DNA from: Nakamurella alba
GTDB lineage: Bacteria > Actinomycetota > Actinomycetes > Mycobacteriales > Nakamurellaceae
Reading direction: 5' to 3'
DNA: 64,000 bases
NCBI RefSeq assembly: GCF_009707545.1
Contig: NZ_WLYK01000001.1
Coordinates: 1,240,001-1,304,000 of the forward strand
In this document: piece after piece, positions 1 to 64,000 of the stretch
Layout: every line of letters begins with the position of its first letter
Numbering within the stretch: the stretch's first letter is position 1
Translations under genes and position numbers: made by a program
The notes under the pieces: generated by a model
The model's input: the letters and a program-made list of their open reading frames with translations, nothing else
Database searches by the model: none
Told to the model about the DNA's origin: nothing

Positions 1-1
1 C

Positions 2-1102
2 ATCCTGCGTGCGGTGACGAACCTGGAGGCCCAGGGCGGCGACACCTTCTTCGGCGAGCCGGAGCTGAAGGTGGCCGATCTGCTCCGGGTGGGTCCGGAC
101 GGTCGCGGCGTGGTGTCGCTGCTGGAGGTGGCCGAACTGCAGACCCGGCCGCAGCTGTACTCGACGTTCCTGATGTGGCTGCTCGCCGAGCTCTTCGAGG
201 AGCTCCCGGAGGCCGGTGACCTGGACAAGCCGAAGCTGGTGTTCCTGTTCGACGAGGCGCACCTGCTGTTCGCGGACGCGTCGAAGGCGTTCCTGACGGC
301 GATCGCGCAGACGGTGAAGCTGATCCGGTCCAAGGGGGTCGGCGTCTTCTTCTGCACCCAGCAGCCCACCGACGTGCCCGGGCCGGTGCTGTCCCAGCTC
401 GGCGCCCGGGTCCAGCACGCGCTGCGCGCGTTCACCCCGGACGACCAGAAGGCGCTGGCCGCGACCGTGCGGACCTATCCGGTCACCGACGACTACGACC
501 TGAGCAGCGCGCTGACCTCCCTGGGCATCGGCGAGGCGATCGTCACCGTGCTCGACGAACGTGGCGCGCCGACGCCGGTCGCCTGGACCCGGATCCGGCC
601 GCCACGCTCCAGGATGGCACCCACCGACACCGCCGCGATCGACGCCACCGTGGCCGCGTCCCCGCTGCTGGCGACCTACGGCACCGCCGTCGACCGGGAG
701 TCGGCCTACGAGATGCTGACCGGCCGGATCGCTGCTGCGGCAACGGAACCCGAGGCTGTTGTTGCTCCGGTTGCTGCCCCTGCCCCTGCCCCAGCCCCTG
801 TTCCGGTGCCTGCTGCTCCAGTTCCCGCGGTCGCGGCCCCTGGGCCGGCGATCTCGGGAGATGCGCTGCCCCCGGTGGAGCTGCCGTCGCCGACCTGGGA
901 CAACCCCAACGCGACGACCTTCTACCCGGTCGCGCCTGATCCGTACGTGGCTCCTCCGGTGCCGTCGGCCGGTGGCGGTGGGTTGGGCGGGCTGCTCGGC
1001 AGTCCGGCGGTCAGCGCGTTCGTCGGTGCCTTCGGAGCGGCGCTCGGCGGGGCGATCGGCCGCTCGGTGAACGGCACCCGGCGGCGTCGCCGTCGCCGCT
1101 GA
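2..1102 (+). CDS. HerA-like DUF853 ATPase, C-terminal part
   Basis: This is the C-terminal 366 residues of a helicase HerA-like (DUF853) ATPase; the N-terminus with the Walker A loop lies outside the window. A hydrophobic strand ending in the Walker B-type motif VFLFDEAHLLF sits near residue 80. It is followed by the FCTQQPTDVP stretch and the SQLGARVQHALRAFTP region that typify this family. Family members are predicted DNA-translocating or NTP-hydrolysing enzymes of unproven role. After about residue 200 the conserved domain gives way to an Ala/Pro-rich linker (alternating PAPAPV), a Gly/Ala-rich segment and a terminal run of arginines. That basic low-complexity tail could bind nucleic acid or the membrane; this is inference. 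Identification is firm, function is not. Confidence 0.85.
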   Translation: MLRAVTNLEAQGGDTFFGEPELKVADLLRVGPDGRGVVSLLEVAELQTRPQLYSTFLMWLLAELFEELPEAGDLDKPKLVFLFDEAHLLFADASKAFLTAIAQTVKLIRSKGVGVFFCTQQPTDVPGPVLSQLGARVQHALRAFTPDDQKALAATVRTYPVTDDYDLSSALTSLGIGEAIVTVLDERGAPTPVAWTRIRPPRSRMAPTDTAAIDATVAASPLLATYGTAVDRESAYEMLTGRIAAAATEPEAVVAPVAAPAPAPAPVPVPAAPVPAVAAPGPAISGDALPPVELPSPTWDNPNATTFYPVAPDPYVAPPVPSAGGGGLGGLLGSPAVSAFVGAFGAALGGAIGRSVNGTRRRRRRR

Positions 1103-1193
1103 ACGACCGGTACTTCACGCCCGCGGAACACCATCGGGTCCTCGTTCGTTCACGACACGAACGGACGACGCGACACGGAAGGTGCTGATAACG

Positions 1194-2009
1194 GTGTCCA
1201 CGGTGATCTGGATCGTGCTGGGTGTGCTGATCGTGCTGGGCATCCTCTACACGGTGCGGCGGGGCGGGACCAACCGTGCCCAGGAACTGGCGGATGCCCA
1301 GGCCGAGGCGCGCCGCTGGGTCGAGCGGCTCGGCGGGCAGGTCTATGCCATCGACCCGGGCGACGACAAGGCCGCCCGGCAGGCGCTGGCCGACGCGTCC
1401 GAGCGCTACACCGCTGCCGGATCGCAGGTGGACCAGGCCACCTCGGTGCAGCAGTACCGGTTGGCCCAGCAGACCGCCTACGAAGGGCTCTACTTCATCG
1501 GCGCCGCGCGCACGGCGCTCGGTATGGACCCCGGCCCGGCCCTGCCGCCGATCCCCGGCCAGCAGCAGGCCGGCCAGGTCACCGAGGACCGCAGCGTCGA
1601 GGTCGAGGGTCACGGCTACGAGGCCTCCCCGCAGCCGTCCGACCGGACCCCGAACTACTACCCGGGTGGCATGGTCGCCGGAAAGCCGGTGCCTCGCGGC
1701 TGGTACTCCGAGCCCTGGTGGAAGCCGGCGCTGGTCGCCGGCGCCTGGGGCGTCGGCACCTACCTCGTCGCCTCCACCCTCTTCGCCGGCATGGCCGGGA
1801 TGGGCGGCGCCTGGGCCTACGACGCCGGCTACGACCAGGGCCTGCAGGACGCCGGTGGCGACGGGTCGGGGGACTACGGATCCGGCGACGGCTCCGGTGA
1901 CTACGGCGACCAGGGTGGGGACTACAGCGGCGGGGACTACGGCGGCGACTTCGGCGGGGGCTCCGACTTCGGTGGGGACTTCGGCGGCGGGGACTTCGGG
2001 GACTTCTGA
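1194..2009 (+). CDS. Small membrane protein with Gly/Asp/Tyr-rich C-terminal repeats
   Basis: A 271-residue protein of unknown function. It begins with a membrane helix (residues about 2-18, VIWIVLGVLIVLGILYTV). A soluble, probably helical stretch follows, rich in Ala, Gln and Glu and ending in a Pro/Gln linker. A second hydrophobic segment lies near residues 178-205. The last 50 residues are a low-complexity tail of GDYG, GDFG and GGG units ending in GDFGDF. Such aromatic/acidic glycine tails are often disordered. A GTG at 1182 would add four residues, but GGAAGG (1177-1182) is well placed for the GTG at 1194. It follows the DUF853 gene by about 90 bases, so the two may be co-transcribed. 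I do not recognise a named family. Confidence 0.7.
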   Translation: MSTVIWIVLGVLIVLGILYTVRRGGTNRAQELADAQAEARRWVERLGGQVYAIDPGDDKAARQALADASERYTAAGSQVDQATSVQQYRLAQQTAYEGLYFIGAARTALGMDPGPALPPIPGQQQAGQVTEDRSVEVEGHGYEASPQPSDRTPNYYPGGMVAGKPVPRGWYSEPWWKPALVAGAWGVGTYLVASTLFAGMAGMGGAWAYDAGYDQGLQDAGGDGSGDYGSGDGSGDYGDQGGDYSGGDYGGDFGGGSDFGGDFGGGDFGDF

Positions 2010-2372
2010 TCCCCGGAGCCGCCGCTCCGGCCGTTGGTGGGTGTGGGTTACGGTTCGCGGTCCACGATCGGGAAGCCGCGACCAGAAGGCGGGGACCTGC
2101 GCCGTTGGCGGGTGTGGGGTGCCCAAGCTGTAGTTCCCTGGCAGGACCGGGAACTGCGCAGGGACGAGGCGTGCGGAGTCGGCCGCTTGCGTTGTTGGGC
2201 GGCAGTTCTCGAGTTCCCGGGCCTTCTGCCTACAGTCCGTGTAGCTGAAAGGACCGTGACGGAAGAGAACCTCGGCTGACCCGGACCATTCGTTGGCCGG
2301 AAATCCGTCTGTCGCACGGATTTTCGGCCAACGAACGGAGCAACCGCGGTCCAGTCGGCGGCGGACCCGACC
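2010..2372. other. Intergenic gap between convergent genes
   Basis: No convincing gene is seen. The gap holds a short inverted repeat (AGTTCCC/GGGAACT, 2132-2155) and a related AGTTC...GAGTTCCCGGG stretch near 2208. It ends in the strong hairpin at 2289-2335 listed separately. Confidence 0.5.
2289..2335. terminator. Long hairpin, probable bidirectional terminator
   Basis: Two 20-base arms (2289-2308 and 2316-2335) pair across a 7-base loop with one G-U pair. No clear T-tract follows. The hairpin lies between convergent genes ending at 2009 (+) and 2373 (-), the place expected for a shared terminator. Its AT-rich core differs from the surrounding sequence, so a mobile-repeat remnant is an alternative. 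Confidence 0.65.
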
Positions 2373-3101
2373 TCAGATCGGCTGGTTCACCGGGAGGATG
2401 ACCAGGTCGCGGATCTGGACGTGACGGGGACGGGTGAGCATGAAGAGGACCGCGTCGGCCACGTCCTCGGAGCGGACGCCGTCACCGGAGGCCACCTTCG
2501 CGGCGATCTCCTCCTCGGAGGTCACCTGCCAGAGGTCGTTGAGCACGACACCCGGTGCCACGGAACCGATCCGGACCCCGGATCCTTGCAGCTGGCGGCG
2601 CACCCCGTGCACGAAGGCCTGCACCGCGTGCTTCGAGGCGGAGTAGACCGGCTCCCAGTGGATGGCCTGGTACCCGGACACCGAGCTGGTCACGACGATG
2701 TCGCCGGTCCCGGCGGCGCGCAGCGCGATGACCGCGGCCCGCACGGTCTGGATCAGGCCGGAGACGTTGGTCGAGATCAGCCGGTCGATGTCATCCGGCG
2801 CGCTGTCCCAGATGTCCCCGGGCAGGTACAGTCCGGCGTTCGCCAGCACGATGTCCAGGCTCCCCGCCGCACCGATCGCCGCGGCGACCAGCTTGTCACC
2901 CGCGTCGCTGGCCGAGATGTCCTGCACCACGACGTGTGTCGGTCCGGGAAGACCGGCGGCCGCGTCCCGCAGCTTCGACTCGGTGCGCCCGGCGAGCACC
3001 ACGGTCGCGCCGGCCTCGGACAGCGAGCGGGCCGAGGCCAGCCCGATGCCCGAACCGCCGCCGGTGACGAGCGCGACCTTGCCCGAGAGATCTTCCTGCA
3101 C
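2373..3101 (-). CDS. SDR family oxidoreductase
   Basis: A 242-residue classical short-chain dehydrogenase/reductase. It has the NAD(P)-binding glycine motif VTGGGSGIG near residue 14, the structural NAG motif (LANAG), an active-site Ser (VTSSVSG) and the catalytic YSASK pair. It would oxidise or reduce a hydroxyl/carbonyl group on an unknown substrate. The start is GTG at 3101, chosen because GGGAG lies just upstream. It sits 14 bases after the stop of another SDR (3116-3883), so the two form a leftward operon driven from the promoter region near 3.9-4.0 kb. Cofactor preference cannot be settled, although AGRTESK after beta-2 hints at NADP(H). Confidence 0.88.
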   Translation of the reverse strand: MQEDLSGKVALVTGGGSGIGLASARSLSEAGATVVLAGRTESKLRDAAAGLPGPTHVVVQDISASDAGDKLVAAAIGAAGSLDIVLANAGLYLPGDIWDSAPDDIDRLISTNVSGLIQTVRAAVIALRAAGTGDIVVTSSVSGYQAIHWEPVYSASKHAVQAFVHGVRRQLQGSGVRIGSVAPGVVLNDLWQVTSEEEIAAKVASGDGVRSEDVADAVLFMLTRPRHVQIRDLVILPVNQPI

Positions 3102-3115
3102 AGCGAGAATCTCCC

Positions 3116-3883
3116 TCAGACGATCGAGTAGCCGCCGTCGATGACGACGGACTCACCCACGATGTACTTGGACACGTCCGAGGCCAGGAAGGTGACCAGG
3201 CCGTCGAGGTCGGCGGGCTCGCCCATGCGGCCCGCGGGCACCAGCGAGTTCCAGTACTTGCCGAGATCCTCGTTGGTCTCCAGGAACTGCTTGGTCATGT
3301 CGGAGCGGAAGTAGCCGGGGGAGATGGCGTTGACCCGGATGCCCTTCCCGATCCATTCGACGGCGAGCGAACGGGTCAGGTGGTCGACACCGGCCTTGGA
3401 CACGTTGTAGGAGGCCTGCCGCTGCGGGATGTTGACCACGATCGCCGACATCGACGAGATGTTGACGATCGCCCCCGAGCCCTCGGCGGCGAAGACGGCG
3501 CGGGCGAAGGCCTGGCTGGTCAGGAAGGTGCCGGTCAGGTTGACGTCGAGCACCTTGCGCCACTCGGCGGCGGACACGTCGACCGAGTCGCCCCAGATGG
3601 TGATGCCGGCGGCGTTGACCAGGATCGACGGGGTGCCGAGCTCGGCGACCACGGTGTCGGTGACGGACTTCAGGGAGTCCTCGGAGGTCACATCGGTGAC
3701 GAGACCGATGCTGCGGACGCCCTTCTCGGCGGCCAGCGCGGTCGCGCTCTCCGACACCTGGGGCAGCAGGTCCAGCAGGGCGACGTCCACGCCCTGCGAC
3801 GCCAGCGCCGTGGCCATCTGCAGGCCGAGCCCGCGGGCCCCACCGGTGACCATGGCGACCTTGCCCTTGAGGTCCTCGTACAT
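3116..3883 (-). CDS. SDR family oxidoreductase
   Basis: A 255-residue classical SDR with VTGGARGLG, VNAAGI, ISSMSA and the catalytic YNVSK. The C-terminal region (SPGYFRSDMT) and terminal VVIDGGYSIV are typical of the gluconate-5-dehydrogenase/FabG-like group. The start is ATG 3883, preceded by GGAAGAGAA; a longer reading to 4012 has a composition unlike coding sequence. It is the first gene of a two-SDR leftward operon. The tandem TGGTCCGACCA palindromes 90-130 bases upstream suggest control by a FadR-subfamily GntR regulator that is not encoded nearby. Substrate unknown. Confidence 0.88.
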   Translation of the reverse strand: MYEDLKGKVAMVTGGARGLGLQMATALASQGVDVALLDLLPQVSESATALAAEKGVRSIGLVTDVTSEDSLKSVTDTVVAELGTPSILVNAAGITIWGDSVDVSAAEWRKVLDVNLTGTFLTSQAFARAVFAAEGSGAIVNISSMSAIVVNIPQRQASYNVSKAGVDHLTRSLAVEWIGKGIRVNAISPGYFRSDMTKQFLETNEDLGKYWNSLVPAGRMGEPADLDGLVTFLASDVSKYIVGESVVIDGGYSIV

Positions 3884-3975
3884 GCCGTTCTCTTCCTTAG
3901 CTCGGCCGGGCCGGCGGGGGTCCGCCGGTGCTCTGGTGTGCGGTGCGCACGGGGTCGGGGCCTGCAACGGATTGC

Positions 3976-4016
3976 GTGGTCCGACCACAGCGAACCCTAG
4001 TGGTCCGACCACAGCG
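3976..4016. promoter_or_regulatory. Tandem FadR/GntR-type operators
   Basis: Two exact 17-base copies of GTGGTCCGACCACAGCG occupy 3976-3992 and 4000-4016. They start 24 bases apart, a little over two helical turns. Each contains the near-perfect palindrome GTGGTC-C-GACCAC, whose core TGGTCCGACCA matches the binding pattern established for FadR-subfamily GntR regulators. The sites lie between the leftward SDR operon (start 3883) and the rightward LtrA-like gene (start 4128), so they could control either or both. No GntR gene is in the window. Confidence 0.75.
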
Positions 4017-4127
4017 GCGGAAGTGTCGGGGTGCGGCCTCCGGGGCGCGGCGGGCCTCGGCGGTTAGGTTGGCCGGGACGGGTGATCAGGTGGGTGCCCA
4101 CCGTGACGAGGAGCTGATGGGCGGACG

Positions 4128-5324
4128 ATGAGCGATCACGCGACGGCACGGAGGTCCTGGTACCGGCCGATGAACGGGCGGCGCCCGGACGAGTCGCACC
4201 GGGTGTCCACCCCGCTGGAGCTGCTGTTCGACCTCTGCACGGTGGTCGCGGTGGCCCAGGCGGCGCTCGCGCTCGAGGGCCAGCTGCACCACGCGCATGT
4301 CTGGTACGGCATCGGGTCCTTCCTGATGGTCTTCTTCGCCATCTGGTGGGCGTGGATGAACTTCACCTGGTTCGCCTCCGCTTACGACACCGACGACGTG
4401 CCCTACCGGGTCGTCGTGCTGGTGCAGATCGCCGGGTCGCTGGTGCTCGCCGCAGGCGTGGGGAACGCGGTGGAGAACGGCGATTTCACCGTGATCACCT
4501 TCGGCTACCTGGTGATGCGGCTCGGCACGGTGGCCCAGTGGCTGCGCGCGGCGGCCGGCGACCCGGTGCACCGCTCGACGGCACTGAAGTACGCGGCCGG
4601 GATCACCGTGGTGCAAGCAGGCTGGATGCTGCGGTTGTTGCTGCCCGACTCGCTGGGCGTGGCCTCGTTCCTGGTGCTGGTGGCGCTGGACCTGGCCGTT
4701 CCGGCGTTCGCCGAACGGGGCAACACCACGCGCTACCACCCGCACCACATCGCCGAGCGGTACGGACTGCTGACGGTGATCGTGCTGGGGGAGGCCGTGC
4801 TGGCGGCGACCGTCGCCGTCCGCACGGGGATCGACGAGAGCGACTCGCCCGGCTCGTTCATCGGTCTCGGCGCCGCGGCGCTGGTCATCCTGTTCGCGCT
4901 CTGGTGGCTGTACTTCGACCAGGACACCGACACCCACCGGCTGGCCGGGCTCGGCAGCTCCCTGCTCTGGGGCTACGGCCACTACTTCGTCTACGCCGCC
5001 GGCGCGGCCGTCGGGGCGGGTCTGGCCCTCTCGGTGACCTACGACCTCGAGCACGCCGCGCCCGCGGCGGAGGGGGAGCACCTGCTCACCTCCGCCATCG
5101 CGGCCGGCGCGGTGACCGTGCCGATCGCCGTCTACCTGCTGTCGCTGGCCGCGCTACGGCTCGGCGCGCTGCAGGACCGGCGGGTCCGGATCGTCGTCCC
5201 GGTCGCCGCCGTGATCGTCCTCGCCTGCACCTTCACCGGTGCACCGGTCCATCTCGCCGCCGGCGTCCTGCTGCTCACCGTGGTGGCGGAGGTCGCACTC
5301 ACCCGTACCCGAGTCCCGTCCTGA
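4128..5324 (+). CDS. ltrA: LtrA-family (low temperature requirement A) membrane protein
   Basis: A 398-residue polytopic membrane protein of the bacterial low-temperature-requirement A family. The hallmark N-terminus STPLELLFDLCTVVAVAQ is present, followed by about ten hydrophobic segments. Internal motifs expected of the family are also seen, including HHIAERYGLLTVIVLGEAVLA near residue 210 and ALWWLYFD. The family takes its name from Listeria ltrA; no reaction or transported solute is established. The ATG at 4128 is used. It is divergent from the SDR operon and shares its operator region. The next gene starts only 14 bases after its stop. Confidence 0.88.
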   Translation: MSDHATARRSWYRPMNGRRPDESHRVSTPLELLFDLCTVVAVAQAALALEGQLHHAHVWYGIGSFLMVFFAIWWAWMNFTWFASAYDTDDVPYRVVVLVQIAGSLVLAAGVGNAVENGDFTVITFGYLVMRLGTVAQWLRAAAGDPVHRSTALKYAAGITVVQAGWMLRLLLPDSLGVASFLVLVALDLAVPAFAERGNTTRYHPHHIAERYGLLTVIVLGEAVLAATVAVRTGIDESDSPGSFIGLGAAALVILFALWWLYFDQDTDTHRLAGLGSSLLWGYGHYFVYAAGAAVGAGLALSVTYDLEHAAPAAEGEHLLTSAIAAGAVTVPIAVYLLSLAALRLGALQDRRVRIVVPVAAVIVLACTFTGAPVHLAAGVLLLTVVAEVALTRTRVPS

Positions 5325-5338
5325 ATCCGGAGTCCCGC

Positions 5339-6481
5339 ATGACATCTCGCCTTCGCCGCCCGATCCGCGCAGTCGTCGCCGCGTCCGTGTCGCTGGTCGC
5401 CGCACTGCTGCCACCGATTGCGGCGGCCGCGACACCGGCGCCGGCACAGGCGGCGGCGGGGTACTTCACCGAGGTCCCCGCCACCCAGGTCAACGGCTCC
5501 GGGTACGTGCCGATCATCGGCGACTTCGGTGGCGGACCGACCGACGACATCCTCTGGTACGCCTACGCCGGCGGCACCAGCCACCTGTGGCGCTCGCTCG
5601 GCAACGGTGCGTTCACCTCGACGTCGATCCCGATCGCCGGTGCCGGGTACGGCATCTCGGTCGGCGACTTCGTCGGCGACGGCCGGGACGAGATCATCTG
5701 GACCCCGCCGAAGAAGGGCGCGGCGGCGTCGATGTGGCGGTTCGACATCGCCGGCCGGACCTACGCCACCACCCGTGTCGACACCACCGGCTGGACCAGC
5801 ACGCCGCGTCCGATCACCGGGAACCGGGCCGGGATCAAGACCGACCTGTTCCTCGACGGCGGATCGGCCGGCACCAGCCGCATCCTGAGCTACACCTGGC
5901 CGGCCGGTGGAGCGCTGACCGTGGCGAGCCGGACCGTGACCCGCCCGGCCGGGCTCTCGCCGACGGCCGGTGACTTCGACGGCAACGGCCGCGCCGACAT
6001 CCTCTGGACCGGGCCCGGCACCGGCGATCTCATCTGGTTGGGCATCCCCACCTCCACCGGCTCCACCCGGTTCCGCGCCGACCCGGCGCCGATCATCGGC
6101 AACTACGTGGCGATCGCCGGGGATCTCGACGACGGCGCGGCCGACGACGTCCTGTTCCTCGGCAGCGGGACCACCGCCAACGTCTGGACCTTCGCCACCG
6201 ACGGCAGCCACACCTCCCGCAAGGCCCGGCAGCCCGACGCCTTCATCGAGGGCGTGCTGCACACCACCGGCAGCGACGTCCTGCTCACCCGCGACGACGC
6301 CGGCGCCGTCGGGCTGTGGCGGTTCAACGGCGGGTCGACCGTGGTGCCGACGGGCAACGCCGCCAAGCCGTCGCCGTACCGCGCCGCGATCGGCGCCTTC
6401 ACCGGCAACGGCACGGTGTCGTCGGTGCTGTGGTGGGCGCCGGGCAGCACCCCCGAGCGGATGTTCCTCGGGCGCAGCTGA
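5339..6481 (+). CDS. Secreted FG-GAP/VCBS-like beta-propeller protein
   Basis: A 380-residue exported protein. A Sec signal peptide (arginine-rich start, then VVAASVSLVAALLPPIAAAA) ends near residue 36. The mature part is a repeat protein with a period of about 50 residues. Units carry calcium-binding-type loops such as GDFGGGPTDDILWY (about residue 60), GDFVGDGRDEIIW (108), GDFDGNGRADILW (210) and GDLDDGAADDVLF (260); the last unit near 351 is degenerate. This is the FG-GAP/VCBS pattern, giving a six- or seven-bladed propeller. No catalytic domain or anchor is visible. The ATG at 5339 is chosen because it directly begins the signal peptide. Adhesion or scaffolding roles are inference. Confidence 0.85.
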   Translation: MTSRLRRPIRAVVAASVSLVAALLPPIAAAATPAPAQAAAGYFTEVPATQVNGSGYVPIIGDFGGGPTDDILWYAYAGGTSHLWRSLGNGAFTSTSIPIAGAGYGISVGDFVGDGRDEIIWTPPKKGAAASMWRFDIAGRTYATTRVDTTGWTSTPRPITGNRAGIKTDLFLDGGSAGTSRILSYTWPAGGALTVASRTVTRPAGLSPTAGDFDGNGRADILWTGPGTGDLIWLGIPTSTGSTRFRADPAPIIGNYVAIAGDLDDGAADDVLFLGSGTTANVWTFATDGSHTSRKARQPDAFIEGVLHTTGSDVLLTRDDAGAVGLWRFNGGSTVVPTGNAAKPSPYRAAIGAFTGNGTVSSVLWWAPGSTPERMFLGRS

Positions 6482-6503
6482 TCTCAGACCGGCGCACCCA
6501 CCG

Positions 6504-7271
6504 TCACATCAGGATCTCGCCGCCGTCGACGACGAGGCCGGAGCCGGTGACGAAGGAGGCGTCGGTGGAGAGCAGGAAGAGGATGGCGGCGGCGAGCTCC
6601 TCGGGCTCGGCGACCCGGCCCTGCATGTTCCGGTCGGCGGACATCGCGGCGCCGGCGGCGTAGTCGCCGTTGCCACGCGCCGTGTACAGCGGGGTGGTCA
6701 TTCCGCTGCGGGTGCGGCCGGGGATCACCACGTTGACCCGGATGTCCGGCGCCAGGTCCAGGGCGATCTGCTGGGTGAAGCCGATGACGGCGGCCTTGGC
6801 GGCGCCGTAGGCGAAGTTGCCCGGCTGTGCGGTGAGCGCCGCGATCGAGGCCACGTTCACCACCGCCCCGGAGCCGGACGCCCGCAGCGCCGGGGCCGCG
6901 GCCTGGGTCACCAGGAAGGCCCCGCCCGCGTGCACATCCATGGTGCGGCGCCAGGTGTCGTAGCCGTAGGTGTCGAAGTCGCCGAAGTCGACGTGCCCGG
7001 CGGCGTTCAGCACGCCGTCGATCCGGCCCAGCTGCGCCACGGCCGCGTCGACGGCGGCACGCACCGAGTCCTGGTCGGAGACGTCCGCGGCGAGGCCGAT
7101 CGCGCCCGGCAGCTCCGCGGCCGCGGCGTCGGCACGGGCCTGGTCCAGGTCGACCACCGCGACCCGGCCGCCCTCGGCGGTCCAACGGGTCGCCGCGGCC
7201 TGCGCGATACCGGAGGCGGCTCCGGTGGCGAACAGCACGCGGTCGGTGAACCTGCCGGGAAAGATGTTCAT
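6504..7271 (-). CDS. SDR family oxidoreductase
   Basis: A 255-residue SDR. The dinucleotide motif reads TGAASGIA, with the last glycine of TGxxxGxG replaced by alanine. NAAGH, VASIAAL and the catalytic YGAAK are present, and the end SGLVVDGGEILM is typical. It probably acts as a hydroxyacyl-CoA or alcohol dehydrogenase. It is divergent from the MaoC-like pair starting at 7337, with a TetR-type operator (7311-7326) between them, which makes it the left edge of the catabolic regulon. ATG 7271 has a purine-rich region upstream. Confidence 0.87.
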   Translation of the reverse strand: MNIFPGRFTDRVLFATGAASGIAQAAATRWTAEGGRVAVVDLDQARADAAAAELPGAIGLAADVSDQDSVRAAVDAAVAQLGRIDGVLNAAGHVDFGDFDTYGYDTWRRTMDVHAGGAFLVTQAAAPALRASGSGAVVNVASIAALTAQPGNFAYGAAKAAVIGFTQQIALDLAPDIRVNVVIPGRTRSGMTTPLYTARGNGDYAAGAAMSADRNMQGRVAEPEELAAAILFLLSTDASFVTGSGLVVDGGEILM

Positions 7272-7310
7272 GGGACTCCGCTCTCGGATCGTGGGGCGAC
7301 GGTGCCAATC

Positions 7311-7326
7311 TGCCGATCGGTTGGTA
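7311..7326. promoter_or_regulatory. TetR-type operator, 16-bp layout
   Basis: TGCCGATCGGTTGGTA fits the TACCnAnnnnTnGGTA layout with one arm mismatch. Its right arm merges into a -10-like TAGCTT (7325-7330) that lies six bases before the ATG at 7337, so that gene is probably leaderless. The site also separates the divergent SDR at 7271. Confidence 0.65.
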
Positions 7327-7336
7327 GCTTAACCCC

Positions 7337-7795
7337 ATGATCGGGATCGACGAGCTGCGGGCCGAACTGCTCGCCACCGAGCTGCCGGACGGCGAGTTCC
7401 GGATCGAGGGCTACGAGTCGTGGCTGTTCACCGACTGCACGGCTGCCACTCCGGACGTGCGGTCCGCGCTGGCCCCCGGCACGGCGCATCCGATGCTGAT
7501 GTTCGTCGCCGGGATGCGCGGGGTCGGCTACACCGTCGAGGGGCTGTTCGCCCTCGCCCATTGCGCCATGGAGGACGGTCCGATGATCGCCGGCACGGAC
7601 GTGCGACAGCTCCGGGGGCTGCGGGTGGGGGAGACGGTGACCGTGTCCAGCCGGATCACCGCGGTGGACCGGAAGTCCGGCCGCAGCGGCACCTTCGACC
7701 TGCTCACCGTCGAGCACGGCATCACCGCCGCCGACGGCGAACCGGTCGGCACCCTCGTCGACACCCTGATGTGCCCGCGCGGCGGTGCCCGGTGA
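7337..7795 (+). CDS. MaoC-like hot-dog protein, N-terminal-type subunit
   Basis: A 152-residue hot-dog fold protein resembling the non-catalytic or N-terminal half of fused MaoC dehydratases. It has LFALAHCAMEDGPMIAGTDVR and a later VGETVTVSSRITAVDRKSG strand pair, the region that defines the thioester-binding groove. It lacks an obvious D-x-N-P-x-H active-site motif. The next gene overlaps by GTGA and supplies that motif, so the two should form a heteromeric 2-enoyl-CoA hydratase, as described for ChsH1/ChsH2-type pairs in actinobacterial steroid degradation. The ATG lies six bases after a -10-like box, with no Shine-Dalgarno, so it is likely leaderless. Confidence 0.78.
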   Translation: MIGIDELRAELLATELPDGEFRIEGYESWLFTDCTAATPDVRSALAPGTAHPMLMFVAGMRGVGYTVEGLFALAHCAMEDGPMIAGTDVRQLRGLRVGETVTVSSRITAVDRKSGRSGTFDLLTVEHGITAADGEPVGTLVDTLMCPRGGAR

Positions 7796-8214
7796 TCGAC
7801 GGAGAGGTCGCGGTCGGCACCCGGCTGCCGGAGTGGCGCCCCGGCCTGGTCTCCGCGGAGCGGATGAAGACGATGGCCGCACTGCTGCGCGACCCCAACC
7901 CGATCCACTTCGACCCGGAGGTCTGCCGGGAGCTGGGGATCGGCGACCGGGTGGTCAACCAGGGCCCGCTCAATCTCTCCTACGTCCACAACCTGCTGCT
8001 CGCCTGGACCGGTGACGCCGCCGCCGTCCGGCGACTGACGGTGCGCTTCGCCGGCCGGGTGCTGGCCGGCGATGTGCTGGTCGCCACCGGCGTCGTCACC
8101 CGGATCGCGGCCGAGGGCGACCTGCGGGTCGCCGGGTGTGCCGTCGAGCTCCGCAGTGAGGACACCGGTGCGGTGCTGGTGACCGGCACGGCCGAGGTCC
8201 TGCTGCCCGGCTGA
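7792..8214 (+). CDS. MaoC-like enoyl-CoA hydratase subunit
   Basis: A 140-residue MaoC-like hot-dog protein. The hydratase motif D-P-N-P-I-H (Asp34, His39) is the canonical catalytic pair of R-specific enoyl-CoA hydratases and is followed by the usual VNQGPLNLSYVHNLL helix. It would add water across a 2-enoyl-CoA double bond. It starts at GTG 7792 inside the stop of the preceding hot-dog gene (GTGA overlap), implying translational coupling and a 1:1 complex. It closes a two-gene unit upstream of the ABC importer and belongs to the same regulated region. Confidence 0.85.
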   Translation: MIDGEVAVGTRLPEWRPGLVSAERMKTMAALLRDPNPIHFDPEVCRELGIGDRVVNQGPLNLSYVHNLLLAWTGDAAAVRRLTVRFAGRVLAGDVLVATGVVTRIAAEGDLRVAGCAVELRSEDTGAVLVTGTAEVLLPG

Positions 8215-8294
8215 GCCCCGCCGGATCACCTGCCGGCCGTCCCGGGTTTCCCTGCGCCCCCTTGCCCGGTGTGGTCTGCGTCGCTACAGTGAAC

Positions 8295-8310
8295 CACCAA
8301 ACAACCGGTA
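8295..8310. promoter_or_regulatory. TetR-type operator, 16-bp layout
   Basis: Read on the minus strand the site is TACCGGTTGTTTGGTG, matching TACCnAnnnnTnGGTA except at the inner A. On the plus strand its end overlaps a -10-like TAGATA (8309-8314) about 50 bases before the substrate-binding protein gene at 8362. It would control the importer operon. Confidence 0.65.
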
Positions 8311-8361
8311 GATAAGTGTTGTTGGTCAACAGTCTGGTCAGAGCCGACCTCAGGAGGAACA

Positions 8362-9573
8362 GTGATCGGATCGCCCGCTTCCCGACAGCACATGCGTTGG
8401 GGTGCAGTGGTCATCGCAGCAATGGTGGGCCTCACGGCCTGCGGGACCGGGAGCTCGGCCGAGTCGGGCGGTGGCGCCTCCGCAGCTCCGGCGACGGGCC
8501 TGCCCTCGGTGGTCAAGGTCGTCGCCACCACACCGTCCACCGGGGTCATCGCCTACGCGGGCGTCGCCGCCAACCAGGGCTTCGAGATGGCGGTCAAGGA
8601 GATCAACGAGCAGAAGTTCCTCGGTGACACCACGATCGACCTCACCCTGCAGGACACCCAGGCCAAGTCGCAGATCGCGGCCACCTTCGTCTCCCAGGCC
8701 GTGGCGAACAAGGAGATCTCGGCGATCTTCGGCGCGCCGGAGGGCTCCTCGGCGCAGGCCCAGGCGCCGGTCGCGCAGCAGGGCAAGATCCCGATCATCT
8801 TCACCCAGGCCGGTGTGCCGGGCGTCGTCATCGGTGACTACACCCACCGGATGAACCCGCTGATGGGCAGCTACTACCAGGCGATCGGCAAGTACCTCAA
8901 GGACAGCGGCTGGAAGTCGATCGGCATCATCTACACCGCCGCGTCCGCCAGCATCGTCGAGGTCGGCGAGAACGTGCTGCCCAAGCTGGCAGCCGATGCC
9001 GGGATGACCGTCACCGGTTCGGTGACCACCCAGGCCACCACCCAGGACTTCAGTGCCCCGATCTCGCAGATCCTCGGCGGGAACCCGGACGGCGTCGCCA
9101 TCCTGCTCACCGGCGCGCAGAACGCGACCGCGATGACCCAGCTCCGCCAGGCCGGCTACACCGGCGAGGTGGTCGGCAACCCGGCGGCCACCGACACCCT
9201 GGCCCCCGCCGGTGAGGCCGGCGCCGGAATGGTGTGGCCGATCGAGTACAACTGGGCCGAGAAGAGCGAGGCCAACCAGAAGTTCGTCAAGGACTTCGAC
9301 GCCGCGTACGGCCGGTCGAACCCGCTGCACAACTCGGCCGAGGCCTACGACGCCATGTGGATGTTCGCGAAGGCGCTCAAGGCCGCGAACAGTGCCGATC
9401 GGCAGGCGATCGAGAACGCCATCCTGGAGCTGGAGAAGACCCCGTGGTCCGGTGTGCTCGGTTCCGACATCCCTTGGGTCGACCACTCGCTGGAGATCCC
9501 CGGGCTGGTCGTGAAGTGGAACGGGACCTCGGACGAGATCCTCTACACGGCCGCGGAGGCCGCGGGCAAGTGA
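8362..9573 (+). CDS. ABC transporter substrate-binding lipoprotein (LivK-type)
   Basis: A 403-residue periplasmic-binding-protein-like lipoprotein of the branched-chain amino acid (Peripla_BP_6) type. The signal peptide ends in the lipobox LTAC with Cys27 as lipidation site. A Ser/Gly/Ala linker follows, then the two-lobed binding fold (VVKVVATTPSTG, GFEMAVKEINEQ, IPIIFTQAG). The start GTG 8362 has an excellent AGGAGGAAC upstream. It heads an importer operon completed by two permeases and two ATPases. Because it sits among CoA-ligase and beta-oxidation genes under the same operator type, the ligand is more likely a carboxylic acid than an amino acid; this is inference. Confidence 0.9.
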   Translation: MIGSPASRQHMRWGAVVIAAMVGLTACGTGSSAESGGGASAAPATGLPSVVKVVATTPSTGVIAYAGVAANQGFEMAVKEINEQKFLGDTTIDLTLQDTQAKSQIAATFVSQAVANKEISAIFGAPEGSSAQAQAPVAQQGKIPIIFTQAGVPGVVIGDYTHRMNPLMGSYYQAIGKYLKDSGWKSIGIIYTAASASIVEVGENVLPKLAADAGMTVTGSVTTQATTQDFSAPISQILGGNPDGVAILLTGAQNATAMTQLRQAGYTGEVVGNPAATDTLAPAGEAGAGMVWPIEYNWAEKSEANQKFVKDFDAAYGRSNPLHNSAEAYDAMWMFAKALKAANSADRQAIENAILELEKTPWSGVLGSDIPWVDHSLEIPGLVVKWNGTSDEILYTAAEAAGK

Positions 9574-9637
9574 CCCGACAGCCGTTGCCGCACCGCCACT
9601 CCGACCACACCACCACCGGCGAAGGAGGGAACCGACC

Positions 9638-10528
9638 GTGCTCACCGATCTGATCAGTGCCCTCACCCTCGGCTCCGTCTACCTGCTGTTCGCGCTGGGC
9701 CTGAGCCTGGCGTGGGGCACCATCGGCATCCTGAACTTCGCGCACGGCGCGATCTTCATGTTCTCCGCGTTCACCGGCTACCTGCTGGTCAGCCATGTTG
9801 CGCTGCCGATGATCGTGCTGGTGCTGATCGGAGTGGCGGTCGGCGCGGTGATGTCCGTCGGTGTGCACGTGATCGCCTACGAGCAGATCATCAAGCGCGC
9901 CAAGGACATGCAGGCCGCCGAGATGCAGATCCTGATCGGCGGCATCGGCATCGCCAGCATCCCGCTGGCCCTGGCCCAGCGGGAGACGGAGAGCAACCCG
10001 TTCGGCTTCACCGGGACCACCCACCAGGTCAAGCTGTTCGTGCTCGGCGACGTCCGGATCACCGACGTGCAGATCATCATCCTGCTCACCGCCCTGGTGC
10101 TGGGCACCGGCGTGGCCCTGTGGCTGCGCCGGGCCCGGGCAGGCCTGGCCCTGCGCGGGATCGGCGTCGACGCCGAGGTGGCCGGGATGATGGGGATCGA
10201 CCGCCGCCGGTTCGCGATCCTGACCATGGCCGTCGCCGGCGGCATGGCCGGGCTGGCCGCGGTGCTCTTCACCTTCAACCTCGGCGCGATGATCCCGGAG
10301 AGCGGCGACACCCTGATGATCAAGGCCTTCGCCGTGATCATCCTGGGCGGTGTCGGCAGCACGCTCGGCGTGGTGGTCGGCGCCTACTTCCTCGCGTTCG
10401 CCGAGACCGGCATCCTGACCTACACCGGTGGCACCTGGGTGGACGCGGTGTCCTTCGGACTCATCCTGGTCGTGCTGCTGCTGCGGCCCAACGGCCTGTT
10501 CGGCCGGAAGGTGGTGCGGCGCACGTGA
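9638..10528 (+). CDS. livH: Branched-chain-type ABC permease LivH
   Basis: A 296-residue integral membrane permease of the LivH group with about eight membrane helices. The family motifs GLSLAWGTIGILNFAHGAIFM near the N-terminus and the cytoplasmic loop ALRGIGVDAEVAGMMGID, which docks the ATPase, are present. The C-terminal VIILGGVGSTLGVVVGAYFLA segment is also typical. GAAGGAGGG precedes the GTG start. Its stop overlaps the next permease start (GTGA). Confidence 0.92.
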   Translation: MLTDLISALTLGSVYLLFALGLSLAWGTIGILNFAHGAIFMFSAFTGYLLVSHVALPMIVLVLIGVAVGAVMSVGVHVIAYEQIIKRAKDMQAAEMQILIGGIGIASIPLALAQRETESNPFGFTGTTHQVKLFVLGDVRITDVQIIILLTALVLGTGVALWLRRARAGLALRGIGVDAEVAGMMGIDRRRFAILTMAVAGGMAGLAAVLFTFNLGAMIPESGDTLMIKAFAVIILGGVGSTLGVVVGAYFLAFAETGILTYTGGTWVDAVSFGLILVVLLLRPNGLFGRKVVRRT

Positions 10529-11463
10529 TCCAGTGGTTCGACGCCAATATCATCCTGATCCAGACCACCGCGGTCTCCATCGTGCTGGCGCTGAGCGTGC
10601 AGTTCCCGATGCGCTGCGGGGTGTTCTCCTTCGGCGGCATCGGGGCGTTCGGCCTCGGTGCCTATACCGGCGCGCTGCTGATCATCCACCAGGACGTGTC
10701 GCCGTTCCTGGCGGTGGCCGCCGCGACCCTGGTCGGCGCGGTGGTGAGCCTGGCCCTCGGGGTGCTGGTGCAACGATTGCGGGGCCTCTACCTGGCGATG
10801 TCGACCGTCGCCTTCTGTCTCATCATCACCGTGCTGGCCACCAACGGCGGCACGCTCACCGGCGGCGCCAACGGCCTGTTCGGCGTGATCACCACCTTCG
10901 GTGTGGTCGAGATGTGGTCGCTGGTGGTGGTTGTCGTCGCGCTGGTCGCCGCGACCGAGCACGGCAAGCTGGCCCGGCGGATCGCCGTGGTCCGCGACGA
11001 CCCGGAGCTGGCCTCCTCGATCGGCATCAGCAACGGCTTCTACCGGCTGCTGGCCTTCGGCGTGAGCGGCGCCCTCGGCGGCTGCGCCGGCACGCTGAGC
11101 GTGCTGGTCCGCACCACCGTCAGTCCGGCCGAGATCGGTTTCCCGCTGGTGGTCCTCGCCCTGACGATGATCATCGTCGGTGGCGCCCGCTCCTGGAAGG
11201 GGGCGGTGATCGGAGCGGTGATCTTCACCTGGCTGCCGGAGATCCTCACCTTCGTCGGCGAGTGGCAGGCGGTCATCTACGGTTTCGTCGTGGCGATCGC
11301 GGTCATCTGGTTCCCGCGCGGCATCTACGGCCTGTTCGTGGACGCGGCCCTGCGCCGCGGGCAGCGGCGCCGGGCGGCGACGACCGCACCCGCAGCCCTG
11401 GCGGACGCCGCCGGCGACGCCGCGGTACCCCAGCTCGTCCCGGACCAGGCAGGTGAGAAATGA
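10525..11463 (+). CDS. livM: Branched-chain-type ABC permease LivM
   Basis: A 312-residue LivM-group permease. Early helices include the conserved GVFSFGGIGAFGLGAYT. The EAA-like coupling loop reads AVVRDDPELASSIGIS, and a GGARSWKGAVIGAVIF motif precedes the last helices. A hydrophilic Ala-rich tail ends the protein. Translation starts at GTG 10525, overlapping the livH stop, and its own stop overlaps the next start as ATGA, so the subunits should be made in balance. It would form the membrane channel with LivH. Confidence 0.91.
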   Translation: MIQWFDANIILIQTTAVSIVLALSVQFPMRCGVFSFGGIGAFGLGAYTGALLIIHQDVSPFLAVAAATLVGAVVSLALGVLVQRLRGLYLAMSTVAFCLIITVLATNGGTLTGGANGLFGVITTFGVVEMWSLVVVVVALVAATEHGKLARRIAVVRDDPELASSIGISNGFYRLLAFGVSGALGGCAGTLSVLVRTTVSPAEIGFPLVVLALTMIIVGGARSWKGAVIGAVIFTWLPEILTFVGEWQAVIYGFVVAIAVIWFPRGIYGLFVDAALRRGQRRRAATTAPAALADAAGDAAVPQLVPDQAGEK

Positions 11464-12230
11464 GTGCCACCACCGAGGCGCCGCAGCGCACCGACGTGGT
11501 GCTGCGCGGCACCGACGTCGCCGTGCACTTCGGCGGCGTGAAGGCGGTCGACGGGCTGTCCTTCGCGCTCGAGACCGGCCGCATCTTCGGCATCCTCGGC
11601 CCGAACGGGTCCGGCAAGAGCACGCTGTTGGCGGCCATCACCCGGCTGATCCCGCTGACCCGCGGCCGGCTGGAGATCGACGGCCAGGACCTCGGAGCGC
11701 TCAAACCGGCGAAGCTGGCCGGACTGGGTGTCGCCCGGACCTTCCAGACCGTGCGGCTGCAGCAGGAACTCACCGTGCGGGAGAACATCCAGCTCGGTGC
11801 CGACAGTCGGTCGACCCGCGCGGGCAGCGTACGCACGGGCGTGGACGAGGCGATCGCGCGGACCGGTCTGCAGGGTCTGGAGGAGCACCTGCCGGGTGAG
11901 CTGTCCTACGGCACCCAGCGGCGCGTGGAGATCGCCCGGGCACTGGCGATGTCGCCGCGGCTGCTGCTGCTCGACGAGCCGACCGCCGGGATGAACAAGA
12001 CCGAGCGGGCCGAGATCTCCACACTGCTGCGGGAACTCCGCGCGGAGGGACTGACACAGCTGCTGGTGGAGCACGACGTGCAGATGATGGTGGAGACCTG
12101 CGACCACATCCTGGCGATGAACTTCGGCAAGCTGATCGCCGAGGGCACGCCCGGTCAGGTGGTCCGCAACGAGGCCGTCCAGGACGCGTATCTGGGCCGG
12201 AAGTGGCGGGACAATGCTGGAGATCGCTGA
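11460..12230 (+). CDS. livG: Branched-chain-type ABC ATPase LivG
   Basis: A 256-residue ABC ATPase. Walker A is GPNGSGKST and the Q-loop region reads VARTFQTVRLQQELTVREN. The signature is LSYGTQRRVEIARA, with Tyr in place of the usual first Gly of LSGGQ, as often seen in LivG proteins. Walker B is LLLLDEPTAGM and the switch His lies in LLVEHDVQ. The C-terminal YLG motif typical of LivG is present (AYLGRKW). It starts within the livM stop (ATGA) and its 3' end overlaps livF by 17 bases. Confidence 0.92.
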   Translation: MSATTEAPQRTDVVLRGTDVAVHFGGVKAVDGLSFALETGRIFGILGPNGSGKSTLLAAITRLIPLTRGRLEIDGQDLGALKPAKLAGLGVARTFQTVRLQQELTVRENIQLGADSRSTRAGSVRTGVDEAIARTGLQGLEEHLPGELSYGTQRRVEIARALAMSPRLLLLDEPTAGMNKTERAEISTLLRELRAEGLTQLLVEHDVQMMVETCDHILAMNFGKLIAEGTPGQVVRNEAVQDAYLGRKWRDNAGDR

Positions 12231-12936
12231 ACTGTCGGTCTGCTACGGCCGGGTCGAGGCCGTGCGCGGGGTGAGCATGACCGTCACCCCGGGCCGGGTC
12301 ACCCTGGTGCTCGGCGCGAACGGGGCGGGCAAGACGACGACCCTGCGTTCGGTGGCCGGGCTGCACCCGCCGGCCGGTGGCCGGGTGGTGCTGGAGGGTC
12401 AGGAGATCCAGACCCGGCCGGTGCACAAGGTGGCCCAGGCCGGTCTGGTGCTGGTCCCGGAGGGCCGCCGGGTGTTCGGCTCGCTCTCGGTCGAGGAGAA
12501 CCTGCAGCTCGGCGCCTTCACCGCGCCGAAGAGCGAGGTGGCCGGCGGACTCGAGCGGGTGTACTCGATGTTCCCGATCCTGCGCGAGCGGCGCAACGGC
12601 CCGGCCGGCCTGCTGTCCGGCGGCGAGCAGCAGATGCTCGCCTTCGGCCGGGCCTTCATCTCGAAGCCGAAGTACATGCTGCTGGACGAGCCGTCGATGG
12701 GGCTGGCCCCGACCATGGTCGAGACGGTGCTGAGCAGCGTCCGGGTGTTCGCCGACGAGGGCATCGGTGTGCTGATGGTCGAGCAGAACGCGGAGGCCGG
12801 CCTCGAGGTGGCCGACGACGTGGTGGCGATGACCCGTGGCGAGGTGAGCTTCAGCGGGTCGGTGGACACCGCGCGGGACAACTCCGCGGTGCTGCTGGCG
12901 TTCCTCGGCGAGGGCGCGCTCACCGAGCACTCGTGA
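12214..12936 (+). CDS. livF: Branched-chain-type ABC ATPase LivF
   Basis: A 240-residue ABC ATPase of the LivF group. It has Walker A GANGAGKTT, VPEGRRVFGSLSVEENL (characteristic of LivF), the canonical signature LSGGEQQMLAFGRA, Walker B YMLLDEPSMGL and the switch region LMVEQN. It pairs with LivG as the nucleotide-binding heterodimer. The 17-base overlap with livG and the 13-base gap to the next gene show that the importer operon continues into catabolic enzymes. Confidence 0.92.
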   Translation: MLEIAELSVCYGRVEAVRGVSMTVTPGRVTLVLGANGAGKTTTLRSVAGLHPPAGGRVVLEGQEIQTRPVHKVAQAGLVLVPEGRRVFGSLSVEENLQLGAFTAPKSEVAGGLERVYSMFPILRERRNGPAGLLSGGEQQMLAFGRAFISKPKYMLLDEPSMGLAPTMVETVLSSVRVFADEGIGVLMVEQNAEAGLEVADDVVAMTRGEVSFSGSVDTARDNSAVLLAFLGEGALTEHS

Positions 12937-12949
12937 GCCGGTTCCCGAC

Positions 12950-14029
12950 ATGAGACTCGGTTTCCTGGTCGACACCGACGACCGGATCGCCTACGGTGCC
13001 AGGGGTTCCGCGCAGGACGCGGTGCTCGCGATGGAGGGGATGATCGCCGAGGCGGTCGCCGCCGAGCAGGCCGGCTTCCACACCCTGGCCGTCCCGGACC
13101 GGCACGGCATCGCGGACTGCGCCTTCCCCGGGCCGGAACAGCTGCTCACCGTGCTCGCCAGGGAGACCGAGCGGGTGGCCATCGGGTCGTTCACCCTGGT
13201 GTCGACGCTGACCCATCCGCTCAAGGTCGCCGAACAGCTGGCGGTGGTCGACCAGCTGTCGCGGGGTCGGCTGTTCGTCACCGCCTCGCGTGGCTTCCTG
13301 CCGTCCTTCTGGGACCAGTTCGGCGCGCCGCAGGACCACCTGCTGGGCCGGTACACCGAGGCGCTCGCGCTGTGGCGGGCGGCGATGCCGGGGGAGCGGT
13401 TCGACTTCCACGGCCGCTACTGGGACACCACGAACGGACTGCTGGCCCCACCGCCGTACCAGCCCGGTGGCTGGCCGATCTGGGGCGGCGGCAACGTCTC
13501 CCCGGCGGCGATCGCCCGGGCCGCGGACCTCGGCGATGCGTGGACGTGCGACAACGGGCCGCTGGACCTGGCCACCTGGAACCGGCACGTCGGTGTCTAC
13601 CGGGAGCGGGCGGAGGCCCTGGGCAAACGGCCGTACGTGGTGCTGCTGCGGGACGCCTGGGTCGCCGATACGAACGAACAGGCCATGGCCGAGTTCGGCG
13701 GGCACCTGCTCAAGGAGGTGCGCTTCTACCTGCGGAAGGGCACCTACGCGCACCACCCGGGTTTCACCGAGCCGGACGACGCCACCGTCGAGAACCTCTT
13801 CGACCATGTTGTTGTCGGCGATCCGCAGCGGTGCCGGGACCAGATCGAGCGCTTCCGCACCGAGTTCGGGGTGGACCAGGTGATCCTGCGGCCGCGGTTC
13901 CCCGGGGGTCCGGACCGGACCAGGGTGCTGGAGCAGATCGCCCGCCTGGGCGCAGAGGTGGTGCGCCCGGTGCAGGAGCGGTTCCCGGCCCCCGACCACC
14001 CGGCGGTGCCGATCGGTGCCCGCTGGTGA
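12950..14029 (+). CDS. LLM-class flavin/F420-dependent oxidoreductase
   Basis: A 359-residue luciferase-like (LLM) TIM-barrel oxidoreductase. Recognisable features are the N-terminal RLGFLVDTDD strand, HPLKVAEQLAVVDQLSRGR (the family's conserved helix), TASRGF and the GGGNVSPAAIARAADLGDAW region around the flavin site. Members use either FMNH2 with oxygen, as monooxygenases or type II Baeyer-Villiger enzymes, or coenzyme F420. I cannot decide which from sequence. It follows the importer ATPase by 13 bases and overlaps the alpha/beta hydrolase that comes next, so an oxygenation followed by ester or lactone hydrolysis is plausible. Confidence 0.87.
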   Translation: MRLGFLVDTDDRIAYGARGSAQDAVLAMEGMIAEAVAAEQAGFHTLAVPDRHGIADCAFPGPEQLLTVLARETERVAIGSFTLVSTLTHPLKVAEQLAVVDQLSRGRLFVTASRGFLPSFWDQFGAPQDHLLGRYTEALALWRAAMPGERFDFHGRYWDTTNGLLAPPPYQPGGWPIWGGGNVSPAAIARAADLGDAWTCDNGPLDLATWNRHVGVYRERAEALGKRPYVVLLRDAWVADTNEQAMAEFGGHLLKEVRFYLRKGTYAHHPGFTEPDDATVENLFDHVVVGDPQRCRDQIERFRTEFGVDQVILRPRFPGGPDRTRVLEQIARLGAEVVRPVQERFPAPDHPAVPIGARW

Positions 14030-14913
14030 GCCCCACAGGTTCGGGGACGTCGCTGATCACCGAGCCGGACCGGCAGCACACGACGACGGTGGCCGGTGCC
14101 CGGGTGCGGTGGATGTCCTGGGGCGAGACGTCCCTGCCGCCGGTCGTGTTCGTGCACGGCGGCGCGGCGCACGCCTGGTGGTGGAGCTGGACCGTGCCGC
14201 AGCTGGCCGACCGGTTCCACGTGATCGCCCTCGACCTGACCGGGCACGGCGACTCGGACCACCGGCCGGACTACACGTTCCACCTCTGGGCGCAGGAGGT
14301 GCTGACGGTGGCCGCGGTCGCCGGAGGCGGGCGGCCACCGGTGCTGGTCGGCCACTCCATGGGCGGTCTGGTCACCGCACTGGCCGCCGCGGTGGCCGAC
14401 GTCCCGCTCGACGGTCTGGTGGTGATCGAGAGCCCGCTGGGCCCCGTCGCACAGTCCGCCACCCGCGATTCCGACGCGCTGCTGGCCCGCGAGAAGCGGT
14501 ATCCCAGCGTGGAAGTCGCGGTGTCCCGGTTCCGGCCGGTGCCGCCGCAGGAGGACAACCTGGACTGGGCGGTGCGGTTCATCGCCGAGCGCAGTGTGCG
14601 GGACCGCGGCGACGGCTGGGGCTGGAAGTACGACCAGCGGATGTTCTCCCACCACCCGGCGGACCGGCCGGACGAACTGCTGGCCACCCTGGCACTGGTC
14701 CGGTGCCGGCTCGCGGTGATCAACGCCGGCCGGTCGGCCGTGGTCGACGACGACGCGCACCGCCGGTTCCTGGCCGCGGCGGTCGACCGCCAGGCCGACC
14801 ACGGTCCGATGACCGTGCGCCGGATCGAGGACGGCGGGCACCATCTCATGTTCGACCGGCCGGCCGAGCTGCTCGCCGAGATCGAGCGCGTGCTCGAGGC
14901 CTGGCGGGCCTAA
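14026..14913 (+). CDS. Alpha/beta-hydrolase fold protein
   Basis: A 295-residue alpha/beta hydrolase. The oxyanion HGG motif (VFVHGGAAHAWWW), LDLTGHGDSD, the nucleophile elbow GHSMGG (Ser) and a late GGHHLMFDRP supplying the catalytic His are all visible. The acid is probably one of the Asp residues near VVDDDAH. Likely substrates are esters, lactones or C-C bonds next to carbonyls. The GTG start at 14026 overlaps the LLM stop (GTGA), tying its action to that enzyme. Its 3' end meets the convergent VOC gene with a 4-base overlap. Confidence 0.87.
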   Translation: MSPTGSGTSLITEPDRQHTTTVAGARVRWMSWGETSLPPVVFVHGGAAHAWWWSWTVPQLADRFHVIALDLTGHGDSDHRPDYTFHLWAQEVLTVAAVAGGGRPPVLVGHSMGGLVTALAAAVADVPLDGLVVIESPLGPVAQSATRDSDALLAREKRYPSVEVAVSRFRPVPPQEDNLDWAVRFIAERSVRDRGDGWGWKYDQRMFSHHPADRPDELLATLALVRCRLAVINAGRSAVVDDDAHRRFLAAAVDRQADHGPMTVRRIEDGGHHLMFDRPAELLAEIERVLEAWRA

Positions 14914-15398
14914 CGGACCACGGTCCGCTGACCGTCCCAGTGCACCCGCCCGGCCAGCACGTCCTCGAGGGTCTCGGTGCCGCGCGGGCGGTTCCAGTCG
15001 TGCACGGTCTCGGCGAGCTGGATCAGCGTGCCGAACCCGCTGCGCGGCCGGATGTAGACCTCCCGCCACTCCGGGTCGGTGAGGTTCGGGTCGACGACCT
15101 CGTAGCCCAGCCCGGTGAGCTCGGCGGCTGCCTGCTCGACATCCGGCACCAGCAGCGTCATGTGGTGGAAGCCCTCGCCGAACCGGTCGAGGAAGTGGTG
15201 CAGGTGGCATTCCGGCGTCACCGGGGTGAGCAGCTCCAGCCGCCGGCCGCCCAGCATCAGCTGGATGGTGCGCATCCCGCGGTCGTCGTCGTCGGCGCCG
15301 TGCACGAACTCACCGCCCAGCACGTCGATGTACAGCCGGACCGCGTCCGGCAGGGACCGTACGACGATGCCGACGTGGTCGAAGGACAGGATCTTCAT
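14910..15398 (-). CDS. VOC-family protein (methylmalonyl-CoA epimerase/glyoxalase-like)
   Basis: A 162-residue vicinal-oxygen-chelate protein with two beta-alpha-beta-beta-beta modules. Metal-ligand candidates are His in FDHVGIVV, the His in GFHHMTLLV and a Glu in the C-terminal strand. The arrangement resembles methylmalonyl-CoA epimerase and glyoxalase. The ATG at 15398 is chosen over an upstream in-frame start because GGGAG precedes it and the FDHVG strand begins at once. It is divergent from the LLM gene at 15462 across a TetR-type operator. Epimerisation of a 2-methylacyl or malonyl-type CoA would fit the carboxylase in the cluster; this is inference. Confidence 0.82.
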   Translation of the reverse strand: MKILSFDHVGIVVRSLPDAVRLYIDVLGGEFVHGADDDDRGMRTIQLMLGGRRLELLTPVTPECHLHHFLDRFGEGFHHMTLLVPDVEQAAAELTGLGYEVVDPNLTDPEWREVYIRPRSGFGTLIQLAETVHDWNRPRGTETLEDVLAGRVHWDGQRTVVR

Positions 15399-15435
15399 GT
15401 TGGCTCCCGGTGCTGGTGCTCCGCTGGTCATTCTC

Positions 15436-15451
15436 TACCTATTGGTTGGTA
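15436..15451. promoter_or_regulatory. TetR-type operator, 16-bp layout
   Basis: TACCTATTGGTTGGTA has perfect TACC/GGTA arms. The right arm overlaps a -10-like TAGAAT (15450-15455) that ends six bases before ATG 15462, implying a leaderless LLM transcript. It lies in the divergent region with the VOC gene. Confidence 0.7.
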
Positions 15452-15461
15452 GAATACCGAC

Positions 15462-16574
15462 ATGGATTTCCAGGTCGGTCTCCCGGGTCAGATCATGCCG
15501 CCGGCGGACGCCGCCGTGAAGTACGCGAAGAAGGCCGAGGCCGACGGGTACGACGCCGTCTGGTGGCCGTGCCACCTCATGGGCTGGCACCCGGAGTCGG
15601 TGTGGACCGAGGACCTGACCCCGCTGGCGGCGACGCAGCCGAATCCGAACACCTGGCTCGACCCGCTGACCATGATGGCCGCCGTCGGCGCGCAGCTGGA
15701 GCGCGCCCGGGTGGGTGTGGTGGTCACCGATCTCATCCGGCGGCACCCGGCACAGCTGGCCAACCAGCTGCTGACGCTCGACCACGTCACGCGTGGCAAG
15801 GCGATCCTCGGCCTCGGGTCGGGAGAGCAGCTCAACATCGGCCCGTACGGGCTGCCGTGGGACAAGCCGGTGGCCCGACTGTCCGAGGGGCTGGACGTGC
15901 TCCGGCTGTTGATGGAGAACGACGGCCCGGTGAACTACGAGGGGAAGTTCCACCGGCTGCGCAATGCCGTGGTCGGCCTCCGCCCCTACGGCGACCGGAT
16001 GCCGGAGATCTGGACCGCGGCACACGGCCCCCGGATGCTGCAGCTGACCGGTCGCAAGGCCGACGGCTGGTTGCCCACCAAGATCACCACCGACGAGTAC
16101 CGCACGCACCTGGCGACGATCCGGGCCGCGGCGAAGGACGCCGGCCGGGACGTGGAGCACTTCACCCCGGGCATGCTCGGCTACTTCCTGGTCGCTCCGG
16201 ACGAGGCCACCCTGCAGCGGCTCACCGAGCATCCGTTGGTCCGCGCGCTGTGCATCCTGCTGCCCGGAGAGGTGTTCCGGAACCTCGGCTACGAGCCGCC
16301 GCTGGAGGGGGCCGGGTCCGGCTTCCACGACTTCATCCCGACCGAGTGGGGGCGGGAGAAGATGCTCGCCGCGATCGACCGCATCCCGCCGGAGGTGGTG
16401 CGGCACTACGCCTTCTGCGGCACGCCCGAGCAGATCGTCGAGCAGATCCAGGGGTACAAGGCGGCCGGCCTGCGGCACCTGATCATGTGGAACATCACCG
16501 CGTTCGGTGATCCGTCGCTGGCCGGCTACAGCTTCCGCGCCTCCAATCAGATCCGGGCGGCCCTGCAGTCCTGA
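15462..16574 (+). CDS. F420-dependent LLM oxidoreductase (ketoreductase-like)
   Basis: A 370-residue LLM-class protein resembling the mycobacterial phthiodiolone ketoreductase group, which uses coenzyme F420. Shared blocks include TDLIRRHPAQLANQ, TRGKAILGLGSGEQLNIGPYG, WDKPVARLSEG and PEIWTAAHGPRMLQLTGRKADGW. The C-terminal CGTPEQIVEQIQGYKAAGLRH element is also typical. It would catalyse hydride transfer to or from a carbonyl or hydroxyl. The start codon lies directly after a promoter overlapped by a TetR-type operator, with no ribosome-binding site, so leaderless translation is likely. F420 use is inferred from family resemblance. Confidence 0.87.
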   Translation: MDFQVGLPGQIMPPADAAVKYAKKAEADGYDAVWWPCHLMGWHPESVWTEDLTPLAATQPNPNTWLDPLTMMAAVGAQLERARVGVVVTDLIRRHPAQLANQLLTLDHVTRGKAILGLGSGEQLNIGPYGLPWDKPVARLSEGLDVLRLLMENDGPVNYEGKFHRLRNAVVGLRPYGDRMPEIWTAAHGPRMLQLTGRKADGWLPTKITTDEYRTHLATIRAAAKDAGRDVEHFTPGMLGYFLVAPDEATLQRLTEHPLVRALCILLPGEVFRNLGYEPPLEGAGSGFHDFIPTEWGREKMLAAIDRIPPEVVRHYAFCGTPEQIVEQIQGYKAAGLRHLIMWNITAFGDPSLAGYSFRASNQIRAALQS

Positions 16575-16592
16575 GACCACAGGGCCGCCCGG
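16553..16592. terminator. Hairpin at convergent gene ends
   Basis: Perfect 13-base arms, CCGGGCGGCCCTG and CAGGGCCGCCCGG, flank a 14-base loop that contains the stop codon of the LLM gene. It lies between convergent genes ending at 16574 and 16610 and can terminate both directions. No T-tract is present. Confidence 0.65.
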
Positions 16593-16609
16593 GCCCCGCA
16601 CCGGCGGTG

Positions 16610-18523
16610 TCAGACCTGCAGGCCCGCGTCGGCACCGGCGTTGATCGCGGAGACGAAGTCGGCCGGACGGTGGGCGTCGCCCAGCACCAGCACCTCGCGG
16701 GCATCGCCGGTCAGGGCGTCGGCGAGCAGGTTCCCACCCGGCCGCCAGCCGATGGCCAGCGCCACCAGGTCCGCCGGCACGGCGTGCAGCACCCCGTCGG
16801 CGTCCTCGTAGTGCACCGCATCGGCCTCGATCGCGACCACCTTGGACGAGGTCAGCACCCGCACCCCGGAGGCCCGCAGGGCTTTGAGCAGGTACCGGCG
16901 GGTGATCGCCTCGATGCCCTGCCCGATGGTCGGCCGCATCTCGATGATCGTGGCGGTGCCACCGCGCTCGACGACCGACTCGGCCGTCTCGCAGCCGGTG
17001 GCGCTGCCGCCGACGACCACGACGCTGCTGCCCGCCGGGATCGGCACCTGCTCGCGCAGCACCAGCTGGGCGTCGTGCACGTGGGCCGCCGAGATGCCCG
17101 GGATGGGCGGCACCACCGGGTCGGCCCCGGTCGCGACGATCACCACGTCCGGGTCCTGCTGCTGCACCACCGCGGCGTCCACCGGGGCGTCCAGGTGCAC
17201 GTCGACGCCGAGCCGGTGCATCTGCGCCGCCTGGAAGTCCCGGAACCGCAACACCTCCCGCTTGCTGGGGGCGGTGCCGGCCACGTCGAGCTTGCCGCCG
17301 AGCAGGCCGGAGCGTTCGAAGAGCGATACCCGGTGGCCACGCAGCCGGGCGATCCGGGCGGCCTCCATCCCGGACGGCCCGCTGCCGACGACCATCACCC
17401 GGCGCGGGGCCGGGGTGGGCAGCATGGTCCAGGTGCGTTCCCGCCCGGCCTCGGGGTTGACCGAGCACCGGGCCCGCTCGCCGCGGCCGACCAGGTCGAC
17501 ACAGGCGTTGCAGGCGATGCACGGGCGCAGGTCGTCCAGCCGTCCGGTGCGGACCTTCTCCGGCCAGTCCGGCTCGGCGATGAGAGTGCGCCCCAGCAGG
17601 ACGATGTCGGCGGCACCCTCGGTCACGGCACGGGCGGCGAGCTCCGGGTCGTCGAGCCGGCCGACGGTGATCACCGGGATGTCCACCGCGGCCCGCACCT
17701 GGGCCGCGTACGGGACCATGTAGCCGCGGTCCATGAACATCGGGGCCAGGGTGTACTGCAGGCTCTGCCAGGTGCCGGCCGACACGCTGATCGCCGACAC
17801 CCCGTCGCTCTCCAGCCAGCGGCTGACCTGGACGGCGTCCTCGATGCCGGAGCCGCCGGGCAGCTCGTCGGCGCCGTTGATCCGCCAGACCAGCGGCACC
17901 CCGGGCCCCACCCGGGCGGTGATGGCGCGGGCGATCTCCCGGCTGAACCGGGCCCGGCCGGCGAGATCGCCGCCGTAGCCGTCGGTCCGCACGTTCGCGG
18001 TGGGCGAGAGGAAGTTCGACGGCAGGTAGCCGTGCGCACCGTGCACCTCGACGAAGGTGAAGCCGGCCCGCACCGCCCGCTCCGCCGCATCGGCGAAATC
18101 ACTGATGATCACCGCGATCTCGTCCTCGGTGAGAGCGTGCGGCACCGGGGCGTGCGAGTTCAGCGGGACCGCCGACGGCGCCACCACCGGTCCGTGCACC
18201 ACCTGCCGGCCGGGGTGCATCAGCTGCACCCCGACGGTGACGTCGTACGGTGCCAGCGCCGCCAGCAGCCGGACGAAGCCGTCGAGGTAGCGGTCGTCGG
18301 ACAGCCGGGGTTCCGGCCCGACGGTGTCGGCGGACACCAGACAGCCCTCGACCGCGATGCTGCCGACGCCGCCCTGCGCGCGGCGCACGTAGTAGGCGAT
18401 GGTGTCGTCGGTGATGTACCCGTCCTCGTCCAGGCAGGTGCCCATCGGCGCCATCACCAGCCGGTTGCGCAGGGTGAGCGGGCCGAGCCGGACGGGTTCG
18501 AAAAGTACGGCGGTGTCGGTCAT
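16610..18523 (-). CDS. OYE/2,4-dienoyl-CoA reductase-type FMN-FeS-FAD oxidoreductase
   Basis: A 637-residue NADH:flavin oxidoreductase of the old yellow enzyme plus pyridine-nucleotide-disulfide-reductase architecture. Residues 1 to about 330 form the FMN TIM barrel (FEPVRLGPLTLRNRLVMAPM, VEVHGAHGYLPSNFLSP). A cysteine cluster C-I-A-C-N-A-C near residue 334, with a later Cys, ligates a 4Fe-4S centre. A Rossmann FAD/NAD domain starts near 374 (VMVVGSGPSGMEAARIA). This is the FadH plan, used to reduce dienoyl-CoAs or other conjugated enones. The ATG at 18523 is used; a much longer upstream reading overlaps the next gene in the wrong composition. It is co-directional with the FAD protein 8 bases upstream. 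Confidence 0.9.
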   Translation of the reverse strand: MTDTAVLFEPVRLGPLTLRNRLVMAPMGTCLDEDGYITDDTIAYYVRRAQGGVGSIAVEGCLVSADTVGPEPRLSDDRYLDGFVRLLAALAPYDVTVGVQLMHPGRQVVHGPVVAPSAVPLNSHAPVPHALTEDEIAVIISDFADAAERAVRAGFTFVEVHGAHGYLPSNFLSPTANVRTDGYGGDLAGRARFSREIARAITARVGPGVPLVWRINGADELPGGSGIEDAVQVSRWLESDGVSAISVSAGTWQSLQYTLAPMFMDRGYMVPYAAQVRAAVDIPVITVGRLDDPELAARAVTEGAADIVLLGRTLIAEPDWPEKVRTGRLDDLRPCIACNACVDLVGRGERARCSVNPEAGRERTWTMLPTPAPRRVMVVGSGPSGMEAARIARLRGHRVSLFERSGLLGGKLDVAGTAPSKREVLRFRDFQAAQMHRLGVDVHLDAPVDAAVVQQQDPDVVIVATGADPVVPPIPGISAAHVHDAQLVLREQVPIPAGSSVVVVGGSATGCETAESVVERGGTATIIEMRPTIGQGIEAITRRYLLKALRASGVRVLTSSKVVAIEADAVHYEDADGVLHAVPADLVALAIGWRPGGNLLADALTGDAREVLVLGDAHRPADFVSAINAGADAGLQV

Positions 18524-18531
18524 CCCGCGGC

Positions 18532-19902
18532 TCAGTAGTGCACGGTGTCGGCGTAGGCCGGCAGCCGGCGACCCAGCACCGCCTCGGCGGTGGTGATGCC
18601 GGAGCGGGCGGCCTTGTCGATGCCGATGCCGCGGGCCCGGGTGGTGTCGCCGGTCAGCCACAGCCCCTCGAGGCCGCGGACCAAGGCGTCCGGCCGGGAC
18701 GCGCCGACGGTACCGGGCTTGCAGATGACGCCGTAGTTGGTGACGGTGTGCGGCTTCTTCCATAGCAGCGCGTTCTTCGCGGCGGGCATCATCTCCTCGA
18801 TGTCGGCCCACAGCTCGGCGTACTTGCGGTCCAGCCAGGCCCGGTCGCCGTAGCTCTCGGTGGCGTCGAAGGAGGCACCGACGCAGGTGAGGTACTCGCC
18901 CTCGGGGGAGACCGACGGGTCGTAGCCGGTGAAGTTCAGCGTGAACCCGGGCAGCCCGCAGCGCGGGGTCGACATGAACGACGCCATCTCCCGCTCGGTC
19001 ATCCCGATCACCGGCTCCTTGGCGGCGATCCAGTAGCCGATCCAGCAGGCCCGGTTCTTGTTCTCCGCGAGGAAGTTGATCCGCGCCTCCAGGTCCCAGG
19101 GCAGCACGCCGGGCTCGAACATCTTCGGCAGGTTCCAGACGGGGACGCTGTTGACCACGTGGTCGGCCGGGATGAACTCCCCCCGGGAGTGGCCCTTCTC
19201 GGGCTTCAGCAGCACCCCGCGCACCTGCCGGTTCTCCACGACGACCTTGTCGACCTTGGCGCCGAGCCGGATCTGCCCGCCGAGACCGGAGTAGGCGGCG
19301 ACCATCTCGTCCCAGACCTTGTTCCAGCCGCCCATCGGCCAGAACGAGTACCCGGCCGTGCGCTTGAGGCTGTAGTGCAGCTTGCGGGCGTACAGGTTCT
19401 CCGAGGCGGAGTGCTCCCAGTGCTTGGTGGTGATCTGCTCGAGCACCGAGATCGCCTCCCACACCAGGAAGGCGCCCTCCTCGTCGGTGTACCGGGACAT
19501 CCACTCGCGCAGCGAGAGGTGGTCCAGGTTGTCGATCTCCGAGTACTCCATCTCCATGAGCGCGTTGATGCAGCGCTTGAGACCGGCCTTGCCCTCGGTG
19601 CCGTAGTAGTCCTGGATGTGCTGCCAGCGGCCGTTGTCCCAGAACGGCATCGAGTCGCTGCGCTCGCTGTGCACCAGCTTCACGCCGATCTCCTGGCACA
19701 CCGCGGTCAGGCTGTCGCCCGGGTCCTCGACGAGGTGCGAGCCCAGGCCGATCTGGTGGCCCTTGTACTCGTACTCCATGGCGCGGCCGCCGAGGAAGGT
19801 GTTCTTCTCCAGGATGGTCACGTTCATGCCCTGGCCGGCCAGGATGGCGGCGGTGACGAGGCCGGAGGTGCCGGCGCCGATCACGATGACGTCGTTGGAC
19901 AA
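18532..19902 (-). CDS. Phytoene desaturase-like FAD-dependent oxidoreductase
   Basis: A 456-residue flavoprotein of the amine-oxidase/phytoene-desaturase-like group. An N-terminal dinucleotide motif (VIGAGTSGLVTAAILAGQG, then LEKNTFLGGRA) and a C-terminal FAD-closing motif (GLWLTGDTTRARGIGIDKAARSG) are present. Such enzymes saturate, desaturate or isomerise isoprenoid-like or cyclic substrates. The start appears to be TTG 19902, with GAAAGG about ten bases upstream and the Rossmann strand beginning at residue 4. It lies between an NTF2-like protein and the OYE-type reductase in one leftward operon, suggesting successive redox steps on the same unsaturated intermediate. Confidence 0.83.
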   Translation of the reverse strand: MSNDVIVIGAGTSGLVTAAILAGQGMNVTILEKNTFLGGRAMEYEYKGHQIGLGSHLVEDPGDSLTAVCQEIGVKLVHSERSDSMPFWDNGRWQHIQDYYGTEGKAGLKRCINALMEMEYSEIDNLDHLSLREWMSRYTDEEGAFLVWEAISVLEQITTKHWEHSASENLYARKLHYSLKRTAGYSFWPMGGWNKVWDEMVAAYSGLGGQIRLGAKVDKVVVENRQVRGVLLKPEKGHSRGEFIPADHVVNSVPVWNLPKMFEPGVLPWDLEARINFLAENKNRACWIGYWIAAKEPVIGMTEREMASFMSTPRCGLPGFTLNFTGYDPSVSPEGEYLTCVGASFDATESYGDRAWLDRKYAELWADIEEMMPAAKNALLWKKPHTVTNYGVICKPGTVGASRPDALVRGLEGLWLTGDTTRARGIGIDKAARSGITTAEAVLGRRLPAYADTVHY

Positions 19903-19957
19903 GGTGCAGCTGCCTTTCGGGAGTCTGTCGGGGTCGGTGCTGGTGCAGCTTCGGGGC

Positions 19958-20332
19958 TCAGGCGCGGGCGGCCTTGACCTGCTTGATGACGGCGTGCGAG
20001 TCGTACCAGGTGGACAGCCGGCTGATCCGGCCGTCGACCAGGTCGAAGACGTCGACGGCGGTGAAGAGGATCGGCGTGCCGCCGTGCAGCTTGCCGACGA
20101 AATCAATCTCCACCACGAGGGTGTCGCCGTCGCCGATCACCCGGGTCGGGGTGTCGACGTGCTCGGCGTACCCGGACAGCACCCGCGGGAAGTACTCCAG
20201 TACCGCGTCCCGGCCGTCGACCACGCCCACGCCGACCGCGGTGAGCACGCCGTCGGCATTCCAGAGATCGGCCATCAGCGACCAGTTCTCGGTGTTGACC
20301 GACTCGAAGTAGCGGTCCAGCAGATCACTCAC
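19958..20332 (-). CDS. NTF2-like/SnoaL-type small protein
   Basis: A 124-residue cone-shaped NTF2-superfamily protein. The helix LLDRYFESVNTENWSLMADLW is followed by the strand pattern ending in DVFDLVDGRISRLSTWYD, which is diagnostic of SnoaL-like, ketosteroid-isomerase-type domains. Candidate roles are isomerase, dehydratase or ring-closing/opening catalyst; active-site residues cannot be assigned. GTG 20332 overlaps the stop of the acyl-CoA ligase (GTGA), so it is translationally coupled to it. Operon order is ligase, this protein, FAD oxidoreductase, OYE-type reductase. Confidence 0.82.
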   Translation of the reverse strand: MSDLLDRYFESVNTENWSLMADLWNADGVLTAVGVGVVDGRDAVLEYFPRVLSGYAEHVDTPTRVIGDGDTLVVEIDFVGKLHGGTPILFTAVDVFDLVDGRISRLSTWYDSHAVIKQVKAARA

Positions 20333-22002
20333 GGGGTGTCCTTCCGGGATCGGATGCGCGGGGCCTCGGTGATGCCGGCGGCCGCCAGCTCGTCGGCGAT
20401 CACCTGCCGCAGCACCACCTTCTTGATCTTGGTGCCGGACATCGGCCAGTCGTCGACGAACCGCACGTACCGCGGGATCCGGTAGGTGGCCAGCTCGCCG
20501 ATGCAGAAGTCGATCAGCTGCTGCTCGTCCAGCGTCGTGCCCGGCACCAGCTGGACGAAGGCGGCCGGCACCTCGGTGTAGTAGGCGTCGGGGGCGGAGA
20601 CCACCTGGGCGAACAGCACCGCCGGGTGGGTGACCAGGTAGTTCTCCACCTCGGCGGCGGACACGTTCTCCCCGCCGACCTTGAGCATGTCCTTGAGCCG
20701 GGTCAGGAAGGTGAGCCGCCCGTCGGTGTCGCGCGAGCACACGTCGCCGGTGTGGAACCAGCCCTCGTCGTCGAACACCGCCGCCGTCACCTCCGGATCG
20801 CGGAAGTAGCCGTCGAACAGGCTCTCGCCCTTGACCAGCAGCTCGCCCGGGGTGTTGTCGGGCAGGTCGGCGCCGGTCTCCGGATCGACGATCCGGGCCT
20901 GCATGCCGGTCATCGGGTGCCCGCCGGTGGTCATCCGCGACTCGAACGGGTCGTCGGTGCGGCCGACCGCCACGAAGGCGCAGGCCTCGGTCATACCGAC
21001 GGTCGACAGCTGGGTGACGTGCGGCAGCCGCGCCGCCATCTGGCGCAGCCGCTCCGGCACCCCGGTGACCACCACGACGCGCAACCGGGACAGGTCACGG
21101 CCGGGCAGGTCGGGGCGGTCCAGGGTGGGCAGCCAGATCGTCTCGAACCCCGGGATGGCGACCGAGACCTGCTCCCGCTCCAGCTGTTCCGGCGTGCGGG
21201 CGGCGTCGAAGTGCCCGCAGTGCACGTACCGGCACCCGGCCCGGAACGCGGTCAGGGCATAGGTGATCGCGCCGGCGTGGAACAGCGGGATCGACGTCCA
21301 GAGGCTGTCCTGCGGGGTGAGTGAGAACCGGTCGTGCACGATCGCATCGGCCATCCGGCAGATCGCCTGGTGGCTGATCAGTGCGCCCTTGGGCATCGAG
21401 GTGGTGCCGGAGGTGTAGACCAGCAGCGCGGTGTCGGTCAGGCCGACAGCCGCTGCGGCCTCATCGATGCCGGCCTCACCGACGGCGGCGCCGGCGGCGG
21501 CGAAAGCCGCCCGGTCCAGGGTGTCCGGGCCGGCGTCCCCGTCGAGGCAGACCACGGTGCGGAGCTCCGGGGTGAGCGACCGGTCCGGGAAGGTCTCCCG
21601 GACGAGCGCCGCGAAGTCCGGCGCGCCGGGCTGCGGATCCCCGGTGCCGTTGCCGGTGACCAGCACGCACATGCCGGAGTGGGTGACCACCTGGCGCAGC
21701 TCGCGGCTCTTGAACCGGGTGTTCACCGGGGTGGCCACCGCGCCGAGGGTGACGGCGGCGAAGATCAGCGCGAGCTGGTCGAGGTCGTTCGGCAGCAGGG
21801 TGCCGACCCGGTCACCGTGCCGCACCCCGAGCCCGTGCAGGCTGCGGGCGTGCCGTCGCACCAGGTCGGCGAACTCTGCGGCGGTCGCCCGCTCCGTCGG
21901 GAAGGCGATCGCGGTGGCCGCCGGGTCGGTCCGCGCGTAGTGGTCGAGCGCATCGCCCATGGTCACCATGGCCGACGGCCGGTGCACGGAACCTGTGGTC
22001 AA
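20329..22002 (-). CDS. Acyl-CoA ligase (ANL superfamily), paralogue 1
   Basis: A 557-residue AMP-forming acyl-CoA synthetase. The P-loop (LLVYTSGTTSMPKGALI), the VGMTEACAF region, the A8 hinge (FLTRLKDMLKVGGENVS) and the C-terminal A10 lysine motif SGTKIKK are intact. It activates a carboxylic acid to its CoA thioester. Two other ligases of this cluster (33544 and 37534) share its unusual C-terminal run WPMSGTKI...ITEAPR, so they are recent paralogues. TTG 22002 is chosen because AGGAG lies seven bases upstream; ATG codons begin about ten residues later. The TetR-type operator at 22062-22081 controls it. Confidence 0.9.
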   Translation of the reverse strand: MTTGSVHRPSAMVTMGDALDHYARTDPAATAIAFPTERATAAEFADLVRRHARSLHGLGVRHGDRVGTLLPNDLDQLALIFAAVTLGAVATPVNTRFKSRELRQVVTHSGMCVLVTGNGTGDPQPGAPDFAALVRETFPDRSLTPELRTVVCLDGDAGPDTLDRAAFAAAGAAVGEAGIDEAAAAVGLTDTALLVYTSGTTSMPKGALISHQAICRMADAIVHDRFSLTPQDSLWTSIPLFHAGAITYALTAFRAGCRYVHCGHFDAARTPEQLEREQVSVAIPGFETIWLPTLDRPDLPGRDLSRLRVVVVTGVPERLRQMAARLPHVTQLSTVGMTEACAFVAVGRTDDPFESRMTTGGHPMTGMQARIVDPETGADLPDNTPGELLVKGESLFDGYFRDPEVTAAVFDDEGWFHTGDVCSRDTDGRLTFLTRLKDMLKVGGENVSAAEVENYLVTHPAVLFAQVVSAPDAYYTEVPAAFVQLVPGTTLDEQQLIDFCIGELATYRIPRYVRFVDDWPMSGTKIKKVVLRQVIADELAAAGITEAPRIRSRKDTP

Positions 22003-22061
22003 CGGGTACTCCTGGAGAGGGCGGACAGCAGTGTCGCCGCGAGGACACGCGAGGCTGAATC

Positions 22062-22081
22062 TACCATACAGTCGTTTGGTG
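22062..22081. promoter_or_regulatory. TetR-type operator, 20-bp layout
   Basis: TACCATACAGTCGTTTGGTG matches TACCA-n-AC-nnnn-GT-n-TGGTA except at the final base. Together with two flanking bases on the left and one on the right it is identical to the site at 31074. On the minus strand a -10-like TAGATT overlaps its edge about 55 bases before the ligase start at 22002. Confidence 0.75.
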
Positions 22082-22084
22082 ACA

Positions 22085-23854
22085 TCATCCCGCGAGCACG
22101 GCGATGCGCTGACCGGTGGCCACCGTCTGGCCGACGGTCACCAGGATCTCGGCGACCGTGCCGGACCGCCCGGCGGTCACCGGCATCTCCATCTTCATCG
22201 CCTCCAGCACCGCGAGCACGGCGCCCTGCTCGACCTCGTCGCCGGCGGCCACGTCGACCCGGATGACGGTGGCGTCCATCGGGGCCAGCGGCTCCTTGCC
22301 GCCACCCGCCGAGGTCCCGCCGCCGGCCTTGCGGCCGCTGCCGGACCGTGCCGTGGTGTCCGTGCCCGCCCGGCCGGCGGCGCCCCAGACGGTCAGGGTG
22401 AGCGGTCCGCGGTCGGTCTCGATGACCACGTCGCGGCGTACCGGACCGGCAGGTGCCGGTGTCACCGGGGCCGCCGGGCCGGCCGGCGCCGCGGCGGGAG
22501 GCGGGAAGCCGGCGGGATCCCAGCGTTCACCCACGGTGTCGGTCGAGTAGTTCATGTCCCGATGATCCGGCAGCGCGAGCAGTGCGGCCAGGTAGGGGGC
22601 GGTGGTGGCGACCCCCTCGACGACCAGGTCGCCCAGCGCCAGCCGCAGCCGGTCGGCCGCCTCGGCCCGGGTCGGGCCCCAGGCCATCACCTTGCCGATC
22701 ATCGAGTCGTAGTACGGGTGCACCGTGCTGCCGGTGACCACGCCGAAGTCGGTCCGCACCCAGGGGGCCACCGGCAGCACGCAGCGCTCGATCAGGCCGG
22801 TGCGCGGCAGGAAGCCGGCCCACGGGTCCTCGGCCGAGATGCGGGCCTGGATCGCGTGTCCGGTGACCCGGACGTCCGCCTGGGCGTACCGCAGCGGCTC
22901 GCCGGCCCCGATCCGGAGCTGCTCGTGCACCAGGTCGATGCCGGTCACCAGCTCGGTGACCCCGTGCTCCACCTGGAGTCGGGTGTTCATCTCGAGGAAG
23001 AAGAACTCCTCCGTGCCGGGGGAGTAGAGGAACTCGACGGTGCCCGCCCCCCGGTAGCCGACGGCCGTGGCCAGCGCCACCGAGGCGTCCCGGATGCCGT
23101 TCCGCACCGCGTCCGGCAGGTCGGGCGCCGGCGCCTCCTCCATCAGCTTCTGGTGCCGGCGCTGCACGGTGCAGTCCCGGTCGCCGACGGCGATCACCGT
23201 GCCGTGCGCGTCGCCCAGCACCTGCACCTCCAGGTGGCGGGCGTCCGGCAGGTACCGCTCGACGAAGACCTCGGGCCGGCCGAACGCGCCGGTGGCCTCG
23301 CGCGCTGCGCTGGCGGCCGCCTCGACGAGCCGGTCCGGGTCGGTGACCACCCGCATCCCGCGACCGCCGCCGCCGAAGGCCGCCTTGACCACCACCGGGA
23401 AGCCGATCCGGTCGGCCACGTCCGGGATGTCGGCCGGATCCACCGCGCCGTCGGAGCCCGGCAGCATCGGCACGCCGGCCGCCGCAGCGGCCGCGCGGGC
23501 CGTCGTCTTGTCGCCCATCACCCGGATCGCCTCCGGGGTGGGGCCGACGAACACCAGGCCGGCGTCGGCGCAGCCCTGGGCGAAGTCGGCGTTCTCGCTG
23601 AGGAACCCGTAGCCGGGATGGACCGCGTCCGCGCCCTGGGCCACCGCCGCCGCGATCACCGCCGCCGCGTCCAGGTAGGACTCCGCCGCCGTCGGGCCGC
23701 CGATGCAGACCGCACTGTCCGCCGCGAGCACGTGCGGCGAGAGTGCCTCTGCCGCACTGTGCACCGCCACCGTGGAGATGCCGAGCTCGCGGCAGGCCCG
23801 CATCACCCGGACCGCGATCTCGCCTCGGTTGGCCACCAGCAGTCTCGTGAACAT
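22085..23854 (-). CDS. Acyl-CoA carboxylase alpha subunit (biotin carboxylase plus BCCP)
   Basis: A 589-residue biotin-dependent carboxylase subunit. The biotin carboxylase domain starts at LLVANRGEIAVRVMRA and contains the ATP-grasp loop GGGGRGM and the EFLYSPGTEEFFFLEMNTRLQVEH catalytic block. A Gly/Ala/Pro linker near residues 440-510 leads to a biotinyl domain with the attachment motif EAMKMEMP near residue 553. The length matches actinobacterial AccA-type alpha chains. It is divergent from its carboxyltransferase partner at 23959 across a perfect-armed operator. Together they would carboxylate an acyl- or enoyl-CoA; propionyl-, methylcrotonyl- or geranyl-CoA-type substrates are all possible. 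Confidence 0.92.
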   Translation of the reverse strand: MFTRLLVANRGEIAVRVMRACRELGISTVAVHSAAEALSPHVLAADSAVCIGGPTAAESYLDAAAVIAAAVAQGADAVHPGYGFLSENADFAQGCADAGLVFVGPTPEAIRVMGDKTTARAAAAAAGVPMLPGSDGAVDPADIPDVADRIGFPVVVKAAFGGGGRGMRVVTDPDRLVEAAASAAREATGAFGRPEVFVERYLPDARHLEVQVLGDAHGTVIAVGDRDCTVQRRHQKLMEEAPAPDLPDAVRNGIRDASVALATAVGYRGAGTVEFLYSPGTEEFFFLEMNTRLQVEHGVTELVTGIDLVHEQLRIGAGEPLRYAQADVRVTGHAIQARISAEDPWAGFLPRTGLIERCVLPVAPWVRTDFGVVTGSTVHPYYDSMIGKVMAWGPTRAEAADRLRLALGDLVVEGVATTAPYLAALLALPDHRDMNYSTDTVGERWDPAGFPPPAAAPAGPAAPVTPAPAGPVRRDVVIETDRGPLTLTVWGAAGRAGTDTTARSGSGRKAGGGTSAGGGKEPLAPMDATVIRVDVAAGDEVEQGAVLAVLEAMKMEMPVTAGRSGTVAEILVTVGQTVATGQRIAVLAG

Positions 23855-23874
23855 CAGGCTCCCGTCGAGCTTCT

Positions 23875-23894
23875 TACCAATCGGTCGTATGGTA
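23875..23894. promoter_or_regulatory. TetR-type operator, 20-bp layout
   Basis: TACCAATCGGTCGTATGGTA has perfect TACCA/TGGTA arms. Its right end overlaps a -10-like TAGATT (23893-23898) for the rightward carboxyltransferase gene, and its left end lies 20 bases from the start of the leftward biotin carboxylase gene. One site can therefore repress both halves of the carboxylase. Confidence 0.78.
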
Positions 23895-23958
23895 GATTAG
23901 CAGCAGCGTAGGCTGCCGCTCTGCGTGGTGTCCAGCGAGAGAACGGACCTGAACCGTC

Positions 23959-25515
23959 GTGACCGATCCCCTGACCATGGCCGGCCGTATCGAGCAGTTG
24001 CGGGCGGTCAAGGCGAAGTCCCTCGAGATGGGTGGTCCCGTTGCGCTGCAACGGCATCGGGATGCCGGGCGGATCCCGGTCCGGGAGCGCGTGGCGCTGG
24101 TCGTCGACGAGGGCAGCTGGCTCGAGATCGGCGCCCTGGGTCTGCCGGAGCGGCGGACCGAGAAGAACATCCCGGGTGATGCGGTGGTCACCGGCTTCGG
24201 CACGGTGGACGCCCGCCCGGTCGGGTTGATCGGCATCGACGCCACCGCGGTCGCCGGGACCACGGCGCCGACCAGCATGCGCAAGCAGGGGCGGCTGATC
24301 GAGATGTGCCAGCGCCAGGGCGTGCCCATCGTGCTGCTCTGCGACGCCGACGGCGGCCGGATCCCGGACGTCATGGGCTGGCGGTTCAGCGGGCTGCCGC
24401 TGGACTTCCAGACCTTCCTCAAGCCCAGGCCCGGCCAGCCGCTGGTGCCCCGGGTGGCGGCCGTGCTGGGGCCGTCCTACGGCGACTCGGCGCTGCACGC
24501 CTCTACCGCGCACTTCGTGGTGATGACCGCCTCCTCCTCGCTGGCCCTGTCCGGGCCCTCGGTGATCGAGGCGGCCATCGGTGAGAGCGTGTCGGACACC
24601 GAGCTGGCCGGCCCGGCCGAGGCCCAGGAGTCGGGCAACGCGCACATGGCGGTGGCGACGGAACACGATGCCTTCGCGGCGATGTCGGCGTTCCTGTCGT
24701 ACCTGCCGTCGAACTCGCGACTGCCGGCGCCGGTGGCGCCCGCGCTGCCGTCCGCGGTGGACCCGGCGGAGCTGGAGCGGATCGTGCCGTTCGGCACCCG
24801 GTCCGCCTACGACATGAACGACGCGATCACCGCGATCGTCGACGAGGACAGCTACCTGCCGTGGGGTGCCGGGTGGGGGGCCAGCCTGCTCACCGGGCTG
24901 GCCCGGATCGAGGGACACCCGGTCGGCGTCATCGCCAACCAGCCGCTGGTGCGGGCCGGTGCGCTGGACCCGGCGGCGCTGCGCAAGGGTCACGACTTCG
25001 TCGACCTGTGTGACACCTTCAACCTGCCGCTGGTCTTCCTGCACGACGTGCCCGGTCTGCTCATCGGCACCCAGGCCGAGCGGGACGGCATCCTGCGCGG
25101 GTACGAGGCGCTGGTGTCCCGGATCGCCCTGGCCCAGGTGCCCAAGGTCGGCGTGGTGCTGCGGAAGGCCTACGGCGGCGGTCATTTCGCGATGGGCGGG
25201 CGACCGACACATCCCGACTTCCTGTTCGCATGGCCGACCGCCGAGATGGGCTTCATGGCACCGGAGACCGGCGTGCGCACCGTCTTCCGCCGCCGGCTGG
25301 AGAAGGTCCGGGCCGAGCAGGGCCAGGCCGAGCACGACCGGCTGGTCGCCGAGCTGACCGAGGAGTGGCGCGCCGAGTCCGAGCCCTGGGAGGCGGCGGC
25401 GCACCTGTCCTTCGACGACATCATCGAGCCCGCCGAGACCCGCCGGGTGATCGCCCGCAGCCTCACCATCGCCTGGGGTTCGCATCCCACCCGAGTGACC
25501 GGAGACCACCTGTGA
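23959..25515 (+). CDS. Acyl-CoA carboxylase beta (carboxyltransferase) subunit, divergent
   Basis: A 518-residue carboxyltransferase-fold protein (two crotonase-like halves). It keeps the family layout: the N-half MCQRQGVPIVLLCDADGGRIPD block, and C-half GHDFVDLCDTFNLPLVFLHDVPG, RKAYGGGHFAMGG and FAWPTAEMGFMAP. It departs from usual AccB/PccB signatures at the oxyanion and acyl-binding positions, for example DADGGRI in place of DSGGARI. The substrate is therefore probably unusual. The GTG start has only a weak ribosome-binding site. Its stop overlaps the enoyl-CoA hydratase start. It is divergent from the alpha subunit under a shared operator. Confidence 0.86.
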   Translation: MTDPLTMAGRIEQLRAVKAKSLEMGGPVALQRHRDAGRIPVRERVALVVDEGSWLEIGALGLPERRTEKNIPGDAVVTGFGTVDARPVGLIGIDATAVAGTTAPTSMRKQGRLIEMCQRQGVPIVLLCDADGGRIPDVMGWRFSGLPLDFQTFLKPRPGQPLVPRVAAVLGPSYGDSALHASTAHFVVMTASSSLALSGPSVIEAAIGESVSDTELAGPAEAQESGNAHMAVATEHDAFAAMSAFLSYLPSNSRLPAPVAPALPSAVDPAELERIVPFGTRSAYDMNDAITAIVDEDSYLPWGAGWGASLLTGLARIEGHPVGVIANQPLVRAGALDPAALRKGHDFVDLCDTFNLPLVFLHDVPGLLIGTQAERDGILRGYEALVSRIALAQVPKVGVVLRKAYGGGHFAMGGRPTHPDFLFAWPTAEMGFMAPETGVRTVFRRRLEKVRAEQGQAEHDRLVAELTEEWRAESEPWEAAAHLSFDDIIEPAETRRVIARSLTIAWGSHPTRVTGDHL

Positions 25516-26354
25516 ACGAAGTGAAACAGACGGGCACTGTGAACGTTGCTGCCGACCGTGCCGACCGTTCCGTCGACTCGCCGGTGTCCGAGGACCTGCT
25601 GCTGCGGGTGCAGGACCGGGTCGCGGTGCTGACCATCGACCGGGAGAAGAAGCACAACGCGCTGACCCCGGGCATCTGGGCCGACCTGCGGGACACCCTC
25701 GCGGAGCTGGAGCAGGACCCCGAGGTGCGGGCGGTGGTGCTGACCGGGGCGGGGGACCGGTCGTTCTCGGCCGGCGGTGACATCGAGTCCTTCGCCGCGG
25801 TGCACACCCTGTCCGACCAGCAGGCCTTCATCCGCTCCTGCATGCTGACCTTCGGGGCGATCGAGGACAGCACGCTGCCGGTGATCGCGGCGGTCAACGG
25901 CTGGGCCCTCGGCGGAGGCATGGAGCTGGCCCTGGCCTGCGACATCGTGGTCGCTGCGGAGAACGCGCTGTTCGGCATCCCGGAGGCGGCGATCGGCCTG
26001 GTGCCCGGGTTCGGCATGGTGCGCGGGCCGCAGGTGCTCGGGCGGCACTGGACGAAATACCTGACGCTGACCGGGTTCCGGATCGACGCGGCGAAGGCGG
26101 AGAAGCTGGGACTGGTGCAGGAGGTGGCCCCGGTCGGCGGGGTCGTCGGCCGGGCGGTGGAGATCGGTCGCGCCATCGCGGCGAACGCCCCGCTGGCGGT
26201 GTCGGTCGGCAAGTCCTACGTCAACCGCGGCCGGGACCAGGGCGACTTCGCCACCACCAACCAGGCGGTGTCCATGCTGCACGCGACCCAGGACGCGAAG
26301 GAGGGCTTCGCGGCCTTCCTGGAGAAGCGCCCGCCGGAGTTCCACGGTCGCTGA
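25512..26354 (+). CDS. Enoyl-CoA hydratase/isomerase (crotonase), paralogue A
   Basis: A 280-residue crotonase with a 30-residue N-terminal extension. The oxyanion motif (FSAGGDIESF and GWALGGGMELALACDI) and both catalytic glutamates of hydratases are kept: Glu in GGGMELA and Glu in GIPEAAIGL. It therefore looks hydratase-competent. It shares VRGPQVLGRHWTK with the crotonase at 28677 (VRGPQVLGRQWTN), so the two are paralogues. GTG 25512 overlaps the carboxyltransferase stop (GTGA), implying coupling of hydration with carboxylation, as in leucine or acyclic-terpene catabolism. Confidence 0.9.
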   Translation: MNEVKQTGTVNVAADRADRSVDSPVSEDLLLRVQDRVAVLTIDREKKHNALTPGIWADLRDTLAELEQDPEVRAVVLTGAGDRSFSAGGDIESFAAVHTLSDQQAFIRSCMLTFGAIEDSTLPVIAAVNGWALGGGMELALACDIVVAAENALFGIPEAAIGLVPGFGMVRGPQVLGRHWTKYLTLTGFRIDAAKAEKLGLVQEVAPVGGVVGRAVEIGRAIAANAPLAVSVGKSYVNRGRDQGDFATTNQAVSMLHATQDAKEGFAAFLEKRPPEFHGR

Positions 26355-26368
26355 ACGGGAAGCTGCGC

Positions 26369-27073
26369 TCAGGCCTTGGCGGCCGCGGGGGTGCGGCGGC
26401 GCCGGGCCGGCTTGGGGGCCGGGTCCGGCGGCTCCAGCTCGGCCAGGCCCTTCGCGGTGGCCAGCGAGTGCACGTGCAGATCGGCGAACTGCAGACCGAT
26501 GGTGCGGGCCGGGAACTCGCCGCCGTCGCGGTACCAGCGGTAGATCCAGTTGAGCGAGCCCAGGATGGACAGGGCGCCGATCTTGGCGTCGATCTCCTCG
26601 CGGACCACGCCCTCCCGCTTGCCCTCGACGATGAGGTTGCGGAACACCTGCTGGTAGGAGTGTGCGTCGCCGAGGATCCGGGCGCGGTTCTCGTCGGACA
26701 GCGAGTTCAGCTCGTGCAGGAACACGGTGGTGGAGATCAGGTTCCGGGCGACGTGCTCGATGTGACCGATCACCACCCGCTGCAGCCGGGTCAGCGCGTT
26801 GCCCTCCGTGGCGGCCAGCTTCTCGATGTTCTCGATGCCGGCCCGGTGCACCTCCTCGATGACCGCCACCAGCAGGTCCTGCTTGGACGCGATGTAGTAG
26901 TACACGCTGCCCTTGAGGATGCCGACCCGGTCGGCGAGATCCTGCAGAGAGGCGCCCTGGTAGCCCTTCTCGTAGAAGATCTGGGTCGCCACGGCGACGA
27001 TCTCCTGCCAGCGGTCCTCGCGGGGCTTGCGCTCCACGGGTTTCGCCGCCCCGGCTCGTCCGGACTGGGCCAT
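26369..27073 (-). CDS. TetR-family repressor, paralogue 1
   Basis: A 234-residue TetR regulator. The N-terminal HTH reads ASLQDLADRVGILKGSVYYYIASKQDLL, and a ligand/dimer domain contains TVFLHELNSLS and LGSLNWIYRWYRDGGEFPA. The tail is rich in Pro, Arg and Ala. It is clearly related to the TetR at 32904, with near-identical recognition helix (KGSxYYYI) and matching C-domain motifs. The ATG at 27073 directly precedes the basic N-terminal arm. A 16-bp-layout operator lies 63 bases upstream over a TATAGT -10 box, indicating autorepression. It probably senses an acyl-CoA intermediate; this is inference. Confidence 0.9.
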   Translation of the reverse strand: MAQSGRAGAAKPVERKPREDRWQEIVAVATQIFYEKGYQGASLQDLADRVGILKGSVYYYIASKQDLLVAVIEEVHRAGIENIEKLAATEGNALTRLQRVVIGHIEHVARNLISTTVFLHELNSLSDENRARILGDAHSYQQVFRNLIVEGKREGVVREEIDAKIGALSILGSLNWIYRWYRDGGEFPARTIGLQFADLHVHSLATAKGLAELEPPDPAPKPARRRRTPAAAKA

Positions 27074-27135
27074 GCCAACCCCCTGGGTCGCGATGGACGA
27101 ACGCCCTGGTGGTGCTCGTTTGCCTGCGGAGACTA

Positions 27136-27151
27136 TACCGATTGGTTGGTG
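27136..27151. promoter_or_regulatory. TetR-type operator, 16-bp layout (autoregulatory)
   Basis: TACCGATTGGTTGGTG lies upstream of the leftward TetR gene. On the minus strand the TACC end overlaps a strong -10-like TATAGT. The right flank faces the rightward racemase-like operon, which has its own 20-bp site at 27211. Confidence 0.7.
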
Positions 27152-27210
27152 GATCCCGCGGAAGCGCCGTGACGGCGGCCGCACGGCTGGCGTCCGCACC
27201 GTCTGGCATC

Positions 27211-27230
27211 TACCATACAGTCGGTAGGTA
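27211..27230. promoter_or_regulatory. TetR-type operator, 20-bp layout
   Basis: TACCATACAGTCGGTAGGTA has perfect outer arms and shares its first 13 bases with the sites at 22062 and 31074. A -10-like TACAGT (27216-27221) lies inside it. It controls the operon starting near 27258. Confidence 0.76.
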
Positions 27231-27257
27231 ACCCGGGACGGAAAGGGAGTGGGCCGG

Positions 27258-28340
27258 TTGACCTGGAAACCGTTGCGCGGCATCAGAATCGTCGACCTGA
27301 CGCGGATGCTGCCCGGTGGCACGGCCACGCTGCTGCTCGCCGATCTCGGTGCCGACGTGGTGAAGGTCGAGCACCCCACCGGGGACGACACCCGATACCT
27401 GCACCCGCGGGTCGGCGCGGACTCGTCCGTCCAGCACCAGTACCTGGACCGTGGGAAGGCCTCGGTACGGGTCGATCTCAAGACCGCACACGGCCGGCAG
27501 CAGGTGCTGGACCTGTGCCGGGACGCCGACGCCGTGATCGAGAGCTTCCGGCCGGGCGTGGCGGACCGGCTCGGCATCGGGCACGCCGACATCCGGGCGG
27601 TGCGCCCGCAGATCGTCTTCCTCTCGCTCACCGGGTACGGGCAGGAGGGGCCGCGGTCGCGGTTCGCCGGGCACGACCTCAACTTCATGTCGGTGGCCGG
27701 GATCACCGAGGGCATCACCCCGACCATGCCGGCCGACGTGGCCGGCGGGATGATCGCCGCGCTGGGCATCGTGTCCGGCGTGATGGCCTCGCGGCACTCG
27801 GGAACCGGTGTGCACATCGATCTCTCGCTCACCGACGCGGCCCTGGTGCTGGCCGGGCAGCAGGTCGCGGAACGGTTGGGCGAGCTGGCCACCGGGGAGG
27901 AGATCCGCACGCCGCTGTACGGCACGCACCCGTGTTACCAGGTGTACCGCTGCCAGGACGGCCGGCTGCTCAGCCTCGGAGCGATCGAGCCGAAGTTCTG
28001 GGTGCGGATCACCGAGCTGCTGGGCCGCCCGGACTGGGTGGACCGACAGGACGACGGTGGCCTGATCACCGAGCTCACGGTGCTGTTCGCCACCCGGCCA
28101 CTGGATCACTGGGTGGAGTTGCTGGACGGGCCGGACACCTGCGTGACCGGGGTGGCCACCGCGGCCGACCTGCTGGCCGACCCGCACCTGTCGGCGCGCC
28201 GGTCGCTGGTGCAGCACGACACCCCCGCGGGCCCGGTCTGGCAGCCGGCCCCGCCGCTGCGGCTGGTCGCGCCGGCGCCGGTCACCGAAATGTCCACGCA
28301 GAGTGATTCAACGCAGAGAGAGGCGGTCCCGTCACCGTGA
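27258..28340 (+). CDS. CaiB/BaiF family protein, alpha-methylacyl-CoA racemase-like
   Basis: A 360-residue class III CoA-transferase-fold protein. It contains the residue set of alpha-methylacyl-CoA racemases: FRPG Arg98, AGHDLN His139, ADVAGG Asp160 and GAIEPKFW Glu244. The GAIEPxF block is characteristic of racemases rather than formyl-CoA transferases. It would epimerise a 2-methylacyl-CoA so that a stereospecific dehydrogenase can act. I chose TTG 27258 because GGGAG (27245-27249) is eight bases away; the GTG at 27249 would overlap that ribosome-binding site. It is the first gene behind the operator at 27211 and overlaps the next gene by GTGA. Confidence 0.82.
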   Translation: MTWKPLRGIRIVDLTRMLPGGTATLLLADLGADVVKVEHPTGDDTRYLHPRVGADSSVQHQYLDRGKASVRVDLKTAHGRQQVLDLCRDADAVIESFRPGVADRLGIGHADIRAVRPQIVFLSLTGYGQEGPRSRFAGHDLNFMSVAGITEGITPTMPADVAGGMIAALGIVSGVMASRHSGTGVHIDLSLTDAALVLAGQQVAERLGELATGEEIRTPLYGTHPCYQVYRCQDGRLLSLGAIEPKFWVRITELLGRPDWVDRQDDGGLITELTVLFATRPLDHWVELLDGPDTCVTGVATAADLLADPHLSARRSLVQHDTPAGPVWQPAPPLRLVAPAPVTEMSTQSDSTQREAVPSP

Positions 28341-28702
28341 CACCCGAACACCCGCACCTGATGGTGGTCCTCGCCAACGCGACCTCGCCGGAGGTCGCCG
28401 AGGACTTCAGCCGCTGGTACAGCGAGACGCACGTGCCGGAGGTGCTGGCCAACTTGGACGCACTGGCCTGTGCCCGCCGGTACCAGCTGTCCGCGGAGCA
28501 GATGCCCGGCGCCGCACCGGGTTTCCGGTTCCTCGCGCTCTACGGCATCGAGGCCGGCCGGGTGGCGGAGGCGCGGGACGCGATCATCGGCCAACGGGAG
28601 GAACGGGCGGAGGCGCTGGCCGCCGGCCGGAAGCCGAAGGTGTCGATCGTGCCCGAGCTGGCGCCCGATATCACCGTCACGTTCTACGACGCCGTGACCT
28701 GA
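28337..28702 (+). CDS. Small dimeric alpha/beta-barrel-like protein
   Basis: A 121-residue protein starting HPHLMVVLANATSPEVAEDF, with the RWYSETHVPEVLAN motif typical of ferredoxin-like dimeric alpha/beta barrels (EthD-like and related). A helix ending in DAIIGQREERAEAL is followed by a final strand DITVTFYDAV. Family members include small oxygenases, isomerases and accessory proteins; no catalytic assignment is possible. It is translationally coupled to the racemase-like gene (GTGA). Its last 26 bases overlap the 3' end of the convergent crotonase. Confidence 0.72.
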   Translation: MTPEHPHLMVVLANATSPEVAEDFSRWYSETHVPEVLANLDALACARRYQLSAEQMPGAAPGFRFLALYGIEAGRVAEARDAIIGQREERAEALAAGRKPKVSIVPELAPDITVTFYDAVT

Positions 28703-29441
28703 AGCCGTCCACCGCGGCCCGGTGCTCGGCGGTGCCCCAGAGCAGGGTGACCGCCTCGACCGACTCGGCGAAACCGTCGTGGGTGTCGCGGTGCAGGAAG
28801 GCCTTGCCGACCTGCACCGCCACCGACGGGTGCTGCGCGATCTCGGCGGCGATGTCCAGGGCCGCGTCGACCAGGTCGGCGTCGGGCACGACGTCGACGA
28901 CAAATCCGGCGGTCCGCGCGGTGTCCGCATCGATGATGCGGCCGGTGCTCACCAGCAGGTTGGTCCACTGCCGGCCGAGCACCTGCGGGCCGCGGACGAT
29001 GCCCCATCCCGGGGTGAGGCCGATGGACACCTCGCGGAAGGCGAACCGGGCGGATGTCCCGGCCACGGCGATGTCGCAGGCCAGGGTGAGTTCGGCGCCA
29101 CCGCCGTAGGCGATGCCGTTGACCGCGCCGATCACCGGTTTCGTGCAGCGCTCCAGGGCGCAGAAGGCGTCGTAGACGGACCGGTTGTGCCGCCGGACGT
29201 CATCGGTGTCCCCGCCGGCGGCGATCCGGTGGAAGCTGTCGATGTCGCCCCCGGCCGAGAACGCCCGCCCCGCACCGGTGATCACCGCGGCCCTGACCTC
29301 CTTGTCGGCGGACAGGTCCGCCATGACGGCGACCAGCTCGGCGAAGAACTGCGGGTCCATGGCGTTCAGCTTCTCCGGCCGGTCCATGGTCAGCAGGGCG
29401 ACACCCGGGCGCGGCATGGTGCGGACGATGCGGTCAGACAC
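28677..29441 (-). CDS. Enoyl-CoA hydratase/isomerase (crotonase), paralogue B
   Basis: A 254-residue crotonase. FSAGGDIDSF and GIAYGGGAELTLACDI give the CoA-binding and oxyanion features. The Glu of GGGAELT and the Glu of FREVSIGL, in place of the usual PE, keep both catalytic carboxylates. The core VRGPQVLGRQWTN matches crotonase A. It ends in a short Arg-rich tail. GTG 29441 overlaps the ligase stop by eight bases, so it forms a two-gene operon with the CaiC-like ligase, driven by the operator at 31074. Confidence 0.88.
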   Translation of the reverse strand: MSDRIVRTMPRPGVALLTMDRPEKLNAMDPQFFAELVAVMADLSADKEVRAAVITGAGRAFSAGGDIDSFHRIAAGGDTDDVRRHNRSVYDAFCALERCTKPVIGAVNGIAYGGGAELTLACDIAVAGTSARFAFREVSIGLTPGWGIVRGPQVLGRQWTNLLVSTGRIIDADTARTAGFVVDVVPDADLVDAALDIAAEIAQHPSVAVQVGKAFLHRDTHDGFAESVEAVTLLWGTAEHRAAVDGFRSRRRRT

Positions 29442-31023
29442 CGGTGGCCTCCCGGTCCCAGGTGTCGGCGGTGACGCCGGTGGCCCGCAGCCGGAACTTC
29501 TCGGTCCGCTGGCTGGGGGTGAGCGGCAACTCGCCGACCAGTCGGACGTACCGGGGCAAGGCCTGGGCGGTGAGCCGGCCGGTGCAGTACTCCAGCACGT
29601 CGGCCGGTGTCAGCGGGACGTCCGGCACCGGTACCACCGAGATCATCACCTCGCTCTCGGAGAGCTCGGAGGGCACCGCGTAGGCGGCCACCCGCTCCAC
29701 CGCCGGATGCCCCTGCACCACCCGCTCGATCTCCCAGGTGGAGATGTTCTCGCCGCGCCGCCGGATGGTGTCCGACATGCGATCCAGGAAGTGCACGAAG
29801 CCGTCCGCGTCCATCCGGCCGCGGTCCCCGGTGTGGAACCACAGGTTCCGCCAGGCCGCCACGGTGGCCTCCGGCTTGCCCAGGTAACCGCGGAAGATCC
29901 AGCCGGCGGCGTTGGGGCGCACCACGATCTCGCCGTCGGCGCCGACCGGCACCGGATCGTCGTGCTCGTCGACGATCTGCACCGAGTACTGCGGCGACGG
30001 CCGGCCGCCGGCGCCGATCCGGCGGGCGTGCGGCGGGTTGTTGCAGACGTTGGACACCTCGGTGCTGCCGTACACCTCGGTGAGGGTGACGCCGAACCGT
30101 TCCTCGAAGGGGGCGAAGATCTCGGCCGGGCAGGGGGCGCCGAAGGCCACCCGCACGGCGTGGTCCCGGTCGTCCGCGCGGGCCGGCAGCTGGAACAGGA
30201 TCGCCATCATCGCGCCCTGGTAGTTGAAGGCGGTGATCGCCTCGTCCCGGCAGATGTCCCAGAACCGGCTCGCCGAGAAGCGCCGGTGCATCACGAGTCC
30301 CGCCCCGGTCTCGATCGCGGCGCCGACGCTGGTGTAGCGGGCGTTGCTGTGGAAGAGCGGGAAGACGGAGTAGAGCCGGTCGGCCGGGGTGTAGCCCATC
30401 AGGCCGGAGGTGTGCCGGATCAGGTGCAGGTTGAACCGGTGCGTGAGCAGCACGCCCTTCGGCGGCCCGGTGGTCCCCGAGGTGTACAGCACCGTGCTGA
30501 TGTCGTCCGGCGCGACCTCCGGTAGCGGCGCCGTCGGCCCGTCGGCCAGGCCGGCGAGATCCCGGACGGTGACCCGGCCATCGGCGACCGTGGTGGTGGG
30601 GACCGCCCGCTCCGGGTCGTGCACCAGCACCGTGGTGAGCAGCGGCAGTTCCGGCGCCTCGGCCAGCACCTGGTCGAGGAACTCCACGTCGCAGACCACC
30701 ACGCGCGCACCGGCGTCGGCGATCAGGTAGCGCAGCACCACTGCCCCGCTCGCAACGTTCAGCGGAACGTCCACGATGCCCGCCCGGGCCAGCGCGAACC
30801 ACAGCCGCAGCATGGTGGTGCTGGTGCGCATCAGCAGGCAGACCGGGGCACCGCGCTCGGGTTCCAGTGCGGCGACGGCGGGGGCCAGGGTCGCCGACTC
30901 CGCCGCCAGTCGTCGGGCGCTCGTCGCCACACCGTCGATCCGCCAGGCACTGTCGGGCAGGTCGCGGGCGGCCGCCTCGTCCAACCAGGTCCCGATCGTG
31001 GTCGCGGTCGTCGACTCGGTCAC
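29434..31023 (-). CDS. Acyl-CoA ligase (CaiC-like), A10 lysine replaced
   Basis: A 529-residue AMP-forming ligase. The P-loop VLYTSGTTGPPKGVLLTH, EVYGSTEVSN, WFHTGDRG and the hinge FLDRMSDTIRRRGENIS are intact. At the A10 position, where most relatives have T-G-K, this protein reads TPSQRTEKFRLR, which places Arg at the catalytic lysine. I recall similar Arg-containing variants in carnitine-CoA-ligase-like proteins, so this may be a subfamily trait. It is not one of the three ITEAPR paralogues. GTG 31023 is used because GGTGAG lies nine bases upstream; a GTG at 31047 lacks a ribosome-binding site. Confidence 0.87.
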   Translation of the reverse strand: MTESTTATTIGTWLDEAAARDLPDSAWRIDGVATSARRLAAESATLAPAVAALEPERGAPVCLLMRTSTTMLRLWFALARAGIVDVPLNVASGAVVLRYLIADAGARVVVCDVEFLDQVLAEAPELPLLTTVLVHDPERAVPTTTVADGRVTVRDLAGLADGPTAPLPEVAPDDISTVLYTSGTTGPPKGVLLTHRFNLHLIRHTSGLMGYTPADRLYSVFPLFHSNARYTSVGAAIETGAGLVMHRRFSASRFWDICRDEAITAFNYQGAMMAILFQLPARADDRDHAVRVAFGAPCPAEIFAPFEERFGVTLTEVYGSTEVSNVCNNPPHARRIGAGGRPSPQYSVQIVDEHDDPVPVGADGEIVVRPNAAGWIFRGYLGKPEATVAAWRNLWFHTGDRGRMDADGFVHFLDRMSDTIRRRGENISTWEIERVVQGHPAVERVAAYAVPSELSESEVMISVVPVPDVPLTPADVLEYCTGRLTAQALPRYVRLVGELPLTPSQRTEKFRLRATGVTADTWDREATGV

Positions 31024-31073
31024 CGCTGTCTCACCTGCACCTTTCACGACATCGTTGCCGGACCCGGTGTTTC

Positions 31074-31093
31074 TACCATACAGTCGTTTGGTG
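31074..31093. promoter_or_regulatory. TetR-type operator, 20-bp layout
   Basis: TACCATACAGTCGTTTGGTG is identical to the 22062 site. A plus-strand -10-like TACAGT (31079-31084) ends six bases before GTG 31091, and on the minus strand TAGAAA overlaps the left arm for the ligase at 31023. The operator therefore covers both promoters and even the first codon of the rightward gene. Confidence 0.75.
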
Positions 31094-31894
31094 AACTGGT
31101 CCGAACGCATCGTGGTGAACGCGATCTCGCTGTCCGTCGACGGCTCGCTGGAGTCCGAGCTGGCGACCTTCGCCGATCTCGGCGTGCGGCGGATCGGGCT
31201 GTCCCGCGGCAAGATCCACCGGGCCGGCGGCGAGTCCGCGGTGACGATGATCGAGCGGTCCGGGCTGATGGTCGACTACCTGCTGCACCGCAGCCTGTTC
31301 GACCTGCGGGACCCCGCCCGCTGGCCGGACCAGGTCCGGATGGCCTGCCACACCGTCGATCTGGCGGTGGCCATGGGTGTGCCGCAGATCTACCTGACCA
31401 CCGGGACGGCCGGTGACCTGGACCCGGACGAGGCGGTGGACCGGCTGGTGGGTGAGATCCCGCCGGTGGTCGAGCACGCCCGGGCGGCCGGGGTGCAGCT
31501 GCTCTTCGAGACCACCAACGACCACTTCGGCGACATCGACATCCTGCACACGCTGCGCGACACCCTGGCCGTCGCCCGGCGCTGCGGCATCGGGGTGTGT
31601 GTCGACCTGTACGGCTGCTGGGCCGAGCACGGGGTGCGCGCCACCCTCTCCGAGGCCGCACCGCTGATCGGGCTGGTGCAGGTCAGCGACTACGTCTCGG
31701 GGTGTCGCACGATGGACCGGGCGGTGCCGGGCGACGGGGTCATCCCCATCGAGAGACTGTTGCGGCAGGTCCTGGCCGAGGGCTACGCCGGGCAGTTCGA
31801 CCTCGAGCTCTACGGTGACCAGGGGATGCCGGACACCGAGGCGATCAGGCTGTCCATGGACCGGCTGACGGAGATGCTGGAGCGGATCGGATGA
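31091..31894 (+). CDS. Xylose isomerase-like/AP-endonuclease-2-type TIM-barrel protein
   Basis: A 267-residue sugar-isomerase-like TIM barrel. Metal-ligand positions typical of the fold are visible: Glu in LLFETTNDHFG, Asp in VCVDLYGCW, a segment QVSDYV and a terminal Glu in QFDLELYG. Members isomerise or cleave hydroxy-carbonyl compounds. Its role in a CoA pathway is unclear; keto-enol isomerisation is possible. The GTG at 31091 lies six bases after a -10-like box inside the operator, suggesting a leaderless message; GTG codons at 31112 and 31115 are alternatives. It overlaps the metallo-hydrolase gene by ATGA. Confidence 0.78.
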   Translation: MNWSERIVVNAISLSVDGSLESELATFADLGVRRIGLSRGKIHRAGGESAVTMIERSGLMVDYLLHRSLFDLRDPARWPDQVRMACHTVDLAVAMGVPQIYLTTGTAGDLDPDEAVDRLVGEIPPVVEHARAAGVQLLFETTNDHFGDIDILHTLRDTLAVARRCGIGVCVDLYGCWAEHGVRATLSEAAPLIGLVQVSDYVSGCRTMDRAVPGDGVIPIERLLRQVLAEGYAGQFDLELYGDQGMPDTEAIRLSMDRLTEMLERIG

Positions 31895-32907
31895 CAGTGA
31901 CGACGGACTGGCGGACGCCGGGGACCTTCGAGGTGGCGACCGGGGTGCACCGCATCCCGATGCCGATGTCGGACGGCGGGCTGGACACGGTGAACGTGTA
32001 CGCGCTGATCGCCCCGGACGGCATCACCCTGATCGACGGCGGCGAGCACGTGCCGGGTGCGCTGGACCGGTTGGCCGCCGGCCTGGCGCCGCTCGGTGCC
32101 GGGATCGCCGACGTGCGCCGGGTTCTCGTCACCCACGTGCACGTCGACCACTACTCGCTGGCCCCGTCGATCCGGCGGATCAGCGGCGCGGAGGTGGCGA
32201 TGGGTGCGGGGGAACAGCCGACCATCCAGCGGGTCGGTGACCCGGACTTCCCGCAGTGGTCCGAGCAGCACCGGCAGCTGCGCCGCGGCGGCGCCGGCGA
32301 CGTGCTGGAGGGGATCCTCGCCGGCTTCCCCGGCATGGAGAGCGACCCGGCCGACTACCTGCCGCCGGACACCTGGTGGACCGGGCCGACCGACATTCCG
32401 CTCGGAGATGCGGTGCTGCAGGTGATCCCGACGCCGGGCCACACCGCCGGGCACAGCGTGTTCGCGTTGCCGGGGCAGGGACTGATGTTCACCGGCGACC
32501 ACGTGCTGCCGCGGATCACCCCGTCGATCGGATTCGACGCCGCACCCGCGGTGCTGCCGCTGCGCAGCTTCCTGGCCTCGCTGGCCCTGGTGCGGTCCGG
32601 TGCCGACCACCGGATGCTGCCGGCGCACGGACCGGTGACCGACAGCGTGCACCACCGGATCGACGAGCTGGTCGCGCACCACGACGTGCGGCTGGCCGAG
32701 ACCGCGGCGGCGGTGCGCGGCGGGGCCTCGTCGGCACGGGAGGTGGCGGCGCAGCTGGGCTGGACCCGGCACCTCCGGCGGTTCGACGAGCTGACCGTCT
32801 TCAACCGGATGCTCGCGGTCTGCGAGACACTGGCCCACCTCGACCTTCTCGTCGACCGCGGCGAGCTGACGGTCACCGAGGACGAAGGGATCTCCCGGTA
32901 CGCCTAG
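31891..32907 (+). CDS. Metallo-beta-lactamase-fold hydrolase
   Basis: A 338-residue MBL-fold protein. The zinc motif THVHVDHYS (HxHxDH) lies near residue 80. Further ligands lie in PTPGHTAGHSVF and FTGDHVLP, and the terminal His in LPAHGPV. A C-terminal helical/winged segment (REVAAQLGWTR...LAVCETLAHLDLLVDRGEL) matches the lactamase-B C-terminal domain of CoA-thioesterase and lactonase-like members. Likely reactions are thioester or lactone hydrolysis. It is coupled to the TIM-barrel gene by ATGA and meets the convergent TetR 2 gene with a 4-base overlap. Confidence 0.86.
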   Translation: MTVTTDWRTPGTFEVATGVHRIPMPMSDGGLDTVNVYALIAPDGITLIDGGEHVPGALDRLAAGLAPLGAGIADVRRVLVTHVHVDHYSLAPSIRRISGAEVAMGAGEQPTIQRVGDPDFPQWSEQHRQLRRGGAGDVLEGILAGFPGMESDPADYLPPDTWWTGPTDIPLGDAVLQVIPTPGHTAGHSVFALPGQGLMFTGDHVLPRITPSIGFDAAPAVLPLRSFLASLALVRSGADHRMLPAHGPVTDSVHHRIDELVAHHDVRLAETAAAVRGGASSAREVAAQLGWTRHLRRFDELTVFNRMLAVCETLAHLDLLVDRGELTVTEDEGISRYA

Positions 32908-33539
32908 GCGCGTTGCGGCGGCAACCGGAGGCCGTGCAGGGTCAGGTCGGCGATGGTGGCGGCGATGGCGGCGGGCTTCGACTCGCCGTTCGGGGTGAAC
33001 CAGCGGTAGGACCAGTTCAGGGCGCCGAGCAGGGTCAGCGCGGCCAGCGGCGGGTGCACGTCGGGCCGGGCCAGCCCGGTGCGCTGCGCCTCGAGGATCA
33101 GTGTGCGGAGCAGGGTCTGGTACGGGTGCCGGCTGGCCAGCACCTCCTGCCGGCGCGGGACCGGCAGCGACCGCAGCTCGTGCAGGAACACCCGGGTCCA
33201 CCGCAGGTGCGCGCAGATCCAGCCGACATGCCCGTGGATGACCCGCTCCAACCGCTCGAAGGCATCGCCCGGACCGGCGGCGAGACCGGCGACCTCGTCG
33301 AAGAGTTCGTCGTGCGCCGTCCGGATGACGTCGAAGAGCAGGTCCTCCTTGGAGTCGATGTAGTAGTAGAGGCTCCCCTTGAGCAGACCCATCCGGGTGG
33401 CGATCTCCTGCAGCGACGCCTGGTCGTAGCCGCGCTCGTAGAACACGTCGGTGGCGACCTCGAGCATCTGGCTCCGGCGTTCCTCCCGGGTCAACCGCAG
33501 CCGCGGGCCGGTCACAGCCGGTCCTGTCGGCGTCGCCAC
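32904..33539 (-). CDS. TetR-family repressor, paralogue 2
   Basis: A 211-residue TetR regulator. The HTH ASLQEIATRMGLLKGSLYYYIDSKEDLL and the C-domain motifs RVFLHELRSLP and LGALNWSYRWFTPNGES mirror TetR 1 (26369-27073). The near-identical recognition helices predict related operator arms. Unlike TetR 1 it has no operator of its own: its ATG is four bases after the stop of the acyl-CoA ligase, at the end of the five-gene operon driven from 39313. It would thus be made when that operon is on and could provide feedback. Confidence 0.9.
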   Translation of the reverse strand: MATPTGPAVTGPRLRLTREERRSQMLEVATDVFYERGYDQASLQEIATRMGLLKGSLYYYIDSKEDLLFDVIRTAHDELFDEVAGLAAGPGDAFERLERVIHGHVGWICAHLRWTRVFLHELRSLPVPRRQEVLASRHPYQTLLRTLILEAQRTGLARPDVHPPLAALTLLGALNWSYRWFTPNGESKPAAIAATIADLTLHGLRLPPQRA

Positions 33540-33543
33540 CGGC

Positions 33544-35187
33544 TCAGACCGAGGTCCGGCGCCGCAGCCGCGGTGCCTCGGTGATGGAGGCCGCGGCCAG
33601 TTCGGCGGCGATCCGCTCGCGCAGCTTCGCCTTCTGGATCTTGGTGCCGGACATCGGCCAGTCGTCGACGAACCGCACGTAGCGCGGCACCTTGAAGGTG
33701 GCCATCCGGTCCAGGCAGTAGGCGATCACGGCGGCCTCCTCCAGCACGCCGCCGGGGGAGAGTTGGACGAAAGCCGCTGCCACCTCGCCGTAGTGGGCGT
33801 CGGGCGCGGCCACCACCTGCACCAGTGCGGCCTCCGGCAGGGCCGCGACGGTGTCCTCGATCTCGGCCGCAGCGACGTTCTCGCCGCCGATCTTGAGCAT
33901 GTCGCCGAGCCGGCTGTGGAAGCGGAACCGGCCGTCCGGGTCGCGCTCCAGCAGGTCGCCGGAGCGGTACCAGCCGTCGGCGTCGATCCGGTCCGCGGTG
34001 GTCCTCGGGTCGCGGTAGTACCGCAGGAACCGGGACACCCCGCGGAACACGAACTCTCCCGGGGTGAGATCCGGTAGGTCGACGCCGGTCTCGGGATCGA
34101 TGATCTTCGCCTCCATGCCGTCGACCGGTCGGCCGGCCCAGATCGCCCGCACCTCCGCCGGGTCCTCGGCGTGGCCGACGCAGATGAAGCCGGCACCCTC
34201 GGTGCTGCCGGTGCAGGAGATCTGGGTCGCGCCCGGCAACCGGTCCTGCATCGCCCGCATCCGCTCCGGGGTGCCGACGTTGATCACGGTGCGCAGCCGG
34301 GACAGGTCGGTGCCGGCGAAGTCGGGGTGGTTGAGCACCGGCATCCAGATGGTCTCGAAGGCCGGGAAGGCCACCGTGACCCGCTCCGACTCCAGTTGCG
34401 CCAGCGCGGATCCGGCCTCGAAGCGACCGCAGTGCACCATGGTGCCGCCGGCGGCGAGCGAGGCAAAGAGCACGTCGAAGCCGCCGACGTGGAAGAAGGT
34501 GAGCGGGGTCCAGAACCGGTCGCCGGGGACGAGTCCGACCCGGGTGGCGAGCGAGGCGCCTTGCCGGACGATCGAGGTGTGGGTGTGCACGCAGCCGCGC
34601 GGATTCGAGGTGGTGCCCGAGGTGTACAGGATGATGAACTCGTCCTCCGGGCCGACCTGCGCGGTCAGCGCGGCGACGCTTGCGTCCAGCTCGGAGGTGT
34701 CGGCCGCGGCGACCACCGTCTCCCAGTCGGTGAGGCCGGACTCCGAACCGCCGACCGCGACCACCCGGCGCAGCGATGCGGCGGCCGGTACCCGCACCCG
34801 GCTGCCGTCGGTGCCGGCCAGCCCGGGGAACGCCTCGACCAGCTGCTCGACGTGATCGGCACCGGCCAGCAGCAGCCGCATGTCGGAGTGGTCGACGATG
34901 TAGGCGATCTCGCGGGCCCGCAGTCGGTTGTTGATCGGCACCGCGACGGCGCCGATGGACGCGGCACCGAGGATCATTGCCACGACCGGGATGTCGTTCG
35001 GCAGTATGGCGCCGACGTGGTCGCCCGGGCCGATCCCGCAGGCCACGAAGGCGCGGGCGTAGGAGCGGCTGAGGTCGATGAGTCCGGTGACGGTCCAGCG
35101 GCCGGTGGGGAAGGCGAGTGCCTCGTGGTCGTCGGCGGCGGCGAGGTCGAGCAGGGCGGGGACGGACAGACCTTCGGGTGCGATCAT
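33544..35187 (-). CDS. Acyl-CoA ligase (ANL superfamily), paralogue 2
   Basis: A 547-residue AMP-forming ligase. It has the P-loop IILYTSGTTSNPRGCVHTH (Arg at the usual Lys of PKG), CTGSTEGAGF, the hinge HSRLGDMLKIGGENVA and the A10 lysine in SGTKIQK. It shares the WPMSGTKI...ITEAPR C-terminus with the ligases at 20329 and 37534. ATG 35187 is chosen because AGGAAG is six bases upstream; a TTG two codons earlier abuts that site. It follows the acyl-CoA dehydrogenase by 72 bases and is tightly linked to TetR 2. Confidence 0.89.
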   Translation of the reverse strand: MIAPEGLSVPALLDLAAADDHEALAFPTGRWTVTGLIDLSRSYARAFVACGIGPGDHVGAILPNDIPVVAMILGAASIGAVAVPINNRLRAREIAYIVDHSDMRLLLAGADHVEQLVEAFPGLAGTDGSRVRVPAAASLRRVVAVGGSESGLTDWETVVAAADTSELDASVAALTAQVGPEDEFIILYTSGTTSNPRGCVHTHTSIVRQGASLATRVGLVPGDRFWTPLTFFHVGGFDVLFASLAAGGTMVHCGRFEAGSALAQLESERVTVAFPAFETIWMPVLNHPDFAGTDLSRLRTVINVGTPERMRAMQDRLPGATQISCTGSTEGAGFICVGHAEDPAEVRAIWAGRPVDGMEAKIIDPETGVDLPDLTPGEFVFRGVSRFLRYYRDPRTTADRIDADGWYRSGDLLERDPDGRFRFHSRLGDMLKIGGENVAAAEIEDTVAALPEAALVQVVAAPDAHYGEVAAAFVQLSPGGVLEEAAVIAYCLDRMATFKVPRYVRFVDDWPMSGTKIQKAKLRERIAAELAAASITEAPRLRRRTSV

Positions 35188-35259
35188 CGGCAACTTCCTG
35201 ACACGTCGTCGTGGTGGCTGGTGCTGGTGTTCGTGCGGGGTGTTCGCGGGTGCTGCCCG

Positions 35260-36447
35260 TCAGAACGAACGGGGGAGGCCGAGATTCTCCCCGATGTAGT
35301 TGCGGGCCATCTCGTTGGTGATGGGCCCGATGCGGTACAGCCGGGCGTCCCGCCAGTAGCGCTGCATGTTGTACTCCTGCGCGTAGCCGTAGCCGCCGAG
35401 GATCTGGATCCCCTGGTCGGCGGCCTCGACCGCGTATTCCGAGGCCAGGCACTTGGCCATGGTCGCCTCCACCCCGCACGGCCGGCCCTGCTGCTCCAGC
35501 CAGGCGGCGCGGTGGGTGTGCAGGGTCGCGGTGTCCAGCTTCATCGCCATGTCTGCGATCGAGTGCTGGATGCTCTGCATCTGGCCGATCGGCCGGCCGA
35601 AGGCGTGGCGCTGGCCGGCGTACTCCAGGGCGTCCTCCAGCACCGCGCGCAGGATGCCGGTGCACATGGCGGCGACCATGATGCGTTCGCTGTTGAGCGA
35701 TCCGGTGATCTGCCGCCAGCCCTGGTCGACCTCGCCGAGCAGGTCCTCGGCCGGCACGAAGACGTCGTCGAAGGACACCTCGCAGGAGCCGAGCGAGCGC
35801 ATGCCGATCTTCGGGATCGGGGTGGCGGTGAGGCCGGAGGAGTCGCGCCGGACCAGGAAGACCGACAGGCCGCGGGAGGGCTTGTCGGACGGGCTGGTCC
35901 GGACGGTGACCATGATCCGGTCCGCGACGTGCGCGGTGGTGGACCAGATCTTGTTGCCGCGCAACAGGTACCCGCCCTCGACCGGGGTGGCGGTGGAGCG
36001 CATGGCCCGCAGCACGTCGGTGCCGCCGCCGGGCTCGGTGAGGGCGAAGGCGAACCGCATGGTGCCGTCGGCGATCCTCGGCAGGTATTCGGCGCGCTGC
36101 TCCGGGGTGCCGTGGGCGAGCACGGCGTGCGCGGCGGACCAGACGTTGATCCCCCACAGCCAGGCCAGACCGGCCAGCGAGCGGGACAGCTCCTCGCAGA
36201 CGATGACCTGGTCGATGATGTCGCCGCCCTGGCCGCCGTACTCCTCGGGGATGCCGATGCCGTTGAGCCCGGCGGCGGCGATGGCGGCGGCCAGATCGGC
36301 CGGGAACTCCTCGCTCGCCTCAAGGTCTCGCGCCTTGAGCTTCGGGCACTCCCGGTCGACGAAGTCGCGGACCATCTGCCGCAGCATCTGCTGCTCGGGG
36401 GTCGGGTCGAACCACATGCCGGTGGTGGGTGCTGCGGTGACGGTCAT
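35260..36447 (-). CDS. Acyl-CoA dehydrogenase with relocated catalytic Glu
   Basis: A 395-residue acyl-CoA dehydrogenase. FAD-binding (FALTEPGGGTD, NKIWSTTAHVADRIMV), substrate-loop and C-terminal (ILGGYGYAQEYNMQRYWRDAR) motifs are all present. At the usual base position, the Glu of Y-E-G-T in most members, it reads YRIGPITNEM, with Pro375. A Glu instead occurs at residue 254 (LNSERIMVAA), the helix-G position used by isovaleryl-CoA and long-chain acyl-CoA dehydrogenases. A branched or bulky substrate is suggested. ATG 36447 has AGGAG upstream and overlaps the LLM stop (ATGA). Confidence 0.9.
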   Translation of the reverse strand: MTVTAAPTTGMWFDPTPEQQMLRQMVRDFVDRECPKLKARDLEASEEFPADLAAAIAAAGLNGIGIPEEYGGQGGDIIDQVIVCEELSRSLAGLAWLWGINVWSAAHAVLAHGTPEQRAEYLPRIADGTMRFAFALTEPGGGTDVLRAMRSTATPVEGGYLLRGNKIWSTTAHVADRIMVTVRTSPSDKPSRGLSVFLVRRDSSGLTATPIPKIGMRSLGSCEVSFDDVFVPAEDLLGEVDQGWRQITGSLNSERIMVAAMCTGILRAVLEDALEYAGQRHAFGRPIGQMQSIQHSIADMAMKLDTATLHTHRAAWLEQQGRPCGVEATMAKCLASEYAVEAADQGIQILGGYGYAQEYNMQRYWRDARLYRIGPITNEMARNYIGENLGLPRSF

Positions 36448-37502
36448 CGAGTGGCTCCTGCGTGGGTGACGGGCGCCGGGGCGCCCAGGTCGGCGAGCGG
36501 CCCGATGACCTGCTCGCCCATCATCGCGATGGCGTCGAGGGTCTCGGCGTGGCCGGGGCCGCCGGGCTGGCGCATCCGGATGGCCACGTAGTCCAGTCCG
36601 GCCCGTTCGTGCCAGTCGGTGAGCTCGGCGCGTAGGTCCTCGCCGGTGCCGAAGAGGAAACGCCCGGGAGCGAGCACGTCGGGGGTGAAGTTGGCCCGGT
36701 CGGCGACGTCGTCCACCCACGGCTCGAACTCGCGGTGGTAGACGCCGACGTTGTAGTAGAGCCGGTGCACCGCCATCGCGCCGGGCAGCCAGTGCTGCTC
36801 GCACTCGGCCCGGCTGTTCGCGATCCAGCCGTCCCGGAACGCCGCGACCCGCGGGGTGCGGCCGAGGGTGGCGGCCTGCTCACGGAACCGGGCAGCGAGC
36901 CGGGCCACCACGTCGATGTGCCGCTGCGGGTCGGCCACCCAGACGTCGGCCTGTTCGGCGGCCAGCCGCATGCCCTTCTCGCCGTGCGCGCCCATCCACA
37001 GCTCGGGCGGGATCCCGTCGTAGGGCAGCGGTGTCACCTGGCCGGCCCAGTGGCCGAACTCGCCGTCGATGTCGAACGGCTCGCCCGACCAGCAGGCCCG
37101 GATCACCTCGAGGTACTCCCGGGTCATCCGGAAGCGCGCGGGCCGGTCGACGCCGTAGAGCCGGAAGTCGGCGGGCACGTGTGCACTGCCGATGCCGAGC
37201 AGGGCGCGGCCGCGGGTGAGGTGGCCGAGCATCAGCGCGTCCTCGGCGAGCCGCACCGGGTGGTGCAGCGGGCCGGCGACGACGGCCTGGCCCACCCGGA
37301 TCCGCCGGGTGCCGGCCACCAGGTTGGCGCCGACCAGCAGCGGGGACACCACGCCGCCGGCCCGGGTGGAGTGGAACTCCGGCAGGAAGAACGCGTCGAA
37401 GCCGGCCGCGTCGGCGGCCCTGACCTCGGCCCGCAGCTGCTCCAGGTGTTCGTCCAGCGGGGTGCCCGCGGACTGTATCGGCAGGACGATGCCGAAACGC
37501 AT
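36444..37502 (-). CDS. LLM-class flavin/F420-dependent oxidoreductase
   Basis: A 352-residue luciferase-like TIM-barrel oxidoreductase. Family features are RFGIVLPIQSAGT, FLPEFHSTRAGG, HHPVRLAEDALMLGHLTRGR, LGIGSAHVPADFRLYGV and WMGAHGEKGMRLAAEQADVWV. It is distinct from the two LLM proteins at 12950 and 15462 and closer to alkanal-monooxygenase-like members. FMN versus F420 use cannot be decided. AAGGAGA precedes ATG 37502. It lies between an acyl-CoA ligase and the acyl-CoA dehydrogenase, so the substrate may be a CoA thioester or its free acid. Confidence 0.87.
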   Translation of the reverse strand: MRFGIVLPIQSAGTPLDEHLEQLRAEVRAADAAGFDAFFLPEFHSTRAGGVVSPLLVGANLVAGTRRIRVGQAVVAGPLHHPVRLAEDALMLGHLTRGRALLGIGSAHVPADFRLYGVDRPARFRMTREYLEVIRACWSGEPFDIDGEFGHWAGQVTPLPYDGIPPELWMGAHGEKGMRLAAEQADVWVADPQRHIDVVARLAARFREQAATLGRTPRVAAFRDGWIANSRAECEQHWLPGAMAVHRLYYNVGVYHREFEPWVDDVADRANFTPDVLAPGRFLFGTGEDLRAELTDWHERAGLDYVAIRMRQPGGPGHAETLDAIAMMGEQVIGPLADLGAPAPVTHAGATR

Positions 37503-37533
37503 GGCTCTCCTTCTCGTCTCAGGCTTGGTGGTA

Positions 37534-39228
37534 TCAGGCTCTGGTCGGTGTCGACGGGGTGCTGATCCGCGGCGCCTCGGTGATGCCGGCGGCGCGCAGC
37601 TCGTCGGCGATCCGCTCACGGAGTTCGACCTTGCGGATCTTGGTGCCCGACATCGGCCACTCCCGGACGAATCTCACGTAGCGGGGCACCCGGTAGGTGG
37701 CGATCCGGCCGACGCAGTGGTCGATCAGCTCCTGCTCGGTGACCTCGGCGCCCGGCACGGTCTGCACGAAAGCGGCGGGCACCTCGCCGTAGTAGGCGTC
37801 CGGGGCGGCGACCACCGCGACCAGGGCAACGGCGGGGTGGTCGATCAGGTGGCCCTCGACCTCCGCCGCTGCGACGTTCTCACCACCCACCTTGAGCATG
37901 TCCTTGATCCGGGACAAGAAGGTCAGCCGGCCGTCGGCGTCCAGCACCACCCGGTCGCCGGAGTGGTACCAGCCGCCCTCGTCGACCGCGGCGGCGGTGA
38001 GCTGCGGGTCGCGGAAGTAGCCGTCGAAGGCGCCGGGGCCGCGGAACAGCAGTTCGCCCGGGGTGCCGGTGGGGAGGTCGGCGCCGGTGTCCGGGTCGAT
38101 CACCCGGACCTCCATGCCGGGCATCGGGTGACCGCCGGTGGTCATCGCGTGCTCCGGGTCGTCGTCCAGCCGGTTCAGCGAGAGGAAGGCGCAGGACTCG
38201 GTCATCGCGACGCAGGACACGTGGGTGACGCCGGGCAGCCGGGATGCCATGACGCGCAAACGTTCCGGCACGCCGACCGCCATCACCACCCGGATCCGGG
38301 AGAGGTCGTGGTCGGCGAAGTCCGGGCGGTCCAGTACCGGCATCCAGATGGTCTCGAACGCTGCGAGGGCGATGGTGACCCGCTCGGCCTCCAGGTACGG
38401 CAGGGTGGTCAGTGGGTCGAAGAACCCCGGGTGGACGAACGGCGCGCCGGCCGCGATGCTGCTGAACATGAAGGTGAGCCCGCCGCCGTGGAAGAGCGGG
38501 ATCGCGGTCCAGACCCGGTCGTCCGCGGTGAGCCGCAGCCGGGTGCCGATGCCCTGCGCGGTGCGCACCACCGCCTCGTGACTGAGCAGCGCGCCCTTCG
38601 GGGCCGAGGTGGTGCCGGAGGTGTAGACCATCAGCGCCGGGTCGCGGACCTTCACCCCGGCCCGACGGGTGTCCAGAGTGACGATATCGATCGTCTCGCC
38701 GGCCGCCTCGAACTCCTCCGTGGACAGCGCGGCCCAGGAGGTGTCACCCGGCGTCGCGCCGAGTACTACCACGGTCTCCAGCTCCGGCGCGCCGGACAGC
38801 CGGCCCGCCGTCGGCGGGAAGGTGGCGGTCAGCAGCGAGACGAAGTCCGGGGTGCCGGGGGCGGCGACAGCGGTGACCAGCACCCGCATCCCGGAGTGCA
38901 CGACGATCTGCTCGAGCTCGACCTGCTTGAAGCGCGCGTTGACCGGGACCGCGATCGCGCCGATCCGGGCCGTGGCGAACAGGCCGGCGACCAGGTCGGC
39001 GGAAGCGGGCAGCAACAGCCCGACGCGATCCCCGCGCCGCACGCCGAGGGCGAGCAGGCCGCGGGCCCAGCGATCGGCCCGCTCGTCGAGATCACGGTAG
39101 CTGCAGCGGTGGTCGGGGAAGACGAGCGCCTCGCCGGCGGGATCCGCAGCCGCGCGCCGGCCCAGCATGTCGCCCACGGTGGTGACGGCGATCCAGCCGT
39201 TCTCCGCGGCCTGCGGGACACTCGGCAT
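37534..39228 (-). CDS. Acyl-CoA ligase (ANL superfamily), paralogue 3
   Basis: A 564-residue AMP-forming ligase. It has the P-loop LMVYTSGTTSAPKGALLSH, the substrate-pocket segment FETIWMPVLDRPDF (shared almost exactly with the other two paralogues), VAMTESCAF, the hinge FLSRIKDMLKVGGENVA and the A10 lysine SGTKIRK. The C-terminus again carries WPMSGTKI...ITEAPR. ATG 39228 has GGGAGG upstream. It is the first gene of the leftward operon ligase, LLM, acyl-CoA dehydrogenase, ligase, TetR 2, behind the operator at 39313. Confidence 0.9.
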   Translation of the reverse strand: MPSVPQAAENGWIAVTTVGDMLGRRAAADPAGEALVFPDHRCSYRDLDERADRWARGLLALGVRRGDRVGLLLPASADLVAGLFATARIGAIAVPVNARFKQVELEQIVVHSGMRVLVTAVAAPGTPDFVSLLTATFPPTAGRLSGAPELETVVVLGATPGDTSWAALSTEEFEAAGETIDIVTLDTRRAGVKVRDPALMVYTSGTTSAPKGALLSHEAVVRTAQGIGTRLRLTADDRVWTAIPLFHGGGLTFMFSSIAAGAPFVHPGFFDPLTTLPYLEAERVTIALAAFETIWMPVLDRPDFADHDLSRIRVVMAVGVPERLRVMASRLPGVTHVSCVAMTESCAFLSLNRLDDDPEHAMTTGGHPMPGMEVRVIDPDTGADLPTGTPGELLFRGPGAFDGYFRDPQLTAAAVDEGGWYHSGDRVVLDADGRLTFLSRIKDMLKVGGENVAAAEVEGHLIDHPAVALVAVVAAPDAYYGEVPAAFVQTVPGAEVTEQELIDHCVGRIATYRVPRYVRFVREWPMSGTKIRKVELRERIADELRAAGITEAPRISTPSTPTRA

Positions 39229-39312
39229 GACGGACACCTCCCGGCTGACGGTTCGCGCGTCGTCGTCACGGACGACGCCCGTCTGTTCGACTCTAGGGTC
39301 TGCGAGCACTTT

Positions 39313-39332
39313 TGACAAACGATCGGTTGGTG
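39313..39332. promoter_or_regulatory. TetR-type operator, 20-bp layout
   Basis: TGACAAACGATCGGTTGGTG keeps the right arm and most inner positions of the 20-bp layout, but has two mismatches in the left TACCA arm. A plus-strand -10-like TGGAAT follows, pointing to the VOC gene at 39385. The leftward five-gene operon starts 84 bases away. Confidence 0.65.
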
Positions 39333-39384
39333 GAATGCTGGTCGTCGGTCGGGTGCTGTCGGTGCTGCGCGATGGAGGTCGGAG

Positions 39385-39837
39385 ATGCACGAGGCGGGTG
39401 TGGCGGGGTTCTTCCACGTCGGGGTGACGGTGTGGGACATGGAGGAGTCGCTGCGGTTCTACCGGGACGGGTTGGGGATGACCGTGCTGAGCGACGGGAT
39501 CCGGCCCGGCCCCGCTGTCGAGCCGGTGACCGGCGTGCTGCCGACCGACCTGCGCTCGGTGTTCCTGACGGTGCCCGGGAGCTCGACCCAGGTCGAGCTG
39601 TTCGAGTACCGCGGGGTGGACCGGGCCCGCTCGACACTGCGGCCGTGCGATGTCGGGTTCGCCCACATGTGCCTGCACATCGAAGATGTCGTGGCCATGC
39701 ACGCCCGCATGGTGGAGCTCGGATACGGCTCGATCCGGCCGCCGTTCGTGGTCGAGGTGGGCCCGCACGCCGGTGCGGTCGCGGTGTACCTGCTCGACCC
39801 GAACGGCTTCTCGGTGGAGCTGTTCCAGGCTGCCTGA
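39385..39837 (+). CDS. VOC-family (glyoxalase-like) protein
   Basis: A 150-residue vicinal-oxygen-chelate protein of two modules. Metal-ligand candidates are His in FFHVGVTV, Glu in QVELFEYR, His in CLHIEDV and Glu in FSVELFQ, which is the complete four-ligand set of glyoxalase or dioxygenase-type members. It could be a lyase, epimerase or ring-cleaving dioxygenase. GGAGGTCGG gives a good ribosome-binding site for ATG 39385. It is divergent from the ligase operon across the operator at 39313 and convergent with the SDR at 39861. Confidence 0.84.
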   Translation: MHEAGVAGFFHVGVTVWDMEESLRFYRDGLGMTVLSDGIRPGPAVEPVTGVLPTDLRSVFLTVPGSSTQVELFEYRGVDRARSTLRPCDVGFAHMCLHIEDVVAMHARMVELGYGSIRPPFVVEVGPHAGAVAVYLLDPNGFSVELFQAA

Positions 39838-39860
39838 GTTGCGTCGGGTGCGCTACTTGT

Positions 39861-40634
39861 TCAGACGTGGTCCGGGCGGCGGACGGCGTCCCCGCCGCCG
39901 TCGGCGAACAGGTTCTGCCCGGTGACGAAGGAGTTCTCCGGTGAGCTGAGCCAGCCGATGACGGTACCGATCTGGGCGGCGGCGACCGGGCCGTGCAGCG
40001 GCATCGGCACCCGGGCGAAGATCTGCGCGCGCAGTTCCGGGTCCTCGAGCTGCTCCCGGATCATCGGGGTGTCCACCATGCCGGGGCCGACGCCGTTGAG
40101 GGTGATGCCGGCACCTGCCCACTCGTCCAGCACCGCGGTTCGCCGGATCCATTGCACCAGTGAGTACTTCGAGGTGGAGTAGATGCCCGCCTCCTTGCCG
40201 CGGGTGACCGCCTCCTCGGCCTGGGCGATCGCGGTCTCCTCGTCACCGGCGGCGCAGGCCTCGGCGACCCGGCGCAGCGGCGGGTAGGTGGCGGCGAAGG
40301 AGGTGACGGCGACCGCCCGCGGTGCCGCGCTGCGGGCGAGCAGCGGTCGCAGGCCGTCCAGCAGTGCCACGGTGCCGAAGTAGTTGATCCGCAGGGTGAG
40401 CGGGATCGGTGCGGAGATGCCGGCGCAGGCCACCACGACGTCGATGGCGTCGGTGCGACCGGTGACGCCGTTGACGGCGGCGCTGCGCCCCTCCGGCGTG
40501 GACAGGTCGACGCAGAGGTCGGCGTCCTTCAGGTCGATGCCGATGACGGTGTCCCCGGCGGCGGTGTGGGCGGCGGCCACGGCGGCCCCGATCCCGGAGG
40601 CGCTGCCGGTCACGACGACGGTACGGGCGGTCAT
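39861..40634 (-). CDS. 3-alpha-hydroxysteroid dehydrogenase/carbonyl reductase-like SDR
   Basis: A 257-residue SDR resembling the Comamonas 3-alpha-HSD/carbonyl reductase group rather than FabG types. Shared features are the short early region with GIDLKDADLCVDLSTPEGR, VVVACAGIS, RINYFGTVALLDGLRPLL, a Ser-Phe (VAVTSFAA) active-site strand, the YSTSK catalytic pair and the ending DGGGDAVRRP. The cofactor motif is TGSASGIG. Such enzymes oxidise secondary alcohols on cyclic substrates. ATG 40634 overlaps the stop of the IpdB-like gene (ATGA); order is IpdA-like, IpdB-like, SDR behind the operator at 42230. Confidence 0.86.
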   Translation of the reverse strand: MTARTVVVTGSASGIGAAVAAAHTAAGDTVIGIDLKDADLCVDLSTPEGRSAAVNGVTGRTDAIDVVVACAGISAPIPLTLRINYFGTVALLDGLRPLLARSAAPRAVAVTSFAATYPPLRRVAEACAAGDEETAIAQAEEAVTRGKEAGIYSTSKYSLVQWIRRTAVLDEWAGAGITLNGVGPGMVDTPMIREQLEDPELRAQIFARVPMPLHGPVAAAQIGTVIGWLSSPENSFVTGQNLFADGGGDAVRRPDHV

Positions 40635-41407
40635 CTGGTGGTCTCCTGTGCGGTGAGTGCCTGCAGTCGGGCCCGGGCGGCGGGCCTGCCGTCGCGCGAC
40701 TCGAGGTCGCGCAGGTGGTGCCGGTCGATCGCGGTGTCCAGCAGTTGTCGCGCCTCGGCCGTGAGGTCTGGTGCCGTGTCAGGGATTCCGGTGAAGTCGA
40801 AGCCGGTGGCGGCCCGGACCTGGTCGAGGTCATGGCCCGGCTGCAGGGCGATGATCCGGGCGCGGTCCGGGCCCACTGCGAACTCGGCGGCCTCGGTGAC
40901 GACCCGGGTGACCCGGCCGGCGGCGCCGGTGACGTGGTGGACCTTCGCCGGCAGGAACCTCTTCGAGTGCCCGATCCGATAGGCGACGAGCCGGCCGACC
41001 AGGACTGCCACGTCCGGCAGGGCGAGGGCGCCGGGCAGTCGGCGGTCGGTGCCGTCCGGCGCACGCACCCGGGTGGTGTTGAGCGCGCCGGTGCCGTCCA
41101 CCTCGGCGGGGGAGACGAACTGCAGGGTGATCCCGCCGCGGCCGATCAGGTCGAGTACCTCGGTGTGGCCGAGCACCGCCGTTGCCTGCCGCGGGATGTA
41201 GGTGGGATCGACCATGCTGACGGCGATGTCGTGCAGCGGCGGTTGCACGGCGGAGGAGGCGATCAGGGTCAGGTCGGGGACCAGGAGTTCGCGGGCGAGC
41301 AGCCCGGCGGCCAGGGCGATCGGGGTGCCGACGCCGACCACCAGCACGTCGCCCGGCCGGCACTGCCGGGCCAGGCTCCAGATCACCGCGTCGGCGGGGC
41401 CGGTCAT
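40631..41407 (-). CDS. IpdB-like CoA-transferase-fold subunit
   Basis: A 258-residue family I CoA-transferase beta-type subunit. It resembles IpdB of actinobacterial steroid-ring degradation, including HPG-like IALQPGHDLDQVRAATGF, the HHVTGAAGRVTRVVTE stretch and a C-terminal LRDLESRDGR. IpdAB is known to open a ring hydrolytically (C-C cleavage of a beta-dicarbonyl CoA) rather than transfer CoA. With the alpha-type partner immediately upstream (ATGA overlap), a similar ring-opening step can be proposed here. No steroid-specific gene such as kshA, hsaC or kstD is visible, so the substrate need not be a steroid. Confidence 0.8.
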   Translation of the reverse strand: MTGPADAVIWSLARQCRPGDVLVVGVGTPIALAAGLLARELLVPDLTLIASSAVQPPLHDIAVSMVDPTYIPRQATAVLGHTEVLDLIGRGGITLQFVSPAEVDGTGALNTTRVRAPDGTDRRLPGALALPDVAVLVGRLVAYRIGHSKRFLPAKVHHVTGAAGRVTRVVTEAAEFAVGPDRARIIALQPGHDLDQVRAATGFDFTGIPDTAPDLTAEARQLLDTAIDRHHLRDLESRDGRPAARARLQALTAQETTR

Positions 41408-42219
41408 CTGCGTGCTCCGGCCAGGAGTTCGTCGAGTGCTGACCGTGTCGTGTCCGGGTGCTGCGCCGCTGCGAGGTAGGCGGAGATCGCTGCCAGGTCG
41501 GGGTCGTAGACACCCGGCAGGCCGGTCGGTCGGGCGCCGCCGGGCAGGACGACCACGGCGTCGACCTCGAAACCGTGCAGCAGCACACCCCTGTCACGGG
41601 CCTCGTCCGGCCCGGCGATCCGCTCGACGCCAACCACAGTGCGGGTGGCAGCGCGGGCGATGGTGGCGTCATGGTCGGTGAGGAAGTCGTGAACCGCGGG
41701 AAGCAGGACCGTGCCGTCGGTGGTGGCCGCCTCGGCGTGCAGCAGCGTGAGGTCCGGGCGGATGGCGGGGGCGGCGAGCAGGCACTCGCCGGTGTAGGGG
41801 TCGGCGACCTCGCGCAGTCCGAGCTCCCGGGCGATGTCGGAACCGGTGGCCCCGCGAGTGGGCCAGAAGGGCAGCCCGGCCTGGGCGGCGCGCAGCCCGC
41901 CGATCAGGGTCAGCTCGGAGTGGTCCCTCGCGGTGATCCGGCCGTCCGCGACTGCCCGCTCGAAGGCGGGCGCCGGGCCGAGGCCCTCGAACCCGACGTA
42001 GATGGAGCCGACCTCGGCGAGAGCGTCGTGCACGGCGAGGATCTCGACGTCGAGGCCGCCGAGCATCGACCACAGGCTGAGGTTCCGCCGGCCGGCCTGG
42101 CCGATGGCGTCCAGCAGGACGATCGGCCGCCGGTTGTTCAACACCCCGCCCATGCCGATCACGCAGCCGTCCGGGACGGTGGACACCACCTCTTGGAGCG
42201 GGACCACCTTCGACGGCAT
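41404..42219 (-). CDS. IpdA-like CoA-transferase-fold subunit
   Basis: A 271-residue alpha-type subunit of the family I CoA-transferase fold. IpdA-like blocks include VIGMGGVLNNRRPIVLLDAI, IYVGFEGLGPAPAFERA, LPFWPTRGATGSDI and RTVVGVERIAG. It should form an alpha2beta2 enzyme with the coupled IpdB-like gene. ATG 42219 is six bases after a -10-like TACGGT and has no Shine-Dalgarno, so the operon is probably leaderless. The operator at 42230-42249 overlaps that -10. It is the right edge of the regulated catabolic region. Confidence 0.82.
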   Translation of the reverse strand: MPSKVVPLQEVVSTVPDGCVIGMGGVLNNRRPIVLLDAIGQAGRRNLSLWSMLGGLDVEILAVHDALAEVGSIYVGFEGLGPAPAFERAVADGRITARDHSELTLIGGLRAAQAGLPFWPTRGATGSDIARELGLREVADPYTGECLLAAPAIRPDLTLLHAEAATTDGTVLLPAVHDFLTDHDATIARAATRTVVGVERIAGPDEARDRGVLLHGFEVDAVVVLPGGARPTGLPGVYDPDLAAISAYLAAAQHPDTTRSALDELLAGARR

Positions 42220-42229
42220 GCCCGCACCG

Positions 42230-42249
42230 TAGCAGACGGTCGTTTGGTA
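42230..42249. promoter_or_regulatory. TetR-type operator, 20-bp layout
   Basis: TAGCAGACGGTCGTTTGGTA differs from the 20-bp pattern at one outer-arm base. It overlaps the -10-like TACGGT (read on the minus strand) of the IpdA-like operon by two bases. It is only nine bases from the 3' end of the surface-protein gene and marks the end of the regulon. Confidence 0.73.
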
Positions 42250-42257
42250 GATGAAGG

Positions 42258-45200
42258 TCAGTCGGACCGGGTGCGACGCCGGGCGATCGCGAGTGCGAGG
42301 CCACCGGTCAGCAGCAGGACGAGACCGAGGGCGGTTCCATCGGTGGCGGGCGTTCCGGTCGCGGCCAGTTCCGGCCCGGTGGGCGGCGGGGGATCGCCCA
42401 GGCCCGGGTCGGTGCCGCCCACGTCGATGACGATCTGGTGCAGCACCTCGCTGGTGGCCGCGCCGTAGTTCGTGTCCCCGCTGTACCGGGCGGTGATGTC
42501 GGAGACGCCGGTGCCCAGCGTCCCGACGGGTACCGGAGGTGACGTCACTGCCTTCTCCTGCAGCGGGATCGGCGTGGTCAGCGGCTGGTCGCCGTCGAAG
42601 AACTGCACGGTACCGGTGTGTGCCGGGTAGAGCTCCGCCCACCAGGTGCCTTCGATCGTCGCCTGGAAGGTCACTGTGCCGCAACAGGTCCCGTACGGCT
42701 CCGAGGACGAGATGTCCAGAGTGGTCTGCCAGCGCAGGTACTGGGTGTACGTCCCCTGGGAGGCCACGTAGGCGGCGGTGCCGGCGTAGGTCGCGGTGAC
42801 CTCGATCGGCTGCCGGCCGCCGACCGCGCCCGGCGGCATCGTCAGGACGGTCGGTGCGGAGGTGGCGGTGCCGTTGCCGGTGACGGGGACCGGCCCACCC
42901 AGCGGAACGCCGGCCACGGCGAACTGCACGGACCCGGTGACGGGCGCAGTCACCGGCACGACGCCGGCGGGTGACGCCGCCGGGCGGGCGGCGACGGTCG
43001 CGGTGAAGGACACCTGATCGCCCTCGATCGCCGCGGGGTCTTCCGAGGTGAGCACCAGCTCGGTGACCACCTGGTCGGTCACCACCTGTGTCATCGAGGT
43101 GGTGCCGGTCGACTGCTGCAGGGTGGCCGGGGTGACCGTGGCGGTGATCCGGTGCGGCCCCGGGAGCAGGGTGGTGATCGGATCGGACACCACCGATCCC
43201 GTCACGTCCGTCGGCACCGGATCTCCGACGTCGATGCCGTCGACGGCGAACTGGACGGAGGCGCCGACCAACGGGGCGTTGCCCCGCTGCGGGGAGGTGG
43301 CGGTGGCGGTGAACGTCACGGCCTGCCCGTCCGCGGAGGTGCTGGCGGTCGTGTCCGAGGTGACGGTGACCGCGGTCGGGTACTGGCTGTCGAGCAGGGT
43401 GAACTCGCTCGTCCTGATCAGGTGGGCCGGATCGTCGGCGAACGCCGCCGTCACGGTGAACTGACCCGCCTCGCGCTCGGTCCCGGACAGCACGGAGATG
43501 CTCGCCTCGCCGCTGCTGTCGGTGGTGAGCTGGGCGGAGGTGGAACCGTCGGCGAAGGTGGCGCCGGTGCTGCCGTTCACGGTGACAGTCAGGGACTTCC
43601 CGGGCTGCACACCGTCGATGGCGTCCACGTAGCGGACGACCAGCGGCTCTGCGAAAGTGGCTCCGGGCAGGGCGGTCTGGTTGTTGCCCGAGACGATCTG
43701 CACCTGGCTGCGGTGCGAGGCGATCGGCACGATCAGGTCGACCTTGCCGTTGTTGCGGCCGTCGGCGTTCGCCAGGTCGCCCTTCGGGCCGTGGTAGTAG
43801 TGCACGGATTCGGGGGAGTCGTGGACGTAGGAGCGTCCGCCGCCACCGCCGCCTCCGCCGCCCAGGTCGGCACTGTGCGTGCCGTGGCCGCCGCCACCTC
43901 CGTTCAGGCCGCCACCCCCGCCGCCACCCGCCCCGCCGTCCCCACCACCGTCGGATCCGGCGTGGCCGCTCTTGTCGGAATGGCAACCGTTGCCGGGACT
44001 CTCGCCGGCACAGCCGGAATCACCGCCGTCGGGATCGCCACCGGGGTCGCCTTCCTGGGCCGGGTTGCCACCGTCGCCGCCGTCGCCGCCGTGGTTCCCG
44101 TTGCCCTCGCCGCCGGCGCCGCCGCCGCCGGCCGCCACCACCAGATCGCTGGTGGAGCCCAGGGAACCGGGATCGTCGACGGTGCCGGGCGGACCGCCCG
44201 GCGAGCAGTCCGAGGTGGACTGCTTGACGGCAGTGGAACCGCCGCCGCCGGCTCCGTCGAAGACGAAGTCGTCGCTCCCGGCGTCGCCGCGCGCACCGCC
44301 GCTGCCGTCACCGAAACCGCCGTGCGGTCCGCCGTACTCGCCGACGACGATCGCCAGCTGGGTCCGCTCGGTGACCTTCACAACGGCCTGCACGCCACTG
44401 CCCGACCCGCCGACCCCGGTGTTCGGCAGGTCGTGGCCGCCACCACCGCCGGCCGCGCCCAGGGCGTCGACGAAGATCTCGTCGACACCGTCGGGCACGC
44501 AGTAGGTCTGGGTGCGATGGTCGGACCGATACGGAAACCCCTGGGTCACCACACCTGCTGCGGACGTCAGGAACAGCACGTAGCCGTCGCCGGCGTCGTC
44601 GGCCGCGGTGATGGTCGCATCGTTGAGCGAGCTCGCGGCGTAGGACTGCCCGCCACCTCCGCCGTTGCCCGCAGATCCCTTGGTGCGGTCCTGTTTCGGG
44701 TCGTCGGGGGCGTTCTCGATGCCTGCGTCGCCGCCGCACCCGCCGAGATAGCCACCGCCGCCACCACCACCGGCCCCACCGCCGCCCTCCACCCGGAAGT
44801 CCTTGCCGTCGTGGCCGTTCCGGCCGGCATTGCAGTCCTCGCCGCCGGAGGTGGGTCCACCGGGGTTGTTGACACCGCTGGTGCCCTGGCTCGAGCCGTC
44901 ACCGGTACCACTGGTGCCGTCACCGCCGTTGCCGCCCTGCTCGATGGGCCGGCCGCCGCAGAAGATGAAGTACGGGAAGCTGTGGTCCTCGTGCCCGCGG
45001 GAGGTGATGCAGTCCGGGGCGCTGCCGGCCGCGCCGCCGCCACCCGCGGCGACCACCAGCACGTCGCCTTCCAGGCTCACCGCGGAAGCGCCGCCACCGC
45101 CGCCGCCGTCGATGCCGAGCGAGTAGATGGTGCCGAAATCGTTGAGATCCGACCACCCCTCGCCCTTGGCGCCGCCCTTCGCGTAGGCGGAGGCGCCGCC

Positions 45201-45620
45201 CTCGGAGGTGCCGTGGCAGCCGACCTGCACCTGGAAGACCTGGCCCGGGGTGACGTTCATCCCGCCGGTCACCTGACCACCCAGTCCGCCGATGCCGGTC
45301 TGGTCCGGGTTCGGTGTCTGGCCCTGGCCGCCGACCGCCTCGATGTAGACCGAGTGGACCCCGTCGGGGACGGTCCAGGTCTGGGTGGGCTTCTTGGGGT
45401 CGCAGTAGTACGGCGTGATGGTGAGCTGGTTCGAGGTGATCGGGACCCCGCTGCCGAGCACGTCGTCGGTCGGGGCCTGGGGTGCGGGTGCCTGGGGTGC
45501 GGCCGCGGCCGCAGTTGGTGCGGGCGCCGCTGCTGCGGACGTCGGCACCGCGGTGGCGACCAGCAGGGCTGCGCCGACAGCGGCGAGAACACGGATCGGG
45601 CGAGTGGCGGTGGGGCGCAC
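42258..45620 (-). CDS. Large Gly-rich, Ig-repeat, sortase-anchored surface protein
   Basis: A 1120-residue exported protein. A signal peptide (IRVLAAVGAALLVATAVPTSAAAA) is followed by an Ala/Pro linker. Two glycine-rich modules each start with a strand pattern (TQTWTVPDGVHSVYIEAVGG and TQTYCVPDGVDEIFVDALG) and continue as long GGGGG-containing stretches. About four bacterial Ig-like domains follow, including one Big_1-like and several FxATV/VQFxxDG types. The C-terminus carries LAATG (from residue 1085), a hydrophobic helix and RRR, a class E-type sortase signal. GTG 45620 has GAGGAG eight bases upstream. It is divergent from a TetR gene and probably repressed by it. Adhesive or cell-envelope roles are inference. 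Confidence 0.87.
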   Translation of the reverse strand: MRPTATRPIRVLAAVGAALLVATAVPTSAAAAPAPTAAAAAPQAPAPQAPTDDVLGSGVPITSNQLTITPYYCDPKKPTQTWTVPDGVHSVYIEAVGGQGQTPNPDQTGIGGLGGQVTGGMNVTPGQVFQVQVGCHGTSEGGASAYAKGGAKGEGWSDLNDFGTIYSLGIDGGGGGGASAVSLEGDVLVVAAGGGGAAGSAPDCITSRGHEDHSFPYFIFCGGRPIEQGGNGGDGTSGTGDGSSQGTSGVNNPGGPTSGGEDCNAGRNGHDGKDFRVEGGGGAGGGGGGGYLGGCGGDAGIENAPDDPKQDRTKGSAGNGGGGGQSYAASSLNDATITAADDAGDGYVLFLTSAAGVVTQGFPYRSDHRTQTYCVPDGVDEIFVDALGAAGGGGGHDLPNTGVGGSGSGVQAVVKVTERTQLAIVVGEYGGPHGGFGDGSGGARGDAGSDDFVFDGAGGGGSTAVKQSTSDCSPGGPPGTVDDPGSLGSTSDLVVAAGGGGAGGEGNGNHGGDGGDGGNPAQEGDPGGDPDGGDSGCAGESPGNGCHSDKSGHAGSDGGGDGGAGGGGGGGLNGGGGGHGTHSADLGGGGGGGGGRSYVHDSPESVHYYHGPKGDLANADGRNNGKVDLIVPIASHRSQVQIVSGNNQTALPGATFAEPLVVRYVDAIDGVQPGKSLTVTVNGSTGATFADGSTSAQLTTDSSGEASISVLSGTEREAGQFTVTAAFADDPAHLIRTSEFTLLDSQYPTAVTVTSDTTASTSADGQAVTFTATATSPQRGNAPLVGASVQFAVDGIDVGDPVPTDVTGSVVSDPITTLLPGPHRITATVTPATLQQSTGTTSMTQVVTDQVVTELVLTSEDPAAIEGDQVSFTATVAARPAASPAGVVPVTAPVTGSVQFAVAGVPLGGPVPVTGNGTATSAPTVLTMPPGAVGGRQPIEVTATYAGTAAYVASQGTYTQYLRWQTTLDISSSEPYGTCCGTVTFQATIEGTWWAELYPAHTGTVQFFDGDQPLTTPIPLQEKAVTSPPVPVGTLGTGVSDITARYSGDTNYGAATSEVLHQIVIDVGGTDPGLGDPPPPTGPELAATGTPATDGTALGLVLLLTGGLALAIARRRTRSD

Positions 45621-45692
45621 CTGGGCTCCTCGTTCGCGCGAAAGGCGCAGTGGGTGGTGCGAAGTGAACCCGTCTGCCACCCCGCCCACGTA

Positions 45693-45707
45693 ACGTACGG
45701 TGTACGT
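45693..45707. promoter_or_regulatory. Palindromic operator of the adjacent TetR
   Basis: ACGTAC-GGT-GTACGT is a perfect 6-3-6 inverted repeat ending one base before the ATG of the TetR gene at 45709. It lies 73 bases upstream of the divergent surface-protein start. It is unrelated to the TACC/GGTA operators. Autorepression plus control of the surface protein is the simplest reading. Confidence 0.72.
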
Positions 45708-45708
45708 C

Positions 45709-46407
45709 ATGGGCGTTGTCAAGAGTGTGCCCCCATCGGGTGAAGCCGCGGGCGCGGGTCGCCGGTCTGCCGGTGGCCGACGGCCGCGCAACACCCTGAC
45801 CCGCGACGACGTGGTGGCCGCGGCCGTTGCCCTCGTCGAGCGCGAAGGGCTGCCGGCGTTGTCCTTCCGGGGGCTCGCCGCCGCGCTCGGGTCGTCGGCG
45901 ATGGCGATCTACAACCATGTCGCCGGTCGCGAGGACCTGTTGGTGGCGATGGCCGAGTTCGTCACCGCGGACCTGCCGACGGACGTGCCGGGATCCGCGC
46001 CGCGTGAGCGGATGATTGAGCGCTGGGTACGGACCCACGACGTGCTGGTCGAGCACAGCTGGGTGCTGCAGGTACTGATCGAAGGCCAGCTGGTGCCGGA
46101 GAACTCGTTCTCGTTCGCCGATCGCTCCATCGGCGATCTGCTGGAGGCGGGCTTGACGCCGGGGGAGTCCATCCACGCGCACGGCGTCTGCTGGCACCTG
46201 ATGCTCGGCGAGATCCTCGACCGGCATCCCGCGGACATGGGCGAGCGGCCGACCCAGCGCGAGCGGGCGCTGCTGGCGATGGATCCGGTGCGGCTGCCGC
46301 ACTACGCGCACGTCCTGCAGCACCTGGACCCGTCGGACGGGCCGCCGCCCTGCCGGTTCCGCTACTCCGTCGGGTTGCTGATCGACGGGTTGCTCGCCGG
46401 GCACTGA
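45709..46407 (+). CDS. TetR-family transcriptional regulator
   Basis: A 232-residue TetR regulator with a basic N-terminal arm, then an HTH (TRDDVVAAAVALVEREGLPALSFRGLAAAL...AMAIYNHVAGREDLL) and a C-terminal all-alpha ligand domain. Its HTH differs strongly from the two catabolic TetRs. The adjacent ACGTACGGTGTACGT palindrome is its likely operator. ATG 45709 is used; GTG 45700 lies inside the palindrome. The divergent large surface protein is the obvious target. Ligand unknown. Confidence 0.87.
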   Translation: MGVVKSVPPSGEAAGAGRRSAGGRRPRNTLTRDDVVAAAVALVEREGLPALSFRGLAAALGSSAMAIYNHVAGREDLLVAMAEFVTADLPTDVPGSAPRERMIERWVRTHDVLVEHSWVLQVLIEGQLVPENSFSFADRSIGDLLEAGLTPGESIHAHGVCWHLMLGEILDRHPADMGERPTQRERALLAMDPVRLPHYAHVLQHLDPSDGPPPCRFRYSVGLLIDGLLAGH

Positions 46408-47215
46408 GTGCGTGCAGCACCTACACCACGTTGTGCCCGGATGGTGCCGTCTTGGGACGTCGATGTCCTTGGAGGGCATCGCTTCTGGACTGCTCGGTCC
46501 CTGGGTGGAACTGTCTCTGGGTGGAACTGTCTCTGGACGGAACTGTCTCTGGACGGAACTGTCTCTGGACGGAACTGTCCATGAAGGGCGTGTTCGTGAC
46601 GGCCACTGGCGCGAGCCGTCCGATCGCGGGGTACGACTGCGGGCAGCGGCGTGCAGCTACGGGGACATCCGGACCCGCCTGCGGTGGTGAACGGTCCGGG
46701 AAGCAATGATTGGCAATGGATCCCGACCGCCGTTCGACACGCAGGGCCGACGAGGGGCGTGGCAGAGGCAGCCGCCGTTTCACGGTCCCCGGAGCTACCT
46801 TCATTGTGGCTGGACGGCCACTGACGTAGGGCCTCGGTCGGGGAAGTCGTTGGCCGGACCGACTCCCGGGCCATCCGGACCAGCCTGCGGGTAGGGGGCG
46901 GGCCCAAAAGTGCGTTCGCGGCTTCGCTGTGGGCGGACGTTGGACGTGGTGGATTCAGCGGCTGCTCACCGTTCCGCGAACGACATCTGTTGTTGCACAG
47001 CTATCGCCGACGTCGTTGACCCGGTCGCAGAAGGCGGTTGCCGGCTGAACCGGTTCGGCTCCGGTGCCGTCCGGGCCTGCTGGCGCGCGGCGGACGCCTA
47101 CCGCCAGCCCTGGTCGGGGATCACCGAAGATGCTTGTAGACAGCAGGAGTGGTCGGCCGGCGGCACGGAACATACGTTGGCATATGACATGTGGAGCAGA
47201 ACGGACGAGAATCCA
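46408..47215. other. Gene-free stretch with degenerate repeats
   Basis: About 800 bases without a convincing gene. It contains the 16-bp minisatellite at 46506-46580. It also has two imperfect copies of a CATCCGGACCnGCCTGCGG segment (near 46665 and 46868). Composition is less GC-rich than neighbouring genes. It could be decayed coding sequence or the upstream region of the HNH gene. Confidence 0.5.
46506..46580. repeat. 16-bp tandem repeat (about 4.7 copies)
   Basis: Units of 16 bases with consensus CGGAACTGTCTCTGGA run head to tail: 46506-46521, 46522-46537, 46538-46553, 46554-46569 and a partial copy to 46580. The first two copies vary at the unit ends and the last full ones are identical. 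The period is not a multiple of three, and it lies in non-coding DNA 20 bases upstream of no known start. There are no spacers, so it is a minisatellite and not a CRISPR array. Confidence 0.9.
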
Positions 47216-47252
47216 TTGCCGTTCGAACGTCTGTCCACTAGAATGAAGAGCA
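47216..47252 (+). promoter_or_regulatory. Sigma70-type promoter of a leaderless gene
   Basis: A -35-like TTGCCG (47216-47221), a 17-base spacer and a -10 TAGAAT (47239-47244) place transcription start at about 47252, exactly at an in-frame ATG. This supports a leaderless message for the HNH gene. Confidence 0.65.
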
Positions 47253-48589
47253 TGCAGGAACTCGACGAACGACTGGCCGACGTGTTGGCATCGGCCCGGG
47301 CGGCGGTGCGGTCGGCGGACGACAATGCCGACCGCATCACGATCATCCGCTGGCTGGAGCATGTGAAGTCCTTCTGCGCGGCAGGTCAGGCGACGCTGAC
47401 CGATGCGTATCGACGGACGCGTGAGGCGGAGAAGATCCGGCCGAACTCCAAGGCCGAGTCGGCGCGTCTCCGCACTGCGGTGGCGACGGAGATCGCCGCT
47501 GCCCGCAGGGAATCGGCGGCGAAGGCACGGCAGCACGTCGGTCTCGCCGCGGCGTTGTGCAGCGAGATGCCGCAACTGCTGGGCGCTCTGGACGAGGGGC
47601 GTACCTCCGAGTACCGGGCCGTGCTGGTCGCGCGCGCGGCCGGCTGCCTGTCATCGGCGGACCGGACGAAGCTCAACGCCATGATCGGCCCCGAGCTGGC
47701 GGGTCTCGGCGACGGCACCAGTGCCGACCGGGCAAACGGGATCGCCTACAAGCTCGACCCGGAGATGGCGATGCAGCATCGCCGCAAGGCGGTGTCGGAC
47801 CGTCGGGTCAGCGTGCGACCGGCTCCCGACGGGATGGCGTGGCTTTCCGCGTTTCTACCGGTGGCGCAGGCGGTCTCAATCCTGGCGTCGCTGAAGAAGC
47901 ACGCGGATCTGTCCTTCGAGGAGGGTGACACCCGAACCCAGGACCAGAAGATGGCCGACGAACTGGTGGCGCGGGCGACCAACGGCGGCACCACGGGTTG
48001 CGACGCCGATGGGGTGCCGGACACCCTGGCCGGCGGCGTCGTGCTGAACATCATCATGAGCGATCGGGCACTGATGGATGATGACGACGAGCCTGCTTAC
48101 CTGGTCGGGTACGGGACCATCCCGGCAGATCTGGCGCGAAAGCTTGCCGCCATCAAGGATTCCGGTGCGCGCACGTGGGTGCGCAGGCTGTACACCGATC
48201 CCGCGCGGCTACGTCTGCGGGACATGGACCGGAATCGACGCCTCTTCCCGGAGTCGATGAAGCAGTTCCTCCGGCTCCGCGATCGCACGTGTCGCACTCC
48301 GTGGTGCAATGCACCGATCCGCGATGCCGACCACATCCAGGAGTACAGCCGTGGTGGCGCGACCGACCGCGTGAACGGCCAGGGCAAGTGCAAGTGCTGC
48401 AACCTCGGGAAGATCGACACAGTGATGCGGTTCCACGTGGAGCCGGACGGGACCGTCGTCGCCACCGCCCCGGACGGGCACGAGGACCGCTCGCCCGAGC
48501 CGGTGCCGCCGCGCTCGCGTCCGTGGCGCATCTACAGCCCGATCGAGATCGACCTGGGCGACCTGATCGACGGATCACAAGCCTCCTGA
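47252..48589 (+). CDS. DUF222/13E12-type HNH endonuclease-like protein
   Basis: A 445-residue protein of the DUF222 plus HNH (13E12 repeat) family that is abundant in actinobacteria. The N-terminal helical DUF222 domain covers roughly residues 1-290. The HNH domain follows with CRTPWCNAPIRDADHI, a GG-T segment, then KCKCCNLGK, preserving the zinc cysteines and the D-H of the active site. It should bind or cleave DNA; biological role is unknown and such genes behave like mobile or selfish elements. Earlier in-frame ATGs at 47189 and 47243 exist, but a promoter whose start point coincides with ATG 47252 favours that codon. Its 3' end overlaps the convergent transporter by 15 bases. Confidence 0.87.
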   Translation: MQELDERLADVLASARAAVRSADDNADRITIIRWLEHVKSFCAAGQATLTDAYRRTREAEKIRPNSKAESARLRTAVATEIAAARRESAAKARQHVGLAAALCSEMPQLLGALDEGRTSEYRAVLVARAAGCLSSADRTKLNAMIGPELAGLGDGTSADRANGIAYKLDPEMAMQHRRKAVSDRRVSVRPAPDGMAWLSAFLPVAQAVSILASLKKHADLSFEEGDTRTQDQKMADELVARATNGGTTGCDADGVPDTLAGGVVLNIIMSDRALMDDDDEPAYLVGYGTIPADLARKLAAIKDSGARTWVRRLYTDPARLRLRDMDRNRRLFPESMKQFLRLRDRTCRTPWCNAPIRDADHIQEYSRGGATDRVNGQGKCKCCNLGKIDTVMRFHVEPDGTVVATAPDGHEDRSPEPVPPRSRPWRIYSPIEIDLGDLIDGSQAS

Positions 48590-49783
48590 CGGCTGTACTC
48601 CTGACCGTTCGGGTCGGCCGGCGCCGATGGCGACCCCGAGTTGGAGGACCGCCGCGACGAGCACCGCGACCAAGGTGGCGGTCCAGGAGCCGGTGGCCTC
48701 GGCGAGTGATCCGGCGACGATCGGGCCCGCCGCAGCCAGCAGGTAGCCCAATGACTGCGCCATGCCGGAAAGCCGGGTGGCGTCGTGCTGGTCCCGGCCG
48801 CGGATGCTGATCAGCGACAGCGCCACAACGAGGGAAGCGCCGGATCCGAGTCCGGCGATGACCACCCACAGCAGCGACAGTCCTGGCGCCAGCAGGATGC
48901 CGATGACGCCGACGATCATCGGCATGCTCGCGACCACGCCGGCGAGCACCTGGTTGCCAGACGAGCGGAACAGCAGCGGGATCACCAGCCCGCCGATCAC
49001 GCCGACCCCGATGTAGACGAACAGGTGCACGCCCGCCGCCTCCTCGGAGACGCCGCGGGCCGCCTCGATGGACGGCAGCCAGTTGACCATCACGTAGAAC
49101 GTGGTCGACTGCAGTCCCATCACGCCGGTCACCAACCAGGCCGTCGGCCGGCGCCAGAGCCGTATGGGCGCCTTGTGTTCGTCGGCAGGGCGGGCCATCG
49201 GTGCGGATCGGGAGCGGAGGGCGCGCGGCAGCCAGGCCAGGGTGACGACCAGCGTGAGGGCGGCCCAGACGGCCAGGGCGAATCGCCAGTCCACCGCGAG
49301 GGCGATGGGCACCGACACCGCCGACGCGACGGCGGCCGACACCGTCATGAAGGCCGAGTACACACCGGTCGCCAGGGACACATTGCCGCCGAAGTCCCGC
49401 TTGACGATCACCGGGACCAACACGTTGCCCACTGCGATCGCGGCACCGATCACCGCGGTCCCGACCCACAGTCCCGGTACCCCCGTGTACGAACGGGCGA
49501 GCAACGCCACGGTCAGCACCGTCAGTGCCAACAACAGCGCCCGGTCGGTGCCGATCCTCGACGTCAGCCGTGTCACCAGGGGCGACACGGCGGCGAAGGC
49601 CAGCAGCGGCAGGGTGCCGAGCCCGCCGAGAGTGCCTTCGCCGACGCCGAGGTCGGCACCGATCGTGGGGAGCAGCGGGCCGACCGAGGTGAGCGCCGGC
49701 CGCAGACAGAGCGCGACCAGGAAGATCGTCAGCACCACGAGCCCGGCTCCGCTGCGCCGACTGCTCCGTACCGACCGCTCCAT
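48575..49783 (-). CDS. CynX/NimT-type MFS transporter
   Basis: A 402-residue major-facilitator protein with 12 predicted helices. The group signature LRPALTSVGPLLPTIGADLG in helix 1 and FYVMVNWLPS in helix 7 place it with CynX/NimT cyanate or nitroimidazole-type transporters. ATG 49783 starts just before the first helix. It stands alone between convergent and co-directional neighbours. Substrate cannot be inferred; efflux of small anions or drugs is typical for the family. It ends in a short polar tail. Confidence 0.87.
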   Translation of the reverse strand: MERSVRSSRRSGAGLVVLTIFLVALCLRPALTSVGPLLPTIGADLGVGEGTLGGLGTLPLLAFAAVSPLVTRLTSRIGTDRALLLALTVLTVALLARSYTGVPGLWVGTAVIGAAIAVGNVLVPVIVKRDFGGNVSLATGVYSAFMTVSAAVASAVSVPIALAVDWRFALAVWAALTLVVTLAWLPRALRSRSAPMARPADEHKAPIRLWRRPTAWLVTGVMGLQSTTFYVMVNWLPSIEAARGVSEEAAGVHLFVYIGVGVIGGLVIPLLFRSSGNQVLAGVVASMPMIVGVIGILLAPGLSLLWVVIAGLGSGASLVVALSLISIRGRDQHDATRLSGMAQSLGYLLAAAGPIVAGSLAEATGSWTATLVAVLVAAVLQLGVAIGAGRPERSGVQPSGGL

Positions 49784-49852
49784 GTCTGCCCCGCCTCACG
49801 CCGTCGTGCATCGGCGTGCCCCGGTGCGGCTGGCGACGCTACCCCGTCGGGC

Positions 49853-50494
49853 TCACATGCCGGCGAGCATGTCCTGCATGGTGGCGATCTCCACCGTCTG
49901 CGAGGCGATGATCCGATCCGCTAATGCCAGCGCATCCGGGTTGGCTCCGTCGGACTTCTCGGACTCGGCCATGTCGAGCGCGCCCTGGTGGTGTTCGATC
50001 ATCAGCTCAAGGAACAGCCGGTCGAATTCCGCACCGGTGGCGTCAGTGAGCTGCTGCATCTGCTCATCGCTCATCATCCCGGGCATGTCCATGCCGCCGT
50101 GGTCCATGCCGGTCATGTCCGTCATCGACGTGGAATCCGAGCCGGGCGTCCAAGTGGTGAGCCAGGCCTGCATCTGGGCGATCTCTGGCTCCTGCGCAGC
50201 CTTGATGGTCGCGGCCAGCTCCTTCACCGCCGGGTCCTCGGCCCGGGTGGCGGCCAGATCGGCCATCTCCACGGCGCCCTGGTGATGGACGACCATCATC
50301 TGCGCGAACATCACGTCCGCGTCGTTGTACGTGGCGGTTGTTCCTGCCGCTGCTGAGGATGCCTGCGCGGTCTGCTCGGTGGTGGTCATGGCGTGCTCGG
50401 AGTGATCGGTGGTGCTTCCGCAGGCGGCGAGCAGGGCGAGCGCTGCGGCCGCTGCGATGGTTCTGGTGATGCGAGAAGGCATGGGAGATCTCAT
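49853..50494 (-). CDS. DUF305 lipoprotein
   Basis: A 213-residue lipoprotein. A signal peptide ends in the lipobox LAAC (Cys near residue 25). The mature part is a four-helix DUF305 domain with two matching halves, each holding an HHQGA motif (MVVHHQGAVEMA and MIEHHQGALDMA), plus a Met/His-rich loop (MTDMTGMDHGGMDMPGM). The Met/His pattern suggests copper or other soft-metal binding, as often proposed for this family. ATG 50494 is used; ATG 50482 is possible. It follows the DUF6153-like gene by 78 bases on the same strand. Confidence 0.88.
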   Translation of the reverse strand: MRSPMPSRITRTIAAAAALALLAACGSTTDHSEHAMTTTEQTAQASSAAAGTTATYNDADVMFAQMMVVHHQGAVEMADLAATRAEDPAVKELAATIKAAQEPEIAQMQAWLTTWTPGSDSTSMTDMTGMDHGGMDMPGMMSDEQMQQLTDATGAEFDRLFLELMIEHHQGALDMAESEKSDGANPDALALADRIIASQTVEIATMQDMLAGM

Positions 50495-50572
50495 TTCCGG
50501 GTGAAGTGCACGTTTGGTGGACGCGACAGTGCCGCCGGCCGGCAGGGGTGCGGTCGGCGGCGCGGGCGCGAT

Positions 50573-50983
50573 CTACGTGCGCATCACACAGAGAACGAGA
50601 GGATCGGGGCGAATCCGCGGTGGGCTCCGCGATGGCGGCCCGATGCGGGTGCTCGTTCCCGGCCGGACTTCGGCGCCTCGGCGGGAGCGGAGGAGCGCGG
50701 CGAGCAGCAGGGCGGCCAAGGCGATGCCGGCCGTCAGGAAGAGGATGCAGGCCGCGGGCATGGCGCCGTCGATGGTTGCAGCGGGCCCGGCCTGTTCGTG
50801 GTCGGACGGCATGGGTGCCGCGCTGCGGTCGATCGCGGGGATCGTCGTGCTGTGGTGCAGGGCGGACATCGCCACGCCATGTCCGGCGGTGCTGTGGCCG
50901 GCCGAGTCGTGCCCGGCCAGCACGTGCATGGCGATGACGCCGGCGCCCACCAGGGCGACCAGCAGCCAGCGCACGAGCGACAT
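50573..50983 (-). CDS. DUF6153-like small His-rich membrane protein
   Basis: A 136-residue membrane protein. An N-terminal helix (LVRWLLVALVGAGVIAMHVLAGH) is followed by a His/Ser/Ala-rich extracytoplasmic loop (GHDSAGHSTAGHG, ALHHS). A second helix (ACILFLTAGIALAALLLAALL) and an Arg/Pro tail complete it. This is the plan of DUF6153 proteins found next to DUF305 genes, and metal handling is a reasonable guess. The start at ATG 50983 is chosen for the immediate membrane helix. It shares direction and spacing with the DUF305 lipoprotein. Confidence 0.72.
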   Translation of the reverse strand: MSLVRWLLVALVGAGVIAMHVLAGHDSAGHSTAGHGVAMSALHHSTTIPAIDRSAAPMPSDHEQAGPAATIDGAMPAACILFLTAGIALAALLLAALLRSRRGAEVRPGTSTRIGPPSRSPPRIRPDPLVLCVMRT

Positions 50984-51094
50984 GGAGCCATAGTGCCCTG
51001 CGTGATGACGTCCGACCCGGTCGGGTGTTCCCGTCCGGAGTCGCAACGTGGCGTTCCTGGCGTACCTACCCTCAGTGGCATTGAGGGATCCCAG

Positions 51095-51400
51095 GTGCGC
51101 CGCGAGCAACTGCTGCAGCGCTGGCTGCTCGCGATCGGCGTGCTCATGGTGGTGGCTTCGCCGCTGATCGGGCTGCCCGAGGTGGTCCACGACAAGGGCG
51201 CCGTCGGCGGGTCCTACTCCTGCGGACCCGCCTACGGCCTCGACTTCATGCGAGGCATGGCCGATTACTGCGGAGTGGAGGGCCTCGGTCAGCGCTTCTG
51301 GTGGGCATGGGGTCTGCTGATCGTCGGCGTGTTGCTCGTTGTGGTCGCCGGGGTGCGAGCGTTTCTCTTCCGGGAGAAGTTGGCACCCGAGCGGATCTGA
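51095..51400 (+). CDS. Small two-helix membrane protein, hypothetical
   Basis: A 101-residue protein with two membrane helices (WLLAIGVLMVVASPLIGLP and WWAWGLLIVGVLLVVVAGVRAF) separated by an extracytoplasmic loop containing two Cys residues (YSCGP and DYCGV) that could form a disulfide. The GTG at 51095 has GAGGGA nine bases upstream; an ATG at 51005 would add 30 residues of non-membrane sequence. No family recognised. It is divergent from the DUF6153/DUF305 pair. Confidence 0.65.
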   Translation: MRREQLLQRWLLAIGVLMVVASPLIGLPEVVHDKGAVGGSYSCGPAYGLDFMRGMADYCGVEGLGQRFWWAWGLLIVGVLLVVVAGVRAFLFREKLAPERI

Positions 51401-51451
51401 GTCTGCGGAAATCTGTTTGCCGGGAGGATGCGACCGGCGGACCATCCGCGC

Positions 51452-52033
51452 ATGGCCAAGAATCGTCGCGCGGACATGTTCACCGAGGACGGCCGCCCGT
51501 CCGACGCCGACCCGCGGGAGAACGGCCCGCACCTCGGCGACGAGCGCGCCACCTTCGCCGAGGGGCTGCGTCACGTCCGACTGACCCTCGAGCTCAAGTG
51601 CGCCGACCTGGATGCCGAGCAGATGGCGCGGCGTGCGGTGCCGCCGTCGACGATGAGTCTGCTCGGCATCGTCCGGCACCTCGCCGAGATGGAGCAGAAC
51701 CTGTTCCGGAAGATGCTGGCCGGGGAGTCGGTGCAAGCGCTCTACTGCACTCCGGACGACCGGGACGCCGATTTCGACGGCGCTGTTGCGGATCCGGCGG
51801 TCGTGGAGCAGGCCTGGGCCGACTGGCGCGCGGAGGTCGACTTCGCGGAACGCTGGCTCGATGGTGTGACCGATCTCGGCATGGTGATCGGCGATCCGGA
51901 CAACACGAAAGGCAGCAGCGGGGGAGACATCTCGCTCCGCGAGCTGCTGGTCGGGATGTTCGGCGAGTACGCCCGCCACCTCGGGCACGTTGACCTGCTG
52001 CGCGAGTGCATCGACGGGCGCTTGGGCCAGTGA
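51452..52033 (+). CDS. DinB/DUF664 family protein
   Basis: A 193-residue four-helix-bundle protein of the DinB/DUF664 type. The first metal-site His lies in SLLGIVRHLAEMEQNLF and the later pair in LLVGMFGEYARHLGHVDLLRE, giving the expected three-His arrangement. Actinobacterial relatives include mycothiol-dependent transferases. The start is uncertain: ATG 51428 abuts GGGAGG with no spacing, ATG 51452 is further away and ATG 51476 is also in frame. It ends about 90 bases before the convergent SUKH-like remnant. Confidence 0.8.
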   Translation: MAKNRRADMFTEDGRPSDADPRENGPHLGDERATFAEGLRHVRLTLELKCADLDAEQMARRAVPPSTMSLLGIVRHLAEMEQNLFRKMLAGESVQALYCTPDDRDADFDGAVADPAVVEQAWADWRAEVDFAERWLDGVTDLGMVIGDPDNTKGSSGGDISLRELLVGMFGEYARHLGHVDLLRECIDGRLGQ

Positions 52034-52119
52034 ACCGCAAGTCTGCAGCCGGTTGTAGCTCCGCTGTTGGCGGGAAGGGCTCACGGCGCCCTCCTGCGCA
52101 AGCCCCTTGAGCCGCAAGT

Positions 52120-52558
52120 TCAGTAGGGCGGCAACTGATTAGAATCCCACAGCGACCAGAACTCGCTGAGTGACCCGGCGAGGTGGGTGACCTCGGATCC
52201 GCCGATCGGGCTCCACATGTAGATATTCCGTGATGATCCCGCTGCGTCTGACACAGAACGGAGCACCGGTCCCGTCGTCACCGAAACCGACGAGATCAGC
52301 GCGCTCTTCGTCATCGGGGTACAGGTCCCAGTCGAACGTATTGCGTTCGACCACCGATGCCAAGGGCCAGACAACGAACCATTCGCCGCGCTTCTCGAAC
52401 ACCCCGTTGGACGCCAGGTAGAGCTGCCGGAGTTCATCAGGGAGTCGGCATTCGAGCTCGGATTCTGCCGCTGCCATGAGGTCGGAGTCAGCACCCGTCG
52501 TGAGCCCGATGTCCGGATGCTGCCGGAGGGTGTCAACCAGGGACCGGTGTTTGCTCAC
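52120..52558 (-). pseudogene. SMI1/KNR4 (SUKH)-like gene with frameshift
   Basis: The first part (GTG 52558) reads as a SUKH-type protein: ESELECRLPDELRQLYLASNGVF, then WFVVWPLASVVERN and GAPFCVRRSG. After that the frame runs into unrelated residues and a stop at 52139. The expected ending (IYMWSPIGGSEVTHLAGSLSEFW...) is found in the next frame and stops at 52120. Removing one C from CCC at 52238-52240 joins the two perfectly. SUKH proteins commonly serve as immunity proteins for polymorphic toxins. The indel may be real decay or an assembly error at a short homopolymer. Confidence 0.72.
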
Positions 52559-52665
52559 CCCACCACCTACTACTCGGCGCCGTCCACGAGTCTGGAGCAT
52601 GGCACAGGGCTGCTGGTGTCCGCAGTGGTCGGTCTCGCCGGCAATAGAACTTCGGCACGCAGGGT

Positions 52666-52710
52666 GTTACTCTGTTACCGATGATCCAGGATATCGGTAA
52701 CGGAATTACC
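52666..52710. promoter_or_regulatory. Clustered GTTAC half-sites over the RpiR start
   Basis: GTTAC occurs at 52666 and 52674. GTTACCGAT (52674-52682) pairs perfectly with ATCGGTAAC (52693-52701), and GGTAA-cggaa-TTACC (52696-52710) is a second perfect inverted repeat sharing the middle copy. A -10-like TACTCT (52668-52673) lies seven bases before ATG 52681. The array covers promoter and first codons, fitting autorepression by the RpiR protein. Confidence 0.65.
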
Positions 52711-53544
52711 GCATGGCTCGGAACGGTCGAGGCGCGCAGCGGTGACCTCGCGGCGAGCGAGGCCAAGGTGGTGGCCCTGCTGCTGGCGGACCCGTTCTTT
52801 GTCGGGACCAGCACCACAGCTCAGGTTGCCGCACGGGCCGGGGTGTCCGCGCCGAGCGTGGTGCGGGCGGCGCGCGCGGTCGGCTTCGCAGGCTTCAGCG
52901 AACTCAAACTGGAGATCGCCCGGGCGCGTGGTGCGACCGAGTTCTTCGCCCCGCCAGGCAGTCTCGCGGCCGATGCATCGACGGCCACGGTGCTCGAGTC
53001 GGCTGTCCGCACCGGCACCGAGGCGTTGACCGCGCTCGGCGGTGCCGTCGATCCGGCGGAGATCGAGAAGGCGGTCGAGGCACTGTGCTCCGCGGGGCAG
53101 ATGCTCGCGTACGGTGCCGGTCCGTCCGCGACGGTGGCCGCCGACGCAGTGTTCCGCCTGCGGGCGCTCGGGGTGCGGACGGCGTCGATCCCGGATCACG
53201 AGTCGGCGATGATCGCGACCCGGCTGTCGGGGCCTGGTGATGTCGTCATCGCGGTCAGTTCGACCGGCCGGACGACCACGACCGTCGCGGTCGCGGATGC
53301 CGCCGTCGCCGCGGGCGCGACCCTGATCGCCGTCACGAACCGCGACGGGACGCCGCTGTCCGCACTCGCCGACATCGTCCTGACCGTCGGCGGGCCACCG
53401 CTGTCGTCGCAGATGGCCGCCGCCGGCAGCCGGTTGGCCCACCTGGTGACGATCGACTGTCTGGCAGCGGGTCTCGCGTTGCGGGAACCCGATCGCGTGC
53501 GACGGGCGGAGCGTGCCGGGCTCGATCTCCCGGACTTCACCTGA
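52681..53544 (+). CDS. RpiR/MurR-family regulator (HTH plus SIS)
   Basis: A 287-residue regulator. The N-terminal HTH_6 domain (LAASEAKVVALLLADPFF, TTAQVAARAGVSAPSVVRAARAVGFAGFSELK) precedes an SIS domain (LAYGAGPSATVAADAVFRLRALGV; VIAVSSTGRTTTTVAVADAA) that binds a phosphorylated sugar or similar ligand. ATG 52681 lies at the expected transcription start, with no ribosome-binding site, so it is probably leaderless. Four GTTAC half-sites overlap the start. Its stop overlaps the following EamA transporter by one base, indicating that the transporter is its main target. Confidence 0.9.
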   Translation: MIQDIGNGITAWLGTVEARSGDLAASEAKVVALLLADPFFVGTSTTAQVAARAGVSAPSVVRAARAVGFAGFSELKLEIARARGATEFFAPPGSLAADASTATVLESAVRTGTEALTALGGAVDPAEIEKAVEALCSAGQMLAYGAGPSATVAADAVFRLRALGVRTASIPDHESAMIATRLSGPGDVVIAVSSTGRTTTTVAVADAAVAAGATLIAVTNRDGTPLSALADIVLTVGGPPLSSQMAAAGSRLAHLVTIDCLAAGLALREPDRVRRAERAGLDLPDFT

Positions 53545-54410
53545 TGGATCGTGGCACGGTCGCGATCATCCTCGTCGCGGCCATCGCCCATGCTGCGTGG
53601 AACCTCGCGTCGAAGTACAAGCGGGGCGACACCTTCCTGTTCGTCTGGGCCTACACCGGCGCTTCGGCGCTGCTGTGCCTGCCGCTCGGAATCCTTCTCT
53701 CGTCGGATGTGTCGCACATCCTGAGCTGGCACCTCGTCGGTGCCTCGGTCGCCTCGGGCGTGCTGCACCTGGCCTACTCGCTGACGCTGCAGGCCGGCTA
53801 CGACCGCGCCGAGCTCGGTGTCGTGTACCCGGTCGCCCGTGGGACCGGACCGATGCTGACCATGCTCACCGCCGTGCTCCTGTTGCACGAGCGACCCGGC
53901 TGGCTCGCCGTTGTCGGTGCGCTCGCCGTGGTGGCCGGCATCCTGGTCGTCACCGGGAACCCGGCGCGCAACAAGGGAATGGGTGGCCGGGCCTCGCGCG
54001 GCGTGATCTGGGGAGCGGCAACGGGACTCACGATCGCCGCCTACACCGTGTGGGACGCATTCGCGATCAAGGACCTGGGCCTCGCGCCCGAAAGCTATTA
54101 CGCAGGAACGCTCCTGGTGCAATGCGTACTGCTGGCGCCAGGTGCCGTGCGCCGGCGCCGACTCTTACCCGACACACTCCGGAAGGATCGCATCCCGATC
54201 GTGGTGGTCGCCGTGCTGTCTCCCCTGGCCTACATCCTGGTCCTGATTGCGATGCGGACGGCGCCCGTCGCGCTCGTCGCGCCGCTCCGCGAGTCGTCCA
54301 TCGTCGTGGGATCGCTAGTCGCCTGGCGGCTGTTCCGTGAACGCGATCCGGCTCGTCGGGTGGTCGGGGCGGTGGTCGTGCTGGCGGGGATCGTGGCGAT
54401 CAGCGTGTGA
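53544..54410 (+). CDS. EamA/DMT-superfamily transporter
   Basis: A 288-residue ten-helix drug/metabolite transporter made of two EamA halves. Typical segments are IAHAAWNLASKYK in helix 1, YPVARGTGPMLTML and LLLHERPGWLAVVGALAVVAGILVV in the first half, and VALVAPLRESSIVVGSLVAWRLFRER in the second. It is co-transcribed with the RpiR regulator (1-base overlap), so its substrate or inducer is probably a sugar- or amino-sugar-related metabolite. The direction of transport is unknown. Confidence 0.88.
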   Translation: MDRGTVAIILVAAIAHAAWNLASKYKRGDTFLFVWAYTGASALLCLPLGILLSSDVSHILSWHLVGASVASGVLHLAYSLTLQAGYDRAELGVVYPVARGTGPMLTMLTAVLLLHERPGWLAVVGALAVVAGILVVTGNPARNKGMGGRASRGVIWGAATGLTIAAYTVWDAFAIKDLGLAPESYYAGTLLVQCVLLAPGAVRRRRLLPDTLRKDRIPIVVVAVLSPLAYILVLIAMRTAPVALVAPLRESSIVVGSLVAWRLFRERDPARRVVGAVVVLAGIVAISV

Positions 54411-54520
54411 GGAGTTCGAAGGGTTGTCATGTAGAACGGGTGGAAGGTGAGAACTTGGGTCTCATCGGGCCGGTAGACGCTGGAGATTCCGCTGGACCAC
54501 TGGGGACACCGGGTGCGAGC

Positions 54521-55401
54521 ATGGCGGCCATGGAACGACTGGTCGGACTCGATGCCGACCGCGCCATCGATTGGCTACGTAGTTCCTGCTCGAGATCAGG
54601 CATGATCACCGGATTCGACGCGACTGGCTGGCCCGCTCACACCTGGGTGCTGCACGCGATGTACCGAAATCCGGAGTTCGATCGGCTCGGTCTCGGGACG
54701 CACCACGATTTCCGGCAGTCTCTCCTGACAGAGGGCTTGATCGAGCGTGATCTCATCGACGACGCCGATCTCAACAGTCTCACCACGGACACCGGCATCC
54801 CACTCGGGTTCGTTCCACGGCCTCCGGAGGCATGGAAGCGGTTGCTGTGGCGCAAGTTCCTCCGTGACAACGGTTGTCCGATCGACGAGCTGCACGAGTT
54901 CCCCCATGCTTCCGCTGGTTCAGGGCTTCCTTCCCGGCTTCGGTCATGGCGCCCCCGGAAGGCTCGCTTGACGAGATGTCATGGATCGAACTGCTTGGGG
55001 TCCTTGCAGCGCAGGGCTACGACCGCGGTGGGTGCTACGCCTTCTTCGGCCAACTGGCCGCGCCGTTCGGCGAAGACCTCGAAGTCTGGCGAGGCGATAC
55101 AGCATCCCTGCCTTCGATCATGGACGACGGCCGTCACAACTTCACGCCGTCGAACTTCTGGGCCGTCGACAGGAGCTGGTTCGTGTTGACGGACAACGAC
55201 CTGATGGCTACGAAGGTGAGTGGTAGTCACGAACTCATCGAGACTCTCACACGGAGTGATCTCGAATGCATCGCTTGGCCGTGGGTGCTGCTGCCCGAGC
55301 GGCGGAGGGCCTCGTACGTCCAGGTGGGAAATTCGCTGAGCCCGAGCAGCTCTGCGTCTATGGTCGGTATCGAACCCGCCCAAGGTCCACCTACCCGGTA
55401 A
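54521..55401 (+). pseudogene. Hypothetical protein gene with frameshift
   Basis: Two adjoining frames make one protein-like sequence. Frame one (from ATG 54521 or 54530) runs MERLVGLDADRAIDWL through WPAHTWVLHAMYRNPEF and GFVPRPPEAWKRLLWRKFL to DELHEF. The continuation (PPCFRWFRASFPASV, then FFGQLAAPFGEDLEVWRG and DRSWFVLTDNDLMATKVSG) is in another frame and ends at 55401. Adding one C to CCCCC at 54901-54905 restores a single reading. I do not recognise the family; size and Trp-rich soluble character resemble immunity-type or small cytoplasmic proteins. Real mutation or sequencing error cannot be told apart. Confidence 0.68.
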
Positions 55402-55669
55402 GGGTGGGCCCTGCCCGCAATGGAGAGGGTGGCTGCCCGTTCGAGCCGGGCCGGGTCCGTAGGTGGCCTTCGCTTGCGGGCGGCGATCGGGCCACCGACC
55501 ACGAACAGGAGACTGGTATGAGCGGACAGGTGTCGGAGCCGCCGTTGCGTCGTCCAGTTCGCCATGGGGGGTGCGGGCGACCTGTCCATCGACGTCAACA
55601 GCAGGATGACACTCCGAGCCACCCTGTTGGTTGCATCAGCACTCACTGTGATCCTCGGCGAAGGGCGGA

Positions 55670-56195
55670 ATGGCTTCAGAAGTCTGGTGCCACAAGTTCG
55701 GCCTGCGCCTTGAGTTGGATAAGCATCTCATCTCCCGTCGAATTGGGAACAACCAGATGGTCAAGTCTGCCGAGGAGTTCGTCCAACTTCGTAGCAGTGA
55801 GGTGATGGCCGAGTACCACCGAGCAGCGCATGATCACGCCAGGGTGGAGGTCTGGCTGGACGTCATCCATCGATACCCGGCATTCCGTGAATGGGTTTCG
55901 CACAACAAGACAGTCCCGCTGGAAATTCTTGAATTGCTGATGCATGATCCAGACGAGAAAAGTTCGCTGGATCGTCGCGACCAAGGGAAAGGCGACGCCC
56001 GAGATGCTGGAGGCCATGGCTTCGGATGGGTGTTCGAGTGTGCGTGGCCGGGTGGCATTCAATCGAAAGTCGCCGCGCCATGTCCTCAACCAGCTGTTGC
56101 AGGACCCGATGGTGCACGTACGGGAATCCGCCGAAGCGAATCTCGAGAGGCAGGATCTCAAAGCACGTCGCGCCGCGGCGAACCTAGGCAAGTGA
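55670..56195 (+). pseudogene. HEAT/LRV-repeat-like gene with frameshift
   Basis: Frame one (from ATG 55670) reads through VIHRYPAFREWVSHNKTVPLEILELLMHDPDEK. The natural continuation (VRWIVATKGKATPEMLEAMA, then VRGRVAFNRKSPRHVLNQLL and DPMVHVRESAEANL) lies in another frame and stops at 56195. Deleting one A from AAAA at 55958-55961 gives DPDEKVRW and a continuous protein of about 174 residues. The repeated pattern DPxxxVRxxxAxNxxxPxxxLxxL is that of HEAT/leucine-rich-variant repeats, a protein-binding scaffold. It is the third homopolymer frameshift within 4 kb. Confidence 0.7.
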
Positions 56196-56206
56196 GCGGT
56201 TGTGGA

Positions 56207-56578
56207 CTAGAACTGACCGGGTTCGTACTCATCGTCCCACTCCGACGGTCGCACAGCGAAGATTATGGCTCGGGTCGATGATGGTTGGCGCGACTCGACG
56301 CTCCAGCCGATCACGGTGTTGACGGTGATGGTGACATTCGGTCCAAGGGCGGCATCGAAATCGCTCTCGATGCTATGGATGTCGTCGATGTCGCTCAACC
56401 GCACCTCTTCCATGTGGAAGGTCAGGGTGATGTCAGCTCCAACTGCCTCGACAGTGACGGCGATTGCTCGCTTGGGGATCTGGCCGACGGAAGCGTCGAC
56501 GGCCTGCGCAATGACGTAGAGGGGCCAGAGTGGCGCACCTCGCAGGTTGTCCGGCGAGGGATATTCATGGCCGGTCAT
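56207..56578 (-). CDS. Hypothetical protein, possibly immunity-type
   Basis: A 123-residue soluble protein of unknown function. It has an amphipathic helix PLWPLYVIAQAVDASVG, then alternating strands (AVTVEAVGADITLTFHM, NVTITVNTVIGW, RAIIFAVRPSEW) and an acidic end. ATG 56578 has GAGGAG upstream, which makes it a credible gene. It overlaps no neighbour and ends just after the convergent repeat-protein remnant. Size, composition and setting among other small unassigned genes suggest an immunity or antitoxin-like role; this is inference. Confidence 0.62.
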   Translation of the reverse strand: MTGHEYPSPDNLRGAPLWPLYVIAQAVDASVGQIPKRAIAVTVEAVGADITLTFHMEEVRLSDIDDIHSIESDFDAALGPNVTITVNTVIGWSVESRQPSSTRAIIFAVRPSEWDDEYEPGQF

Positions 56579-56766
56579 TCCGTCTCCTCGGAAAGTGGGC
56601 TCGGGACTTGCTGACGACCTCAATTGACGGCGCTCAGTATGAAAATGATCGTAGCTGCTGGCGCAAGCACATTTGGATCAACCGCCAGATCCGTGCAGAT
56701 TGCGTTTGCCGGCCGTGGCGTCGGTTGGGCCTGGCGGCTACTGGGTCGACGAAACGACCGGATCGC

Positions 56767-57177
56767 TCACAGTTGGATACCAAGGTGTCCGAAAACCCAT
56801 GACTCGACCGCCGCTGCGAACGCTGAGCAAGCCTCCGACACTGCCTCGAATCCGAGTTCCTCCGATCCGATCTCGGACTGCCAGATCGATCCGACCCTCC
56901 ATTGACCGGACGGTTGTCGTCGGATCCAGACCAGGCCTGGTTCGTCATGCTCCACCGTCAGGAACTCGAAGTCCCCTGACGGATCGGCGAGCCAGCGCAG
57001 TAGTTCCGTCCTCAGCTCGACGATGGTGAACTCCGGCTCGGAGACGATGAGACGGCCGGCAACGTACAGCCGGAACGTGGCCACAACGCCGATGAGCACA
57101 TCGTTCGAATCGCTGACTGCGGGCAAGTCGTAGCCCGCACCGGTGAAGTCGAGGTGCACGGGTCGATGATGGTTCAT
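56767..57177 (-). CDS. Hypothetical protein, coupled pair second gene
   Basis: A 136-residue soluble protein. It has VVATFRLYVAGRLIVSEPEFTIVELRTELLRWL, then FEFLTVEHDEPGLVWIRRQ and WRVGSIWQSE, a beta-rich layout resembling small uncharacterised actinobacterial DUF proteins such as the DUF7878 type. ATG 57177 shares one base with the preceding gene's stop (TGATG), so the two genes are translationally coupled and their products probably interact. Function unknown. Confidence 0.65.
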   Translation of the reverse strand: MNHHRPVHLDFTGAGYDLPAVSDSNDVLIGVVATFRLYVAGRLIVSEPEFTIVELRTELLRWLADPSGDFEFLTVEHDEPGLVWIRRQPSGQWRVGSIWQSEIGSEELGFEAVSEACSAFAAAVESWVFGHLGIQL

Positions 57178-57551
57178 CACGTTCGGAGAATCACAGTGAT
57201 CTGATCCGTGCTCGGCCAATCCCTTGGTGGTGCGTCACCGTTCCACACATACTCCATCGCGGACAGGCGGCCGTCCTGGACGAACAACAGGATCTGGTCG
57301 TCGGGGTCACCAACTGGACCGTTGAGCCGTGCGGCGCCCTCTACGGGGAGGAGTCCGTCCGGGATGGCCGCTGATTCGCCACCAGTGGTGAGGATGTCGA
57401 TCGACGGGCAGCCGCACGTGCATCTTCCTGTGACGCGAGCGGATGGGATCTGCTCTCGAAGTGTGGATGCGCCGAGGAAGCGGGGGAGGAGCAGGTGCTG
57501 CAGCAGTGCCAGCTCCGAGCCGGTCAACCGGCGACCCTGCGGGACTGTCAC
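57177..57551 (-). CDS. Hypothetical protein, coupled pair first gene
   Basis: A 124-residue soluble protein. A helical start with LTGSELALLQHLLLPRFLG is followed by a Cys-containing strand VTGRCTCGCPSIDI and later ILLFVQDGRLSAMEYVWNGD. The C-T-C-G-C cluster could bind zinc or form disulfides. GTG 57551 is used. One-base stop/start overlap with the next gene indicates a two-gene operon. No function assigned; small paired genes of this kind often accompany polymorphic-toxin immunity loci. Confidence 0.65.
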   Translation of the reverse strand: MTVPQGRRLTGSELALLQHLLLPRFLGASTLREQIPSARVTGRCTCGCPSIDILTTGGESAAIPDGLLPVEGAARLNGPVGDPDDQILLFVQDGRLSAMEYVWNGDAPPRDWPSTDQITVILRT

Positions 57552-57631
57552 CGCTGCATTGTGCAGCCCTGAGTCGGCGCTGAGATCATTATTGGTTCCG
57601 ATCGCGCTCCTGTCTGTTCACACTCAGACGC

Positions 57632-57901
57632 ATGCGCGCGCCCCCTGCCCACTACCAGGTCACGGCGACCGACGATGTCGCTGCGGCTCTGGCGGTCGCC
57701 GCACTGCGCTGGCCCACCGACAGCGGAAGCCCGGCAAAGCTGCTGCTGCGGCTCATCGGAGTCGGCCATCGCTCGCTTCTGGGCGAATCCGAGCTACGGA
57801 AGGCCACCCGACTGGACGCCATCCAGCGGACGAGCGGATCCCTGACCGGATCCTTCGGCGAGGGCTACTTGGACCTACTTCGGGAGGAGTGGCCGGAGTG
57901 A
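57632..57901 (+). CDS. Small hypothetical protein
   Basis: An 89-residue protein, mostly helical and Ala/Leu/Arg-rich (AAALAVAALRWP, AKLLLRLIGVGHRSL, GYLDLLREEWPE). It reads like a small DNA-associated or antitoxin-type protein but matches no family I can name. It is divergent from the coupled pair at 57177-57551 and ends about 150 bases before the tRNA gene. Coding potential is moderate. Confidence 0.55.
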   Translation: MRAPPAHYQVTATDDVAAALAVAALRWPTDSGSPAKLLLRLIGVGHRSLLGESELRKATRLDAIQRTSGSLTGSFGEGYLDLLREEWPE

Positions 57902-58056
57902 CCTCAGATCGGCGGCCGGCGCGCTCCAGGCTGCTCAGCGACCGAAGCAGGGCGGCGGGTCGAAGTCCTGCACGGATTCAATCTGAGCAGGCAGCGTGCA
58001 GTCGGCCCTTCGCACGCGCCAAAAGGTCACGAGAATGCCCGCTGACCTGCGGAAAG

Positions 58057-58130
58057 CGCGCCCGGCAGGATTCGAACCTGCGACCGGCGGATTAGAAGTC
58101 CGCTGCTCTGTCCAGCTGAGCTACGAGCGC
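58057..58130 (-). tRNA. tRNA-Arg (anticodon TCT)
   Basis: The minus strand folds as a full cloverleaf: acceptor GCGCTCG/CGGGCGC (one T-G pair), D-arm GCTC/GAGC, anticodon stem GCGGA/TCCGC with loop CTTCTAA (anticodon TCT), and T-arm GCAGG-TTCGAAT-CCTGC. The discriminator is G and CCA is not encoded. It decodes AGA. Its 3' end faces the accessory stretch at 50-58 kb, the usual orientation for island insertion at a tRNA. No duplicate of its 3' end and no integrase are seen in the window. Confidence 0.95.
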
Positions 58131-58234
58131 TAGTGCGGTGAGAGCGTAGCGAACGGACGGGGGTGTGCAGGTGGCGTCGGTGACGCCGACCAGGGCAACC
58201 AGGACACAGCACAGCAGGCCGTAACCTCGACGTC

Positions 58235-60352
58235 GTGTCCGGATCCTCCTCCATCGGTACCGACGACCCCCCGGCCGGGGCGCCGGAGGGGAGTGCACCG
58301 ACCCGGCGACGGGACCCGTGGACGGTCACCAGCGTCTCCATCGCCGCGGTCCTCATGGCCATGTGCGTGGCCGGCGCGGTCGCGGCGATCGTGCCCACCC
58401 GCGGCACCGCCACCGGCATCGTCGACGCCAGCCGGGCGGTCCAGCTCTCCGTCCCGATCGTGCACGGCATCTACGACATGGCCGCCGCCTTCACCATCGG
58501 CTGGCTGGTCGCCGCAGTCTTCTTCTGCCCGCCGCAACGCTCCGGCCTGCTCGATGTCGGCGGGTACCGCGCGATGCGCGCCGCCGCCCTGTCCGCACTG
58601 GTCTGGCTGGTCTCGGCGCTCGCACTGGTCCCGATCACCATCGCCGACGAGTTCGGCCGGCCCTTCGGCCAGGCCATCGACGCCGACCTGGTGCTGACCG
58701 CGATCGCGCAACTCGACACCGTCCGGGGCTTTGTCATCTCGGCCGCCTTCGTCGTGCTGGTCGCTGTGATCGCATGGTCCGTGCTCCGGCCGGGCTGGGC
58801 GTTCCTGCTGCTGATTCTCGCGTTCTGCGCGTTGTTGCCGCAGGCCGCCGGCGGTCACGCCTCCTCGGACAGCAACCACGACGTTGCTGTCGACACGATG
58901 CTCTACCACCTGGTCGGCATCACGGTCTGGATCGGCGGGCTCATCGCCTTCCTCGGACTGGCCCGACAGAAGGTGCCCTTCCTGACCACCATCGCCCGCC
59001 GCTACTCGGCGACGGCGCTGGTCGCGTTCGTCCTGGTCGGGCTGTCCGGCATGGGCAACGCCTGGGTGCGCCTCACCTACATCCAGGACCTCTGGACCAC
59101 GCCCTACGGTCGGCTGTTGATCATCAAGACGGTGCTGCTGATCGTGCTGGGCGTCATCGGGTACGCCCACCGGCAACGCACGCTGCCGGCCCTGGCCACC
59201 GGGGAACGCCGGCCGCTGGTCCGGCTCGCCGTCGTCGAAGTGCTGATCATGGCGGCGACGGTCGGTGTCGCGACCGCGCTGTCCCGGACGGCCACCCCGC
59301 CGCCCAGCGGCGCCGCGCCCAGCCAGACCGAGCTGGAGCTCGGCTTCTCGATGCCCGGGCCGCCCGACCTGTGGCGCTTCATCACGGCCTGGCGCTTCGA
59401 CTGGCTGGTCGGCGGACTGACCGTTGTCGCCGCGGTCGTCTACGTGCTCGCTGTCATCCGGATCCGCCGCAAGGGCATCGCCTGGCCGCCCGGCCGCACA
59501 GTCGCCTGGCTGCTCGGCTGCCTGCTGGTGCTGATTGCCACCTCGTCCGGGCTCGGACGGTATGCGCAGACCCAGTTCTCGCTGCACATGGTCGCGCACA
59601 TGATCCTCGGCATGCTCGCGCCGATCCTGCTGGTGCTCGGCGGGCCGACGACCCTCGCGCTGCGCGCGTTGCCGACCGCCCCGCGCGGCGGTCCGCCCGG
59701 CGCGCGGGAGGCGCTGGTCGCTGTACTGAACAGCCGGCTCACCCGGGTGCTGACCCACCCGCTGTTCGTGCTGCCGCTGTTCATCGGCTCCTTCTACGCC
59801 GTGTACTTCACCGGCCTGTTCGAGACGCTGATGTCCTCGCACCTCGGGCACGTGTTCATGAACGTGCACTTCCTGGTCGTCGGCTACCTCTACTACTGGG
59901 TCATCATCGGCGTCGACCCGGCGCCGCGGCGCTGGCCGCACATCGTCAAGCTCGGCATCCTGCTCGCCGCCCTGCCCTTCCACGCCTTCTTCGGTCTCGC
60001 ACTCATGAACTCGCGCACCGCGATGGCCACGAACTACTACCAGTCCCTGCAGATCCCGTGGGTCGGCGACCTCGCCGCCGACCAGCGCCTCGGCGGCGGC
60101 ATCGCCTGGGGCATCACCGAGCTGCCGATGCTGATCGTGCTGGTGGCCCTGCTCGCGCAGTGGGCGCGCACCGAGGAACGGCAGAACCGCACCGTCGACC
60201 GGCAGAAGGACGAGCGCGGTGACGCCGAGCTCGACGCCTACAACCAGATGCTGGCCGGCCTGGCCGAGCGCGGCCGGAGGGGCAGCGCTGCCGGGAGCCC
60301 GAAGCCCGATGCCAGTGAGTCGACCGGCGATCCAGGAGACCGTCCGTCCTGA
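58235..60352 (+). CDS. CopD-CtaG fusion membrane protein
   Basis: A 705-residue polytopic protein fusing a CopD-type copper-resistance domain (residues about 40-330: SVPIVHGIYDMAAAFTIGWL, HLVGITVWIGGLIAFLGLA, YSATALVAFVLVGLSGMGNAW) to a CtaG-type cytochrome c oxidase assembly domain (about 380-650: AQTQFSLHMVAHMILGMLAPILLVLG, HVFMNVHFLVVGYLYYWVIIG). Conserved membrane His residues in both halves can ligate copper. It should deliver copper to the respiratory oxidase. GTG 58235 begins shortly after the tRNA gene on the opposite strand. The cytoplasmic C-terminus is charged and disordered. Confidence 0.9.
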   Translation: MSGSSSIGTDDPPAGAPEGSAPTRRRDPWTVTSVSIAAVLMAMCVAGAVAAIVPTRGTATGIVDASRAVQLSVPIVHGIYDMAAAFTIGWLVAAVFFCPPQRSGLLDVGGYRAMRAAALSALVWLVSALALVPITIADEFGRPFGQAIDADLVLTAIAQLDTVRGFVISAAFVVLVAVIAWSVLRPGWAFLLLILAFCALLPQAAGGHASSDSNHDVAVDTMLYHLVGITVWIGGLIAFLGLARQKVPFLTTIARRYSATALVAFVLVGLSGMGNAWVRLTYIQDLWTTPYGRLLIIKTVLLIVLGVIGYAHRQRTLPALATGERRPLVRLAVVEVLIMAATVGVATALSRTATPPPSGAAPSQTELELGFSMPGPPDLWRFITAWRFDWLVGGLTVVAAVVYVLAVIRIRRKGIAWPPGRTVAWLLGCLLVLIATSSGLGRYAQTQFSLHMVAHMILGMLAPILLVLGGPTTLALRALPTAPRGGPPGAREALVAVLNSRLTRVLTHPLFVLPLFIGSFYAVYFTGLFETLMSSHLGHVFMNVHFLVVGYLYYWVIIGVDPAPRRWPHIVKLGILLAALPFHAFFGLALMNSRTAMATNYYQSLQIPWVGDLAADQRLGGGIAWGITELPMLIVLVALLAQWARTEERQNRTVDRQKDERGDAELDAYNQMLAGLAERGRRGSAAGSPKPDASESTGDPGDRPS

Positions 60353-60482
60353 GTTGTCCACATCCCCGGATCCGTCCACACCCGGGCGGATCCGTTCACC
60401 GCAGGCGCCGAGATCCCGGCACGGTTGTCAGCAGCGATCGGTGGCAGCGGGCCCCGGAGCAGCTGAAGGGGAGGACGAGGGC

Positions 60483-61013
60483 ATGAGGAACGACGGAGCC
60501 ACCGTGACCATTGTGGGACGGGTCGCGAGCAACCCGACGATCGGTCTGGCGGCCAACGGCAACGACCGGTCGACGATGCGGGTGGTGTCGACGGAGCGGC
60601 GCTTCGACGAGGCGAACGGCGAGTGGGTGGACGGCGACGAGTTCGGCGTCAACGTCGTCAGCTGGCGCCGCACCGCGACGGGTGTGATCGAGCACCTGCG
60701 CAAGGGCGACCCGATCGTGGTGATCGGCCGGATCAGCACCCGGCGGTACGAGCGGGAGAACGGCGCCACCGACTGGTTCACCGACGTCAAGGCGGACGTG
60801 GTCGCGCTCGACGTGGCGCGGGTCAACGGCAAGTTCAAGCGGACACCGGCGCCGGAGGGGCCGGCCGGCGCGGTTGCGCCGGTGGCCGAGGACGCCGACG
60901 CCGACGCGGAAGGCGCCGTCGCGGGAGTGGATTCCGAGGACCAGGTCGATGTCGACGAGGCGGTGATGGACGAACTCACCGAGCGGGCCCGCCCGCTCGT
61001 GCCGGGTCGCTGA
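60483..61013 (+). CDS. ssb: Single-stranded DNA-binding protein
   Basis: A 176-residue SSB with an N-terminal OB fold: TIVGRVASNPTIGLAANGND, FGVNVVSWRRTATGVIEHLRKGDPIVVIGR and ISTRRYE. The C-terminal tail is acidic and Ala/Asp-rich, but ends in RARPLVPGR rather than the D-D-x-P-F tip of housekeeping SSB. It is therefore probably an auxiliary SSB used in recombination or competence. ATG 60483 has AGGGGAGGA upstream. A longer reading from 60219 overlaps the preceding gene and is not coding. It precedes ettA by 220 bases. Confidence 0.86.
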   Translation: MRNDGATVTIVGRVASNPTIGLAANGNDRSTMRVVSTERRFDEANGEWVDGDEFGVNVVSWRRTATGVIEHLRKGDPIVVIGRISTRRYERENGATDWFTDVKADVVALDVARVNGKFKRTPAPEGPAGAVAPVAEDADADAEGAVAGVDSEDQVDVDEAVMDELTERARPLVPGR

Positions 61014-61097
61014 CCGACCCGGAACGGGCCGTTGACCGACAGCAGTCGCGATGCGAGGCCGGGAACGGCCGGACGGCGAGGTGGTTGCACCCGGTCG

Positions 61098-61115
61098 TCC
61101 GGCCGTACGGCCGGA
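61098..61115. promoter_or_regulatory. Perfect 18-bp palindrome upstream of ettA
   Basis: TCCGGCCGTACGGCCGGA is a perfect 18-base palindrome in the 220-base gap between ssb and ettA. It could be an operator or a cruciform-type hairpin. Its centre GTAC and all-GC arms also make chance occurrence in this GC-rich genome possible. Confidence 0.4.
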
Positions 61116-61233
61116 AGCGGTAGGAAGCGGCAGGGAAACCGCTCCCGGCGGTAGGGCACACTGGTCGCTGGTCCATCCGTCTCCCCGCCCGTCGGGCGGG
61201 GGGCGTGACGCTGCGCGAGAGGGAAGCACTGAC

Positions 61234-62913
<1,680 letters not shown>

Positions 62914-62934
62914 GCCCGCCCGACACTCCGACCG

Positions 62935-62969
62935 CCGGCCCCCGACCACCACAGGTGGTCGGGGGCCGG
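62935..62969 (+). terminator. Rho-independent-type hairpin after ettA
   Basis: Perfect 16-base arms (CCGGCCCCCGACCACC and its complement) with a 3-base loop ACA lie 22 bases after the ettA stop. There is no T-tract, as is common in high-GC actinobacteria. It is the strongest hairpin in this part of the window. Confidence 0.85.
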
Positions 62970-63302
62970 TGCCGTTCACCGGCGAGCAGTGGCTGTGGGC
63001 CGCCGCGGACCCGGGGCACCGGCGGGTCACCCGGGCAGCGGTCGAGCATCTGCGCAACGTCGGGGGCATCCGTGACCCGCTCCGCGCAACGACCGTCCGC
63101 CCCGCCGCAACGAAGCACGGGCAACCATCCGGCGAACGTCCGGTGACCGGCGACGGCGGCGCACCGCCGCCACGCTGCGCTCGACAGTGCCGTGACTGCA
63201 ACCACTTTCCGAATCCACGCCGACGTCGTGGTTCAGGACTAGGCTCGTGGGTCGGACAGGGCAACGGCGCCCTGACGAGCAGGGAAGCGGAGCAGGGAGC
63301 AG
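62970..63302. other. Intergenic gap before the glutamate dehydrogenase gene
   Basis: About 330 bases with no convincing gene. A ribosome-binding-site-like GGAGCAGGGAGCAG lies directly before ATG 63303. No clear promoter or operator was recognised. Confidence 0.5.
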
Positions 63303-64000
63303 ATGACGCAGACCCGGAACGACGCGGGCAGCAGCACGGACGGCAGCACCGAGGGCGACGGCGCCGGCCAGTCAGCCTCAGCGGCACCGAAGTCCTCCAC
63401 TGCGGAGGCGGCCCGGCGGCGGCCGGATCTCGCCCGGCTGATCGAGGTCTACTACCGGCACGTCCCGGCCGAGGACCGCCCGCGTGAACCGCAGGACGTG
63501 CTCGCCGTCGTCGAGGGTCACCGCCGGCTCGCCGCCCGCCGGCTGCCCGGCGAGGCCCGGATCCGGATCCACAACCCACCGGCCGCCGTCCCGGACCGTA
63601 CCGAGGAGGAGACCGCCCACCCCACCGGCTGGTCCGCCACCTCCACCGTCATCGACATCGTCAACGACGACATGCCCTACCTGGTGGACTCGGTGATCGG
63701 CGCGCTCACCGCCGCCGGTGTCCGGGTGCATCGCGTCCTGCACCCGATCCTGTCCGTGCGCCGGGACACCGACGGCTCCCTGCTCGAGGTCACCGGCGAG
63801 GCCCGGCGCCCGTCCAACGGCTTCACCGCGATGACCTCCGGCCTGCGACCCGGCGCGCCGGTGCCGACGGTCCCGCTGCGCGAGTCGTGGGTGCACGTCC
63901 TCATCGACCGGCTGTCCGACGCCGAGCGTGCGGAGGCGATCGAGGCCGAGCTGGTCGACGTCCTCGCCGCCGTCCGCGCCGTGGTGCAGGACACCCCCAC
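63303..64000 (+). CDS. NAD-specific glutamate dehydrogenase (large type), N-terminal part
   Basis: The first 232 residues of a large (about 1600-residue) NAD-dependent glutamate dehydrogenase, running off the window end. After an Ala/Ser-rich leader it shows the family N-terminal region: LIEVYYRHVPAEDRPREPQD, HRRLAARRLPGEARIRIHNP, STVIDIVNDDMPYLVDSVIG, RVHRVLHPILSVRRD and LRESWVHVLIDRLSD. These are ACT-like regulatory parts that precede the catalytic domain. The enzyme oxidatively deaminates glutamate to 2-oxoglutarate. ATG 63303 has GGGAGCAG upstream. It lies beyond the ettA terminator and is therefore an independent transcription unit. Confidence 0.92.
   Translation, partial: MTQTRNDAGSSTDGSTEGDGAGQSASAAPKSSTAEAARRRPDLARLIEVYYRHVPAEDRPREPQDVLAVVEGHRRLAARRLPGEARIRIHNPPAAVPDRTEEETAHPTGWSATSTVIDIVNDDMPYLVDSVIGALTAAGVRVHRVLHPILSVRRDTDGSLLEVTGEARRPSNGFTAMTSGLRPGAPVPTVPLRESWVHVLIDRLSDAERAEAIEAELVDVLAAVRAVVQDTP

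What the first reader, a model, noticed from the sequence alone, without database searches (positions are those of the whole stretch)
26369..33539. Two paralogous TetR repressors facing two operator spacings
TetR 1 (26369-27073) and TetR 2 (32904-33539) have nearly the same recognition helix (KGSVYYYI/KGSLYYYI) and matching ligand-domain motifs. TetR 1 sits behind a 16-bp site, suggesting autorepression. TetR 2 has no own operator and is the last gene of a five-gene operon behind a 20-bp site. A split of the two spacings between the two proteins, giving a two-stage switch with feedback, is a testable design.
Basis: partly seen in the sequence, partly recalled or inferred. Interest (0 to 1): 0.7.

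Follow-up and report, generated by a model that had tools for sequence, protein, structure and literature searches.

The report
Paired TetR repressors, two operator lengths
A bacterium, probably an actinobacterium, seems to control a large breakdown pathway with two related repressors and one DNA word set at two fixed spacings; the two spacings recur in relatives, but nothing yet shows that each repressor owns one of them.

Summary
TetR1 (26369-27073, -) and TetR2 (32904-33539, -) are about 45% identical TetR_C_24 regulators inside an acyl-CoA catabolic cluster. Six 20-bp sites (TACCAWAC-N4-GTWTGGTA type) and three clear plus one weak 16-bp sites (TACC-N8-GGTA type) lie at its promoters. The spacing pair is real: in 51 unselected loci outside this genome the half-site pairs at lengths 16 (21 hits) and 20 (25), against 2.9 and 2.3 in shuffles and 0-7 at other lengths. 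The proposed split of spacings between the proteins is not shown. (a) TetR1 and TetR2 have the same base-reading helix residues. (b) A same-order genome with one TetR of this group (58% to TetR1, 50% to TetR2) has only 20-bp sites in 38 kb, which speaks against tying TetR1 to 16 bp. (c) Site class varies at one homologous promoter, and six relative sites hold both frames. (d) Published tables for Thermus PaaR show one TetR protein binding both spacings at nanomolar affinity. A cross-repressing split stays possible (about 0.16).

The parts
26369..27073 (-). TetR1, TetR_C_24 regulator, 234 aa
   Evidence: relative in G049 58% identical
32904..33539 (-). TetR2, TetR_C_24 regulator, 211 aa, last gene of a five-gene run
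   Evidence: 4 bp from the CoA-ligase frame ending at 33544
27136..27151 (.). 16-bp site TACCGATTGGTTGGTG in the TetR1 upstream region, overlapping a TATAGT hexamer of the - strand by 2 bases
27211..27230 (.). 20-bp site TACCATACAGTCGGTAGGTA before CaiB; its first 16 bases also fit the 16-bp frame
39313..39332 (.). 20-bp site TGACAAACGATCGGTTGGTG between the TetR2 run (-) and a glyoxalase-fold gene (+); covers the -35 hexamer of the TetR2 run
22062..22081 (.). 20-bp site TACCATACAGTCGTTTGGTG before the CoA ligase 20329-21969 (-)
23875..23894 (.). 20-bp site between biotin carboxylase (-) and carboxyltransferase (+); a 20-bp site is at the same place in G049
31074..31093 (.). 20-bp site between CoA ligase 29434-31023 (-) and a TIM-barrel gene (+)
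42230..42249 (.). 20-bp site TAGCAGACGGTCGTTTGGTA, about 10 bp before the likely start (42219) of a CoA-transferase gene (-)
15436..15451 (.). 16-bp site TACCTATTGGTTGGTA between a glyoxalase-fold gene (-) and a luciferase-like oxidoreductase (+)
7311..7326 (.). 16-bp site TGCCGATCGGTTGGTA between a short-chain dehydrogenase (-) and a FAS1-dehydratase-like gene (+)
8295..8310 (.). weak 16-bp site CACCAAACAACCGGTA before a branched-chain-type ABC importer
   Evidence: poor symmetry
33544..39228 (-). other four genes of the TetR2 run: CoA ligase, luciferase-like oxidoreductase, acyl-CoA dehydrogenase, CoA ligase
27249..28340 (+). CaiB-type CoA-transferase divergent from TetR1

Best explanation
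This is the control layer of an acyl-CoA catabolic cluster. TetR1 and TetR2 are PaaR/PfmR-like dimeric repressors that read one half-site, TACCAAAC-like. They sit close to or on promoter elements, so a bound dimer (or overlapping dimers) blocks transcription until a pathway acyl-CoA ester releases it. The two proteins most likely overlap in what they bind, and differ mainly in inducer or affinity. Both genes lie near the sites, giving negative feedback. Shown: genes, sites, two spacings, recurrence in relatives, overlap with a promoter-like -35 hexamer at the TetR2 run. Inferred: repression, acyl-CoA inducer, overlap in binding.
For: Spacing peaks at 16 and 20 only, own genome excluded: 51 unselected loci 21 and 25 hits against 2.9 and 2.3; 28 selected loci 21 and 20 against 1.65 and 1.45, 34 distinct places there: 15 only-16, 13 only-20, 6 both. 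TetR1 and TetR2 have the same helix residues at the positions that DarR uses for bases and most backbone contacts (Lys44, Gly45, Tyr48, Tyr49, Ser53, Lys54; Thr43 is Leu here). One PaaR protein binds AACAAACGTTTGTT (no spacer, KD 5.4 nM) and its native AACAAACGACCGTT (4-bp spacer, KD 3.1 nM). Site class varies at homologous flavin oxidoreductase promoters: 16 in L039, L095 and (3 mismatches) L097, 20 in L045, both in L098. G049, with one TetR of the group, has two 20-bp sites. TetR3, a third paralog, follows P450 and reductase genes behind a 20-bp site with 3 mismatches.
Against: Some promoters keep their class: carboxylase 20 bp here and in G049 (1 of 5 biotin-carboxylase and 1 of 2 carboxyltransferase homologs had a 20-bp site), glyoxalase-fold gene 16 bp here and in G389 (1 of 3), which would fit separate readers. 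On the tree the four relatives that I labelled as having a 16-bp site before their own TetR fall on one branch (93/95) with 20 unlabelled rows, and 10 of 11 labelled 20-bp on another (99/88). Those ten have helix [RK]GSLYAH[IV], not KGSxYYYI, so helix and class may be linked after all. A 4-bp change turns the half-sites by about 0.4 turn, so one dimer in one register cannot read both. In the PaaR assay single-base changes moved KD at most about 3-fold (5.4 to 16.6 nM), so it may not tell spacings apart. PaaR's place in this subfamily was not tested. No binding data for TetR1 or TetR2 were seen.
Confidence: 0.48

Rival explanations
1. Split readers: TetR1 reads 20-bp sites and TetR2 reads 16-bp sites (or the reverse). 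With TetR1 on 20 bp, TetR1 represses the TetR2 run and TetR2 represses TetR1, a cross-repressing pair over uptake/first oxidation (16 bp) and CoA-ester steps (20 bp).
For: Site classes sort roughly by function in the window: importer (weak site), luciferase-like oxidoreductase, dehydrogenase/dehydratase and TetR1 on 16 bp; CoA ligases, carboxylase, CoA-transferases and TetR2 on 20 bp. The G049 relative of TetR1 goes with 20 bp. Label clustering on the tree.
Against: Same base-reading helix residues; PaaR binds both; class varies at the flavin oxidoreductase promoter; both frames in 6 of 34 relative sites; G049's protein is also 50% identical to TetR2, so it may speak for both.
Confidence: 0.27
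2. The 16-bp class belongs to another TetR encoded elsewhere and only the 20-bp class is the regulon of TetR1/TetR2.
For: 8 of 12 places of the 16-bp pattern lie outside the window, one of them, C5:38287, just before a weak TetR-like match at C5:38346 (E 9.4e-4). The genome has 11 TetR_C_24 matches over the cut-off.
Against: 4 of 12 genome-wide places lie in this 64 kb, and the same class recurs in loci with TetR1/2-like genes.
Confidence: 0.15
3. The window's 16-bp sites are PfmR-like cores (ACCGATCGGT) centred 2 bp off the TACC-N8-GGTA centre, so both classes share one centre and differ only in the outer right arm.
For: Sites 7311, 15436 and 27136 keep 4 of 5 pairs about the shifted centre, against 5, 5 and 4 of 8 about the 16-bp centre; each differs from the PfmR consensus TACCGACCGNTNGGTN at 2 of 13 fixed positions. 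PfmR selected consensus CTGACCGATCGGTCAG.
Against: Relative sites such as TACCAACCGTTTGGTA and TACCAATCGATTGGTA are symmetric about the 16-bp centre.
Confidence: 0.1

Closest known systems
PaaR (TTHA0973), Thermus thermophilus
   Same: TetR repressor of an acyl-CoA pathway; native consensus CNAACGNNCGTTNG resembles the core of the 20-bp class (1-3 of 10 fixed positions differ); selected consensus AACnAACGTTnGTT resembles the 16-bp class of relatives
   Different: Phenylacetate genes; no exact PaaR core among the six window sites; TACC outer arms are not in its consensus; sequence relationship not tested here
PfmR (TTHB023, PDB 3vpr), Thermus thermophilus
   Same: Second-best solved relative of both proteins (E 1.2e-21 and 5e-22; 3vpr named as PfmR); early consensus TACCGACCGNTNGGTN is 16 bp with TACC/GGT arms
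   Different: Helix 3 reads SKAALYHHF, not LKGSxYYYI; linked to fatty-acid genes
DarR (Mycobacterium/Rhodococcus)
   Same: Lys-Gly..Tyr-Tyr...Ser-Lys helix set; two dimers on overlapping palindromes in a 20-bp site
   Different: c-di-AMP ligand; ATACT-N4-AGTAT operator; the TXC-N6-GXA geometry that I worked out from the published mutants does not fit these sites
MbdR (Azoarcus)
   Same: TetR repressor released by the first CoA-ester of its pathway
   Different: Operator ATAC-N10-GTAT; weak sequence match (4uds)
KstR2 and AibR
   Same: Acyl-CoA-linked TetR repressors (recalled) among the solved relatives (the name AibR for 5k7f is recalled)
   Different: Different pathways; operators not compared here

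Membership tests
TetR family, TetR_C_24 (PF17932) | TetR_N and TetR_C_24 domains over the curated cut-offs | tested here: met
   both proteins
PaaR | Operator core CNAACGNNCGTTNG | tested here: inconclusive
   best of six 20-bp sites differ at 1 of 10 fixed positions (39313, 42230), the others at 2-3
PaaR | Controls paa genes | not tested
   no Pfam or NCBIfam hit listed for the cluster genes pointed to a PaaA-type oxygenase, but neither the whole window nor the genome was searched for paa genes
PaaR | Phenylacetyl-CoA as effector | not testable with these tools
   needs a binding assay
PfmR | 16-bp operator TACCGACCGNTNGGTN | tested here: inconclusive
   7311, 15436, 27136 differ at 2 and 8295 at 3 of 13 fixed positions
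FadR (Bacillus type), NF053878 | Score over equivalog cut-off 200 bits | tested here: not met
   64.3 and 52.1 bits
KstR, NF033703 | Score over equivalog cut-off 280 bits | tested here: not met
   22.7 and 19.1 bits
FasR, NF053731 | Score over equivalog cut-off 330 bits | tested here: not met
   45.5 and 56.1 bits
DarR-like dimer-of-dimers binding | Two dimers on overlapping palindromes | not testable with these tools
   sites with both frames exist (6 of 34) but stoichiometry is unknown

The most novel reading that the evidence does not exclude
Operator spacing is an address: TetR1 reads the 20-bp class and TetR2 the 16-bp class with the same half-site, each represses the other's gene, and the pair forms a double-negative switch that orders uptake and first oxidation against CoA-ester degradation. 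Sites with both frames (27211) would be where the two compete. The recurrence of both spacings in relatives, some with two or three such TetRs in one locus, would make this a general design.
Probability: 0.16. Interest if true: 0.75.

Novelty: new variant of a known kind. Interest (0 to 1): 0.45.

Why it matters
How paralogous repressors with the same recognition helix stay apart, or do not, is an open question in bacterial regulation. Here one half-site is used at two spacings, 4 bp apart, in loci of named Actinomycetota and unnamed same-phylum genomes. Published Thermus PaaR data contain the same two spacings; the sections read compare the two consensus sequences but do not remark on the spacing. 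That turns a design question into a simple binding test on a small set of natural operators.

Tried and rejected
Recognition-helix likeness as evidence for a special pair: rejected, 31 of 66 rows share KGS[LV]YYY[IF]. Of the 11 rows labelled 20-bp only the G049 protein has that helix; all 4 rows labelled 16-bp have it.

Tree and labels: 15 duplicate small loci were skipped and one row under 150 residues was dropped. I labelled by hand from the sites within about 260 bp of each TetR start; several 20-bp labels rest on 3 mismatches (L085, L100, L103, L106; for L077 and L082 the 24-bp frame scored better; L104 only in the 24-bp frame), while L035_9920, L049_9893 and L051_198, with 3-mismatch hits, stayed unlabelled.

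Strict whole-phylum spacing test with perfect half-sites at <=1 mismatch: little power. 20 bp in 4 of 336 genomes (two are TetR carriers, G306 and G389; the other two, of one genus, share one sequence), 16 bp in 0 of 336, 18-bp control in 1 of 336. A looser 20-bp pattern in 12 chosen genomes hit G000, G049, G306 and G389, but not the carriers G039 and G400, and hit G022, which is no carrier.

Loose spacing count: at <=3 mismatches no clear peak in the 37 loci L028-L064 (48 at 16, 43 at 20, 49 at 19); at <=2, 11 and 16 against 0-6 elsewhere, with 2 and 6 in the reversed control. One search used 28 of the 54 non-window loci, chosen by hand; left out were L040-L044, L047, L050-L064, L102, L107 and own-genome L088-L090. 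Some of these have TetRs as close as the ones kept (L040, L043, L044, L047 37-41% to TetR1; L102 41% to TetR2). The repeat on all 51 non-own loci keeps both peaks. The part of L048 that overlaps L049 was cut.

Several TetRs against one per locus: no clean rule. G306 shows both classes beside one close TetR (a second, 30% identical, is 59 kb away).

Homologous promoters: most had no site, e.g. 0 of 4 luciferase-like, 0 of 10 dehydrogenase, 1 of 4 dehydratase-like (3 mismatches) rows. For genes without a window site of their own only rows with hits were printed, so misses there are not counted. Three window reference proteins (two CoA ligases, one CoA-transferase) were cut in the wrong frame and are not used.

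Regex search for TetR helices near 10 own-genome sites outside the window found none, though one search has a weak TetR-like match by C5:38287, so the regex missed cases.

Plasmid search with TetR1: 4 records, all under 41% identity; not followed.

Paper searches on two spacings in the TetR family were seen as listings only and showed no title or abstract start on it; listed papers on AmtR and AtsR were not opened. The AibR and PfmR papers were not held. Structure prediction was not run: a single-chain model says nothing on spacing.

Full report
Setting. The window is bases 1240001-1304000 of contig 1 of a 6.05-Mb, 29-contig genome, 70% G+C. The reported region lies in a cluster with CoA ligases, a biotin-dependent acyl-CoA carboxylase, hydratases, CoA-transferases, an acyl-CoA dehydrogenase, luciferase-like oxidoreductases, a flavin oxidoreductase and a branched-chain-type importer. 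None of the 16 same-genus genomes listed (G001-G016) has a match to TetR2 at E <= 1e-35 (up to 20 candidates scored per genome) or to TetR1 (7 scored), 4 of 150 genomes match, one of them the window's own. The regulators are thus accessory in the genus. The spread of the whole cluster was not tested.

The two regulators. They fail the score cut-offs for FadR, KstR and FasR. A tree of 66 rows puts TetR1, TetR2, a third own paralog (TetR3, C1:318723) and TetRs from G049 and G039 together (94/89). Inside it TetR1 pairs with the G049 protein (85/24, weak; 58% identity, against 50% between that protein and TetR2). They are paralogs in the wide sense; a recent twin pair is unlikely.

The sites. Twenty-base sites at 22062, 23875, 27211, 31074 and 42230 match TACCATAC-N4-GTTTGGTA with at most two mismatches (the scan at <=3 expects 0.01 rows); a sixth at 39313 matches the half-site pair with two mismatches. 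Sixteen-base sites are at 7311, 15436 and 27136, with a weak one at 8295 and a double-frame one at 27211. Elsewhere in the genome a 20-bp site lies at C1:1767153 between a SnoaL-like and a short-chain dehydrogenase gene, and one with 3 mismatches at C1:315781, 30 bp before a P450 gene that is followed by a reductase and TetR3.

Placement. The 39313 site covers the -35 hexamer of TTGTCA-17-TAGAGT facing the TetR2 run. No sigma-70-like pair was found in the TetR1-CaiB gap, though a TATAGT hexamer overlaps the edge of the 27136 site. Both regulator genes thus sit near sites of this type, which fits feedback.

Are two spacings real? A half-site taken from the window (YACCAWMC) was paired with its reverse complement over all total lengths from 12 to 32. 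In all 51 loci outside this genome that one search scanned (804,186 bases), at <=2 mismatches, there are 21 hits at 16 and 25 at 20, against 2.9 and 2.3 in 10 shuffles; other lengths give 0-7 against 0-3.5. At <=1 mismatch the figures are 5 and 6 against 0.2 and 0.1, and 0-1 elsewhere. In 28 hand-picked loci they are 21 and 20 against 1.65 and 1.45, with 0-5 elsewhere. Merged, those 28 loci hold 34 places: 15 only-16, 13 only-20 and 6 with both frames; control pairs of lengths give 5-7 places with at most one double. Anchoring on one half-site only (37 loci, 77 anchors, both strands), GGTR follows at offsets 12 (7 times) and 16 (6), at 8 (3), 9 (4) and 15 (1), and at none of 10, 11, 13, 14 and 17-20. 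At <=3 mismatches the peaks drown in background.

Who reads which? Four lines bear on it. First, TetR1 and TetR2 share the helix LKGS[LV]YYYI, found in 31 of 66 rows; all four relatives labelled with a 16-bp site before their own TetR have it, and so does the G049 protein, which has a 20-bp site. The other ten rows labelled 20-bp have [RK]GSLYAH[IV]. The DarR structure paper assigns base reading to Lys44 and Gly45 and backbone contacts to Thr43, Tyr48, Tyr49, Ser53 and Lys54 among others (section read); both proteins have the Lys-Gly, Tyr-Tyr and Ser-Lys residues in that order and spacing, with Leu for Thr43. Second, G049, same order and another family, has one TetR of this group (its other matches are 32% and 26% identical). 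Its carboxylase promoter (70.7% and 52% identical proteins) and its TetR promoter carry 20-bp sites, and no 16-bp site at <=2 mismatches was found in the 38 kb read. This favours TetR1 on 20 bp, but may hold for TetR2 too. Third, class is kept at some homologous promoters (carboxylase 20 bp, glyoxalase-fold gene 16 bp; one relative each) and not at another (flavin oxidoreductase gene: 16 in L039, L095 and L097, 20 in L045, both in L098); most homologs had no site. Fourth, on the tree the four 16-bp rows fall on one branch (93/95) with 20 unlabelled rows, and ten 20-bp rows on another (99/88), which hints at class preferences by subclade.

The precedent. For Thermus PaaR, Tables 1 and 3 of PMC6651687 (sections on consensus, genome sites, discussion and tables read) give KD 5.4 nM for AACAAACGTTTGTT, where the AAC and GTT arms touch, and 3.1 nM for its own promoter site AACAAACGACCGTT, where four bases part them. 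These resemble the cores of the 16-bp and 20-bp classes. Single-base changes in that table move KD about 3-fold at most, so the assay may be tolerant. The text notes that two published consensus sequences share elements; the sections read do not mention the spacing. PfmR has a 16-bp consensus TACCGACCGNTNGGTN from three promoters and CTGACCGATCGGTCAG by selection (PMC7022988, passages). One TetR protein can therefore use both spacings, at least in vitro. Whether PaaR belongs to the same subfamily was not tested, as its sequence was not at hand.

Conclusion. The claim that each repressor owns one spacing is open and, on balance, less likely than overlapping use. If a split exists, the G049 evidence leans to TetR1 on 20 bp; with a 20-bp site before the TetR2 run and a 16-bp site before TetR1 that would give mutual repression, not two separate self-repressing stages.

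Noticed in passing
G000 C1:315781-319316 (L088 7782-11332): Third paralog TetR3 follows a P450 and a ferredoxin-reductase-like gene behind a 20-bp site (3 mismatches), 0.92 Mb from the window.
   Followed up: partly
G000 C1:1767153 (L090 9154): An outlying 20-bp site between a SnoaL-like gene and a short-chain dehydrogenase, about 0.46 Mb away: a likely distant member of the regulon.
   Followed up: partly
L077, L081, L082, L085, L100, L103, L104, L105, L106: Nine loci of one unnamed same-phylum family (f23, genomes 2.2-3.6 Mb) keep a CAAAC-N4-GTTTG type site just before a related TetR gene, close to the Thermus PaaR promoter site.
   Followed up: partly
L031 5171, L035 5365, L049 17326, L095 12438, L096 13808 and 16797, window 27211: Sites built of tandem TACC/AACC-like blocks that fit a 16-bp and a 20-bp frame at once.
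   Followed up: partly
window 52001-60000: Lower G+C (0.655-0.665 against about 0.69-0.73) around an rpiR-type regulator, an EamA transporter and frames without Pfam match, with tRNA-Arg at 58056-58130.
   Followed up: no
G389 C1:1607143-1627993 (L094-L095): Three related TetR genes within 21 kb of one catabolic cluster, two of them adjacent, with a 16-bp site before each of the adjacent pair.
   Followed up: partly
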